IMG/VR virus record: IMGVR_UViG_3300040960_002963
Span: 1 to 50,763 of that record
Reading direction: 5' to 3' (one strand)
DNA length: 50,763 bases
DNA from: a virus
Shown here: positions 1 through 50,763 of the stretch, one piece after another
Layout: every line of letters starts with the position of its first letter
Numbering within the stretch: position 1 is the stretch's first letter
Program-made: the position numbers and the translations under genes
The notes under the pieces: model-generated
What the model was told of the DNA's origin: nothing
Database searches by the model: none
The model's input: the letters and a program-made list of their open reading frames with translations, nothing else

Positions 1-11
1 TCTTTGAAGAG

Positions 12-242
12 ATGGATAGTTGGGATCAAGAACTCCTCAAGGAAAACGAACAAAAAGTTCTCAAAGCCGTGAAAATCCTATTTGAAAGCTCTCAGGACAT
101 TGAAATTTTCAACAAAAAAGCTATTTACCTGTACTTGCGGGAATTAACCGACTTGAATACAAAGCAGGTTGTAACGAATCTCAACAAACTGCGAGAAAAG
201 TACAGGGTGTTTAAAAGAAAATGGCACGAGGGAAAGATCTAG
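12..242 (+). CDS. Small winged-helix-like protein, possibly 5'-truncated
   Basis: I do not recognise the family with certainty. The 76 residues are highly charged and mostly helical. The pattern around residues 35-70 (KKAIYLYLREL, then KQVVTNLNKLREKY) fits a helix-turn-helix or small winged-helix fold. The reading frame stays open upstream to base 3 (codons for F-E-E precede the ATG), so the ATG at 12 may be internal and this may be the C-terminal part of a larger protein cut by the window edge. A GAAGAG tract directly before the ATG could be a ribosome site but is too close to be convincing. It overlaps the next gene by 22 bases, suggesting coupled translation. A transcription-accessory role (T4 gp33-like) is conceivable but is only a guess. 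Confidence 0.6.
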   Translation: MDSWDQELLKENEQKVLKAVKILFESSQDIEIFNKKAIYLYLRELTDLNTKQVVTNLNKLREKYRVFKRKWHEGKI

Positions 243-517
243 AGTCCTACATCAAAGAAGCAACAGACAACGTTAGAAAGGATCGCGCAATGACCGATTT
301 TCTTCTAATTGAGCTTTTAAAAGAATTAAAAGAAAAAGGAAACCATCAAGAGTACGGGCTTGTCGCTGCAAAGTACCTAGAGACCTTGCAGAGATCAAAC
401 GAACAACTGGTTAAACTAACCACCCTGATTCAGAAAAAAACAAAAGGTGATGAAGGCTTAACCAGCGAAGATAAGCAAGATCTTTTTGATTTGATTAACA
501 GCCAGGAGTCCTCTTGA
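221..517 (+). CDS. Small helical protein of unknown function
   Basis: This is a 98-residue, strongly charged, predominantly helical protein with no signal peptide, membrane segment or cysteine. Residues 25-75 (LLIELLKELKEKG and AAKYLETLQRSNEQLVKL) have heptad-like spacing of hydrophobic residues, so a short coiled coil or helical bundle is likely. It begins inside the previous gene and ends two bases before the hub gene, whose ribosome site (AGGAG at 504-508) lies within its last codons. The three genes are therefore almost certainly co-transcribed. Position just before a baseplate hub suggests a tail-assembly or chaperone role, but nothing in the sequence proves it. Confidence 0.7.
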   Translation: MARGKDLESYIKEATDNVRKDRAMTDFLLIELLKELKEKGNHQEYGLVAAKYLETLQRSNEQLVKLTTLIQKKTKGDEGLTSEDKQDLFDLINSQESS

Positions 518-518
518 A

Positions 519-3500
519 ATGGCAGATGATCCAAAATCAGGCAACCCCCTAGACTTTGGGTTTGGCGAACTAAACCCGATTGAGCCACCCAGCACTGCCA
601 AGAGCTACACTAGAAGCGATACCAAGTTCTTACCAGCAGTCAGAAAGGCAATTAGAGATGCCTTCACGCCAGATGCAATAACTGGTAATGGCCCATACAA
701 AGCCCTTGTACTGAGAGTCGAGGAAGAACCAGATTCCGATGTTGGCATTGCAGATTGGCTTGTCGGGATGTTTGATGGCCAGAAATCAAACGCTCCAACC
801 TTGGTCAGAATAAAGGCAATGATCCCAGAGCTTTATCCTTTTCCAATTGATAATGGCGATGGAAATTCAGACGGGCCGCACCAACAAGATATCGATATGT
901 TTCCAACTTTCTGCGCTCAAAGCGATTTGGTTCCAGAGCCAGCGGTTGGAGAATATGTTTGGGTTGATTTTGGAAATAAAACAAACTTAACAGACCCCAT
1001 CTACATAAGACCAGTCTTGGAAAAAGAAGGCATGTCCAAGGCTCTTGGCATCGACAAACTAAGAGAAGCCCTAGCTAAAATTGGATGTGGTGGTGGTCTT
1101 GGTGTTGGTGGATCAAGTGGAGACTCGGCAGGCGGTGCAAACAGAGGCGGTGCCTCGCATAAAGGACCACCCCGTGGAGCCAGAGCACAATCTGTCGGAG
1201 AGCCAAAAACAATTAGAGGCCCAGACGCAGAAGAATCATGGTGCAAGTTATGGGAAGAAAGAGCAGAAGCCAACGGGATTCCCATGATAAGCCACTGGTC
1301 AAGATTGCCTTCAAACGGCATGAGAGACTTGCTTGTATTTGCGCCCCTCACAACAGATTTCTCAAAACCTGTTGAACTGGCTTATATTTTTCACGGAGCA
1401 AAGTCGTGGCTCGATAGCGAAAGTTGGACTGGTGAAAATGGAATATATTCAAAAGTCCTCAAACAAATGATCCTAGATGGTAGAAATATTATTTTTGTCC
1501 ATCCCAACCTACCTTGGTCTCTCAAGAAGCATGGCGGAGCAGGAGGCGATAATAGAACGCTGTGGAACGGTGATAAGGGTGGCGACCTCACTGCACTTCA
1601 TGGTGACGTTCTCAATATAATTAAAACCCATTTCTCAGCAGAAGTAAACATAACTTATCTGTCCATAACCAGCCACAGTAAAGGTATCGACGGGCTCGTA
1701 AGGGCAGTCAAAAACGGCGACCACCTAATGGCTTTGAAGCCAGATAAAATCACTCATGGTGATGTATATGGTGCTCATGGTGCCTTTGAGAGTAGAAAGA
1801 TTGTTCACGAGGGTTATGTTGCAAAAGCTGGTAAATATGTCGAAGTAAATGATATTACTCAGATTTTAGGAAAAGCAGATTCTGGTGATGCCGCTGTTGA
1901 GTTTTTTCAAAAAGTGTTGGGAGAGTCTGTCCCAGGTAAAGGCACCAAGCAAATAGCGAAGGGAAACTTTACTTATAATTATGATGCATCTACAAAGAGC
2001 CACAACGCTTTGGCCTTTGATGCCGTAGCTTATTTAGCTCCCGCCCCTCCCGCTCCACCTGCTGCATCTGGTGGCGGAGGCGATGCAAAAGCATTCGATG
2101 GCAACGTTAGTTTGAGTCTGGTTTCGATGTTTGGAACGAGCATGATAGGTGCCGATGCTGAACCTGGTGGCCAAATGGGCAGAGCAGCAACAGACACTCT
2201 TAACAAACTGGGGGCTGGCACTATTGCAAACAAAGGTGTTTGGGGTTCTAATATCAGGCAGTGGCTTGGTGATAGAGATTTCCGCGCCAATGGAAGCCCG
2301 CCTGCACCGAAAGCAGCACAGCAATTTAACGGTGGGCAATCTGGCGTTCAGATAATGTCAACGAATCCGTCAGGAGACGGCAATAAGCCAACACTATATT
2401 GGATTGCAATCAGCAACAACGAATGTCACAGGGGCGAGACAGAAGCAAAAATTGAAGGCTGGTTGGCTGATTGCAAAAAGTTATTAGACATCATGTCCCC
2501 AGATAAATCAATCCCAGTTATTTGGACTGGCCACGTCTATGATGGTGGAGACGATATTTCTTTAAAGTGCCAGAACATGTATAAGGCAATGGACGAGAAG
2601 TTGGTCCCAGAATACAAAAACCTTCTCTTTTTGTGGCCGAACACAGACCCATTAAAAGAAATTTATTTGTCTCACACAAGAAACGTCAACAACTTCAACG
2701 CAAAGCTTCACCCTCCAAAAGAAGTGCATCAAAAGTTTCTAGATGCAAGAATGGGCGAGATTACAAAGTTTTTGGGTGTTGGCGCTAGTGCAGGCTCCGC
2801 ACCACCAGAAGACAATAAAAACGCAAGCCCGACACCAGAAAAAATACCAGCAGAATCAAACAGTAGGGGTGATGCTGGTGGAGACGAAGAACTAGCTCAA
2901 GTCTGTCATGTTATAAACGACATATTGCAAGTGGTTATGCAGTCCAGAGTCAACGCCTCTCAAGGCATTTTAGACTCAAATACCGATACCACACAACTGA
3001 TAGATTTGATTGCTCAGTTAGATCACAACCCAACTTATATCGAGCAACTTAAAAATGTTTATCAGCAACTACAAGCAGATCAGCATGTATCCGAGAACAC
3101 AAGTTCTTTGGAGCCTGCACCAACTCTAGAGATAGCACTATCACAAATAGTTCAAGATGAGAATGCTCTAGACAGAATAGAGCAACTTTTGAGGCCAAGA
3201 ACTGCATCTGATAGTGGAACATCAAGCCTCGGAGATGTTGCGACTTGCAGAAATAAAAATGGTGAATTTATTTTAGCGAATCTTAAAAACAATCCAGACG
3301 GCACAAATAAAACAAATCATAAAGACGGTGAAAAAAGCAATGCAGATGATGGATCACCGTCTGAAAGAGCCGCAACCTCTTCAACAGAAGAAGAATCAGA
3401 AAAGAAATCAAGCGGAGAATCAATAAAGTTTTTAGATCTGTTAGAAGATTTGAGCACTATAATTGGCCTCCCACCAAAGCTTTTCCTTGCCATAATGCGA

Positions 3501-5213
3501 ATAGAGTCAGGTGGGGTAACTTTCTGCCCAAGCAATGGTAAGCCGATAGTGAGATTCGAGCCACACTTGGTGTTTAAAAAAGATTTCTACAGAACAAGGT
3601 GGACAGTCTCAGATGCAGATGCAGAAAAAGCAAAACAATTACCTTGGCATGGATGCGGAGGCACTAGTTGTAAGTCTTGGAAAGATTTTATTGGTTTTAC
3701 TGGAGGCTCTAGAACATCAAGATGCGAAGCAATAGAAAAGAACTTCAAAGGAATTCCAGTAGGAGTCAACTGGGATGAGGAATATGAAAAAGGTATTGTC
3801 AAGTCCATAAAGGCAATCGAAGATCTTGGAATACCAAATCTAGATGCCACCGAGGTTGTCTACATGGCTAGCAGTTTTGGCGCAGGTCAAACAATGGGCT
3901 TTTTGCATGATTTTGGAAAAATAAAAAATACAAAGATACCTGGTCTAAAATACGATAGTGCCAAAGATCTTGTCAAAGCCTATATGGCGTCTGAAGTCGA
4001 GCAAATAAGGGGCTTGTATGCCTTTGTTGAAGGCAAGCCTGGCATGGTGTCAGCAGCAAGGAAGTGCGTCCAGAGTGGAGACTGTATGAAGTTGGGCAAT
4101 CTGTATAACGGATGCAAGCCTCCAAACTGTAGATGGGCGGATAAAATGAAAGACTTCCTCAACTCCACTCCAATGCCAGAGAATAGAGAGTTGATAAACG
4201 ACGCCTCTCAACTACCAAGCGGAACTGGTGGTAGTGCCATCGGCCAAGGCTCAAGAAGCAGTGGTGGCTCTGCTGGTACTAGTTGCGGAAGAGGCGGCGG
4301 TGGCGGATCAGGAGGATCGGGCGGCGGCGGTGGCTTGGGAAGTGTTGGCGGCGCAAAACTAGAAACAAAAGGAGATTTTGTGGCAGGCAATTATGCACCA
4401 CCAAACCCAGATGGTCTATATCCGTCAATCAAGCCATCCATATCTGGAAACTGGCGGTCACTAATGGCTGTTTATGGACCACCGAAAGATATCGCATCAA
4501 ACCTTGTGACCATAAATTTTCTAGGCGCTTCAAAAAAAGTTCATCGCCTTGCACAAGATGCATTTAAAAAAGTTAATGATGAGATAAATGCACTTAGAGG
4601 CAAGAGCCAAGAGGTTGCAAACTATAAATTTGTAGTAGGTGGCACTTTTGTGCCTAGGTGTATCAAGAATAGAACCTCAAAACACCCAGAATGTAGACCT
4701 CCCAAGTTCAATCAGGCCGCAGCAACAAAAGCTTTTCCAAATTGTGGAAACTGTGGAGTATCTACTCACGCATACGGTCTTGCTATAGATATAAACGCAA
4801 CTACAAACCCTTACTCCACAAAGGCGCAGGGGTTGATAACCGATATTCCAAAACTAGTTGTTGGGGCATTTAAAAGATATGGGTTTAAGTGGGGTGGAGA
4901 TTGGAACAACCCAGACGCCATGCACTTTGAGTGGAGAGGAGACCCTGGTGAAAGATCAGATTCAGCAGGAGAGGTTGGGAGCTTGCCGGGAAGCTCTGAT
5001 GATGATGCTGCCGCAAACTCATCATCTCTAGATGATCCGGCTAATTTCTCAAGCCAACCGCAGTCAACAGATGATAGCTCTGCATCAAGCAGCCAGCCAC
5101 CAGCACAATCATCTGGTGAATCTTCCGGTGGTGAATCTTCATCATCTAGCAGTGAAGCACCAGCACAATCGTCCAGCAGTAACTGCGACCCTTCAGTGGT
5201 GTCTTGTCCTTGA
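519..5213 (+). CDS. gp5: Giant multi-enzyme baseplate hub/tail lysin (gp5-like)
   Basis: This 1564-residue protein appears to carry five modules. Residues ~55-170 resemble the gp5 N-terminal OB fold of the T4 hub. Residues ~240-500 look like an alpha/beta-hydrolase, with an HGA oxyanion-type strand near 292 and a nucleophile-elbow-like S-H-S-K-G at 385-389. Residues ~525-755 resemble an SGNH hydrolase: G-T-S at 539-541, an S-N-N-E block, and L-H-P at 730-732. Residues ~970-1210 match phage N-acetylmuramidase (PF11860 type), with R-I-E-S-G-G around catalytic-type E996. Residues ~1311-1478 match M15 D-Ala-D-Ala carboxypeptidases, with zinc-ligand pattern S-T-H1417...D1424 and M-H1469-F-E-W. Gly-rich linkers separate modules, and residues ~1480-1564 are a Ser-rich tail. 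Muramidase and M15 calls are strong; the two hydrolase calls are weaker. T4 gp5 (575 residues) carries only one lysozyme domain. Likely role: membrane-puncturing hub that digests the cell envelope at infection. Confidence 0.88.
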   Translation: MADDPKSGNPLDFGFGELNPIEPPSTAKSYTRSDTKFLPAVRKAIRDAFTPDAITGNGPYKALVLRVEEEPDSDVGIADWLVGMFDGQKSNAPTLVRIKAMIPELYPFPIDNGDGNSDGPHQQDIDMFPTFCAQSDLVPEPAVGEYVWVDFGNKTNLTDPIYIRPVLEKEGMSKALGIDKLREALAKIGCGGGLGVGGSSGDSAGGANRGGASHKGPPRGARAQSVGEPKTIRGPDAEESWCKLWEERAEANGIPMISHWSRLPSNGMRDLLVFAPLTTDFSKPVELAYIFHGAKSWLDSESWTGENGIYSKVLKQMILDGRNIIFVHPNLPWSLKKHGGAGGDNRTLWNGDKGGDLTALHGDVLNIIKTHFSAEVNITYLSITSHSKGIDGLVRAVKNGDHLMALKPDKITHGDVYGAHGAFESRKIVHEGYVAKAGKYVEVNDITQILGKADSGDAAVEFFQKVLGESVPGKGTKQIAKGNFTYNYDASTKSHNALAFDAVAYLAPAPPAPPAASGGGGDAKAFDGNVSLSLVSMFGTSMIGADAEPGGQMGRAATDTLNKLGAGTIANKGVWGSNIRQWLGDRDFRANGSPPAPKAAQQFNGGQSGVQIMSTNPSGDGNKPTLYWIAISNNECHRGETEAKIEGWLADCKKLLDIMSPDKSIPVIWTGHVYDGGDDISLKCQNMYKAMDEKLVPEYKNLLFLWPNTDPLKEIYLSHTRNVNNFNAKLHPPKEVHQKFLDARMGEITKFLGVGASAGSAPPEDNKNASPTPEKIPAESNSRGDAGGDEELAQVCHVINDILQVVMQSRVNASQGILDSNTDTTQLIDLIAQLDHNPTYIEQLKNVYQQLQADQHVSENTSSLEPAPTLEIALSQIVQDENALDRIEQLLRPRTASDSGTSSLGDVATCRNKNGEFILANLKNNPDGTNKTNHKDGEKSNADDGSPSERAATSSTEEESEKKSSGESIKFLDLLEDLSTIIGLPPKLFLAIMRIESGGVTFCPSNGKPIVRFEPHLVFKKDFYRTRWTVSDADAEKAKQLPWHGCGGTSCKSWKDFIGFTGGSRTSRCEAIEKNFKGIPVGVNWDEEYEKGIVKSIKAIEDLGIPNLDATEVVYMASSFGAGQTMGFLHDFGKIKNTKIPGLKYDSAKDLVKAYMASEVEQIRGLYAFVEGKPGMVSAARKCVQSGDCMKLGNLYNGCKPPNCRWADKMKDFLNSTPMPENRELINDASQLPSGTGGSAIGQGSRSSGGSAGTSCGRGGGGGSGGSGGGGGLGSVGGAKLETKGDFVAGNYAPPNPDGLYPSIKPSISGNWRSLMAVYGPPKDIASNLVTINFLGASKKVHRLAQDAFKKVNDEINALRGKSQEVANYKFVVGGTFVPRCIKNRTSKHPECRPPKFNQAAATKAFPNCGNCGVSTHAYGLAIDINATTNPYSTKAQGLITDIPKLVVGAFKRYGFKWGGDWNNPDAMHFEWRGDPGERSDSAGEVGSLPGSSDDDAAANSSSLDDPANFSSQPQSTDDSSASSSQPPAQSSGESSGGESSSSSSEAPAQSSSSNCDPSVVSCP
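5098..5170 (+). repeat. Ser/Gln/Pro-rich low-complexity repeat in the hub tail
   Basis: A 13-base word (CACCAGCACAATC) occurs at 5098-5110 and again at 5158-5170, 60 bases apart. A shorter word, GGTGAATCTTC, is duplicated between them. They encode the P-A-Q-S-S units of the Ser-rich C-terminus of the hub protein. The pattern suggests local duplication in a flexible tail rather than a mobile element. Confidence 0.6.
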
Positions 5214-5231
5214 TGAGCATGAGGTAGAAAA

Positions 5232-6164
5232 ATGAGCGTTGGAAAAAAAGCAATAGACATAGCGGGACTAGATAAAAAAATCAGTGCCTATAACTCAAGG
5301 CTAAATAGAAGCTCTCTGGTCTTCAACAAAGGCATAGGTGGGGACAAGTTGCTGGAGCCTGTCCCAAACTATTTGAAATCGCCATGCGAGAAAGAAATCG
5401 CAAATGAAAACAACGCCTCTATAATTTTGGGAAGGGATAGGCCAGCGAGCAGGCTTAGTGGCTATGGGGGCAAAGGCGATACTCAAGCTGCATCAATAGA
5501 TATAGTTGTCGGCAGGATGGGGCCAACACCAAGATCTGTTGATAACATGGGAAGAAAAATATTTGTTGACCCAAACTTCAAATTAGACTCCGCAAGAATC
5601 CACATAAGTCAGAAGACTGATGTTGATCAAAATTTTGAACTAGCCTCTGGCATGGTTGGAAACTCAAAAACAAAATCTGCTATCGCTATGAAGGCAGATG
5701 GCATCAGGATAATAGCAAGAGAAGGCATAAAACTAGTTACGAGGACAGATAAAAGAAATTCTCAAGGCGGAATGGTTGAGAGCCTATCAGGAATAGACTT
5801 GATCGCAGGAAACGACGATTCAGACCTACAGCCAATTCCAAAGGGCACAAACCTTGTTGACGGGCTAAAACAACTCACACACCATTTGGACAAGTTGAAC
5901 GGCATTGTTGATGCTTTTTTGACCGCGCAGATGGAGTTTAACGAAGCTTTGACGCACCACACTCATGTGTCTCCGTTCTTTGCTTTGCCAACGACACCAT
6001 CTCTTACACTAGTCCCAAGTGGCGTGAAAACAATGATAAACCAATTATCACAAGCAAAGGTTTCTTTGATGATGCACAAGGCAAACTTGGTAACTTTTAA
6101 ATTTAGTTATTTTGAACCGTCTGGGGCTAGATTTATAAACAGCAGATACAACCACACGAATTAG
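5232..6164 (+). CDS. Spike-like baseplate protein with HxH motif
   Basis: This 310-residue protein begins 18 bases after the hub gene, with GAGGT just upstream of the ATG. Residues ~150-180 alternate hydrophobic and polar residues (AMKADGIRIIAREGIKLVTR), as in the intertwined beta-helix of gp5/VgrG/gpV-type spikes. Near the C-terminus it has T-H-H-T-H (H243-T-H245) followed by a Pro/Thr stretch. HxH near the tip of short-tail spikes (P2 gpV, Mu gp45 type) binds iron in an octahedral site. I infer that it supplies the trimeric piercing needle that T4 builds from the gp5 C-terminus, with the upstream gene supplying hub and enzymes. It has no signal peptide or membrane segment. A less specific baseplate role is the alternative. 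Confidence 0.6.
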   Translation: MSVGKKAIDIAGLDKKISAYNSRLNRSSLVFNKGIGGDKLLEPVPNYLKSPCEKEIANENNASIILGRDRPASRLSGYGGKGDTQAASIDIVVGRMGPTPRSVDNMGRKIFVDPNFKLDSARIHISQKTDVDQNFELASGMVGNSKTKSAIAMKADGIRIIAREGIKLVTRTDKRNSQGGMVESLSGIDLIAGNDDSDLQPIPKGTNLVDGLKQLTHHLDKLNGIVDAFLTAQMEFNEALTHHTHVSPFFALPTTPSLTLVPSGVKTMINQLSQAKVSLMMHKANLVTFKFSYFEPSGARFINSRYNHTN

Positions 6165-6173
6165 GTATAACAC

Positions 6174-9100
6174 ATGGCAACCAAAAAATTAGAAGCTAGA
6201 ACAAGCGTCGAGGCACCAAGAGTTGAAGCTAGTGCTGGAGCGGAGGCTTCAATTCCAGATTGGACAAAAGCCGATCATAGAATACCAAGACTCGACAAAT
6301 ACAGAAAAGAATATTTAATTTGTGTAAAGACTAGATATACATCTACAGGCGGTGATCTATTTGATTCAAGGCTTAGAGAAGCCGCAACTCAGGGTGTCGA
6401 ATCGCTTTTGGAATACTACAACAAGCAGTTAACGGCGGCTAGTGAAGTGGACCCGTTTGGCATTGTTGAGCAATTGCTTGGCCACGCAGAGATAAGAGAC
6501 TGGCATCTCGATCCTCGACCAGGTTGCGGTGGAAAATTAAAAGTTTTAATTGCAATCTCCGCACCCGTCTTTGATTCAATACCAGAAGAGCTTCAAGATC
6601 TTAGAAAACTAGCCAGAGATGCGGTCAGGACAATAACCTTAAACACTTCCAAACTAAAAAGGCAAATAAAAATTGCCTCCAGAGAGCTAAAGAAATATTC
6701 ACGACAAATTAAGAAGTGGCCGGGAACAGTAAAAAATCTTGATTTAGAAAAAGAAGCGGAAAGACTAGAGAAGGTCATACCGGCACTTAAAAAGTTTTTA
6801 AAAGAAAACGACAAGACCTATCGAGAAGACCATGAAGACCACATAGAGATAGGCTTTGGTGCAGACTTTAGCATAGACTACATTGTTGCATTCAGTTCGC
6901 CGGGGCAGAATTTGACCAAGGGCATCTCAACAATCAACGAGATCTCGCCGTTTTCAAGACCAAGAACTATGGGGCTCCTATATTACATCTACGATATTGA
7001 GAGTGCTTCAAAAACAAATATGCCTTGGACTCAGTTCTGCACAAACTTTATTTATCCAGTTCCAGATATCAGGCCAGGGCAAATACCATCGCTGGGTGCA
7101 AATCCAATGGGTGCCCTTGACAGGGTAACAGATTCCCTAAACAAAAATCCAATCAAGACCCTGCCTGACTTGGAGATGGAGAATCTAAAATTAAATGATG
7201 TCTCACTAAAGCAGCAGCTTTTTGAGGTTCGCTCTCAAGCAGTTGATTTTATAGGCGATTCTTTGTTGCAAAACCTGAGAGAGGTTATCGAGGAGATAGA
7301 GAGCCTTGATGATGTTTTCGAGAAGCTTTTAAATAAAGTTGATCTCTCGACCATCTCAGGACAAGCGATGAACTTTCTTGCTAGCCAAGTGCCAACGCTT
7401 GATTTCATAAGCTCAATGACAATGGGAATACTCTCAAACTTGGAGTTCGGAGATCTAAAAAATATAATCCTCCCGCAGTTCCCAAGCGACATCTATGACA
7501 AAATCATGGAGGAAGTCTATGGCTTAGACTTTAACCTTTCAGGCATAGAAGGCTTCGATGGTTCATTCTTTGAGCTTTACACAAAGTTTCAGGATTTGTC
7601 TTTGATCACCAAAGAAGACATAATCATGCTTATCAGAAATGCCATGCCAGAAGAAAAAGTTTTTCTTTTGACGATAGACGGCCTTAAAAGCCCCAGCTTT
7701 GATGTAAAGTGCTTGCCCACCGAGGTGATGAATGAGTTTTTAAGAACCGCACTTGAAAACGATATTGAGCTTGGGATCGATATAATGAACCCTAGTCTCG
7801 ATACAGATGCACTGACTGGTGAATTCACGAGGATTTTAGAGAACCTATCTGTGGACGCATTGAGGGGTCTTGTCTCGAATCTAAGAAGACAACTGGTGTT
7901 TGAAGTCATAGCTTGTATTCCACTAGACAGACTGCTAGAGCTACTAGACCTGCCGAGCTTGATAATCAATTTTAAATTCAAATTTAATATTCCCGACTTG
8001 GATTTTGAAAGAGAAAAAAGATTAATATTGAGAGCGATTGAGTTGTATGGCGATTTAGAAGAGTTGTTTGAAAAGTTGCCTGATTTGTTGCCAAACATCA
8101 ACATCCCAAATATCGATATACCCGATCTGCCAAAGATTCCAAGTCTTGATATACCAGACTTGTCTATGGACTTTTCGATCCCAAAGATCCCAAAGATCCC
8201 TTCTTTTGAAATAGCTGAGATGCCGACATTCGATTTAAATGTTGACCTCCCAGCACAGATAACAACAGCAATCACAGACATGCTTGAAGAGTTGCTGATT
8301 GACACAAGCAAAAATGTTTTAATTGACTTGCTCGACTATATTGAAGACATGGGCTCATCTCTGGATGGGAATGTAAATAATTTTGATTTTGATTCTCCAA
8401 GAATAGGCGATCTTCTTTCTGACTCTGTTTCCACCACCAAAGTAGATCGAACTGAGCCTGAAACTTTCGACGACACGAGCACAGCCACAGGAAAGTTCCC
8501 ATCAGAAGCCATAGACAAGATCTTGGACGATATGGAGCTTGATGTCGAATATGTATCTGAGGACGGAGAGGTCTTATCGGGCGGCGCTTCTAGGACGCCA
8601 GAAGAAAGAACCAAGAGAAGAACAAAAAGATTTTTCAAAAGAAGAAGCGCCTCTAAAAACAAAAGGTTTCACAGGTTCATAGACCAGATAAGCCAGTCTC
8701 TGACAAGAAGAGAGCTTGGCAACCTCTTAGAAGGCAAGGCCAAGAGGGAAGTTCTTGAAACTGCAAAAGATTGTGCAGAGGACAACGACATAGAAGAATT
8801 TGTTGATGATTCTGTTATTTTGGATTTTTTTGATAATATTGGAAAAAATGTTGATCCCCTGATCTTGGCAGGTTTAAAGTTGCCTTCAAAGAAGTTGCCG
8901 ATATTTGTGCCGTCATCACCGACTTCAAGACTGCCAGAAATCACTTTGTGCAACAATGGAGACTTGCAAAAGATAATAGGTCTCTTGAGTGAAAAGGCTG
9001 GCAATATTACGCGAGAGCAAATAGAAGAAGCAGCCAGCAAAATCATAAATCGCAAAAAACAAAAAATTAAAAACTTGTCTTACTTGTCATCGAAAGACAA

Positions 9101-12100
9101 TCTCCTTGAGGGAATGAACGAACTCTCAGTTTTTGACGGCCCAAACAGGCTGGTTAAGAACGACCCAACTTCTCTTAGATATTTGACCAAGAAGACGATT
9201 AATACGATCTTTACCAGCGCAGAGAACGCAATCTCTATAGACTTGGGCAGCGCATATGAAAACTTTATAAGGCTAGAAGATGTCCCCTACGTTGAAAACC
9301 AAGACTACTTCCTAAGCCCTCAGATGGAGCGAGAAGATCCACAGAGATACAGGGAGTTGAAGAACGAAAAAGAAAATTCTTTTAAATCCATAGCAAGAGT
9401 GTCACCAGAAGTCTACGATGCACTTAGGAGCGATCTTCTCCTCAAATCCAGAAATCTTGATTCAGGCGATGGGTTTGTTAATAGAAGCCGATCACACGTC
9501 TACGAAATAAAGATTCCGTCAATGATAAATGAGCCAGAGATTAGGAGTCGATTGCAAAAAGAGATCAATGATCTTGAAAATAAAATTTTAAAGCAGTCCA
9601 AGGACTTTATGAACACGCCAATAAGAGATATTGGCGACACTGCCAAGCAGAGATTTGAGCAGGAAAAGGAAGAGCTTAGAAATAGAAAGGAGCGACTAGA
9701 CCAATTCAGCATAAGGGAGTTCGGTGGATCTGCAATTAAAATAAAACTAAATTATGAATCTGTTGGAAACAGTTGGGATGTTATACGCGATAGGCTCGAT
9801 GTTGATGTCGATGATTTTGGCTCGTACAAAACATCAGACACGCTTAAAGACGACCCGAAACTACTAGAGGACTTGTCAAGATATGAACTAAGGTCGGAAG
9901 CCCCAGCCCAGCAAGAAGTGTTTGCAAGAATTTTTATGGACTCTCTCTTGTCTTTGAGGGACACATACAGTGCCGCTGACTCTTGCGACCCAGAGCAGGG
10001 CTTGTATTACACTTTTCTTGACCAGTATTATCACTCCATATTCTTGAACACTCTTGGCAAGTTTGTAAGAGAAGTGGCAAAGTCAGAGTTTTTTCAAATT
10101 GGACCGTTCCAAGACTTAATGACATCCATTTCGATGTTGGGCATGGAGCAAGAAACAGCAGGACCAGACGGCTTTGTTGATGATCAAGAGTCTTATCAAA
10201 ATAATTATTTTATAGACATCGAGTCTGTCAAGGACAAGGTCGAGAGGCGCTACAAAGAAATAAGGGACAAAGATGGTATAGCTTCGGACTCCCTAACCAA
10301 GGCCAGCATTGAAGGTGTCCTTGAGTCGTTTATAAAGGTTCTCGGCGCTGATGTTTTAATGAGGGGCATTTTTGGCTTCTCGGTATATGACGACAAGTAT
10401 GTCTTCGAAGATCCTCTTTTTGAGGAGGTCGTATCGGATCTAGTGTACGGTGAGTTGCTGAAAGATAGCGGTATGGAGAGAGTGTTTGCAAAAGAATTAA
10501 AAAAAGCTGTCTCTTTTGCGAAAAGAAATGTCGTTAAGATGACCGGAAAGCCAAGAGTTCAGCAAGAGATGGCATCACTTTCTCACGAGCACTACAAGCA
10601 GATAATCGAAGCGATAACATCTGCCATAAAACAACTCGAACTGAGTGATGATGAATACGCAAAATGCGTGTCCCTGAAAGACAGATTAACAGGCGGCACG
10701 TTCAACCCTAGACACCACTTTATAAGAACTGTTGACTTGTGGAAGCCTACGGACCCTGGAGAGCACTTCTATATAGCTCCAGCGGGATTCGCACAAGATC
10801 CAAACTCAGCAGACAGGTCTACTTCTGGAAAATTCTCAAAAGACCTTGTGGAGTCAATAGGTGCAGGTGGAATGACAGGCTTTGTTTACGAGAAATACAT
10901 CTCAGTGCAGGGCTACACTAAGCGAGAGCTTAAAGATATGGGCCACCACAGGACAGTAGTCAACAGACTCTACGAAGACTTTGGGGGAGAAAAAAAGATT
11001 TTCAACCTTGATGAGTTTGAAGATTATTTAAAAGACCTCGGCTCATCCGAACTATTAAGGGGTAATGATAGATGGAGGAGAAGAAAGCTAAGCTCATTTT
11101 TTAAATCTATTGATTTTGGAATAAGACTTTCTTTTGTTGATGCTGGTAACAAAGCCCTGTATGACGAGATAGCAAAGTCAAACAAAGAAGATAGAAGAAA
11201 GCCAATTGCTGTAAGAGAAAATGCGGGAACAGCGATGAATGGCGGCATAACTAGATCGCAGGGCTTGGTCATAATCCCGCTTATCAGCGCAGAAGAAACA
11301 GCAAGCTTTGCCCTACCAGAGTCCCTGATTGGGTCGCAAGCACTTGAGAACAATCCAGAATTAAAAAGAAACGTCATTGACATGAAGTTCTTGGACATCT
11401 TAAATGCGATAACAACTAAGAGACTAGATGGCAGTGGAAGATTTTTAAGAATCTTCAAGCACAGAGAGGTTGCGTTAAAGGACATCATTTACAATGATCC
11501 AAAATTCAATGCTTTGTTCAATTTCTCATTCCCAACAAAGAAGTTTGTTTCAATAGCGATATTGTATTCCGTCTTTGCGCTAACGAGGGTGGAACAAGAA
11601 AAAAGTTTCTTTATGAACACTAGGGAGTCTTTGAGGATGCTCTTGAGAACCCTCATGGGCATAAGCGATTTTCAATATGAAGACGACCTGATAAGAGAGC
11701 TTGGTGGCCTATCTGGCTTCCTTAAAAGACAGATGAATCTAGCTGGCATAGACGGCTCTCTTCCAAACCTTGCTGCCATCGCTGCGAAGACGCCACTTTA
11801 TATCCTGAAGGGCCTAGTCGAAATAACAGATCCGAATATTTCGATATCCAGCAAGATGGTTAAGGCAGCAGAATTGATCGGAGAAGAATACCCAGGCGGT
11901 TCAACTGGTGCGGCGATGAGCTTGTTGCCAGTCAATGTTTTCCCACCACCACCATTTGGACCGGGAATTGGGCCTCCGATAACACCACCTGGGTTTGTTT
12001 ATTTGGCTTTCGACGGGGTTAGAACTCCGTATGAGAGGGCCAAAAGAAATATGAGCAGGAAAGACAGAAAGCGAGTAGAGGAAGCCGAAAAAATGGCTGA

Positions 12101-12248
12101 AGAAATCGCAAAAGAAGAGTCCGAGCGCATAGCAGAAGAAATAAAAGACGAAGTTACGGAAAGAGCACAAGAGTACTTCGATAGATTTGTAAATGGATCT
12201 GATTCAACTGGCACCTCCGAGGTCGCCCCTGAAGACCCATGTGATTAG
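6174..12248 (+). CDS. Giant (2024-residue) structural protein of unknown fold
   Basis: I do not recognise this protein. Its size and its place between spike and gp25 genes imply a baseplate or tail component. Residues ~150-225 are charged and helical, probably coiled coil. Residues ~640-690 form a striking run of short I-P-x/D-I-P units (DIPDLPKIPSLDIPDL type), a possible extended or left-handed helix. Residues ~805-835 are very basic (RTKRRTKRFFKRR). The C-terminus has a proline stretch (FPPPPFGPGIGPP) and then an acidic/basic charged helix. No catalytic motif, signal peptide or convincing transmembrane segment is visible. It starts 9 bases after the previous stop with only a weak ribosome site. 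A wedge/hub connector or a tape-measure-like role cannot be distinguished; the lack of a long uniform helical pattern argues against a classical tape measure. Confidence 0.75.
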   Translation: MATKKLEARTSVEAPRVEASAGAEASIPDWTKADHRIPRLDKYRKEYLICVKTRYTSTGGDLFDSRLREAATQGVESLLEYYNKQLTAASEVDPFGIVEQLLGHAEIRDWHLDPRPGCGGKLKVLIAISAPVFDSIPEELQDLRKLARDAVRTITLNTSKLKRQIKIASRELKKYSRQIKKWPGTVKNLDLEKEAERLEKVIPALKKFLKENDKTYREDHEDHIEIGFGADFSIDYIVAFSSPGQNLTKGISTINEISPFSRPRTMGLLYYIYDIESASKTNMPWTQFCTNFIYPVPDIRPGQIPSLGANPMGALDRVTDSLNKNPIKTLPDLEMENLKLNDVSLKQQLFEVRSQAVDFIGDSLLQNLREVIEEIESLDDVFEKLLNKVDLSTISGQAMNFLASQVPTLDFISSMTMGILSNLEFGDLKNIILPQFPSDIYDKIMEEVYGLDFNLSGIEGFDGSFFELYTKFQDLSLITKEDIIMLIRNAMPEEKVFLLTIDGLKSPSFDVKCLPTEVMNEFLRTALENDIELGIDIMNPSLDTDALTGEFTRILENLSVDALRGLVSNLRRQLVFEVIACIPLDRLLELLDLPSLIINFKFKFNIPDLDFEREKRLILRAIELYGDLEELFEKLPDLLPNINIPNIDIPDLPKIPSLDIPDLSMDFSIPKIPKIPSFEIAEMPTFDLNVDLPAQITTAITDMLEELLIDTSKNVLIDLLDYIEDMGSSLDGNVNNFDFDSPRIGDLLSDSVSTTKVDRTEPETFDDTSTATGKFPSEAIDKILDDMELDVEYVSEDGEVLSGGASRTPEERTKRRTKRFFKRRSASKNKRFHRFIDQISQSLTRRELGNLLEGKAKREVLETAKDCAEDNDIEEFVDDSVILDFFDNIGKNVDPLILAGLKLPSKKLPIFVPSSPTSRLPEITLCNNGDLQKIIGLLSEKAGNITREQIEEAASKIINRKKQKIKNLSYLSSKDNLLEGMNELSVFDGPNRLVKNDPTSLRYLTKKTINTIFTSAENAISIDLGSAYENFIRLEDVPYVENQDYFLSPQMEREDPQRYRELKNEKENSFKSIARVSPEVYDALRSDLLLKSRNLDSGDGFVNRSRSHVYEIKIPSMINEPEIRSRLQKEINDLENKILKQSKDFMNTPIRDIGDTAKQRFEQEKEELRNRKERLDQFSIREFGGSAIKIKLNYESVGNSWDVIRDRLDVDVDDFGSYKTSDTLKDDPKLLEDLSRYELRSEAPAQQEVFARIFMDSLLSLRDTYSAADSCDPEQGLYYTFLDQYYHSIFLNTLGKFVREVAKSEFFQIGPFQDLMTSISMLGMEQETAGPDGFVDDQESYQNNYFIDIESVKDKVERRYKEIRDKDGIASDSLTKASIEGVLESFIKVLGADVLMRGIFGFSVYDDKYVFEDPLFEEVVSDLVYGELLKDSGMERVFAKELKKAVSFAKRNVVKMTGKPRVQQEMASLSHEHYKQIIEAITSAIKQLELSDDEYAKCVSLKDRLTGGTFNPRHHFIRTVDLWKPTDPGEHFYIAPAGFAQDPNSADRSTSGKFSKDLVESIGAGGMTGFVYEKYISVQGYTKRELKDMGHHRTVVNRLYEDFGGEKKIFNLDEFEDYLKDLGSSELLRGNDRWRRRKLSSFFKSIDFGIRLSFVDAGNKALYDEIAKSNKEDRRKPIAVRENAGTAMNGGITRSQGLVIIPLISAEETASFALPESLIGSQALENNPELKRNVIDMKFLDILNAITTKRLDGSGRFLRIFKHREVALKDIIYNDPKFNALFNFSFPTKKFVSIAILYSVFALTRVEQEKSFFMNTRESLRMLLRTLMGISDFQYEDDLIRELGGLSGFLKRQMNLAGIDGSLPNLAAIAAKTPLYILKGLVEITDPNISISSKMVKAAELIGEEYPGGSTGAAMSLLPVNVFPPPPFGPGIGPPITPPGFVYLAFDGVRTPYERAKRNMSRKDRKRVEEAEKMAEEIAKEESERIAEEIKDEVTERAQEYFDRFVNGSDSTGTSEVAPEDPCD

Positions 12249-12258
12249 GAGAAAATAA

Positions 12259-12651
12259 ATGCCACAAGGAATATCACCAAAACTACCACTCAGCATAGAT
12301 TCGGAAGACGGCAAATACACCCTGAATAAGACGCTCAAAGAGGCGATAGCACAAAATTTAAAAAACCTTGTGCTGACAGCCCCAGGCGAAAGGATAATGA
12401 ATCCAGATTTTGGCGTTGGAATCAGGAACTATCTGTTTAGGGAAAACTCAACCCAACTCTACTCAGAAATAGAAGGCAGAATAGTAACTCAAGTTGGCTT
12501 ATTCATGCCGTTCTTGAAGATTTCAAACGTGAAGTTTATTTCTTCTCTTGATGATCCTGTCAACATTTCCGATAACGCCATTTATATTACAATTTTCTAC
12601 AACATCATTCCCCTCGGCTCCAACGATAGATTAGATTTATTACTTCAGTAG
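12259..12651 (+). CDS. gp25: Baseplate wedge subunit gp25-like
   Basis: At 130 residues this is the normal length for the gp25/GPW family, whose members join wedge arms to the sheath in contractile tails. The family signature is visible in the centre: N-L-K-N-L-V-L-T-A-P-G-E-R, then N-P-D-F-G-V-G-I-R-N-Y-L-F, then the strand/helix ending in V-G-L-F-M-P-F-L. Despite the old lysozyme-like label of this fold it is structural. A strong AGGAG ribosome site lies just upstream (TTAGGAGAAAATAAATG). It sits directly before gp6, its physical partner in the wedge, which supports the call. Confidence 0.93.
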   Translation: MPQGISPKLPLSIDSEDGKYTLNKTLKEAIAQNLKNLVLTAPGERIMNPDFGVGIRNYLFRENSTQLYSEIEGRIVTQVGLFMPFLKISNVKFISSLDDPVNISDNAIYITIFYNIIPLGSNDRLDLLLQ

Positions 12652-12686
12652 TCTATTTATAGAGAAAAAGTCGGAGGTCAGCAATA

Positions 12687-14486
12687 ATGCCCAACAATAA
12701 GAAAGCCGTAGCGGTAAAGTACACCAGTAGAGACTTTCAGTCGATAAAAAACGATCTGATCGAATACTCCAAGAGATATTACCCAGACACATTTAAAGAT
12801 TTTAACGAAGCGTCCTTTGGAGCCTTGATGCTCGATACTGTTGCTTATGTTGGCGACATGTTGTCTTTCTATCTAGACTATCAAGCAAACGAAAGCTTTC
12901 TTGATACAGCAGTAGAGTTCGACAACATTGTCAAGTTGGGAAGGCAATTAGGATTTAGATTTAAGGGCACCCCTTCGACCTACGGAACAGTTAGCTTATT
13001 TATTAAGATACCAGCAGCCTCAAATGGATTAGGACCGAACTATTCGTATGCACCAGTCTTGCTTAAAGGAACACAGTTTACATCTGGTGGAGGAGCAGGA
13101 TTTATTTTAAATGAAAATGTTGACTTCTCAGATACAAACTTAGAGACAGTCGTAGCAGAAGTAAATCAAGACACTGGCCTTCCAACATCTTACGCCATAA
13201 AAGCATACGGCCAAGTTATCTCAGGCAGAATTTTTGAAGACATTATCTCGGTTGGCGATTTTCAAAAGTTTAGAAGAGTCAGGCTGTCAGGCAGAAACGT
13301 CACCGAAGTCATAAATGTTTTCGACTCAGAGGGTCACGAATATTTTGAGGTCGAATATCTATCTCAAAATATTATTTTTAAAGAAATCCCAAATCACGAT
13401 TCCAATAGAGAAACAACACCATTCTTGTTGAAGCCTCAAGTTGTTCCGAGAAGATTTATTGTCGAGCAAGGCAGAGTCGATACTTTCTTGCAATTTGGAC
13501 ACGGTTCAGAAGATGAGCTTACAACCGACAGCCAAATAGAGCCAACAAACGTGGTCCTCAACATGTACGGCAGGGATCATGTAACTGATCAGTCTTTTGA
13601 TCCAAATAAGCTTTTGCAAACAGACAAGTTTGGTGTTGCACCATCCAACACATCATTGAGAATAATTTATCGCTCAAACACAGCCAGCTCGGCCAACGTG
13701 GCAGCAGAAGCTTTAAATAAAATTGTAACGCCCTTGTTTAAGTTCAGAGAATCGGAATCTTTGGTCAGGAGGCTGAAATCGAGTGTCATAACCTCGCTAG
13801 AAGTGTCGAACGAAGAACCGATAGTCGGCAGCATCTCACTCCCAACAAGTGAAGAGTTGAAAAAAAGAATTTTTGATACCTTCTCGTCTCAAAACAGAGC
13901 AGTCACAAAGCAAGACTATATAAGCCTGTGTTATTCGATGCCAAGTAAGTTTGGCGCTGTCAAGAGAGCAAATATTGTTCAAGACAATGATTCGTTCAAG
14001 CGCAATCTAAATCTTTATGTTGTGTCGGAAGCGGTAGACGGTAGTTTGGTGAAAACAAACACCACATTAAAAAATAACTTAAAAATTTGGTTAAACAGGT
14101 ACAAAATGATGAACGATTCCATCGATATCCTTGATGCAAGGATCGCCAATATCGGAATCAACTTTGTGATCGTTCCAGAGAGAGAAAAAAATAAATTTGA
14201 TATATTGGCAGCGGCGTCTGCTGTATTGAGAAACAAGATGTCCATCTCTAATGATGTTGGATCGCCATTTTATGTCACCGACATCTACAAAATCCTTAAT
14301 GATGTGAGCGGTGTTGTAGATGTCGTTGATGTCACGATAGAAAGAAAAATAGGATCGAATTACTCAACGACATCTTTCGATATAGACGAGCACATGTCAC
14401 TAGATAGGCGCTATATCAGAGTACCAGAAGACGTTATATTAGAAGTTAAATTTCCAAGAACGGATATCCAAGGAGCAGTCGTCTAA
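12687..14486 (+). CDS. gp6: Baseplate wedge subunit gp6-like
   Basis: This 599-residue protein resembles T4 gp6 (660 residues), the baseplate-J-related core of each wedge that forms the ring around the hub. The opening residues are characteristic: K-Y-T-S-R-D-F, then F-N-E-A-S-F-G and L-D-T-V-A-Y-V-G-D-M-L-S-F-Y-L-D-Y, the conserved N-terminal helix pair. Later segments such as K-Q-D-Y-I-S-L and P-S-K-F-G-A-V (~residues 410-430) match the baseplate-J core. GGAGG at 12673-12677 precedes the ATG. The gene ends in TAATG, shared with the next start, so the two are translationally coupled. Confidence 0.92.
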   Translation: MPNNKKAVAVKYTSRDFQSIKNDLIEYSKRYYPDTFKDFNEASFGALMLDTVAYVGDMLSFYLDYQANESFLDTAVEFDNIVKLGRQLGFRFKGTPSTYGTVSLFIKIPAASNGLGPNYSYAPVLLKGTQFTSGGGAGFILNENVDFSDTNLETVVAEVNQDTGLPTSYAIKAYGQVISGRIFEDIISVGDFQKFRRVRLSGRNVTEVINVFDSEGHEYFEVEYLSQNIIFKEIPNHDSNRETTPFLLKPQVVPRRFIVEQGRVDTFLQFGHGSEDELTTDSQIEPTNVVLNMYGRDHVTDQSFDPNKLLQTDKFGVAPSNTSLRIIYRSNTASSANVAAEALNKIVTPLFKFRESESLVRRLKSSVITSLEVSNEEPIVGSISLPTSEELKKRIFDTFSSQNRAVTKQDYISLCYSMPSKFGAVKRANIVQDNDSFKRNLNLYVVSEAVDGSLVKTNTTLKNNLKIWLNRYKMMNDSIDILDARIANIGINFVIVPEREKNKFDILAAASAVLRNKMSISNDVGSPFYVTDIYKILNDVSGVVDVVDVTIERKIGSNYSTTSFDIDEHMSLDRRYIRVPEDVILEVKFPRTDIQGAVV

Positions 14487-15985
14487 TGACAATCAAGAGA
14501 TACAGGGCAACAAAAGACTCTACAATTACAGATGCGTTTAGATCAAACTTAACAGTCAGAGGCGTGAGCGGGAACATGGGCGCTTCTGATATTCTTGAAG
14601 TGTTTTCGATTTACGCACAGGCTTCCTCTGCATCTCTGGAAGCATCTAGGGCTCTAATGGAGTTCCCAGTAGACTCTATTAAAACAGACAGAGACAATGG
14701 CGATATTCCAGCATCTGGATCAGTAAACTTTTTTTTAAGAGTCTTCAACGCAAAACATTCTGAAACACTTCCAAGAAACTTCACTCTGCTTGTTGGAGCC
14801 GTATCAGGCACAACAGATCCAGAATGGTATTGGGATGAAGGTCGCGGCCTAGACATGGAAGAGTATACAGACGAGCACCCTGTAAACTGGATTAGCGCAA
14901 GCACAACAACAGCTTGGGTTAACCAAGGTGGCGACTTCTATACTAGCTCATATGTGCCAGGGACCAACCTGCCACCTTATACTCAAAACTTTGATGTTGG
15001 CACAGAGGATCTACAGATAGACATCACTAGCCTTGTTGAGGAATGGCTAACTGGTGAAGAGAACCCTCTAACAGACCATATCAGAAGAAATCACGGCTTG
15101 GGCATCATGCTAACTGGAAGTCAGGAATCTTCAACCCAAACTTTCTTTACAAAAAGATTTTTTGCAAGAACGAGTGAGTTTTTCTATAAGCGCCCAATTA
15201 TTGAAGCCAGATGGGACTCTTCTATTCCAGACGACCATGATAACTTCTTTTTGAGCAGTTCTCTAGTGTCTGGCGAAGACAACCTCAACACGATCTTCCT
15301 CTACAACAGTGTGCGAGGACAATTAAAAAATATTCCAAACCTCACAGACGACGAGATATTCGTCAGTGTCTACTCTAGCTTGTCAGATACTGCATCACCA
15401 ATAACACTGCCAGTTGGAGGCGGAGTTGTTTCAAACAACGATATCAACGTAACGGGCGGATTGACAACCACAACAGGCATTTATTCAGCTTCTTTTGCCT
15501 ATACTGGTTCAGCAACCACAATCTATCCAGTATGGCATAATGGATCAACGCAACTGCATACCGGCTCCGCAATTACAGTGCAGTCATTTGAGTCATCCAA
15601 TTTTAATCCAAACCCAAAACATGTGACTGCGATATCAAACCTCAAGCCAATTTACTCAAACGAGGAGGTGGCTAGGTTTAGATTGACCACCAGACAAAAA
15701 GATTGGAGCCCAACTATTTATACAGTAGCCACGTCTGAGGTCGAAAATGAGATAGTTGAGAAAGCTTTTTATCGAGTTTTCAGGACCATAGATGGCCTAG
15801 AAGTGATTGGTTACGGAACTGGTAGCACGCAGCACACCTTGATGTCGTATGATAAAGAGGGCAACTATTTCGACTTGGACATGTCCTTATTTGAAAGAGA
15901 CTTTGCATATGCTTTCCAGTTTGTTTATTTCGTGAATGGAAAATATGTTGAGCAGCCAGAGACTTTCAAGTTTCGCGTTGAATAA
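14486..15985 (+). CDS. DNRLRE-like baseplate/tail protein
   Basis: This 499-residue protein is coupled to gp6 by a one-base TAATG overlap. The first ~245 residues resemble the DNRLRE beta-sandwich. It opens with A-T-K-D-S-T-I, has an A-L-M-E-F-P segment, then I-D-I-T-S-L-V-E-E-W-L (~residue 175), and closes with F-F-A-R-T-S-E-F and R-P-I-I-E-A-R-W. Such domains occur in surface and virion proteins and often sit next to carbohydrate-binding modules. The C-terminal half is beta-rich with many Thr/Ser/Gly residues and no catalytic motif. Location after gp6 suggests a baseplate peripheral protein or fibre-attachment adaptor, in the place where T4 has gp7/gp8. Domain call is moderate; function is inferred. 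Confidence 0.7.
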   Translation: MTIKRYRATKDSTITDAFRSNLTVRGVSGNMGASDILEVFSIYAQASSASLEASRALMEFPVDSIKTDRDNGDIPASGSVNFFLRVFNAKHSETLPRNFTLLVGAVSGTTDPEWYWDEGRGLDMEEYTDEHPVNWISASTTTAWVNQGGDFYTSSYVPGTNLPPYTQNFDVGTEDLQIDITSLVEEWLTGEENPLTDHIRRNHGLGIMLTGSQESSTQTFFTKRFFARTSEFFYKRPIIEARWDSSIPDDHDNFFLSSSLVSGEDNLNTIFLYNSVRGQLKNIPNLTDDEIFVSVYSSLSDTASPITLPVGGGVVSNNDINVTGGLTTTTGIYSASFAYTGSATTIYPVWHNGSTQLHTGSAITVQSFESSNFNPNPKHVTAISNLKPIYSNEEVARFRLTTRQKDWSPTIYTVATSEVENEIVEKAFYRVFRTIDGLEVIGYGTGSTQHTLMSYDKEGNYFDLDMSLFERDFAYAFQFVYFVNGKYVEQPETFKFRVE

Positions 15986-15997
15986 AGGTCATAGTTA

Positions 15998-18900
15998 ATG
16001 AGCATCAAGAATCTTTTTGATAGAACCAGCGACTCTAAAAAATTAGCCTCAAAATCAGTACAAGAACTAACTAGCTCAATTGAGTCGGTTGAATATGTCG
16101 AAGAGTTTACCAAGGCGAGGGATCGCCTCTTGCCCAACCTCGATTTTAGCAAGCCTGCTAATTTTGCAAGATTTGGCTCCGCAGAGCAATATTACGTTGA
16201 CTCTATCGAGAGAATTCAAAAACAATACCCATATGACGGCTCATTTAAAGAAAAGCTTGAGTGGCACAACAACTCAACGAACATCGATAAATATATTTTT
16301 GAGAAAGAGTATCCAAGAACAAACGGATTCGCAATATTCTCAGCCGATGGTTGGGGCACTCAGGCTGCCGTTTTAGCAGAATACGGCCAACCATCAAGCG
16401 AAGAGTATATAGAAACGAAAGGTGGTCCTCATGCAGGTAGCGGGAACACTCTAAAGGGCTTGTTTCCACTGCCAACTTCTCAAAAAGCCTTGGGGCCTTT
16501 CTCAAACGTCCTAGATGCAGAAGAGACCAGAGAAAGCAACCTTCAGTTTGATTTAAAAAATAAAGGTGCGACAGTTGAATTCTGGCTGAAAAAAGACGGA
16601 TTCGACACGGCAAAGACAGAAAAGGAAGTCATCTTTGACCTCTGGAATGGGGAAGCCTCCTCAAGTTCTGGATTTGGCAGGATGACGATAGAATTATCAG
16701 GCACAGCCGCCTCCGAGTCTCCTTTTTATGTCACGGTTCAATCTGGAACTGCTGGCTGTTTTAACCAGCAAATTGGCTCCTCTATCGCAGGCACTGGCTC
16801 ACTACAAGAATGGAATCACTATGCGATTAGCTTTGCCAGTGCCAGCAGCGGCATCAGCACCAAGTTTTATGTCAACGGTGATTTAAACCAGTCTACTGTG
16901 TTGGGAACCTCTGGGATCGACGAGGTCACAGGATCACTAATTTCTTTTATTGGTGCCCTGCAAACTTCTCCATCCGGCAGCACCTTTGATGGCACAGACA
17001 TGGAAGGCTGGGGCAAGCTATCCGGCTCCCTAGATGAGTTTAGGTTTTGGAAGACTAGAAGGACATCTGAAGAGATTGGCAGATTTTGGTTTACCCAGCA
17101 TGGCGGTGGAACCAATACCGATACTTCAAACACAGACCTTGGCATTTATTATAAGTTCAACGAAGGCATCACCGGCTACAACAATACAGATGCAAGTGTT
17201 CTTGACTATTCTGGTCGAATTTCAAACGGCACATGGACCGGCTATACATCCAACTCAAGAAATACTGGCTCTGCAATCGTGTTGGCATCGGCAGCAGCAA
17301 CAGAGTTTAAAGATCCAATCATCTATGCGGATCACCCATCTGTTGTTTCATTGCTGGCGGAAAAGAAAAGGCTTGGATCGAGTCACGACTACTCTAACAA
17401 CGCCTCGATCTACCACACAATGCCAAATTGGATTGTGTCGGACGAGGAAGAGAAAGAAGGGACAAATCTTTTAAAGCTCACGCAGATCATTTCAAGCTAC
17501 TTCGACACCGTCTACTCTCAGATTGAATTTCTTTCAAAGGTCAGGGACGTGGATTATGGCACTGGCAGCTTCAATAAACCATTGCCGTTTTCAAATAAAT
17601 TATTAGAATCGGTCGGCTTAGTAGCACCAGACATATTTGTAGATGCAGATGTTCTCAACCAACTTTCAAATAGAGATGAAGACAGGGAGTTTGAGGCCGA
17701 CTTAAACGATATTAAAAACTCAATTTACAAGAACATCTACAACAACATCTCGTTCATCTACAAGTCCAAGGGCACAGAGAAATCTATTCGCAACTTGATA
17801 AGATGTTTTGGTGTTGATGACGAACTAGTCAAGCTTAGCCTCTATGGCAACAACATAACTCACTTATTGAGAGACAATTATAGAGTCTCTTCAATAAAAA
17901 AGAATTATGTGGACTTCAACAACACTGACAGGTTTGGCGGAACGGTTTATCAATATGCACCTGCAAACGCTTTTGGTGGTCCACCCGATGGCACCCTGCC
18001 ATTCATTGCTGCTCACGAAGCATCTGGCTCATCCATCACTGCACAGGCAGAAGTCATATTCCCAAAGAAGTTTGACCAGTCCTCTGTATTTTACTTTGAG
18101 ACACCATTTTTAACTTCTTCTCTATTTGGCATGCACACCGCCATCGACGATTCTGGTGCAACTGTTGACGGCTATCTTGCAGGCGAAGTTAACGCTACTT
18201 GGGGCTCTCCTGACTATGCCAACTTCCAAGTCTATGCAGTTAGAAAAGAGCTTGAAAGCGAAGATGCTTATTTTATGCTCACCTCGTCGGTTGCGGGCAT
18301 CCCAACCCTGACATCTTCTTTTTATTTAGATGTCTACAACAACCAGAAATGGAATTTTGCCGTAAGGCTGAGACCTGAAAAATACCCTCTTGTGGATACT
18401 GTTCACGGCAGCACTGGGTCTTATGTTATCGAATTTACCGGCATGTACGCTGACCTTGGTGTTGTTATTGAGCAGTTCACAGTAACAGGCTCGGTGTCAG
18501 AGGCAGATGGAGATGATTTCTTAACGAGCCCAAAGAGACTTTATGTTGGTGCCCACAGAACCAACTTTAGCGGCTCGGTTCTCCAAAATTCTGATGCAAA
18601 GATCTCGTCTGCTAGGGTATGGGTTGACTATCTTTCAAACGAAGTTCTTGAGATGCACGCAAAAGATGCCTCAAGCCACGGCAGGTTGAACCCATACAAA
18701 AACATGTCCTATTATCAGAGCACGCTGGACGACTATCACATCCCAGAGATAGAAACTCTTGCTCTGAATTGGGACTTTGAGCAAGTAACTCAGTCGGACG
18801 CTTCTGGTGAGTTTACTGTTGTTGACGTATCATCTGGCTCCGCAGAACACCAGCAAAGATACGGCTGGCTTGGAGACATAACAAAATTAAAACATCCAGG

Positions 18901-21900
18901 TCGCGGCGAGTTCTTTTTGGCAAACGACAGCCAAGTTGTTGACAAAGAATACATCAACATCTACAAGCAACAGCTGCCAGAGAACCTTTATTCATCTGAC
19001 ATGGTTGAGATCCTTGAGAGAGATGACTTGACCTTCACAAGAGAAACGAGACCAGAATCTTATTTCTTTGCTCTTGAGAAAAGCATGTACCAGACCATCT
19101 CCGAAGAGATGATCAAGATGTTTGCCACGATAGTTGACTTCAACAATTTGATTGGCGAGCCTGTCCACAAGTATAGAAAAGAATATAAAGATCTAGACAA
19201 ATTAAGAAGTTTATTTTTTGAAAGAATTCAAAATACACCCGATTTAGATAAATACATCGACTTCTATAAGTGGGTTGATTCTGCAATCTCCGAGCTTGTA
19301 ATGCAACTCGTCCCAGCATCTATTGGCATTGCTGATAGAATGAGGAACGTTGTTGAGAGTCACATCCTTGAGAGGAATAAGTATGACCACAAGTTCCCGA
19401 CAATCGAAATAAAACAAAGAGACCCAGAGACTGGTGTCGAAGGCATCAACAGACATCTTTACAACTGGAAGTTCGGCCACGCGCCCGTCGGAGGACAAGA
19501 AAATAAAAACTGTTTCTGGTGGAACGAGCGCGCTGAAAGAGAACCTGGCGCTTCTGATTCTGGGGTCACTGAAGTAAACTCAGACAGAACAAACATCTTG
19601 TCTGCAAGTCTGCAAGTCTTGAACCGCAGGTTTACAAGACCATTCAGATACGAAGTCAAAGAACAAGACGTTTTTGGTGGAGGCACCAACTCTTACAGAA
19701 ATAAAAAATATCGTGCTTACTCGACCATCAAGCCATATGACATAAATGTCAGCAATAAGAGCGTCGGCATAATAAGCGTTGTCGAATCAGATAAAGATTG
19801 CACAGACCAGTACTACCCAGAAGACACTCGAAACTCTAAATTTAGAGCAGAAAGCAAAGAAACAAAACTGGCTGGGCTTGCAAAAGGCAAAAACAAGGGC
19901 GGAAGTTTAACACCCCTCTCTATCTTTAGTTCATCTGCGAATGCTTGGAGCCAAGGGGAAAAAGAAATAACTGCACTTCACCAAGATTCCTATGGGCAAC
20001 ATTTTGATGTTCCCATGCAGGGTCCGTTCACGCAAGAACATGTTGGTGGCCTACAGCACAGACATGTTGGCTTGGCAGATGAGACTTCAAATGAATCAAA
20101 TAGGCCAGAAGGCTTTAAAATTATTCTTGAAAACCCCAAGTATCCAAACTCGCCACTTGAGTTTCAAGTTGTCCAACCAGAGATAAATTCTGCAACCGAA
20201 CTGCTTGATATGAATTTGCCAAAAGCAAGATATTATCGAGATGAAACCGCAAAACGACCAGTCAACATCAGGAATATTGAAACCTCAACTGCAAAGAGCG
20301 TTCTTGGCAACTACTCCTCTATAAGAGAGGTTGTGCAGACTTCAAACAGAAAGACCAACAACAATTGGTTTGTGCAGAGTGCAAGCTCTGAAAACAACGA
20401 TCCACCGGCAATCTTGTTTGATGAAGACTCTTTTAAAATTGGAACCGGCTCTATATCAACACTCGGTGTTCTTGAGTATACCAAGCCTATAAGAGGCAGA
20501 AATGAGCATGTTTTTGTTGAAAGATTTTCTGCACCAGGTGGACCAGAAACCAACGGCGATGTAAATGGAGGCATCGGTCTAGATGCTCTCTCTGCCGAGT
20601 ATTCTGTTTTCAACACCATAAACTACCGTAATAACATCGTTAGGACGGTTCTAAATCAATTCTCAAGGGATCATTCCGGCCAGTTTGGCATTTTGAATAC
20701 CCAAGATCCGAGAACACAAGATTATAATACTTCTGCTTCGTTCCAAAAAACAAACAGAAACCCGCTCTATAGACTAGAATATTCAGATTCTTTGAATGAA
20801 ACAATTGTAACCGCATCAGTATACGACAACCTGTTCGTCCAGCATCCACTACCAAGAGATGACAACGGTGTTTATTGGATCAACAAGAGCGCGCTTGAAG
20901 GCCCGTTCTTGATTAATTGCAGTAATTTAGTAGTGCAGCAGGGCCTATGCAGTGAGCCAGTGTTTCCAACAGGAACAGAAGGTCCAGACGGGCCAGACAA
21001 CTTAAGGCTGCTTGGAGTGCGTGATGGTAGTGGTCTGCCAATAAACAACTTGTTTATCGATACGACTTTGGTACAGCCAGCATTTATTCCGTTCAACGGC
21101 GTGCTTCTACAGCCGCTGCTTGTTGAGCCAAGAGAACTAGGCGGAACTCCTTTAATCAGGACGTTCCAACTGGATATATCCGAGCAACCTCTGGATCAAC
21201 TAGCTGGAAATATCATTGTTGACCTTGGAACTTCTGAGGAACCGAGCGACAGCATAAATTTAGATGTTTTGCGATCTTTGATTGGCGATGCAGAAGCTAC
21301 TTTTGGGTCTGACTTCAATGAGAATAACGCTGGTTGGCGTCTTAGCCGCAGACTAAACATGCGAGGAAGGGGTCTTTATTCCTCATGGTGGCAAACCAGA
21401 ACTGGCCAACATCCTGTTGCAAGGTTCCTGAGAGACACAAATATAATTTCAACCACCCAGACAACTGCTGGTGATCCTGCTCAAACGAATTTAAGATTCT
21501 TTATAGAGCCGCCAGTGTCCGTAAGACACAAGCCAATGCTTCATGTTTTTGATGCCGACCCATCAAGGACAAATATTGAAAATGTTATCGGCGTGAAGCA
21601 CACATACGGCAACAATCTTTCCGTATTTGCAAACACCGAATTAAACAACTTGCTGAACTTGAGTGTCTGCAAAGAGCAAAAATACGACGAATTAAAGCAA
21701 CTCTATCTAGAGGTCGAGGACACAGAAAATAATCCTGCTTTGTTTAGGTCTCTTTCATATGCAGAGACCATTTTCCCAAGAGATCAATATACTTTCTTGG
21801 ACCAGACGCGAAGAAGACAAGATTTCGTTGTCGACTTCTGGCGTAATTCAAGAGCGAATCGACAAGTTAATCCACATACCAACTCACTTGGCTTTGAGAT

Positions 21901-24900
21901 TGCTGGTGAGCATGGAGAAAGCATGTGGCCACTTGATTCTAGGTTTGAACTGTTATATCCACCGGAAGCAAGATGGTTTGTTGATAAGCCCATATCAGGA
22001 CCACCTAAACTCGCATATTACAACTCATCACACCAAGTTGAAGATGGTGCCGGTGAATTACAAAATAAATATTGTGTCTTTCACCAAGGACTATCTGCGT
22101 CGTATAGTGCAGGTGGAGTAGTAGGCTACGGCTTGAATATATCTGGAACCAACCCAGCAGGACTCTACAATCGAAGATCATCTCAGGTTGGCACTTGGCT
22201 CACTGGGAACCTGTGGCTCCAAAATGGAACTCAAGAGTATTTTGCAGGTGATGCTGTCTGGGAAGCTGGAGCCCAATCTGGCAAGACCCCATTCTATGAC
22301 TCGTACAATGATTATTGCGAAGATATAAGAAGAAAAGGAAAAGATTATTCGATAGTGCCGGAATTTAGAATCAGCGAACATATCGAATATTATCTTTCCG
22401 AGAAAGCAGGATATTTTAGAGCAGAAAAAGAAGATTTATTTACTCTCACTGGCAGTTTGTTGTCGAGCAGCGCGCAAAATAATTTCTTTAAAGAGTATAG
22501 CCACTCTGAGTTCTTGAAATATTTTGAATTAATAAACGAAGATCACAAAGGGTATTCCGAACCAGATTCAATAACCTTGAGTTGTAAAGCAATTTTAAAG
22601 TTCTTGCCTTATGACGGCTTCTACCCGGCAACAAGAACTCTGGAAATTGGAACCTTGTTCTCAAAGTCCTATGCAGATAGTCTTGAACCGTTTGTTCAGG
22701 GCGTAAACCCTGTCGAAGGAGCAGGCACAGAAAACTCAGCATCTATCGGCTCTAGAAAAAATGCTCTCAGAACATTTATCACGCCGTTTATGCAGCCTGG
22801 CATTCTTTACAACACAATCAAGTCAGGTATCGCTGTTGATTGGCCAATTATGACTAGCTCTTATGAAGTCACAGGGGCTTGGACGGGCGATCACTTCCCA
22901 GTGAGTAGTTCTGCTGTGATGTCTCCTTGGAGTGCCAGTGTGGACTATTCCTCGACATCTCCTAACCCAAATGAGGCAGAATTTGGTGGAGACGAAATGT
23001 ATCCAAGAATCAAATCTTCATTTGATTTAAGGCTGCCATTTGAGACCATCTATGAGCCAGAGAGATACGCGAAAGACATAAAAATATTTGATTCAGAGCC
23101 ACACCCGGCGGCAGCACTTGATTCCCAAGTTACTTGGAACGGCAAGGGCGACCCGCTCTATAAAATGGCGATCCATAACTTCTTGGCAGAGACTGTCGAC
23201 TTCTTCTTGGAGGAACAAAAATTAACTTCCTTCTCGTCAATACCAGAAGACAGCGCAGATTTTGGAAATGCAAGGGCTGGTGTTGAATATGCGATGGATG
23301 TCAAACTGTCCAGACCATTTGTCTCTAAGAATGTGGTTGTTGGCTCTGGGTCTCAAGAATTAACGCAGTTTTTTGTAAATTCACAATCTTTTGACATGTA
23401 TAGCAGGCCAGAGTCTTTTGGCCCTCCGATGGATGCAAAATCAGTGCGCGGGGTAGGCCCAGTTGGACTTATAATAGACGAAGAGTTGCCAGTTGCTACT
23501 GGGTATGCTCACGTCACTCCTTCATATTATGATGGTGATTCGTGGATAAGGCTAAAATTCAGACCAACAGAAACAAAAAAATACACAGTAGACGAAATCG
23601 TATCCAACTTAACATCATCACTGTTTAGAAGAGTTGATGCAAAATCTACCGTTCCTTGGAGGTGCTGGAGTAATTTTGCGATTCAAGACGAAAATGAAAA
23701 TCTATATGGAGACAATAGATTCTTCACCATTGGTGGCGCTGGCGATCAGACTTTGCAGCACCAAAACAGAATGACGCCAGATGCTCATCTTGACTTTACG
23801 AGCATTATAGAGCTTCCGTCCAAGCAGTACGATATTGATAGTGGCGATGAGACTGCTGCCTTTGATGCCGACAGAACAAAGGTGTGGAATATTTCAACAA
23901 AGTTTGAAACACCTGTTTTGAATTTCTCTCACAGACTTGGGACTGAGATAAAAGACCCCTCTATTGATTTTGCAACTGGCAAGCAGCCTTATTACGATGA
24001 AACTGATTCTGATTACTACTATGACTCATCTAACTATGGACCAGATGCCTCTATACCACCAGGTGTCTATACAAACGCAGACAAACTTCCTATTGTTGGT
24101 GGTTTTGGTGGTGGCCCATCTGTTGGCCTGTGGCACCAATACGGCGAGATCCCAGAATCTATTAGAAAAACCGTTACTTTGGAGATCGCAGATCTATCAA
24201 GAAACTCAATAAGCAATATCAACACAACTGGCTCTCTTGCAGACCTAGTTGGAATGAGAAAGCAAAAAAAAGCAGTCGGCAGCATTGCACAGTCAAAGAC
24301 AATCAAAGAAGCCGTTGTCGCAGTTCCATTCACTGTTAGCCGCGCCAATTCGCAAAGGCAATTTTTTGAACTTGACAGGCAAGTGATCGAACATGGCTTG
24401 AGACAATTAAAAGAAAATCCAGACCTAACCGTTGAGGAGATATTCAACAAGAATAACTCAACAGGCGCAGCAAGGGAGTTCTTGGTTGGCAAGTCTATTT
24501 TGAGCATGCTCAAGAAAATGAACGACTATGTGTTCCCCCCTCAAATGAACTTCTTGCAATATGACGATGTAAAACCGTTTGCAATGTACATCTTTGAGTT
24601 TGAGAAAGTTCTTGATCAACAAGACTTGGCTGATATCTGGCAGAACCTACCGCCAGACATTGGAACAACATTTGAGATGAAAGAGTCTACCGTAAGTCAT
24701 GACCTCTTTAATGTGGAGTTCTTTGGAAGATATTCAAAGCCAGAGGACAGAAGAGATGGTGAGGAGGGCGTGACAAACGACTTGAGGTGGATGATTTTTA
24801 AAGTTAAACAAAAAGCAAAGACAAACTTCTATGAAACAACTGCGAAGTCTAAAGACGATAAAAACTTTAAATTTAATCTAGGCAGAGATCCAGAATTAAC

Positions 24901-25105
24901 TTTCATACCAGAGTATAGCTACAATTGGCCTTATGACTTCTTTTCACTGGTTGAACTAATTAAGCTAGATGCCGAAGTTACTTGGGGAGACCAAGAAAGC
25001 ATAGGCAGTTTACCGGCAGAAAAGAAACAAACTGGCACAGTTACATCTAGAAGCTACACTAAAGAGCCAGGATTTCTTGAAACCTATAAAGATGGAAAAT
25101 CTTAA
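15998..25105 (+). CDS. Giant (3035-residue) baseplate/tail protein with two LamG-like domains
   Basis: This is the largest gene in the window. Residues ~185-365 form a LamG/concanavalin-like sandwich: A-T-V-E-F-W-L-K, E-W-N-H-Y-A-I-S-F, F-Y-V-N-G, and G-S-L-D-E-F-R-F-W. Residues ~585-620 carry I-Y-K-S-K-G-T-E-K-S-I-R-N-L-I-R-C-F-G, a motif I associate with large baseplate wedge proteins and phage tail proteins that dock on the wedge. Residues ~684-884 look like a second LamG-like domain (K-W-N-F-A-V-R-L-R, then S-S-A-R-V-W-V-D-Y-L). Residues beyond ~1000 are not recognised and show no enzyme motif. Following gp25 and gp6, it may occupy the gp7 position (1032 residues in T4) in a much expanded form; that is inference. 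LamG domains suggest contact with surface glycans. Confidence 0.75.
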   Translation: MSIKNLFDRTSDSKKLASKSVQELTSSIESVEYVEEFTKARDRLLPNLDFSKPANFARFGSAEQYYVDSIERIQKQYPYDGSFKEKLEWHNNSTNIDKYIFEKEYPRTNGFAIFSADGWGTQAAVLAEYGQPSSEEYIETKGGPHAGSGNTLKGLFPLPTSQKALGPFSNVLDAEETRESNLQFDLKNKGATVEFWLKKDGFDTAKTEKEVIFDLWNGEASSSSGFGRMTIELSGTAASESPFYVTVQSGTAGCFNQQIGSSIAGTGSLQEWNHYAISFASASSGISTKFYVNGDLNQSTVLGTSGIDEVTGSLISFIGALQTSPSGSTFDGTDMEGWGKLSGSLDEFRFWKTRRTSEEIGRFWFTQHGGGTNTDTSNTDLGIYYKFNEGITGYNNTDASVLDYSGRISNGTWTGYTSNSRNTGSAIVLASAAATEFKDPIIYADHPSVVSLLAEKKRLGSSHDYSNNASIYHTMPNWIVSDEEEKEGTNLLKLTQIISSYFDTVYSQIEFLSKVRDVDYGTGSFNKPLPFSNKLLESVGLVAPDIFVDADVLNQLSNRDEDREFEADLNDIKNSIYKNIYNNISFIYKSKGTEKSIRNLIRCFGVDDELVKLSLYGNNITHLLRDNYRVSSIKKNYVDFNNTDRFGGTVYQYAPANAFGGPPDGTLPFIAAHEASGSSITAQAEVIFPKKFDQSSVFYFETPFLTSSLFGMHTAIDDSGATVDGYLAGEVNATWGSPDYANFQVYAVRKELESEDAYFMLTSSVAGIPTLTSSFYLDVYNNQKWNFAVRLRPEKYPLVDTVHGSTGSYVIEFTGMYADLGVVIEQFTVTGSVSEADGDDFLTSPKRLYVGAHRTNFSGSVLQNSDAKISSARVWVDYLSNEVLEMHAKDASSHGRLNPYKNMSYYQSTLDDYHIPEIETLALNWDFEQVTQSDASGEFTVVDVSSGSAEHQQRYGWLGDITKLKHPGRGEFFLANDSQVVDKEYINIYKQQLPENLYSSDMVEILERDDLTFTRETRPESYFFALEKSMYQTISEEMIKMFATIVDFNNLIGEPVHKYRKEYKDLDKLRSLFFERIQNTPDLDKYIDFYKWVDSAISELVMQLVPASIGIADRMRNVVESHILERNKYDHKFPTIEIKQRDPETGVEGINRHLYNWKFGHAPVGGQENKNCFWWNERAEREPGASDSGVTEVNSDRTNILSASLQVLNRRFTRPFRYEVKEQDVFGGGTNSYRNKKYRAYSTIKPYDINVSNKSVGIISVVESDKDCTDQYYPEDTRNSKFRAESKETKLAGLAKGKNKGGSLTPLSIFSSSANAWSQGEKEITALHQDSYGQHFDVPMQGPFTQEHVGGLQHRHVGLADETSNESNRPEGFKIILENPKYPNSPLEFQVVQPEINSATELLDMNLPKARYYRDETAKRPVNIRNIETSTAKSVLGNYSSIREVVQTSNRKTNNNWFVQSASSENNDPPAILFDEDSFKIGTGSISTLGVLEYTKPIRGRNEHVFVERFSAPGGPETNGDVNGGIGLDALSAEYSVFNTINYRNNIVRTVLNQFSRDHSGQFGILNTQDPRTQDYNTSASFQKTNRNPLYRLEYSDSLNETIVTASVYDNLFVQHPLPRDDNGVYWINKSALEGPFLINCSNLVVQQGLCSEPVFPTGTEGPDGPDNLRLLGVRDGSGLPINNLFIDTTLVQPAFIPFNGVLLQPLLVEPRELGGTPLIRTFQLDISEQPLDQLAGNIIVDLGTSEEPSDSINLDVLRSLIGDAEATFGSDFNENNAGWRLSRRLNMRGRGLYSSWWQTRTGQHPVARFLRDTNIISTTQTTAGDPAQTNLRFFIEPPVSVRHKPMLHVFDADPSRTNIENVIGVKHTYGNNLSVFANTELNNLLNLSVCKEQKYDELKQLYLEVEDTENNPALFRSLSYAETIFPRDQYTFLDQTRRRQDFVVDFWRNSRANRQVNPHTNSLGFEIAGEHGESMWPLDSRFELLYPPEARWFVDKPISGPPKLAYYNSSHQVEDGAGELQNKYCVFHQGLSASYSAGGVVGYGLNISGTNPAGLYNRRSSQVGTWLTGNLWLQNGTQEYFAGDAVWEAGAQSGKTPFYDSYNDYCEDIRRKGKDYSIVPEFRISEHIEYYLSEKAGYFRAEKEDLFTLTGSLLSSSAQNNFFKEYSHSEFLKYFELINEDHKGYSEPDSITLSCKAILKFLPYDGFYPATRTLEIGTLFSKSYADSLEPFVQGVNPVEGAGTENSASIGSRKNALRTFITPFMQPGILYNTIKSGIAVDWPIMTSSYEVTGAWTGDHFPVSSSAVMSPWSASVDYSSTSPNPNEAEFGGDEMYPRIKSSFDLRLPFETIYEPERYAKDIKIFDSEPHPAAALDSQVTWNGKGDPLYKMAIHNFLAETVDFFLEEQKLTSFSSIPEDSADFGNARAGVEYAMDVKLSRPFVSKNVVVGSGSQELTQFFVNSQSFDMYSRPESFGPPMDAKSVRGVGPVGLIIDEELPVATGYAHVTPSYYDGDSWIRLKFRPTETKKYTVDEIVSNLTSSLFRRVDAKSTVPWRCWSNFAIQDENENLYGDNRFFTIGGAGDQTLQHQNRMTPDAHLDFTSIIELPSKQYDIDSGDETAAFDADRTKVWNISTKFETPVLNFSHRLGTEIKDPSIDFATGKQPYYDETDSDYYYDSSNYGPDASIPPGVYTNADKLPIVGGFGGGPSVGLWHQYGEIPESIRKTVTLEIADLSRNSISNINTTGSLADLVGMRKQKKAVGSIAQSKTIKEAVVAVPFTVSRANSQRQFFELDRQVIEHGLRQLKENPDLTVEEIFNKNNSTGAAREFLVGKSILSMLKKMNDYVFPPQMNFLQYDDVKPFAMYIFEFEKVLDQQDLADIWQNLPPDIGTTFEMKESTVSHDLFNVEFFGRYSKPEDRRDGEEGVTNDLRWMIFKVKQKAKTNFYETTAKSKDDKNFKFNLGRDPELTFIPEYSYNWPYDFFSLVELIKLDAEVTWGDQESIGSLPAEKKQTGTVTSRSYTKEPGFLETYKDGKS

Positions 25106-25107
25106 AG

Positions 25108-26064
25108 ATGAAGTTTTTTGATCCAAAGCAGGACGTACTAGACATACAACTCACTCAATACGGAAAACACCTACTCTCATCCGGCAAATTCAGGCCCATG
25201 TATTATGCCTTCTTTGATGATGATATCTTGTATGATTCTCAATACGCCTCTGAAATGGTCGAGACTCAAAATAATGTTGAAACTAGAATCCAAGAAGAGA
25301 CACCAAGATTAAAAACTCAATATGTTCATCATGGATTAGAGACAAACATTCAAAAAATAAATGAGCAACTTCAAAACAAGAATGCTTTAAATTCTGGCCA
25401 AAAAATCCTTCCAACCCAAGAAAAGGCTTATACCCTTTCCGCACCAATTGGAACGTCTTCTCCCTCAACAAAGTATCTCCCAGCCTGGGATTTGAGAGCT
25501 ATTCGGGGTGAGTTCTCTGGCTCTGTTACATACGAAGAAGACTCGTTTAGTATGCTGCGGATACCACAAATTGATATTGATTTAAAATATGAAATATCCA
25601 ACAGACAAGTAGACCAAGCAGGCGATAATTCTGATTTGGCACCAGTAGATGGAGCCGCAGGAGTGTTTGGCCATGATGGATTTGATTTAGAGTTCCAAGA
25701 TGGGCAAGGAATCTTTATAAAAAGAAATAATATTTTAATTGACATCTCAGAAGAGAATGCCCCTTTTGATAAGAACAATTTCGAAATAGAGGTGTTCTTG
25801 GTCGAGGATCAAACTGATTCTAACGATTCCGGTGGAACAAAAAAAATATTAACACCACTCTCATTTAAAAGACAACTTCAAACTGGTTTGCTGGACAACA
25901 CTAATTTTTTAATTAATGAGGAGTCTGATCCTTCTTTTGTGTCTTATTTTATGGACATCACCATTGACGAAGAGATCCCAGATGATGACAAAATAGCCTC
26001 CGTCAAGAGGGGCAACATCTACAATACAAATAAAGACAACATACCAGAGGATCAGTGCCAATGA
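25108..26064 (+). CDS. Structural protein with LT-x2-G...DDxIxY N-terminal motif
   Basis: This 318-residue protein starts two bases after the previous stop. Its first ~45 residues contain L-T-Q-Y-G-K-H-L-L-S-S-G-K-F, then A-F-F-D-D-D-I-L-Y-D. The protein at 32347 has the same spacing at its N-terminus (L-T-D-T-G...L-A-R-G-D...F-A-L-G-D-D-E-I-D-Y), so the two share a domain. The remainder is acidic and beta-rich, with an F-Q-D-G-Q-G-I-F-I-K-R strand near residue 200. There is no signal peptide or membrane segment. Its stop codon overlaps the next ATG (ATGA), indicating coupled translation. Probably a virion protein of the baseplate or neck; exact role unknown. Confidence 0.7.
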   Translation: MKFFDPKQDVLDIQLTQYGKHLLSSGKFRPMYYAFFDDDILYDSQYASEMVETQNNVETRIQEETPRLKTQYVHHGLETNIQKINEQLQNKNALNSGQKILPTQEKAYTLSAPIGTSSPSTKYLPAWDLRAIRGEFSGSVTYEEDSFSMLRIPQIDIDLKYEISNRQVDQAGDNSDLAPVDGAAGVFGHDGFDLEFQDGQGIFIKRNNILIDISEENAPFDKNNFEIEVFLVEDQTDSNDSGGTKKILTPLSFKRQLQTGLLDNTNFLINEESDPSFVSYFMDITIDEEIPDDDKIASVKRGNIYNTNKDNIPEDQCQ

Positions 26065-29000
26065 CACTAAGAGAGCCGGTAAATTATCAAAGTATATTTT
26101 CAAACAATGTGCCAACTGTCTTTATTGATTGCATAACACTTGAGTCCTCTTCTATTGTCGAAGAAAGAAGCGATCCTCATATCGACCACCCTCAAGAGCG
26201 TGGAGCAAGAATTGGCGAGTCAAGCTCGCTAAAAACAGAGTTAAATCTAATCATCAAAGAAAGTTTAGCAGACGACCTAATCTCCAACTGGTTTGATGAG
26301 ATAGATTTTTCTAAATATCTCGTGATCACAGTAGGGCAAAGCACAAACCCAGAAAGCACGGCTTATCTGCTTAAGAATCATAAAAAGATTTCAGATCCCA
26401 ATTTCATGAGAAGATTGTCAACCATGATGACAATCAGAAAAATAAATATACTTCACGAAAGAAACCGACATGAAGAGGCCCAAGGCAACAGGATTACCAA
26501 TTCAATTGCCCCAAGGAGCTTGAATTCAAAATTAAATCAATACTATAGCTATGTCGATTTTGATGGAAACAAAATACACGACATCTCTTACAGGACAACA
26601 TTTCAGCATGTAAGCTCAAACCCAAAACATTTGGCTTTTTTTGCGTTCACAACACTAGATGTGGACTCTCTGGCGAATGAGTTTAATTTAAATTTGTCAA
26701 ATGAGAATCTCAGAGGTGTTGTTGGCAGGTTTACATCCGAGATAGTTATTGATAATTTTAAAACTGTTTCGCAATCAAGAGTCTTCAAGACCAGAACTGG
26801 TGAGATTTGGGCAGGCAAGGTCCACAAAAGACCTGATGGGACATACATGACACGTCAGCACAACAATGCGAACTCGCAAATGTTGAAGGAGGAGTTTGTT
26901 CCAAACTACAAAGTTCAGGATTTTAGAGACCTATCGAACGTGGACAAGCTTTCCATAGATTTCTCAGACATTGAAAACAGAATCCTGCCAGAAGTAAACT
27001 CCAACAAAATAGTCAATAATCAAGCGATTGATCTTGACAGAATAAGCGGAACTGCTTTTACAGAGTGCTTTTTATCGAGAGACCCAGACGGAACATGCAG
27101 GTTTTTGTTTGGTTTAGATTTTGAGAAGATGGTAAAGAGCAACTCTTTATTTAAGTCATTTTTCTACAACACTACACAGACTTCTCTACAGAGCATCATT
27201 TCGATGTCGAATATAAGAGAAATAAAATTTATAAGAAGAAGGGTTAGGGATAATGGCTATGGAATAGAGCCGTTTGACATAAATGCCCCTCAAGAAGTGC
27301 TGGCCGTTACTGGCGAGAGTGAAGGCTTACCTATTAGAGCGGTATCTGGTCGAAGAGGTTCGTTCCAAGAAATAAATGTCTTCCATAATGAAAGCAATAA
27401 AATGAGGTACTTTTCAGGCGTTGATAGGGAGATGCCTGAGATAACTGATGGCATTTATCAATATGGAGTTGAGTTGCATCTTGAAGATGGAACAGCAAAA
27501 TATTTAAAACTTCTTATGCAGAAGCTTGTTGAATCAAGCAGGTTTTTAAAAAGGTATCTGGATCTCGCAATGATCCCGGGCAACTTTGATTCCGACAGCA
27601 ACAAATTTACTCAAAGATTTTCAAGAACTTTGAGAAACACCTTTTCAGAAGAAAAGCCTTGGCAAGTCTCTATAGTCAATTATATTGAGATATTGAATAT
27701 CATTAGCGTTTCGCCTTTCAACGCAAGCACACTAACAAATAAATTATACAATGTTATCTCGCCAGTGAGTGGTGGCCCAAGAGGAATAGACTTTTTCATC
27801 AAGCTATACGACAAGTTGATAATGCAGTTTGAAATTGCACTTAGTCATCATAATGTTTTTCCAAGCCACAGCAACCAAGGGCTAAATTCGGAAAATGTTC
27901 ACAGAAAATCAGGCATTCCGAAATCAACAAAGATAGAAAAATATTTTGATCAAACATTCGACAGCAACGTTCCAAAATTTACTGGCTATGATTTTTTGTC
28001 AACTTCCGGCATATCCGGCCTAGAAGAAGGCAAGACACTAAAAGTAATAAACGGCTCAGAATTTATTAAAAGAGCAGAAATGGAGAAGTTTAAATACTTC
28101 ACAGATGCAGTTCAAGATGTTTCATTTGAAGAGCCTGGGTTCCCAACCTTCTCTGATTATTCTCTAGATGACAATCTTCTTTCTTATTTGTCCCCTTCCA
28201 CAGTTAATATTGCTGGGCTTGCGCCTTTAAAGCTTTTAAGGGAGAACGGAGGGCTAAACAAAAACATAGACAGATACCAAGAGATGATGTTCCAAACGGT
28301 CAGGATGAATTCTGAATTTAGAGAGCCGCCATCATTTGGAATCCCAATACCATCAGCACAAAATATAAGAAGAAATAGATTTTCTTCATCTGCGCTAGGC
28401 AGAATCATCTCTGGTGACGGGGTTACATTTGTTTCTCCAAGTCGATCAGTACGGGCACTTCCGCCAGGGGAGGTTGAAGAGCTGGTCTCAGAAAAAGTCT
28501 TTGGAGACAACAAGATAGGCACAGATAAGTTTCGCATAACAAAAAGCAAAACATTCTGTGATGATGCAGATAATAACGAAAATTTAGATGTCAACAGTGT
28601 TGCAGAAAAGCTTCTTGAATTATCGTTCTTAAACGATGTCTCAAGAAGATCTCTAGATAACGCTTCAAGAAGAATCTTTAATGATGCTACGGGAAGAAGC
28701 ATAAGACCGTATACGAACCCATTGAAGAGAGAATCTTGGGATTTAAAAAGTGAAATAAATTTATTTTTAAGAAGTACAAGCACTAGAGAATCTGCTATGC
28801 TCAAGCCGATTAGGAAAGAAGAGCTTGTTTCGGTTGGCACAGCGCCAGATTCACTAGTATCGGCAGTTACAGAGACTAGAGATAGATACTCCAACCAAGG
28901 GCTAAACGCAGATTGTTTTGAACTTGCAGCGCCAGATGTGGGCCTCGGCGGCTTGAAAGCCGCCCCAGTTGACGAGACTATTGGAGCGGGCGGCCAAGTA

Positions 29001-29702
29001 ACAAGACCAGATATGTTAAGAGAAGATCCTGCTGCTGGCGCAAGAGCAGATGATCTGGACCTTGCAAAAGCACCCATTCAGGCATTTTCTGTTTTTATAG
29101 GCAGTCTAAGACCATCTATCGTTAACGATAACATACACACACCAGAAGCTGATCCACTGCAAGGTGTTGGAAATTTCTTATATTTCTGGATGAATTACAG
29201 TAACCTTATGAAGATTGAGGTTTTAACTGGGTATAGAAAGTCTTGGATAGGCGGCGTTCAAATAAAGAGCCCGATATTTAGAAAAATGGACTATGATTTA
29301 TACAGAAGCTCGATAGGCAAGAGTTTGCTCTGTCGCATGATACCCTACAACAACCCTAGTTTGGGGATCGTTTCTCCAATAACTTCTTGTGATGCAGGTG
29401 AGGGTTGCACGAGTTTGGTAGCAGGCGAGCAAGATCTCGTTCAGAAGATGTCACTACCTGTCTTCCATAAATATTTTATTGTTGTTCCAGAAAATGAAGG
29501 TCTTGGGCGCTTAAGTCTTGGCACTGCTGGTGATAATATAAATGTTCCTGTTACACCAGAGGACGCACAAATCGCAAATCTCCCAGTGTCGGGAATTAAT
29601 TTGGCGAGTCCAATGAGAAAACAGGTTCAAGATCTTGAAAATAAAGCTGGTGTATCTAGGGAGCTAACATCGACTATACCAGAAGGTTATGAGGTGCCTT
29701 GA
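26061..29702 (+). CDS. Large (1213-residue) structural protein of unknown function
   Basis: The longest frame opens at a GTG at 26055, but the ATG at 26061 overlaps the previous stop as ATGA, the arrangement used repeatedly here, so I take 26061 as the start. The protein is soluble-looking and mixed alpha/beta, with no signal peptide, membrane segment or catalytic motif that I recognise. The central part (residues ~480-600) has helical stretches such as L-M-Q-K-L-V-E-S-S-R-F-L-K-R-Y-L and F-F-I-K-L-Y-D-K-L-I-M-Q-F. A Gly/Ala/Pro-rich stretch lies near residues 950-1000. Cysteines are few. Its place in an unbroken run of baseplate genes makes a tail-structural role likely. Confidence 0.7.
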   Translation: MTLREPVNYQSIFSNNVPTVFIDCITLESSSIVEERSDPHIDHPQERGARIGESSSLKTELNLIIKESLADDLISNWFDEIDFSKYLVITVGQSTNPESTAYLLKNHKKISDPNFMRRLSTMMTIRKINILHERNRHEEAQGNRITNSIAPRSLNSKLNQYYSYVDFDGNKIHDISYRTTFQHVSSNPKHLAFFAFTTLDVDSLANEFNLNLSNENLRGVVGRFTSEIVIDNFKTVSQSRVFKTRTGEIWAGKVHKRPDGTYMTRQHNNANSQMLKEEFVPNYKVQDFRDLSNVDKLSIDFSDIENRILPEVNSNKIVNNQAIDLDRISGTAFTECFLSRDPDGTCRFLFGLDFEKMVKSNSLFKSFFYNTTQTSLQSIISMSNIREIKFIRRRVRDNGYGIEPFDINAPQEVLAVTGESEGLPIRAVSGRRGSFQEINVFHNESNKMRYFSGVDREMPEITDGIYQYGVELHLEDGTAKYLKLLMQKLVESSRFLKRYLDLAMIPGNFDSDSNKFTQRFSRTLRNTFSEEKPWQVSIVNYIEILNIISVSPFNASTLTNKLYNVISPVSGGPRGIDFFIKLYDKLIMQFEIALSHHNVFPSHSNQGLNSENVHRKSGIPKSTKIEKYFDQTFDSNVPKFTGYDFLSTSGISGLEEGKTLKVINGSEFIKRAEMEKFKYFTDAVQDVSFEEPGFPTFSDYSLDDNLLSYLSPSTVNIAGLAPLKLLRENGGLNKNIDRYQEMMFQTVRMNSEFREPPSFGIPIPSAQNIRRNRFSSSALGRIISGDGVTFVSPSRSVRALPPGEVEELVSEKVFGDNKIGTDKFRITKSKTFCDDADNNENLDVNSVAEKLLELSFLNDVSRRSLDNASRRIFNDATGRSIRPYTNPLKRESWDLKSEINLFLRSTSTRESAMLKPIRKEELVSVGTAPDSLVSAVTETRDRYSNQGLNADCFELAAPDVGLGGLKAAPVDETIGAGGQVTRPDMLREDPAAGARADDLDLAKAPIQAFSVFIGSLRPSIVNDNIHTPEADPLQGVGNFLYFWMNYSNLMKIEVLTGYRKSWIGGVQIKSPIFRKMDYDLYRSSIGKSLLCRMIPYNNPSLGIVSPITSCDAGEGCTSLVAGEQDLVQKMSLPVFHKYFIVVPENEGLGRLSLGTAGDNINVPVTPEDAQIANLPVSGINLASPMRKQVQDLENKAGVSRELTSTIPEGYEVP

Positions 29703-29705
29703 TAT

Positions 29706-32306
29706 ATGTCACAAAACAAACAACTAATCGCTGATAGCAATTTTGTTCAAGAGGTTTCAGAAGATCCTTATGCAGATAATGTTCCAGATAGATTAAGGAG
29801 ATCGCTAGGACAATTTTGGAAATTCGATTCAGATAAAATTACTTTAGATTATGAGCCCCTATATGAGAGCTTCTCGGCCATTCCGTATGTTGTTAATTAC
29901 GGAAAGAGCATGCTCAATAATTACGCTACGTTTTTGCAGTTGGACCAAGAGGTGTATATAAAGGGCTCTCATATCATAAATTTAGTTGATTTTGATTTTG
30001 GAAGATGGAGAGACAAAATAAATAGCCTCTTTGACCCAACACCAGACTTTTCTCATGAGGACCACGTTTTTGAATTCGATAAGCCGCTATTTGGAAAGGA
30101 ATTGGAGGAGGCTGTTGATTCAAATTTCAACCCGCCATTCGTAAAGTCATCGACGGATTATAATTTTTATAACCAGAACTATGAGCAGTTGATAGCCTCT
30201 GAAGATATATCTGAGGCTGTATTACCAAACCTGTATGTGTTTAGCTCTGAGAAAAGCAACTTTGATCTGGATACTGAATTGGGCGAGGAGCCCACAAACT
30301 CTGATTATTTTAATTTTATAACACTTGGAGAAGCCCTCCCAAGCAATGTTGTTAGACCAGAAATGCTAACAGGCAGAGACGGACAAACAGTGAAAAAATA
30401 TTCTGGTGGTGAATACTTTAACCTTTGGTCGAACAAATACTTTACAGCCGATCAAGATAAAGTAAGGGCTTTAAACAGAAAATTTTCAAACATATTCTTT
30501 TCAGCCGATCAAGCAAGGCTTATGGCCGAGCACAACAAAGACGCGATCCACTTTCCAATGAGCGTAAAATTGGAATTCTCAACGGATAGAAGCTCTGGTT
30601 TTGTCGAGATGCTAAGTGAATCAAATCTGTTGGATTCGTTTATGAGAGATGTCGTCGACCACTTCAACTCTCTGCATAGACTAATAAACAATTCTCGAAA
30701 TCGAACAAACCTGCCAGGAGACTTGGTGAAAGCATTTGTCTTGTTTGAGAAGAGGCTCACACAAGTATCAGATTTGTATAAAAAATATTATTACACAAGA
30801 GCAAATGTTGATACGCCAGTCATGGATTTGACGAGTTGGCTTGAGGGGCTTTATGATTATTTTAATGCAGTAGAAGAGGACGGTGGTCTATTATCAAGGT
30901 TAGATGAAGATCAGTTTGATAGATTCACACCCCAGACTTCGCAAGCTAGAGAGGTCAACAGAAATAACAGATTTTTAACAAAGGTCAATAATATTTTAGA
31001 TTTAGAAAATTTAAAAAGACCTGTTTTGAAATCTGGTCAAGGATTGAGAGACTATGTTTTTCTTAACTCCAGACAACCGCTCCTGATTGGCAAAGAGCCA
31101 AGCAACAACTTCATGGGCAATCTGCTCTTGTTGATCTTCACTGGAAAGTTAAGATCCTTTATACAAGACAAGTTTAGATCATACGAGCAGCTATCTGGTG
31201 GGAAAATGGCCCACTCAGAGACGGTCTTCTATAAAATTTCAAAATATACTGTGGAGTCCGGCATTCCATCTAGGCAGCCAATACAAAACTTTTTTATTCC
31301 CAACTCGAAAGACCTAGACGTTATAGAGTTTATAGACACTCAAGTCAAGTATGGAAACGATAGGGAATACAAGTATGAAGTAAAGGCATACAACGTTGTT
31401 ATCGGCACAAAATATAGGTTCTCAACACCACAGTTCCCAAACATTGCACAGCCAGAAGCAAATGTAAAGGTCCACGCTAGGCCTTCAATTCAAATTGTTG
31501 AGCTTCCTCTTTATGAAACAACAACTGCTGTATTGGACGATGCGCCACTACCTCCAAACATAGATGTAATCCCATTCAGAGGAATTAGCAACACAATAAA
31601 ATTTAATATGAGTTCTGATGTTGGCAACTACAAATCGATGCCTGTACTGCTTGAGAATAGAGACTTTCAATGGTCTTTTGATTTTAGAAGAAAAAGAAAA
31701 CTATCTCAAGACGAGCCATTAACATATAGCACCGATGATAACGCTTCCCTTTTTCAGATTTTTAGAACAGAAGAACCACCTACAGGGTATCTAAGCTTCA
31801 ACAACAAAAAGATACAAGAGATATACAGTGGTGAATTTTTCACAAATGGCGGCAGAACAGCATCTTCAGTGTCTTATGAAGATAAAATTATGCCAAATAA
31901 AAAGTATTATTACACGTTCAGGACGATAGATATACATGGAAACATATCCAATCCATCGCCAGTTTATATGTTAGAGATGGTTGATGATAATGGATCTGTA
32001 ATTCCAAAAATAGAAATTTTTAAATTTAAGCCGTCTATCGAAAGGGTTCCAGAGAGAACTATGAAAAGGCTTATAAAAATAGAACCTTCGTTTGCGAACA
32101 CCATAATCAATGAAAGTAAGTCAAATTTGCCTAGTACGGATGGGCCATTAGAATTTTTCAATTTGGATAATATCGTGCTGGGGGCATCAGAAGAATCCAT
32201 CTGGGGTAAAACTTTTAAAATTAGAGTTACTTCAAAATCTACGGGCAAAAAGGTTGATCTGAACGTAACTTTCAAGACGACAACAATTAAAAAAGGAAAC
32301 TTTTGA
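29706..32306 (+). CDS. Large (866-residue) structural protein with FN3-like C-terminal segment
   Basis: I do not recognise the first ~600 residues, which are acidic and rich in Asn, Asp and aromatic residues. Residues ~600-760 resemble fibronectin-III-like strands: K-Y-Y-Y-T-F-R-T-I-D-I-H-G-N followed by S-N-P-S-P-V-Y is the usual E-F-G strand pattern. Further beta strands fill the basic C-terminus (F-K-I-R-V-T-S-K-S-T-G). FN3-like domains are common in phage tail proteins and are often thought to aid surface binding. GAGGT at 29691-29695, inside the previous gene, is a plausible ribosome site 10 bases before the ATG. Likely tail or baseplate component. Confidence 0.68.
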   Translation: MSQNKQLIADSNFVQEVSEDPYADNVPDRLRRSLGQFWKFDSDKITLDYEPLYESFSAIPYVVNYGKSMLNNYATFLQLDQEVYIKGSHIINLVDFDFGRWRDKINSLFDPTPDFSHEDHVFEFDKPLFGKELEEAVDSNFNPPFVKSSTDYNFYNQNYEQLIASEDISEAVLPNLYVFSSEKSNFDLDTELGEEPTNSDYFNFITLGEALPSNVVRPEMLTGRDGQTVKKYSGGEYFNLWSNKYFTADQDKVRALNRKFSNIFFSADQARLMAEHNKDAIHFPMSVKLEFSTDRSSGFVEMLSESNLLDSFMRDVVDHFNSLHRLINNSRNRTNLPGDLVKAFVLFEKRLTQVSDLYKKYYYTRANVDTPVMDLTSWLEGLYDYFNAVEEDGGLLSRLDEDQFDRFTPQTSQAREVNRNNRFLTKVNNILDLENLKRPVLKSGQGLRDYVFLNSRQPLLIGKEPSNNFMGNLLLLIFTGKLRSFIQDKFRSYEQLSGGKMAHSETVFYKISKYTVESGIPSRQPIQNFFIPNSKDLDVIEFIDTQVKYGNDREYKYEVKAYNVVIGTKYRFSTPQFPNIAQPEANVKVHARPSIQIVELPLYETTTAVLDDAPLPPNIDVIPFRGISNTIKFNMSSDVGNYKSMPVLLENRDFQWSFDFRRKRKLSQDEPLTYSTDDNASLFQIFRTEEPPTGYLSFNNKKIQEIYSGEFFTNGGRTASSVSYEDKIMPNKKYYYTFRTIDIHGNISNPSPVYMLEMVDDNGSVIPKIEIFKFKPSIERVPERTMKRLIKIEPSFANTIINESKSNLPSTDGPLEFFNLDNIVLGASEESIWGKTFKIRVTSKSTGKKVDLNVTFKTTTIKKGNF

Positions 32307-32312
32307 TATAAT
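32304..32312 (+). promoter_or_regulatory. Possible extended -10 promoter before the 32347 gene
   Basis: The bases TG-A-TATAAT form a perfect extended -10 element overlapping the stop codon of the previous gene, in an AT-rich 40-base gap. No convincing -35 hexamer lies 16-18 bases upstream, which extended -10 promoters tolerate. Initiation near 32319 would give a ~28-base leader containing the strong AGAGGAG site at 32334-32340. It does not match the T4 late element TATAAATA. Confidence 0.4.
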
Positions 32313-32346
32313 TTTCTAATTAGTAAACAGAAAAGAGGAGAACAGT

Positions 32347-33249
32347 ATGGCATTCTTAGACAACTCAGGGGATATAATCCTTGACGCAGTTCTTACTGAT
32401 ACAGGCAGGCAGAGACTTGCAAGGGGCGACGGCTCTTTTAAAATTGTTAAATTTGCTCTTGGTGATGATGAAATAGATTACGCCAATTACAATAAGGCAC
32501 ATTCTAGCGGCTCAGCCTATTATGACCTAGAAGTATTGCAGACGCCAATCCTTGAGGCTTTTACAAACAATACTTCCTTAATGAAATCCAAATTGGTCTC
32601 TATTCCAAGAACAAATCTTCTATACATGCCAGTTCTAAAGCTCAACACGGTATATGACGATAGTTACCAGCAGGGAACAGATGATTTGTTTTATGTTGCT
32701 GTAGACGTAGCTACAGAAACCTCCCAAGGTGGCACTGGTGTCATCAACGGAGAAAACGTTCCACAGGGAGCTAAGATTAGAATTGACCAAGGTCTAGACA
32801 CAACAGAAATCTCCCCTTCTTTTCCTCTTGACGCAGATTTGGTAGAGACTCAATATATTATTGAAATGGATAACAGATTGGGCCATGTTTGTGATACAGT
32901 TAACGGTCGCCAAGCAAGAGTTTCTTTTATTGATGATGACAATATTGCAAGTTATTTTTTAAGTCTTGGAACTGATCCAGGATATGTCTCTGAGATTACC
33001 GAAACTGCCGATGAAGATAACGGCAAGATAGCCGTGAGTGGTCCGAGAGGCACAACATTAAAGTTCACAATTAGAGCTTCTATTGATTTGAACAGCAGCA
33101 CGTTCTTATTTACACAACTTGGAAGTACGACAAATGGGCCAACAAACCCTATGAGCACTGTCAAGTTTATTGATTCCACAATTAGGATCACTGGTGCAAC
33201 AACAGGATACAGAATAGATGTTCCTGTTAGGTTTATAAAGAATAACTGA
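32347..33249 (+). CDS. Structural protein, shares N-terminal domain with 25108 gene
   Basis: This 300-residue protein has one of the best ribosome sites in the window (AGAGGAG at 32334-32340, six bases before the ATG), which with the preceding -10-like element suggests high expression. Residues ~16-45 carry L-T-D-T-G-R-Q-R-L-A-R-G-D, then F-A-L-G-D-D-E-I-D-Y, the motif also found in the protein at 25108. The rest is beta-rich, with an R-A-S-I-D-L-N-S-S strand near residue 240 and a short basic end. There is no membrane or signal segment. The combination suggests a multi-copy virion protein (tail, neck or fibre connector), but I cannot name a T4 counterpart. Confidence 0.72.
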   Translation: MAFLDNSGDIILDAVLTDTGRQRLARGDGSFKIVKFALGDDEIDYANYNKAHSSGSAYYDLEVLQTPILEAFTNNTSLMKSKLVSIPRTNLLYMPVLKLNTVYDDSYQQGTDDLFYVAVDVATETSQGGTGVINGENVPQGAKIRIDQGLDTTEISPSFPLDADLVETQYIIEMDNRLGHVCDTVNGRQARVSFIDDDNIASYFLSLGTDPGYVSEITETADEDNGKIAVSGPRGTTLKFTIRASIDLNSSTFLFTQLGSTTNGPTNPMSTVKFIDSTIRITGATTGYRIDVPVRFIKNN

Positions 33250-33267
33250 TAACTAGGTAAAAAAATA

Positions 33268-34317
33268 ATGGCTACAACTTTTAAAACTCTACTAAACAGT
33301 GACTCAACGACAACAAGGACGCTTTTGCATGAAGCTATTCCAATCACTGGAACGATTGTTTCTGGCACATATGATGAGTCTGCGGCAGCGAGTTCAAATA
33401 TTAAAAACTATTCACACGGTATGTTTCAGAGCGTCTATGATTATCCATACCTAAGCTCTAGTGCAAACCAGATTTTTGACTTGACAGTTGGATATTCCAA
33501 CAACTCAGCACACTCAAACTCAGCAAACAGCCAAAATGCAAAAAAAATTAATATCTACAACCAGATGGCTCAAGTTCTGGCTGGATATGACCAAGACGGA
33601 AATATAAGAGAGTTTGATCAAGATGGTAATTTTGCTGCTGGTGGCACAAAGTTGCGAGAATGTGTTTTTATAAACTTTGCAAGGCTGTTGACAAAAGATG
33701 AAATAAAAAAAGAATCTTTTGAACTAAAGGTTATGACAGGCAGCACTCCTGCTACTAGAACTAGTGCAGAGGTGTTGACAATTTCTGATTATGGCGCTAC
33801 AAACAACTATAGAGTAAATTCACCCGCAGGCGAGTATGGAGTCCTATACACCGCTTCGGCAGCGGTTGAGGGTACTGGTGTTGGGCTTATCTATTACCAA
33901 GCCGGTATTGTTGTCTTGACTGGTAGTATTTACGACGGTGAATTTGGAGCCAATGGGGCAGCATATGATACTGGCTCATTTGACGCTGTTCTGACTGGGT
34001 CGGAGATCAGCGCCAGCGCCGATGGATTTAGAAATACACTTTTCAATACCCAATTCAACAATACAACAGAACTAAACAGTAAAATTTATTTCTGCCGAGC
34101 AAACCACAGCGATTTTAATTATAGTTCCAACCCAACTTACTTGAGTAGTAGTAAGCTTGTCGTTAAAGAAACTTCGACAGATTCGCCTGTATCTTATGTC
34201 ACTACAATCGGCCTATACTCAGCAGACAACGAGCTACTAGCAGTTGCAAAGTTGAGTGAGCCGATCAAGAAGACCCCAGACACAGAAGTAACATTTAGAG
34301 TTCGACTAGATTACTGA
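33268..34317 (+). CDS. Virion protein, first of a tandem related pair
   Basis: This 349-residue, Ser/Ala/Asn-rich, beta-rich protein is related to the next gene product. Shared blocks in the same order are: an L-I-Y-Y-Q-A-G-I-V-V-L-T-G-S segment (V-G-I-A-L-Y-N-E-G-F-M-L-L-T-G-S in the partner), an S-S-N-P-T-Y block near residue 285 (S-N-N-P-T-Y in the partner), and the C-terminal I-G-L-Y...L-L-A-V-A-K-L...P-I-K-K-T. Both proteins end in an L-D-Y/L-D-I dipeptide region. No enzyme, signal or membrane motif is seen. The pair probably forms neighbouring or hetero-oligomeric parts of the virion, such as a fibre or whisker; function is not established from sequence. Confidence 0.72.
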   Translation: MATTFKTLLNSDSTTTRTLLHEAIPITGTIVSGTYDESAAASSNIKNYSHGMFQSVYDYPYLSSSANQIFDLTVGYSNNSAHSNSANSQNAKKINIYNQMAQVLAGYDQDGNIREFDQDGNFAAGGTKLRECVFINFARLLTKDEIKKESFELKVMTGSTPATRTSAEVLTISDYGATNNYRVNSPAGEYGVLYTASAAVEGTGVGLIYYQAGIVVLTGSIYDGEFGANGAAYDTGSFDAVLTGSEISASADGFRNTLFNTQFNNTTELNSKIYFCRANHSDFNYSSNPTYLSSSKLVVKETSTDSPVSYVTTIGLYSADNELLAVAKLSEPIKKTPDTEVTFRVRLDY

Positions 34318-34345
34318 TTTTTGCTTTCAATAATGAGGTAGACAA

Positions 34346-35464
34346 GTGCCTTACTATAAATTTGGCAAAAATGATATCTTCTATAACCAGATCAAAGCCT
34401 ACCCAAAAATAAACTTTTTTATTTATTCTGGTAGTGTTTTCTACAACAATAGAACAGAAGAAGATGATTTGGGCGTTCCAAGTGGACACATCAGCCTCTA
34501 TGAGTTGAACCACAACAACACTGGCATCTATCCGTTCATCACAAAACAAGGATCTCGTACAGCGTTTAAGACGGTATCTTTAAATAATTTTAATCAGTTT
34601 AAATATGGAGACACGATAACTGGTAGTTATCCAATGTCTGCGTCAATATCAAGAGATTATTTTAGTGCAGGCGACAGACACCTAACCAGTTTGAAGAACA
34701 CAATTAATTTTTATAAAAAAAATAGTGTTCACTTTGAATATTCCAATTCTGATAGATCCTTTGACGACGACCCAGTTAATCTTATTAGCGTGCCATCTAT
34801 CTTCTATGGATCATCTATTAAAAAAGGAACAATTAATTTAAAGTTTTATATTACTGGTACGCTCATAGGCGAGGCCAAAGATGAGAGGCAGAACGGAGAA
34901 ATTATTCAGACTGGCCCCTATGGAAGCCCAGGGTCTGGTAGTGTCGTTGGTATCGCGTTATACAACGAAGGCTTCATGCTTTTGACTGGCTCTACTGCTC
35001 TCTCTAGCCATAGTGAAGTTTATTCTCCAAAGGTGCTAGCCTCTAGTCCTACTTGGCTAGATTTTGCCACCACTGGCTCGGCCTTGGCATACGCTCATAG
35101 TTCAAGTTTTAAAATAGACTTCGAAGGGACAAGCTATATCCCAACTGTCACAATGATGGCCCATGCAAAGAAAGGCGAACTAAATCACTCCAACAACCCA
35201 ACCTATGCAGAGTTCGGCCAAGTCAGGCTTAATGTTCCGTCTAGCGGTTCTTCTATGTTCAAGGAGTTTGATGAGTTGACAATTAAAAATGTTGTTCAAT
35301 CTCCATATCCAGACCCAACAGGAAGTTTTGAAAAAACTGTTTACATTTCCAAAATTGGAATATATGATGAACAGAAAAATTTAATTGCCATTGCAAAGCT
35401 GGCGACTCCTGTGAAAAAAACTGAAGATAGAGAATTTACCTTTAAATTAAAGCTTGACATATGA
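34346..35464 (+). CDS. Virion protein, second of a tandem related pair (GTG start)
   Basis: The 372-residue protein starts at GTG 34346, supported by GAGG at 34335-34338 seven bases upstream; no in-frame ATG lies nearby. It opens with Y-Y-K-F-G-K-N-D-I-F-Y-N and continues beta-rich. It shares with the preceding protein the aromatic/L-L-T-G-S block, the S-N-N-P-T-Y block (~residues 279-289) and the C-terminal I-G-I-Y...L-I-A-I-A-K-L...P-V-K-K-T (~residues 338-360). The pair probably arose by tandem duplication followed by divergence of the N-termini. Its stop overlaps the resolvase ATG as ATGA, so the structural block runs straight into the DNA-metabolism block. Confidence 0.72.
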   Translation: MPYYKFGKNDIFYNQIKAYPKINFFIYSGSVFYNNRTEEDDLGVPSGHISLYELNHNNTGIYPFITKQGSRTAFKTVSLNNFNQFKYGDTITGSYPMSASISRDYFSAGDRHLTSLKNTINFYKKNSVHFEYSNSDRSFDDDPVNLISVPSIFYGSSIKKGTINLKFYITGTLIGEAKDERQNGEIIQTGPYGSPGSGSVVGIALYNEGFMLLTGSTALSSHSEVYSPKVLASSPTWLDFATTGSALAYAHSSSFKIDFEGTSYIPTVTMMAHAKKGELNHSNNPTYAEFGQVRLNVPSSGSSMFKEFDELTIKNVVQSPYPDPTGSFEKTVYISKIGIYDEQKNLIAIAKLATPVKKTEDREFTFKLKLDI

Positions 35465-36000
35465 TTTTAGGACTAGACGTATCCTCGTCAATAACTGGTG
35501 TATCCGTTGTTGATAACACTGGTGCAATAATCTATTGCGAACACATCGACACAAGAAACAAAAATAAATTTCCTACTCTGCTCGACAAGGCAAGGCACAT
35601 AAAACAAGGCTTGCAATCCGTCAGGGAACAGTATAATATAGAGAGCATCTTTATCGAGGAGAGCCTGCAAACGTTTAGATCAGGCTTTTCATCAGCAAAG
35701 ACACTTTCAACCCTGGCTAAAATAAATGGCATTGTCTCCTATTTGTGTCTTGAAATATTCGAAATCCACCCAGAACACATCGGCGCAACATCTGCCAGAA
35801 AGCTCTGCGGTATCAAAGTTCCCCGTGGCACCAAAGCCAAAGAATTCGTTATGCAGTTCCTGCTTGACAGCGACCCCACCTTCGTGATACAATCTACAAA
35901 AAAAGGAAATCCGAAACCGGGTTTCTACGATAGAGCTGATTCACTAATCATAGCAAGAGCGGGATTGGAACTTTGCAAACAGAAAAAATCAAAATCCTAA
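35461..36000 (+). CDS. RuvC-like Holliday-junction resolvase
   Basis: This 179-residue protein has the length and acidic residues of RuvC nucleases. D6 sits at the end of the first strand in G-L-D-V-S-S-S. The second acidic position is E66/E67 in I-F-I-E-E-S. The C-terminal pair is Y-D157-R-A-D160-S-L-I-I-A, corresponding to the D-x-x-D helix of RuvC. The S-A-K-T-L-S-T-L helix after the glutamates matches the segment that packs on the active site. These residues bind two metal ions and nick four-way junctions symmetrically. T4 resolves branched DNA before packaging with endonuclease VII (gp49), an unrelated fold, so a RuvC-type enzyme would be a replacement. It is ATGA-coupled to the preceding structural gene and overlaps the primase by 28 bases. 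Confidence 0.85.
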   Translation: MILGLDVSSSITGVSVVDNTGAIIYCEHIDTRNKNKFPTLLDKARHIKQGLQSVREQYNIESIFIEESLQTFRSGFSSAKTLSTLAKINGIVSYLCLEIFEIHPEHIGATSARKLCGIKVPRGTKAKEFVMQFLLDSDPTFVIQSTKKGNPKPGFYDRADSLIIARAGLELCKQKKSKS

Positions 36001-36908
36001 AACAAACTCTAGGTCAGTATCAAAGGCAAGGAAAAGAATATCTTTTTGCTTGTCCAAAGTGTAATCACCACAAAAGAAAGCTATCAGTCAATCTTAACAA
36101 AAATTGTTTTAAGTGTTGGGTATGCGATTACTCAGGACGTAAGATTAGCAGGTTGATCCGTAGCTTTGGAACTTTCTTTGACTATAAGGAGTGGAGAAAG
36201 TTTGACAATGAAATCGAGCTATCAGAGTTCGATAAACTTCTTGAAGTCTTTCAAGAAGAGGGCGAGCCAACACTAAACCTGCCAGAAGAATTTACTTCTC
36301 TTGTTGGAGATAAAATTTTATTTAGCTCTCTCAACGCTAGAAAATATCTCAAAGATCGTGGAGTATCCAAAATGGATATCCAGAAGTATATGATCGGACA
36401 CTGCACCAAGGGCAAGTACGAAGATTATGTTGTTGTTCCTTCATTCAACATGCAAGGCGATGTCAACTTCTTTGTATCCAGAAACTATAAAGGAGGCTGG
36501 CCCAACTACCTTAACCCAAGGGTTCCAAAGAACAAGATCATCTTCAATGAGTTGTTTATCGATTTTCATCAAGAAATAACAGTTGTAGAAGGTGTTTTTG
36601 ATGCAATTAAGGCTGGCAACAATAGCGTACCGCTGTTGGGCTCATCTTTCTCTGAGGAATCGAAATTATTCCAAAAAATCGTTCTCTACGATACACCTGT
36701 TTATTTGGCACTAGATCGAGACGCGGAGGCAAAATCAATCAAGATTATTAAAAAACTTTTAAACTATGGCATCGAAGTATACAAGGTTGATACTTCAGGC
36801 TTTAGAGATGTTGGCGAGATGACAAAAGAACAATTTAAAAAAAGAAAAGAAGACGCGATGCTTATGGATCAAGAAAACACTTTGCTTTATGAGGTGCTAT
36901 CGGTATGA
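35973..36908 (+). CDS. gp61: DNA primase, zinc-finger plus TOPRIM (gp61-like)
   Basis: The 311-residue protein has a primase layout. An N-terminal zinc-binding module has C27-P-K-C30, then C45-F-K-C48-W-V-C51. The TOPRIM core has V-V-E206-G-V-F-D-A and L-D248-R-D250, the acidic residues that bind metal for RNA primer synthesis. T4 gp61 (342 residues) has the same order and works with the gp41 helicase. The start is a TTG at 35973, inside the resolvase gene; no ATG or GTG occurs before the zinc finger, so a start upstream of it must be non-ATG. GGGA-like bases precede it weakly. Its end overlaps the next ATG as ATGA. The helicase partner is not in this window. Confidence 0.88.
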   Translation: MQTEKIKILKQTLGQYQRQGKEYLFACPKCNHHKRKLSVNLNKNCFKCWVCDYSGRKISRLIRSFGTFFDYKEWRKFDNEIELSEFDKLLEVFQEEGEPTLNLPEEFTSLVGDKILFSSLNARKYLKDRGVSKMDIQKYMIGHCTKGKYEDYVVVPSFNMQGDVNFFVSRNYKGGWPNYLNPRVPKNKIIFNELFIDFHQEITVVEGVFDAIKAGNNSVPLLGSSFSEESKLFQKIVLYDTPVYLALDRDAEAKSIKIIKKLLNYGIEVYKVDTSGFRDVGEMTKEQFKKRKEDAMLMDQENTLLYEVLSV

Positions 36909-39900
36909 GAATCCTACACTGTGGTGATATCCACATTAGAAATCTTAAAAGACATGATGAATACAGAGAAGTATTCAGCAAGTTCTATGAAAAAGTAAAA
37001 GAATTAAACGTTGACGCCATCTATGTTGCTGGCGACCTTGCACATACAAAGACACAACTCAGCCCAGAATACTTTGAGTTGGCTTCCGAGTTCTTGAGCT
37101 TTCTCGCAGACATCGCGCCAACGATTGTTATCCCAGGCAACCACGATGGAAACCTGCGGTCAACAAAGCGTCAAGATGCCATTACGCCAATTGTTGATGC
37201 GCTTGATCACCCAAATCTTGTTCTCTTAAAGAATTCACAAGAGTTGAAGTTAAAAAATGGTGTTGTTCTCAACCATCTCTCTGTGTTTGATGAAGATAAC
37301 TGGTGCGAGCCATCAAACCCAGACGCTATAAACATCGCTCTCTATCACGGCTCAATCAGCGGCTGTAAGACCGATAGCGGTTGGGTCATGAAAGAAGGCG
37401 AGAATAATATTTCTATTTTTGAAGAGTTCGATATGGCAATGCTTGGAGATATCCACTTGTCCAATCAGGCTCTTGATAAAGAAGGTCGATATAGATATTG
37501 CGGTAGCCTTATCCAGCAATCGTTCGGGGAAACCAACGATAAGGGTTTTCTTGTTTGGGATATCCAGGGCAAGGATGAATTCTCTGTTGAGCATCACATG
37601 CTGGAGAACCCAAACCCGTTTATCACAATCGAGCTAGACGAGGAAGGCAAGATTCCAGACGATGAAGAAGTGCCGACAAACGCAAGGCTGCGGCTGGTAT
37701 CAGATTTCAACCTGCCTCTTGTAACGAGAAACCGAGCACTTGATGTTGCCAAGGCAAGATTTAGCCCTGTTTCTGCGTCTTATCACAACCGTGGCAAAAA
37801 ACAAAGAAAAGAGCTTGAAGAAGCAAAGACGATCTCTCAAGAAGATACACGAGACTTGGCAGTCCAAGAAAAGTTGATCAAAGAGTTTCTGGAGGATTAC
37901 AAGGCTGGCGAGGACACATTAAATAAAATCTTTGCCCTCAACAAAAAGTACAACTCTGCTGTTGAAGAAAAAGAAGACGTTTCAAGAAATATCAACTGGA
38001 AGCTTAAGTCTGTTTCATGGGACAACCTGTTCAACTATGGAGAAGATAATCACATTGATTTTGATAAATTGAATGGAATTGTCGGCATCTTTGGCAAGAA
38101 CTATTCGGGCAAGTCCAGCATCATCGATTCAATTCTTTTTTCTCTTTTCAACTCAACATCAAAGAATGAAAGAAAGAACCTCAACATCATCAACCAGAAC
38201 AGGGATTGGGCACAAGGCAAGATCAACATCGAAGTGGGAAACAAGACGTATACCATTTTTAGGCAGTGCGAGAAATACACAAAGAAGCTCAAGGGCAAGC
38301 TAACAAAAGAAGCAAAGACAGATGTCGAGTTTACCGTAACAGACAACTCCACTGGAGAGGTTGAGGAACTAAACGGAACATCTCGCACCGATTCTGACAA
38401 GAACGTTAGGAGGGTCTTTGGCACTCTTGAGGACTTCTTGATCACCTCCATGAGTTCTCAAGGTGGTGCTCTAGCATTTATCAACGAGGGCTCAACAAAA
38501 AGAAAAGAGTTGCTTGCCAAGTTTTTGGACTTGGAGATCTTCGATAAAAAGTTCAAGATGGCAAAGGAGGAGGTTTCTGACCTGCGTGGTGCCCTAAAGC
38601 GAGCAGAGGGCAGAGAGTTCGACAATGATATCAAAGAGGCACAAGACAGCCTTTTAGTAAACGAAAACAAGATCTTTGCTCAAAAGAACAAGTGCAAGAG
38701 CCTTGAAGACAACTTGACTGCTCTGCAAGAGGAATTAAAAGAAGTTGAGTCTGCAATCGGCACAATCCCAGCAGAGATCATTAATGTCCGAGACTTAAAA
38801 AATAAATTGTTAAACAAGCAGCAAAGGCTTGAAAAAGCCGAAGGAGAAATAGGAGCAAACAAACTTCAGATCCAAGAGTACACCACCAAGCTTCAAAAGG
38901 CTCGTGATTTCCTAAAAGAGTTTGATATTGACTCGTACAAGGAAAAGCAAGAGCAGATTGATGAGATCAGCTCAAAGCTAAAAAAACTGGCTGGTGATGA
39001 AAAGCTTCTCACAAACGAGATCAAGACAAAACAAAGAAAGATCCAACTTCTAGGCGAAGTGCCTTGTGGTGATCAATTTAAGACCTGCAAGTTTATCAAG
39101 GATGCCTACCGAGCAAAGGACGCCATTGTCGAGGACAATAACTCTCTTGCCAAGCTTAATGTTGACAAGGGATCGTTCTTGACTGAAATTAAAAGTTTAA
39201 ACCCAACGCAGGTTGCAGACTATCTTCAAAAGCACAACATGCTCTTGAGCAAGTGTGACGGCTGGGAAAGCAGTATTGAAAAGCTCAATCTTCAGATTGA
39301 GAAAAACACAGCGGTTTCCAAAACACTAGCAGGGGAGATCGACTCCCTCAAGAAAGAGATTGCCGAGTACGAAAAAAATAAAGAAGCCATCGAGAACATG
39401 CAAAGCCTTATCGAGCAAAAGAAGGGGATTATCTCAAACATCAAACTTCAAGAGGTCAATCTTGAGCACTGCAAATCCAGCATCCTTGATCTCTATAAAG
39501 AGAACGGCTCACTTGAGCAAAGGATCGAGAGTCTACAAGCAGACAAAGCAGAGTTGGAGTCGTTGCGTGATGAGTTCTCAAGCTATGACCTGTTTATGAG
39601 ATGCATGCACCCAAACGGCATCTCTTATGATGTCATCAAGCGCAAACTCCCTGTTATCAACGAAGAGATTGCAAAAGTCTTGGCCAATGTTGTTAATTTT
39701 GAAGTTTTCTTTGAGGAAGACGGAAAAAAATTAAACATCTTGATCAAGCACCCAAAGTATGATGCAAGACCACTTGAGATGGGCTCAGGCGCAGAAAAAA
39801 CAATTGCCGCGATGGCAATCAGATTGGCCTTACTTTCTGTGTCGACTTTGCCAAAACCAGATCTATTTATCTTGGACGAACCTGGAACGGCTCTCGATGA

Positions 39901-40060
39901 GACCAACATGGAAGGGTTCATTAGGATTTTAGACATGGTGAAGAGTTACTTCAAGACAGTTCTTCTTATATCTCACTTGGAATCCCTAAAGGATTGTGTT
40001 GACAAGCAGATCACCATCGAGAGAAAAGATGGGTACGCATACGTCAACCACACAGCCTGA
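36905..40060 (+). CDS. gp47-gp46: Fused Mre11/SbcD nuclease - Rad50/SbcC ATPase (gp47-gp46 fusion)
   Basis: One uninterrupted 1051-residue frame carries both halves of the recombination nuclease complex. Residues 1-~345 form a calcineurin-like phosphoesterase with H-C-G-D8-I-H10, A-G-D44-L, and G-N79-H80-D81-G. Residues ~365-1051 form an SMC-type ATPase: Walker A G397-K-N-Y-S-G-K403-S, long coiled-coil arms (~530-930), a signature G-S-G-A-E-K (960-965), and Walker B L-F-I-L-D991-E992. The apex has C721-G-D-Q-F-K-T-C728 rather than the usual zinc-hook CxxC. In T4 these are separate genes 47 and 46; the complex resects DNA ends for recombination-dependent replication and degrades host DNA. The frame shows no trace of a lost stop or start at the junction, and both halves keep their key residues, so the fusion looks functional. 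Confidence 0.93.
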   Translation: MRILHCGDIHIRNLKRHDEYREVFSKFYEKVKELNVDAIYVAGDLAHTKTQLSPEYFELASEFLSFLADIAPTIVIPGNHDGNLRSTKRQDAITPIVDALDHPNLVLLKNSQELKLKNGVVLNHLSVFDEDNWCEPSNPDAINIALYHGSISGCKTDSGWVMKEGENNISIFEEFDMAMLGDIHLSNQALDKEGRYRYCGSLIQQSFGETNDKGFLVWDIQGKDEFSVEHHMLENPNPFITIELDEEGKIPDDEEVPTNARLRLVSDFNLPLVTRNRALDVAKARFSPVSASYHNRGKKQRKELEEAKTISQEDTRDLAVQEKLIKEFLEDYKAGEDTLNKIFALNKKYNSAVEEKEDVSRNINWKLKSVSWDNLFNYGEDNHIDFDKLNGIVGIFGKNYSGKSSIIDSILFSLFNSTSKNERKNLNIINQNRDWAQGKINIEVGNKTYTIFRQCEKYTKKLKGKLTKEAKTDVEFTVTDNSTGEVEELNGTSRTDSDKNVRRVFGTLEDFLITSMSSQGGALAFINEGSTKRKELLAKFLDLEIFDKKFKMAKEEVSDLRGALKRAEGREFDNDIKEAQDSLLVNENKIFAQKNKCKSLEDNLTALQEELKEVESAIGTIPAEIINVRDLKNKLLNKQQRLEKAEGEIGANKLQIQEYTTKLQKARDFLKEFDIDSYKEKQEQIDEISSKLKKLAGDEKLLTNEIKTKQRKIQLLGEVPCGDQFKTCKFIKDAYRAKDAIVEDNNSLAKLNVDKGSFLTEIKSLNPTQVADYLQKHNMLLSKCDGWESSIEKLNLQIEKNTAVSKTLAGEIDSLKKEIAEYEKNKEAIENMQSLIEQKKGIISNIKLQEVNLEHCKSSILDLYKENGSLEQRIESLQADKAELESLRDEFSSYDLFMRCMHPNGISYDVIKRKLPVINEEIAKVLANVVNFEVFFEEDGKKLNILIKHPKYDARPLEMGSGAEKTIAAMAIRLALLSVSTLPKPDLFILDEPGTALDETNMEGFIRILDMVKSYFKTVLLISHLESLKDCVDKQITIERKDGYAYVNHTA

Positions 40061-40310
40061 CAATCTCATCTACTTCTCTGAAGGTCGCAGAGAAGTTATC
40101 ATCTATCTTATCACCATTCACAAAAAGCTAAGCCCTCCCCAAATCTCCAACCTTTGGGAGAGGCACAGGTTCTTGACTCTAATTGAGCACAAAATGAGAA
40201 CCGACACAATAACCGATAGAACTTTAAAAAAGATACAAAATGAGATAGAATACGCTTATGAAAAGTTTGATGATTTATTTGAAATGATCAAACCTAAACT
40301 ATTTAGATAG
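40029..40310 (+). CDS. Small helical protein of unknown function
   Basis: The frame is open from 39996, but the ATG at 40029 is preceded by GAGAGAAAAG and gives a 93-residue product; I prefer that start. It overlaps the nuclease-ATPase gene by 32 bases. The protein is basic and helical, with R-R-E-V-I-I-Y-L-I-T-I-H-K-K in the first third and an I-E-Y-A-Y-E-K-F-D-D-L-F helix near the end. No cysteines, signal or membrane segment. Tight coupling to the recombination genes suggests a related accessory role, but I cannot assign one. Confidence 0.6.
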   Translation: MGTHTSTTQPDNLIYFSEGRREVIIYLITIHKKLSPPQISNLWERHRFLTLIEHKMRTDTITDRTLKKIQNEIEYAYEKFDDLFEMIKPKLFR

Positions 40311-40328
40311 AAACTGGAGGAGCGTATT

Positions 40329-40487
40329 GTGGAAATTAAAAAAGGTAGATTGAGACAAATTATCGAAGAAGAGTTGCAGAATTTTACCTCAAAGCTTAAC
40401 ACAAAAAAGATAAATGAAGGCAAAGAAGTAAACGATAGAGCTATAACTCTTCTAGAAGAATTAAGCAAAAATGGCGATAAAAACTAA
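40329..40487 (+). CDS. 52-residue protein with LRQIIEEEL motif (GTG start)
   Basis: This short gene starts at GTG 40329, six bases after a strong GGAGGAG ribosome site (40316-40322), and ends 17 bases inside the next gene. The product begins M-E-I-K-K-G-R-L-R-Q-I-I-E-E-E-L-Q-N-F and is entirely helical and charged. A comparable N-terminal helix (L-L-E-Q-M-I-R-E-Q-V-R-Q-M-L) begins the protein at 44943. The good ribosome site and the overlap with a real gene make this a likely coding gene despite its size. Alternatively the ribosome site could belong to a leader that couples translation of the lectin-like protein at 40471. Confidence 0.55.
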   Translation: MEIKKGRLRQIIEEELQNFTSKLNTKKINEGKEVNDRAITLLEELSKNGDKN

Positions 40488-41337
40488 CAGCGCAGGCATA
40501 ATCACACATAATTCGGAAGTGTTTAGTGAGCGTGGTAGATCTTTTGGTATAGCCGCTTTGGCTGGTCAACCTGTTGGGATGAGAGCTAGCCCTGTTGTGT
40601 TGGGTGGTGGTGCGCCGGATGTTCTTTTGCTCTCGGAAACCATACTAGCGGATAAGAGTCCGACATATTTATTTGATTATACATCTCTAGATAATCTAGG
40701 CTCAGATTCAGCAACGCTAGTAGCTAGTTCCCTGTATGATACACCAGTTCCAACACCAGACACATCCCTACCTGGATTATCGGGCTATATGGAAGTGAAT
40801 GATGACACAGATGCCGCCTATGTTACTTCAAATTATTCTAAAATAAATAAAAGTCAAGATAGAAGCTTTCTTGTTGTCTTTAAGGTAGTCACGCAAGCTA
40901 CAACAAGCAGCAAAGTAATTATGTCTGGCGCTGAAAATACAAACTCTGTGGCACATCAAATTTGGTCAATATCAGATTATCTAAATTTAAGGTACTATGG
41001 CGGAGGTTCTTTAAGTACAGGGAACCATACTGACGGCGGAACCGCAGAGGGCGCCCAAGTAAATAACGACACTTTATATATTGTGTGCTTGTCTTATGAC
41101 TATTCAGCAGCCACAATGACATGTAGATGGAAAAAAACAGGAGATAGAGCAGGGCACTCTTTTAAAACTTATGCAGCATCAAACTCTACAACAACAGGCG
41201 CCGTCACTCTTAGGTTTATAGGCTATTCTAGTACCTTCAATGTTCTCAAAACAGTCAGGCATTACATGGGGACTCTTTACAACTCTCAAACAACAGAACA
41301 AGAGTTTGAAAATTATTGCTCAATTTTAGAATTATAA
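40471..41337 (+). CDS. Concanavalin-like tail-fibre/adhesin protein, first copy
   Basis: This 288-residue protein has a Gly-rich stretch near residue 48 (V-L-G-G-G-A-P) after a short N-terminal segment that may anchor it to the virion. Residues ~65-288 look like a concanavalin/LamG-type beta sandwich: R-S-F-L-V-V-F-K-V, then H-Q-I-W-S-I, N-H-T-D-G-G-T, L-Y-I-V-C-L-S-Y-D and M-G-T-L-Y-N. The protein at 42777 has the same blocks in order, so the two are paralogues. Such domains on phage usually bind surface sugars. The gene follows a T4-like recombination block and precedes lysis-type genes, an atypical place for a fibre gene in T4, so I treat this as an accessory island. There is no signal peptide. 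Confidence 0.65.
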   Translation: MAIKTNSAGIITHNSEVFSERGRSFGIAALAGQPVGMRASPVVLGGGAPDVLLLSETILADKSPTYLFDYTSLDNLGSDSATLVASSLYDTPVPTPDTSLPGLSGYMEVNDDTDAAYVTSNYSKINKSQDRSFLVVFKVVTQATTSSKVIMSGAENTNSVAHQIWSISDYLNLRYYGGGSLSTGNHTDGGTAEGAQVNNDTLYIVCLSYDYSAATMTCRWKKTGDRAGHSFKTYAASNSTTTGAVTLRFIGYSSTFNVLKTVRHYMGTLYNSQTTEQEFENYCSILEL

Positions 41338-41350
41338 TTAGGAAAAACAA

Positions 41351-41695
41351 ATGGGATTGATTTACAATAGTGATGTTGGTCCACCTACCGAAGGGTATTG
41401 GACTTTTATTGTTGAACAAAGAGTGTTGCTCGTTAAGACAGATGGGATATCTTCTATCTCTGGGCAAGAAATTAATGCAAAATGGTTTCACGATAGACAA
41501 ACAATAACTCTAAGGATAGCTAAAACTCTACCAGAGCAAGTCCTAGCCGAAGTTACAATAGAGACTGGACTACCAGTCGATGATAATTTATTAAAAGTTG
41601 AACTTGAAGAAGTGGCACAGCATTTGGGTTTGTCAACCTCTGGAACAAAAGCAGAGATCATAGACAGAATAAAACAACATTTAGGAATAGAATAA
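41351..41695 (+). CDS. Small protein with C-terminal SAP domain
   Basis: The 114-residue protein starts after a TTAGGAAAA ribosome-site-like tract. Residues ~1-70 are beta-rich (Y-W-T-F-I-V-E-Q-R-V-L-L-V) and not recognised. Residues ~80-114 match a SAP motif: L-L-K-V-E-L-E-E-V-A-Q-H-L-G-L, then S-T-S-G-T-K-A-E-I-I-D-R-I, the two-helix pattern with the conserved Gly and T-K that contacts DNA. SAP domains bind nucleic acid in many phage and cellular proteins. Lying between a lectin-like gene and a holin-like gene, it has no obvious functional partner. It could be a virion or connector protein with a DNA-binding tail. Confidence 0.65.
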   Translation: MGLIYNSDVGPPTEGYWTFIVEQRVLLVKTDGISSISGQEINAKWFHDRQTITLRIAKTLPEQVLAEVTIETGLPVDDNLLKVELEEVAQHLGLSTSGTKAEIIDRIKQHLGIE

Positions 41696-41706
41696 AAGGT
41701 GACAAA

Positions 41707-41895
41707 ATGATGAAACAAATCGCAGACAGATATTTAGATAAGTTTATGAGCCGCAAGCTGCTTGTTTGGCTTACAACAACAGGGTTCCTAGTAGGCGGAT
41801 ATGTTACAAGCGATCAGTGGGTCGCAATTGCCCTAGCCTATGTCGGGGTCCAAGGCTTCGCAGATATTGCGGTAAGGTGGAAGGCAGGAAAGTGA
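41707..41895 (+). CDS. Holin-like two-helix membrane protein
   Basis: The 62-residue protein has a charged N-terminus (M-M-K-Q-I-A-D-R-Y-L-D-K-F), a hydrophobic segment at ~20-37 (L-L-V-W-L-T-T-T-G-F-L-V-G-G), a short polar turn (T-S-D-Q-W), a second hydrophobic segment at ~38-56 (V-A-I-A-L-A-Y-V-G) and a basic tail. Two membrane helices, small size and a positive C-terminus are typical of class II holins. It is followed immediately by membrane-anchored coiled-coil proteins, which fits a lysis cassette. It shares no sequence with T4 holin gpT. Two ATGs are adjacent; I keep the first. A general small membrane protein is the alternative. Confidence 0.65.
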   Translation: MMKQIADRYLDKFMSRKLLVWLTTTGFLVGGYVTSDQWVAIALAYVGVQGFADIAVRWKAGK

Positions 41896-42302
41896 TTACT
41901 TGGTTGGGCACAAAACTTTTTTTCAAGAAAGCCTGGGCTTGGCTAAAGACCTACTGGTATATTCCACTCTTGGCTTCTTGGTTGATTATCGCTTGGCTTG
42001 TGTTTAGGAAGGATAATGCAGAAGATATTCTAGATGTTTTTTACGAAGCCGAGCAAAGCTACAAAAAGCAACTAGAAGCCATTGAAAAGGCCCACGCAGA
42101 AGAAATAAAAAAAAGAGACAAAGCCCTTTCCAAGTATCAGAGAACAATCGAACAACTAGAAAAAGAACTAGAAAGGCGCAGAATGCACTTAAAAGATGCA
42201 GAGCGCGAACGAATCAAAGAACTCTCAGAAGAATTTAAAAATAAACCTGATGAATACACAAAACGAATTGCAGAGGAGTTTGGATTTGAATTTGTGGAAT
42301 AG
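41892..42302 (+). CDS. Membrane-anchored coiled-coil protein, possible inner-membrane spanin
   Basis: The frame is open further upstream, but the start is most likely GTG 41892. It overlaps the holin-like stop as GTGA and sits just after AGGAA. The 136-residue product has one N-terminal membrane helix (W-Y-I-P-L-L-A-S-W-L-I-I-A-W-L-V-F, residues ~20-37). A long charged coiled coil follows (~50-115; K-A-H-A-E-E-I-K-K-R-D, R-T-I-E-Q-L-E-K-E-L-E-R-R). This is the architecture of i-spanins, which link inner to outer membrane during lysis. It partly overlaps the next gene, as Rz/Rz1 genes often do. There is no enzymatic motif. The topology is clear; the spanin assignment is inference. Confidence 0.62.
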   Translation: MITWLGTKLFFKKAWAWLKTYWYIPLLASWLIIAWLVFRKDNAEDILDVFYEAEQSYKKQLEAIEKAHAEEIKKRDKALSKYQRTIEQLEKELERRRMHLKDAERERIKELSEEFKNKPDEYTKRIAEEFGFEFVE

Positions 42303-42765
42303 CCTTAAAGTTTTAATTTGTGCGTCTTTGGTTTTATTGATCATCGCTTTCCCAATGGAGCTTTTGGCTCAAGACTTGGAAAAGCCGAGACCATTGATAA
42401 CAAATTTAAAAAAAGATGAGCCCGCCCCTTTTGATGGTGTTCTACTTGACTCTTGGGCCATGTCAGAAATCATGGCAGAAATGGAATACGATCAAAAAAG
42501 ATTTGAATTAGAACTAGACTTTATTAAAAAGAAAAAAGACGCAGAGTGCTCCCTAGAATATGAAACACTTAAGGCAAGCTTTGATAGTTTGAAATTTAAG
42601 CACAGGGAAGTGCTCGAAATCAAAGATACTGAAATAGAAAATTTAAGAGAGATAACAACTCAAAAAAAAGATTATTCCACATTATGGTATGTGGGAGGCT
42701 TCTTATCTGGTGTCGCACTATCCGTTGGGGTGGTTTATTTGGCATCGGGTGCGTTTGGTAATTAG
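42286..42765 (+). CDS. Secreted/membrane coiled-coil protein, possible lysis partner
   Basis: The frame opens at 42196, but the likely start is TTG 42286, seven bases after GAGGAG (42273-42278); ATG 42250 lacks a ribosome site. From 42286 the 159-residue product has a signal-peptide-like start (S-L-K-V-L-I-C-A-S-L-V-L-L-I-I-A-F) with a possible cleavage site after L-L-A-Q. A charged helical middle (F-E-L-E-L-D-F-I-K-K-K-K) follows. A hydrophobic C-terminal helix near residues 130-155 (V-G-G-F-L-S-G-V-A-L-S-V-G-V-V-Y-L) completes it. It overlaps the preceding coiled-coil gene by 17 bases. Two membrane-associated ends joined by a coiled coil could form a bridging spanin-type protein. No lipobox is convincing, so it is not a classical o-spanin lipoprotein. 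Confidence 0.55.
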   Translation: MNLWNSLKVLICASLVLLIIAFPMELLAQDLEKPRPLITNLKKDEPAPFDGVLLDSWAMSEIMAEMEYDQKRFELELDFIKKKKDAECSLEYETLKASFDSLKFKHREVLEIKDTEIENLREITTQKKDYSTLWYVGGFLSGVALSVGVVYLASGAFGN

Positions 42766-42776
42766 AGGATATAGAT

Positions 42777-43943
42777 ATGGGATTTGGAAGCGGTTTTGGA
42801 GTAAATTTTACGGCGAGCACGCGCTTTAGCGGCGGAGGCGGCGGAGGCGGCAATGACCCCGCTTTTCCAACGGGTGATTTATCAATCGACGAAGATAGCG
42901 GCACCGTTAGTTTTAACATGGTTAACAACGGGGATACTCCTGCGGCGGTCGAGTTTTCTTTTAGCGGCACAAATTATCTTGAAGCCGCTGACCCCGACCA
43001 CGGCACCCCAACAAGCCCCAGTTTTGTTGTGGACCCCGACGACACGCCCCGCGAGATTCAATTCAAGCGCGGCTCTGTTGACGTTCCAGCAGAAAACACA
43101 GTCGTCACAGCTACTTACTCGTCCACAGGTGGGCCAATTGGCAGTTTTAACATCACTTTAGACCCTGTGAGTTTTTACGGCGCTGTTCGTTCGTTCGCCA
43201 CACCAACCGTCGAGTTTTCCAAGGGCGTATTAACGAACGCGGGTAGTCTTGGAAGCACTTATGATTGGATAAACAACGGCCTCGCTGGCAACTTGTCCAC
43301 GTCTCCAAGGGCGGCGCGGTCTAAGTTTGGAGGCTGGCATTTGTACGACGCAACAGGGCGCAGCTTGTCTTTGACAACGACAAACACAAACGCGCCGTTT
43401 AAGCGAGCAGCAGGCCAGTCTCGCACATGGTTGATAGCTTACGAGTCTGACAATGCTTCTGGGTATTCTCAGAGCAACTCGTACATCTCACCATACGGCA
43501 CCGGCACATCAACGACACCGGGTGCCTTGCTATATGCCACGACGGCAGGGACTAGGGCTTATTACTATAAGGACACTGGTGCTAGTAGATTGCTGGATAC
43601 AAACAACTCGCACACTGACGGAGGGTCAAGTGAGTTGTTAAAGGTCTATGGCACCTATCAAAGTCTGTGTGTTGTGGCGATTGTTTGGGATAGCGTAGCG
43701 CAAAATATTAGCGTGTATTGGAAGCAGGAAAATCATACACGCTCAGGATTCAGTTATTTTACTGAAGCTGTGCCTTCATTCGGGTTACAGAACGCGGTCT
43801 CTACTTACGACATCGACATTGTCGGCAAGGGCAACAGCAGTTCTGATGGTCGCCCTATCAAAACGTTTTACTACGGCGTATTAGATCAAACGATCACACA
43901 AGCAAATTTCCAGTCTTTACTCAACGCTGCGGGCATTGGTTAA
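42777..43943 (+). CDS. Concanavalin-like adhesin, second copy, GC-rich
   Basis: The 388-residue protein begins with a short segment and a Gly-rich linker (R-F-S-G then seven Gly). Residues ~30-135 form an Ig-like beta domain (S-I-D-E-D-S-G-T-V-S-F, then R-E-I-Q-F-K-R-G). Residues ~145-388 form a concanavalin-like domain related to the protein at 40471; matching blocks are S-H-T-D-G-G-S, V-V-A-I-V-W-D and F-Y-Y-G-V-L-D. Base composition differs sharply from neighbours: 42841-42900 has 33 G+C of 60 and 43021-43080 has 35, against 14 of 60 at 42481-42540 and 23 of 60 in gp6 at 12901-12960. This suggests recent transfer from a source of different composition. Likely a host-surface-binding fibre or decoration protein. 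Confidence 0.68.
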   Translation: MGFGSGFGVNFTASTRFSGGGGGGGNDPAFPTGDLSIDEDSGTVSFNMVNNGDTPAAVEFSFSGTNYLEAADPDHGTPTSPSFVVDPDDTPREIQFKRGSVDVPAENTVVTATYSSTGGPIGSFNITLDPVSFYGAVRSFATPTVEFSKGVLTNAGSLGSTYDWINNGLAGNLSTSPRAARSKFGGWHLYDATGRSLSLTTTNTNAPFKRAAGQSRTWLIAYESDNASGYSQSNSYISPYGTGTSTTPGALLYATTAGTRAYYYKDTGASRLLDTNNSHTDGGSSELLKVYGTYQSLCVVAIVWDSVAQNISVYWKQENHTRSGFSYFTEAVPSFGLQNAVSTYDIDIVGKGNSSSDGRPIKTFYYGVLDQTITQANFQSLLNAAGIG

Positions 43944-43954
43944 GTACTTGAGAC

Positions 43955-43985
43955 TTGACACCTGCGCGAGGATTTCTGTTATATT
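43955..43985 (+). promoter_or_regulatory. Near-consensus sigma70-type promoter
   Basis: TTGACA at 43955-43960 is a perfect -35 hexamer. TG-T-TATATT at 43977-43985 is an extended -10 differing from consensus at one hexamer position. The hexamers are 19 bases apart, slightly long but tolerated with an extended -10. It lies in the 56-base gap after the second lectin-like gene, one of the longest gaps in the window. Initiation near 43992 would leave a very short leader before the ATG at 44000. It would drive the zinc-ribbon gene and possibly the terminase/portal genes with host RNA polymerase. Confidence 0.55.
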
Positions 43986-43999
43986 TCCACGAGGGCATG

Positions 44000-44380
44000 A
44001 TGAAAGACTATAATCAAATAGCAAAATTTGAACAAGCCATCCAACAAAAGTATGGCGAAGAAGCAGTCCAAAACCCAAAGGCCAATTGGTCCGAGGACAA
44101 AGAAGAAGAATACTTAAACCAAATCAAAAAGCTTCACAGTAAACAAAGCAAAAACAAAGAGGACAAAGACAAAGTAGAGCACAATGGCTTTTTAATATCA
44201 AAAAAACTACTTAATAAAGACTCTGAGCGTCTTTGCCCAACGTGCAATACTTACTCATTTAGCATAAAAGACGATGTTTATATGAGTAAGTTTGAATGCT
44301 GTTTTGATTGCTATATCCAATGGGTCGAAGGCAGAGAAGAAAGATGGCTCTCAGGTTGGAGACCAGAGGAGAAAAAATAA
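44000..44380 (+). CDS. Zinc-ribbon protein of unknown function
   Basis: The frame opens at TTG 43955, inside the promoter. GAGGG at 43991-43995 favours ATG 44000 (or the adjacent ATG 43997). The 126-residue product has a helical, charged N-terminal half (M-K-D-Y-N-Q-I-A-K-F-E-Q-A, then K-L-H-S-K-Q-S-K-N-K-E-D-K). The C-terminal zinc ribbon reads L-C-P-T-C-N, with the second knuckle E-C-C-F-D-C ~25 residues later. It ends in E-G-R-E-E-R-W-L-S-G-W-R-P. A CxxC pair followed by C-C-x-x-C suggests one bound zinc. Its stop overlaps the next start as TAATG. Position just before packaging genes suggests an assembly or regulatory role; unproven. Confidence 0.7.
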   Translation: MKDYNQIAKFEQAIQQKYGEEAVQNPKANWSEDKEEEYLNQIKKLHSKQSKNKEDKDKVEHNGFLISKKLLNKDSERLCPTCNTYSFSIKDDVYMSKFECCFDCYIQWVEGREERWLSGWRPEEKK

Positions 44381-44946
44381 TGTCCACAGTATTAGAAATT
44401 ATAAATGGTATTGCACAAGCAGCAGCAAACGCATATGATGGTGCTCACGATGAAAACGGCGAACCAATCAAAGTCGGCCTTAAGCGTGAAGAAGGCCATC
44501 CAATTCACGATAAGCGCGTAATGGACGGCTTCTCTGTTAAGTTTCAAGGGCCGATTCTTTGCATCTGCTACCACTCAGAGATCAATCTCAAAGATGTTCA
44601 GGGCGATAAATTAGAAAAAGAAATCGAGCAGATGATTGCCAAGGTCGCAACCTTTCTAAAAAAAGAATACAAGCGAATCACCGGCAACACTTTGACGCTA
44701 ACAAAGGACGGAGATGTCCAAGCAAGAATGGAATACATGAACCGTATTCGCTGTTGGGTCACTGCACAGTGTGACTACAAGATCGGTGGCGTAGATTCCG
44801 AAGCTAGAAAGCAGCCCTCCGAAGACAGGCTAGAAAAAAACTTCAAAGACTTCTTGGCCTTGAGCGACGACAAAAGGCCGAAGAACGATAAAAGAAAAAA
44901 AGATAGCGACCCCACATTCACCCCTTGGAATATGCTAAAGAAATGA
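44380..44946 (+). CDS. Conserved-looking 188-residue protein of unknown function
   Basis: The frame is open from 44308, but ATG 44380 overlaps the previous stop (TAATG) and is preceded by AGAGGAG (44366-44372), so I use it. The protein starts with a helix (V-L-E-I-I-N-G-I-A-Q-A-A), continues with a compact alpha/beta region (G-F-S-V-K-F-Q-G-P-I-L-C-I-C-Y-H-S-E-I), then a helix (E-K-E-I-E-Q-M-I-A-K-V-A). The basic C-terminus (K-R-P-K-N-D-K-R-K-K-D) is probably disordered. No signal or membrane segment. It is ATGA-coupled to the possible small terminase. Structural or packaging-related by context only. Confidence 0.7.
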   Translation: MSTVLEIINGIAQAAANAYDGAHDENGEPIKVGLKREEGHPIHDKRVMDGFSVKFQGPILCICYHSEINLKDVQGDKLEKEIEQMIAKVATFLKKEYKRITGNTLTLTKDGDVQARMEYMNRIRCWVTAQCDYKIGGVDSEARKQPSEDRLEKNFKDFLALSDDKRPKNDKRKKDSDPTFTPWNMLKK

Positions 44947-45323
44947 GTTTGTTAGAGCAAATGATTAGAGAGCAAGTAAGGCAGATGCTCAATGAGGCAG
45001 GTGAAGCAAGACTAAGCGTTCACCCGTTCGCAAACCACCTAGCCAACCAGCGAGACACCACGCCTCAAGAAAACCTCTACGATGATATCGTCAACGCAAC
45101 CATAATGCAAATGGTCACAGTTTACGGAGAAGACGACATCAAAGACATGATTAGGAGCCTAACTCAGAAAGCAGCAATTGGTATCGGCCAAGACTTTACT
45201 GATGAGCAAATACAAGAGATCCTAGAGCTTATATACGACAAGGTAGATCAAAAGCTAGACATAAATCTGCGCTCTTATATGCCAGAAGATAGGGAGCACG
45301 CACTATTTACGGATACGGAATAA
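44943..45323 (+). CDS. Possible small terminase subunit (gp16 position)
   Basis: The longest frame starts at 44925, but ATG 44943 overlaps the previous stop as ATGA and gives a 126-residue product starting M-S-L-L-E-Q-M-I-R-E-Q. It is acidic and almost wholly helical: an N-terminal helix with M-I-R-E-Q-V-R-Q-M-L, a central N-A-T-I-M-Q-M-V-T-V-Y-G, and a C-terminal E-I-L-E-L-I-Y-D-K-V. T4 gp16 is a similarly small helical protein encoded directly before gp17, and this gene lies four bases before the large terminase. Sequence similarity to gp16 is not obvious to me, so the call rests mainly on position, size and helicity. Confidence 0.55.
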   Translation: MSLLEQMIREQVRQMLNEAGEARLSVHPFANHLANQRDTTPQENLYDDIVNATIMQMVTVYGEDDIKDMIRSLTQKAAIGIGQDFTDEQIQEILELIYDKVDQKLDINLRSYMPEDREHALFTDTE

Positions 45324-45327
45324 TGCT

Positions 45328-46893
45328 ATGCTCACAAAAAAAGAAATACTCACAGAATGCGTAAAGGCAGGCAGAGACCCTGCTTATTTTATCAACAACT
45401 ACGTTAAGATCTCCCACCCAATGGAAGGTCTAATCCCCTTCAAGACCTACGATTTTCAGAAACAACTACTTTACGATTTCAAAGATCACCGCTTTAATAT
45501 TATCTTGAAAGCAAGGCAGTTGGGTATCTCGACAATCACAGCAGCCTATGCTGCTTGGTTGCTTCTTTTTTATCGAGAAAAAAATATTGTTGTCATGGCG
45601 ACCAAGTTTGCAACAGCAGGCAACTTGGTCAAGAAGGTCAAGGCAATAATAAAAAATTTGCCACCTTGGATAAGGGTGGCCAACATTACAATCGACAACA
45701 GATCAAGCTTCAAGCTTTCAAACTCCTCAGAGATCAAAGCTATTTCGACCTCTGGCGATGCTGGTCGTTCTGAAGCCCTTTCACTGCTTATCATTGATGA
45801 GGCTGCTCACGTTGAAGGCATGCAAGAGCTTTGGACTGGTCTTTACCCAACCCTGTCAACTGGTGGTCGCTGCATTGCTCTTTCAACACCAAACGGTGTC
45901 GGCAACTGGTTCCACAAGACTTATTCTGATGCAGAGGCAGGAGTAAATGATTTTTTTCCAACCAACCTGCCTTGGGATGTTCACCCTGATAGAGATAAAG
46001 ACTGGTTCGATAAAGAAACAAGAAACATGTCTCGCAGGCAGATCGCTCAAGAGCTTGAGTGTAACTTTAACACAAGTGGCGAGACAGTATTCCACTCAGA
46101 AGATATCGACAGGGTAAGGCAAACAGTCTGCGATCCAAAATATAGAACAGGCGTCGATAGAAACTTTTGGATTTGGGAAGAATATAAGCCCACCAACACC
46201 TACATGATTTCAGCAGATGTCGCAAGGGGTGACGGTGCAGATTATTCGGCTTTTCTTGTCTTCAAGTTGGAAACGATGGAGATTGTGGCAGAATACCACG
46301 GCAAGGTAACACTCGACTTTTTTAGCGATCTACTCAACAATACAGGCAGAGAATACGGCAACTGCTTAATGGTGGTCGAGAACAACTCCGTTGGTTTTTC
46401 AGCACTAGAGAAACTAAAAGAAAAAGGCTACCCGAACATCTACTACTCCATAAAGTCAACACACGAGTTTATCGATTCAACTCAAGCTCAGTACAACGGC
46501 AATGCTGTAGCTGGATTCTCAACAACTAATAAGACGAGGCCGCTGATAATTGCAAAACTAGAAGAGTTTGTGCGAAATAAACTAATTACCACATACTCTA
46601 GGCGCATGCTTTCCGAGATGACAACTTTTATTTGGAAGAACGGAAAGCCACAAGCCCAGCGAAGCTATCACGACGACTTAATTATGTCTCTGGCAATTGG
46701 CTGTTGGGTTAGAGATACTGCTCTAGTGGTAAACAAACAAGAGATTGAGCATTCAAAGGCTGCTCTTGCTTCTGTTTTCAAAAGATCGACAACACTAAAC
46801 TCCAGTATTCCTGGTCAAAAAGGTTATAAAGCAGTCGAAAAATCTGATAGTATTTCTCAACAGAAACAATTTCTTTGGCTTTATAAAGGATAG
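45328..46893 (+). CDS. gp17: Terminase large subunit gp17-like
   Basis: This 521-residue packaging motor is close to the usual 500-610 residues. The N-terminal ATPase has the adenine/Walker A region L60-K-A-R63-Q-L-G-I-S-T69. This R-Q-L-G-x-[ST]-T form is typical of phage terminases, here without the usual Lys before Ser/Thr. Walker B follows at L-L-I-I-D157-E158-A-A-H. The C-terminal RNase-H-fold nuclease has I-S-A-D297-V-A-R-G-D302-G-A-D305, which binds metal for headful cutting, with a later Y-H-D-D acidic cluster near residue 450. The protein docks on the portal encoded just downstream, pumps DNA into the prohead and cuts concatemers. Gene order terminase-portal keeps the T4 sense, but sheath (gp18) and tube (gp19) genes, which lie between them in T4, are absent here. 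Confidence 0.97.
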   Translation: MLTKKEILTECVKAGRDPAYFINNYVKISHPMEGLIPFKTYDFQKQLLYDFKDHRFNIILKARQLGISTITAAYAAWLLLFYREKNIVVMATKFATAGNLVKKVKAIIKNLPPWIRVANITIDNRSSFKLSNSSEIKAISTSGDAGRSEALSLLIIDEAAHVEGMQELWTGLYPTLSTGGRCIALSTPNGVGNWFHKTYSDAEAGVNDFFPTNLPWDVHPDRDKDWFDKETRNMSRRQIAQELECNFNTSGETVFHSEDIDRVRQTVCDPKYRTGVDRNFWIWEEYKPTNTYMISADVARGDGADYSAFLVFKLETMEIVAEYHGKVTLDFFSDLLNNTGREYGNCLMVVENNSVGFSALEKLKEKGYPNIYYSIKSTHEFIDSTQAQYNGNAVAGFSTTNKTRPLIIAKLEEFVRNKLITTYSRRMLSEMTTFIWKNGKPQAQRSYHDDLIMSLAIGCWVRDTALVVNKQEIEHSKAALASVFKRSTTLNSSIPGQKGYKAVEKSDSISQQKQFLWLYKG

Positions 46894-46895
46894 AC

Positions 46896-48899
46896 ATGGC
46901 AAGACGACACATAAGAGCGAGAAGAAACCAGCACAACCCAAGAAACCCAGCCTCTGAATTATTTAAAAGGCTGACTAGGCTCTTGTCTGGTCCTATTGTT
47001 AGTTACCGCAATCAAGCAGAGCGCCAACTGTCCCGTCGCAAGATGGACAAGTTTAAGTTTAGATCTGCGAGTGGGCAACAATTTAAAAAAACAACACACA
47101 ATCCACTGGACTATTTGCACTCTCACATCCTTGCAAACCAAGGCAGAAGTGAGCGGTACGCAGACTTTAACCAGATGGAGTACACACCTGAGATAGCCTC
47201 GGCTCTTGATATCTATGCAGATGAGATGTCAACCTCTTCAGATCTCAGACAACTCTTAAAGATTGAATGCCCGAATGAAGAAATAAAATCAATCCTGCAC
47301 AGCCTCTATTACAACGTCTTAAACATCGAGCACAATATGTTTGGCTGGTGCAGGACCATGTGCAAATTCGGAGATTTTATTCTTTATCTCGATATCGATG
47401 AACAGCATGGTGTCAAGAATGTTATTGGCCTTCCATCTCACGAAGTCGAAAGAATCGAAGGCGAAGACCCCACAAACCCCAATTATATTCAGTTCCAATG
47501 GAACTCTGGAGGCATGACCTTTGAAAACTGGCAGGTTGCCCACTTTCGTATTCTTGGAAATGACAAGTTCGCTCCCTATGGAACTTCTGTCCTTGATCCT
47601 GCTCGTCGCATTTGGCGACAGTTGACACTTCTTGAAGATGCGGTAATGGCTTATCGTATTGTTCGTTCGCCTGAGAGAAGAGTTTTTTATATTGATGTCG
47701 GCGCAATCCCACCCAATGAGATTGAGCAATACATGCAGAAGATTGTGACACAGATGAAACGCAATCAGATTGTCGATTCAGATACAGGCAGGGTTGATTT
47801 GAGATATAACCCTCTCTCAATCGAGGAAGACTATTATATCCCAGTCAGAGGCGGCAACTCTTCAAAGATTGAAACACTTGCCGGTGGCTCCTATACTGGC
47901 GACATTGACGACATCAAGTACTTGAGAGACAAATTACTCTCAGCCCTAAAGGTTCCAGGCCCCTACGTTACAAACTCATCCGACGCAGCAGATGACAAGA
48001 CCACCCTAGCTCAAAAAGATATCAGGTTCGCAAGAACCATCCAGAGGCTGCAAAGGTCTGTTGTGTCTGAGCTAGAAAAAATCGGAATCATTCACCTTTA
48101 CATCTTGGGCTACAGGACCAAAGACTTGATCTCGTTCAAGCTTAAGTTGAACAACCCATCGCAGTTGGCTGAGATGCAAGAGTTGGAGCACTGGAAATTA
48201 AAATTTGATATTGCCTCACAGGCAACGGAAGGCTACTTTAGTCGTCAATGGGTTGCAAAAAATATTTTCAATCTCAGCGATGAAGAGCTTATCCGCAACC
48301 AGCGTGAGATGTACTATGATCGCAAGTTTGATGCCGACCTAGAGGCGGCAACTGCTGCTGCTGATAGGTCTTCTGCCACAAAATACGAAGAAACTAATTT
48401 TGGCGGTCAAGGTGATCAAGCCGTATTTGACGCTGGAGAAGGCGGAGGGCCACCAGAAGAAGGCGGCGATCTTGGCGATCTCGGAGACCTTGGGGGCGAA
48501 GAACCAGCAGCCGAAGAGCCAGCAGGCGGCGGCGAAGAGGCGGGAGGTGCCGATGACCTTCTTGTTGCCACTCCCTCAAAGAGAGACGATGAAGTCGAAA
48601 CCGATGTTTACGGCAAGGTTAAAAGAACAAAAACAGCAAAATCAAAAGGCTGGTATACACCAGTTGATTATGATAAAAGAACATCAGGTGCTCGCAAGCA
48701 AAACATGAGATCCAAGTACTCTGGTGAATTTGGAAGATCGGCAAGAACAAGAGTCCCAGGCATGAAAGATTTGAGGACACTATCGGCGGGTATCATACAA
48801 GAACAAGATACTAATTATAGGGAGGAAGAACTGCTATTTGAGGCGACTAGTGAAATCAAAGATTTGATCTCACAAATGGAGAAGCGCGATGAAACTTAA
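46896..48899 (+). CDS. gp20: Portal protein gp20-like
   Basis: The 667-residue protein matches the T4 portal family (T4: 524 residues), which forms the dodecameric head vertex for packaging and tail attachment. Family features: R-Y-A-D-F-N-Q-M and E-Y-T-P-E-I-A-S-A-L-D-I-Y-A-D-E (~residues 85-110), the wing region L-P-S-H-E-V-E-R-I, the core A-H-F-R-I-L-G...Y-G-T-S-V-L-D-P-A-R-R-I-W-R-Q, R-I-V-R-S-P-E-R-R-V-F-Y-I-D-V-G, and crown strands to about residue 500. Residues ~510-560 are an extra Gly/Glu/Ala-rich flexible insert, and the C-terminus is charged and helical. It starts three bases after the terminase stop and overlaps the next gene by 11 bases. Confidence 0.96.
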   Translation: MARRHIRARRNQHNPRNPASELFKRLTRLLSGPIVSYRNQAERQLSRRKMDKFKFRSASGQQFKKTTHNPLDYLHSHILANQGRSERYADFNQMEYTPEIASALDIYADEMSTSSDLRQLLKIECPNEEIKSILHSLYYNVLNIEHNMFGWCRTMCKFGDFILYLDIDEQHGVKNVIGLPSHEVERIEGEDPTNPNYIQFQWNSGGMTFENWQVAHFRILGNDKFAPYGTSVLDPARRIWRQLTLLEDAVMAYRIVRSPERRVFYIDVGAIPPNEIEQYMQKIVTQMKRNQIVDSDTGRVDLRYNPLSIEEDYYIPVRGGNSSKIETLAGGSYTGDIDDIKYLRDKLLSALKVPGPYVTNSSDAADDKTTLAQKDIRFARTIQRLQRSVVSELEKIGIIHLYILGYRTKDLISFKLKLNNPSQLAEMQELEHWKLKFDIASQATEGYFSRQWVAKNIFNLSDEELIRNQREMYYDRKFDADLEAATAAADRSSATKYEETNFGGQGDQAVFDAGEGGGPPEEGGDLGDLGDLGGEEPAAEEPAGGGEEAGGADDLLVATPSKRDDEVETDVYGKVKRTKTAKSKGWYTPVDYDKRTSGARKQNMRSKYSGEFGRSARTRVPGMKDLRTLSAGIIQEQDTNYREEELLFEATSEIKDLISQMEKRDET

Positions 48900-49704
48900 G
48901 CACAACAAAAAAAGAAACACTGCATTTTTATACGAAGCACTTATAAGAGTTTTGGCAAAGAGTGTGATCGAGAACGATGCCAAAAAAAGGTCCACAATCA
49001 AAAGGATCATCAAAGAGCATTTCAACAAGAATACCATCCTCTATAAAGAGCTTGAGATTTATCGTGCCATCACAGATCAAAAAAGTTTAGATTATCACTT
49101 GGCAGAGAAGCTTATTTTCGAAGCCAAGAGAACATACTCTAACCTAGACAGAAACGAGATCTTTAGGCAACAGTCCAGCCTCATCAAGAGCATCAACAAG
49201 AATCTTTCAAAAGATTTTTATCAAGTCTTCGTCCCAAACTACAAGAGCCTTGCTTCGATCTACCAGATTCTTCAGGATCAACTTCCCCTTAAATCAAAGA
49301 TGATTTTGGAGGAGGGGTTTGTGAGAAAGATCGCAACGAACAAGCCAAAACAGCAAGAAGAAATTGTTCCGATTTCAAACATCGTCTATAAGACGTTCGT
49401 TAAAAAGTTTAACAATCAGTATTCAGGTGCCCTATTGCAAGAACAAACATACTTGCTCAACAAGTATATTACTTCTTTTTCCGATGGCGGTATTGAGTTC
49501 AAGCTTTATTTAAATGAAGAGGTTAGCAGGCTGAAGGGGCTTGTTTCAACAATGTTGGAAAGCAAGCAGATTGCTGACGATGAACTTGCAAAAAATAAAA
49601 TTGAAAGGCTTTTGGAGGTCATGACCGGCTTTAACGATAGAGAGGTCGATACGAACATGATTGAGCAAATTTTGAAAATTCAAAAGCTCGTTAAGGAATT
49701 CTAA
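48889..49704 (+). CDS. Helical protein following the portal, probable head-assembly protein
   Basis: This 271-residue protein starts at ATG 48889 within the last codons of the portal gene (11-base overlap). It is strongly basic at the N-terminus (M-K-L-K-H-N-K-K-R-N-T-A-F-L-Y-E-A-L) and almost entirely helical (V-L-A-K-S-V-I-E-N-D-A-K-K-R, then L-L-E-V-M-T-G-F-N-D-R near the end). No signal, membrane or catalytic motif. In T4 the genes after portal encode prohead core components and protease, so a core or scaffold-related role is plausible, but I recognise no gp67, gp68 or gp21 signature. Confidence 0.7.
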   Translation: MKLKHNKKRNTAFLYEALIRVLAKSVIENDAKKRSTIKRIIKEHFNKNTILYKELEIYRAITDQKSLDYHLAEKLIFEAKRTYSNLDRNEIFRQQSSLIKSINKNLSKDFYQVFVPNYKSLASIYQILQDQLPLKSKMILEEGFVRKIATNKPKQQEEIVPISNIVYKTFVKKFNNQYSGALLQEQTYLLNKYITSFSDGGIEFKLYLNEEVSRLKGLVSTMLESKQIADDELAKNKIERLLEVMTGFNDREVDTNMIEQILKIQKLVKEF

Positions 49705-49706
49705 AA

Positions 49707-50381
49707 ATGGCTATCAATATTAGAGTAGGTAACGAACCAGAAGAAGTTGTGGAAGCAGAGCCAGAAGATCTTGATGTCAATAATGACGGCAAGATCAATG
49801 TTTTGGTTGGTGATGCTGCTCGTGCTGCTGATGGTGTTATTGATGTTAAAGTAGGAAAAGAAAAGCCAGAACCACCACCAGTCAAAATCAAACTTAATGT
49901 TCGCAAGGCTCTGGACGGTAGATTGATTATCTCGTCACACCCAGACGTTGATATTGTTATTGAGCCAAGAGCAAGTAGAATTATTGTGTTCCCAAGGGAA
50001 AAGAAAACAGATAAGGTTTATGATGTGCAAGATAGATTTTTTTCTTACCTAGCCAACAAGGGTATTGTAAGGAGATCCGAGATCCAGAGCGGCAGTGCAT
50101 TTGGCTCGATGCAGGCTCTGTATCCGCCTCAGAAAGAAAAAGACACGTTTAGCTTTTTGCAGGCGATCTTGTTGAATATTTCAAAGTTTATCGAAGAGGA
50201 ATCAGAATACTTTGACATCGATGAAAAATTCGAAGAAGAATTTGAAGATTCCCTAACAGACCCAGACGCAGACGAGTCAACAGAGCTAGGCGAAATACCC
50301 CACGCAGATCAAAAAGGCTCAATCAGGCCAGGATATATCTATAGCCCATACGGCATCTCTTCAATTTACAGATACGAATAG
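49707..50381 (+). CDS. Acidic structural protein with Ca-loop-like N-terminus
   Basis: The 224-residue protein starts two bases after the previous stop with only a weak ribosome site, so translation is probably coupled. Residues ~20-35 contain L-D-V-N-N-D-G-K-I-N-V-L, which resembles a dockerin/EF-hand calcium loop (D-x-N-x-D-G-x-I). A second related unit, A-D-G-V-I-D-V-K-V-G, follows. The middle is beta-rich (K-I-K-L-N-V-R-K-A-L-D-G-R-L-I-I). Residues ~150-200 are very acidic (E-E-E-S-E-Y-F-D-I-D-E-K-F-E-E-E-F), and the tail ends Y-S-P-Y-G-I-S-S-I-Y-R. No membrane or signal segment. Context suggests a head-assembly or virion protein. Confidence 0.65.
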   Translation: MAINIRVGNEPEEVVEAEPEDLDVNNDGKINVLVGDAARAADGVIDVKVGKEKPEPPPVKIKLNVRKALDGRLIISSHPDVDIVIEPRASRIIVFPREKKTDKVYDVQDRFFSYLANKGIVRRSEIQSGSAFGSMQALYPPQKEKDTFSFLQAILLNISKFIEEESEYFDIDEKFEEEFEDSLTDPDADESTELGEIPHADQKGSIRPGYIYSPYGISSIYRYE

Positions 50382-50392
50382 CGGAGGACAAA

Positions 50393-50698
50393 TTGGATTT
50401 AATTTATTTTGTTTTAACGGCATATGGATTAACCAGCATTCTTGTTTACGGAAAGATTTTTAACTCGATCAGACCACCAAAACAATACTTCAACGGATTT
50501 TTTCACTGCCCACAGTGCGTTGGATTTCATGTTGGGTGGTTTTTGTTTTTAATTAATGGTGGAACAGAACTATTTAGCTTTGATTATAACTTGATCAATT
50601 TTTTTGTTTTGGCTTGGTTGTCATCTGGAACATCTTATTTGTTGAGTCAAGTTGTAGCAGACTTTGGATTTAGACTAGAGGTAAAAAACGATGAATAG
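50393..50698 (+). CDS. Small membrane protein with CPxC motif (DUF1360-like)
   Basis: Starts at TTG 50393, preceded by GGAGGA at 50383-50388. The 101-residue product has an N-terminal membrane helix (L-I-Y-F-V-L-T-A-Y-G-L-T-S-I-L-V-Y), then F-H-C-P-Q-C-V-G-F-H-V-G-W-F-L, and a third hydrophobic region (L-I-N-F-F-V-L-A-W-L). The C-P-x-C-x-G-F-x-V-G pattern at a membrane boundary resembles the DUF1360 family of small membrane proteins found in bacteria and phages, whose function is unknown. The CxxC could bind metal or be redox-active. Confidence 0.7.
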   Translation: MDLIYFVLTAYGLTSILVYGKIFNSIRPPKQYFNGFFHCPQCVGFHVGWFLFLINGGTELFSFDYNLINFFVLAWLSSGTSYLLSQVVADFGFRLEVKNDE

Positions 50699-50756
50699 AT
50701 GGAGACTACAGCCAGTTAGGCGCTGCCGCAACGGTTGCATAATCGTGCTGGGGTGA
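50691..50756 (+). CDS. Possible 21-residue basic peptide
   Basis: An ATG at 50691 overlaps the end of the preceding gene and is followed by a 21-codon frame rich in Arg and Cys (begins M-N-R-W-R-L-Q-P). AGAGG at 50677-50681 lies nine bases upstream, a normal spacing. Against it, the frame runs through a tract of tandem hairpins, and its codons are GC-rich unlike neighbours. It may be a fortuitous frame over a structured RNA or terminator. Confidence 0.25.
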   Translation: MNRWRLQPVRRCRNGCIIVLG

Positions 50757-50763
50757 GCCCAGC
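50711..50763 (+). other. GC-rich tandem-hairpin tract at the window end
   Basis: Three inverted repeats follow one another: GCC/GGC (50711-50713 with 50719-50721); ACGGTT/AATCGT with loop GCAT (50731-50746, one G-U pair); and GCTGGG/CCCAGC with loop GTGAG (50747-50763). The last two abut directly and could stack. No poly-T follows inside the window, so a terminator cannot be confirmed. A structured RNA element upstream of the next gene is equally possible. Confidence 0.45.

Follow-up and report, generated by a model that had tools for sequence, protein, structure and literature searches.

A predicted multi-enzyme tail hub protein of an uncultured phage within a family of hubs with exchangeable cell-wall hydrolase cargo

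Wall-cutting domains on phage tails and dual-domain virion lysins are already known. The gp13 protein of phi29 is one such dual-domain virion-associated lysin. Staphylococcal HydH5 is another (PMC3150257). In T4, the gp5 chain of OB domain, lysozyme and beta-helix is cleaved into gp5* (OB domain and lysozyme) and gp5C (beta-helix) (PMC3004832). SGNH domains are known in tail fibres (PMC11058221), and shuffling of domains has been described for tail proteins and endolysins (PMC10684548). Our literature search found no gp5-type hub with a muramidase, an M15 peptidase and two esterase-like modules. This is the combination that the original prediction had read from one long open reading frame, setting it beside T4 gp5 as a single oddity.

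The window, that is the whole stretch of DNA analyzed here, is a linear viral contig of 50,763 bases from IMG/VR. The open reading frame, P0001, begins with ATG directly downstream of CAGGAG, and its product is the longest among the hubs collected (the others span 192–1517 aa). Features of P0001 and of the baseplate genes beyond it were as follows:

519..5213, + strand: hub protein P0001, 1564 aa (ORF and translation)
519..1043, + strand: OB-type hub domain common to the hub family, residues 1-175 (iterated HMM, PDB profile search, hhalign)
1044..1199, + strand: linker, mostly Gly/Ser-rich, residues 176-227 (composition)
1200..2063, + strand: alpha/beta-hydrolase (CE1/esterase-D-like) module, residues 228-515, candidate triad S387, D415, H495 (AF2, Foldseek, VIA, triad co-occurrence)
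2091..2834, + strand: SGNH/GDSL-like module (likely), residues 525-772, candidate S541, N634, H731 (motif blocks, low-confidence model)
2835..3425, + strand: linker or spacer, residues 773-969 (no Pfam match above cut-off)
3480..4160, + strand: predicted N-acetylmuramidase PF11860, residues 988-1214, catalytic E996 (Pfam, hub alignment)
4224..4388, + strand: Gly/Ser-rich linker, residues 1236-1290, 75% G+S+P+T+A (composition)
4758..4934, + strand: predicted M15 peptidase core PF13539, residues 1414-1472, H1417, D1424, H1469 (Pfam, PDB sequence match)
4950..5210, + strand: Ser-rich acidic tail, residues 1478-1564, ending CDPSVVSCP (composition)
5232..6164, + strand: putative separate spike/tip protein, 310 aa (family alignment, position next to hubs)
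12259..12651, + strand: gp25-like baseplate protein (BLASTP)
12687..14486, + strand: gp6-like baseplate wedge protein (PHROG, tblastn)

Four modules of P0001 (OB, alpha/beta hydrolase, muramidase and M15) are supported, and the fifth, SGNH-like module is likely. Pfam at E ≤ 10 gave no match for the N-terminus or for the two middle domains, so a family of relatives was needed to identify them; a search of viral contigs with the whole of P0001 also gave no match. Viral-contig searches were seeded with the gp6-like protein, then with the 310-aa protein, plus the alpha/beta module, and the gene directly upstream of the 310-aa homolog in each contig was taken as the hub. This gave at least 133 non-redundant hubs, of which 130 are complete; the median length is 616 aa (range 192 to 1517) and 39 reach ≥1000 aa. 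These counts are not a census because each scan contributed its 80 top-scoring matches. In 50,697 GenBank phage records, tblastn with representative sequences of the N-terminal domain and the 310-aa protein gave no match, although gp6 relatives do occur there. A scan of genome contigs found two loci only, neither giving a safe host. Separately, we noted OB-type, lytic-transglycosylase-like and spike-like genes at 5601-8850 of a bacterial MAG chromosome (L210; CP070664.1, WOR-3 MAG). Here the OB domain and the enzyme are separate genes, and the genes adjoin runs of N; either the element is integrated or the assembly is chimeric.

The hub family consists of an OB-type N-terminus followed by exchangeable, largely cell-wall-hydrolase cargo. 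Pfam scans of 88 hubs found VanY (24), Amidase_2 (16), M15_4 (7), M23 (5) and muramidase (5), with DUF2272 (3), CHAP (2), SLT (2) and GDSL (1) as rarer cargo. Combinations included an amidase with M23 (L113), and the alpha/beta module with VanY and an amidase (L120), while some short hubs had no recognizable cargo and OB-only hubs of about 195 aa were seen at the same locus position. A muramidase plus an M15-type peptidase, as in the window protein, recurs on the OB hubs L153 and L140. The view of P0001 as a lone exception beside T4 gp5 was thus not borne out; it is instead one extreme of a large hub family with exchangeable enzymes. In nine hubs (L087, L088, L109, L113, L117, L129, L141, L148 and L175) a recurrent module lies after the OB domain and before the amidase, M15 or M23 domain, at roughly residues 230-560. 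With its motifs GIVADPEA... and WWSY it reads like a TIM-barrel glycoside hydrolase, and Pfam gave no match there in L087 and L113. An NlpC/P60- or CHAP-like segment (GGIDCSGF) was apparent in L110, L131, L133 and L136, with none from Pfam in L133.

The two C-terminal enzymes are the clearest parts of P0001. Pfam placed Muramidase PF11860 at 988-1214 (E = 5e-11; 43.6 bits, cut-off 22.3) and Peptidase_M15_4 PF13539 at 1414-1472 (E = 3.5e-17; 63.2 bits, cut-off 25). E996 lies within RIESGG and, like RFEP, is invariant in the alignment with the hub muramidases of four relatives. In the muramidase AP3gp15, Glu101 is the single catalytic residue, and 99.4% of activity was lost in E101A (PMC5674055). 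The M15 metal ligands H1417, D1424 and H1469 lie within STHAYGLAID...MHFEW, and the closest PDB sequences to this domain were L-Ala-D-Glu peptidases (2vo9, E = 2.2e-6; LysB4, 3.8e-4). Both family identities are firm at the level of sequence, and all four residues are where the original prediction had put them.

For the first middle domain, an AlphaFold (AF2) model of residues 228-515 built with 29 sequences reached a pLDDT of 84.4 and a pTM of 0.86. Foldseek matched the model to alpha/beta hydrolases (best E = 1.3e-6) and VIA-align 2 (hereafter VIA) gave Z scores of up to 13.7 over 213 residues, for a feruloyl esterase, a clear structural match to hydrolases. The nearest structures were feruloyl, enterobactin and other CE1/esterase-D-like enzymes. 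In model numbering, S387 sits at the turn from strand 150-159 into helix 160-171, which is the helix following the central strand; D415 comes directly after strand 183-187, and H495 falls after the last strand and before the last helix. The alpha/beta-hydrolase-like module that had been proposed for this region is thereby upheld, with a complete candidate triad. Among 29 aligned relatives, Ser, Asp and His were present in 5/5 triad-Ser rows extending over all three columns, and His was absent in 5/5 non-Ser rows that reach the His column (Ser/His co-occurrence, 1 in 252, exact test computed by hand). Position and co-occurrence together point to an intact S387-D415-H495 candidate triad in the window module. 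Because the three residues occur together and are lost together, the window copy looks active and most relatives' copies dead.

In 23/29 aligned relatives the nucleophile Ser is replaced (Gly, Asn, other). Since most of these modules lack the nucleophile, the alpha/beta fold can persist without this catalysis, and the Ser-less modules appear to be pseudo-esterases kept by the hub family. Relatives of 228-515 were found at 33 loci, and at 27 of these an OB N-terminus was detectable; as the search seed was taken from hubs, this does not show the module to be confined to hubs. Against GenBank phages, tblastn with the two middle domains gave no match. A possible though doubtful alternative is that the enzymes of P0001 are the muramidase and M15 peptidase only, the alpha/beta and SGNH-like modules being dead scaffolds or binders of envelope polysaccharide. 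The loss of the nucleophile in most relatives speaks for it, as do the persistence of the module, its presence in two copies in five hubs (L187, L194, L196, L199 and L205), and the absence of the block-V Asp from the SGNH-like module. However, the alpha/beta module of the window has the full set of Ser, Asp and His, and these residues co-occur in five sequences, which argues against a dead copy there.

The second middle domain, residues 525-772, had been read as SGNH-like, and this received moderate support. Four motif blocks occur in order (FGTS at 538-541, WGSN at 575, ISNNE at 631-635 and LHP at 730-732) and supply Ser541, Asn634 and His731, whilst the block-V Asp position is occupied by Ala728. 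We therefore call the region SGNH-like rather than a member of SGNH/GDSL. Some CE2-type SGNH enzymes work without the block-V Asp. A model was made from two sequences, the helper row being a recognized GDSL module from L251 (Pfam E = 3.8e-5, below its cut-off); its N-terminal part alone was used because the His block was misplaced in multi-row SGNH alignments. The model had a pLDDT of 49 and a pTM of 0.49 and, with a GDSL module as its only helper row, may be biased towards SGNH. Foldseek gave no match to it at E ≤ 0.001, the highest probabilities being those of SGNH enzymes (CE2 2wao, 0.75; PAF acetylhydrolase 3dt6, 0.66). In VIA, 40-odd of the best 50 rows were SGNH/GDSL esterases, covering model residues 8-232, with a best Z of 8.7 over 179 residues for a GDSL esterase and 7.5 for a peptidoglycan O-acetylesterase; at this pLDDT the structural match is weak.

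Residues 525-772 are probably an SGNH module. It is unlikely, with about a one-in-a-few chance, that they form another Rossmann-like or an unrelated domain, which would leave P0001 with four modules rather than five. Besides the low confidence of the model, that reading draws on the lack of any sequence relative in viral contigs, in GenBank phages (tblastn) or in Pfam at E ≤ 10, and a PDB sequence search returned chance matches alone. Comparisons with the SGNH modules of other hubs were at most marginal (hhalign probability <1%, not significant; Smith-Waterman shuffles, Z of 2.6 at best) and we therefore do not claim homology to them. Against it stand the ordered blocks and the mostly SGNH structural matches over model residues 8-232, as well as the finding that the motif pattern matched 5/20,000 shuffles; this last point is biased evidence, since the pattern was composed with the sequence in view. 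Five other family proteins (L251, L104, L213, L100 and L253) have SGNH-like motifs or GDSL matches in Pfam, with no detectable OB domain in L100 and L253. A viral-contig search seeded with L251 returned its own contig alone.

The N-terminal domain was detected in 104/133 non-redundant hubs by an iterated profile HMM. A 60-sequence profile of this N-terminus, searched against all PDB sequences, gave phage Gp5 (9vzk, E = 0.046) as best match along with VgrG (0.43, 0.53). With hhalign against 13 T4-type gp5 OB domains or N-termini, the hub profile scored a probability of 70%, below the usual 95%, with E = 4e-5 over 77 columns and strands in register, compared with 0.2% for a control profile. A PHROG scan of the OB domains gave no match. 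By profile comparison, residues about 1-175 of P0001 are a gp5/VgrG-type OB domain, in keeping, at the sequence-profile level, with the gp5-like OB fold first proposed. A C-terminal triple beta-helix is absent from the same chain, which ends in the Ser-rich tail. Given this tail, and given that the putative spike is the next gene, P0001 resembles gp5* rather than full-length gp5. In one relative (G005, the record of L043, 14132-15987; L089), two adjoining genes in tandem, whose open frames encode 457 and 452 aa, both have the OB-type N-terminus.

Gene order downstream of P0001 is the 310-aa gene, a 2024-aa gene, the gp25-like gene and the gp6-like gene, a synteny of hub, spike, large protein, gp25 and gp6 that marks the cluster as the baseplate region of a contractile tail. 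By BLASTP the gp25-like protein matched a Mel-JY01 protein annotated as tail lysozyme (7e-11) and an immuto protein annotated as baseplate assembly protein (4e-8). The gp6-like protein matched a PHROG baseplate wedge family (6.6e-19) and, by tblastn, Mel-JY01 (1e-82) and the immuto baseplate wedge protein (1e-81). The 310-aa gene is the conserved partner directly downstream of every hub collected. Two members of its protein family match a PHROG family of baseplate proteins (best E = 0.0024); the 310-aa protein had no PDB match, and its identity as the spike is putative. The OB profile matches together with the gene order support a gp5/gpV-type hub, and we infer a virion location for P0001 from the synteny and the OB domain. 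Two further stretches of the window (6174-12248 and 15998-25105) encode very long tail-cluster proteins (2024 and 3035 aa) that are poorly conserved between relatives. At the contig start, a truncated frame (1-220) resembles the end of a 235-aa, perhaps late-transcription sigma-like protein encoded two genes upstream of the L211 hub, and a gene of roughly 100 aa lies just before the hub in both the window (221-517) and L211.

It is very unlikely that P0001 is a soluble endolysin or another tail protein, e.g., a tape measure, with lysis domains. In favor of this are the PHROG matches of its C-terminal half, most of them to endolysins, and the M15 domains seen in Rhizobium phage proteins annotated as tape measures. 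Against it stand the N-terminal Gp5/VgrG-type profile, the fixed place directly before the putative spike gene and ahead of gp25 and gp6, and the OB-only hubs of about 195 aa at the same position. On synteny and the N-terminal domain we rejected the idea that it is simply an endolysin.

P0001 is, with good probability, a modular multi-enzyme hub subunit of a contractile tail, and its esterases may make O-acylated wall accessible to the muramidase. The gp5/gpV-type OB domain would dock P0001, as a trimer by analogy with T4, at the tip of the tail tube, above the spike encoded by the next gene, so that the two halves of T4 gp5 (OB plus enzyme, and beta-helix) would here be split into separate genes. 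Flexible Gly/Ser linkers would bear the two ester hydrolases, the muramidase and the M15 peptidase. Sheath contraction, again by analogy with T4, would drive the hub into the envelope, where three copies of the chain would present the enzymes. The esterases may then strip O-acyl groups from surface polysaccharide or peptidoglycan; glycan strands would be cleaved by the muramidase and stem peptides by the M15 domain. Lysozymes are sterically blocked when MurNAc is O-acetylated at C-6 (PMC6174289), which makes it reasonable for a muramidase to have esterases as neighbors. A bolder and tentative version casts the hub family as a general platform for multiple, exchangeable enzymes, on which the ester hydrolases of the window de-O-acylate peptidoglycan or its decorations in cis, unblocking the muramidase at the puncture site.

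If this multi-enzyme reading is right, phages of a large uncultured lineage carry at the tail tip envelope-matched enzyme assemblies rather than single lysozymes, and the wall chemistry of unknown hosts could be read from hub cargo. Having esterases together with a muramidase bears on whether phages overcome O-acetylated wall during entry. Because one conserved position holds both intact and dead esterase modules, the family also offers a natural experiment on catalysis versus binding.

Compared with known systems, P0001 is like T4 gp5 in that an OB domain at the N-terminus precedes a muralytic domain and the gene lies near gp6 in a baseplate cluster. It differs in that its muralytic enzyme is PF11860 rather than a T4L-type lysozyme, in its three further modules, and in the putative spike being a separate gene. 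The muramidases AP3gp15 and 10gp110 share the Pfam family PF11860 (DUF3380) with P0001, and motif and domain alignment place Glu101 of AP3gp15 at the position of E996; both muramidases are soluble modular endolysins, whereas the P0001 muramidase would ride on a tail hub. CE1-type esterases (8bbp, PfeE 6gi1, XynY 1gkk) have the same fold as the model of 228-515, with Ser, Asp and His at equivalent topological places, although identity to the feruloyl and enterobactin esterases is 7-14%; the acid comes after a strand that lies earlier in the fold than the one it normally follows in CE1. The low-confidence model of 525-772 resembles CE2 2wao and O-acetylesterase 4k3u in fold (Z of 8.3 and 7.5) and the region has the block order of SGNH enzymes, but it differs from SGNH/GDSL esterases in having GTS instead of GDS and no block-V Asp, at 6-13% identity. 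Finally, HydH5 and phi29 gp13 resemble P0001 in carrying more than one wall-cutting domain per virion protein; in contrast to P0001 they have two domains and no added esterases, and are not gp5-type hubs of contractile tails.
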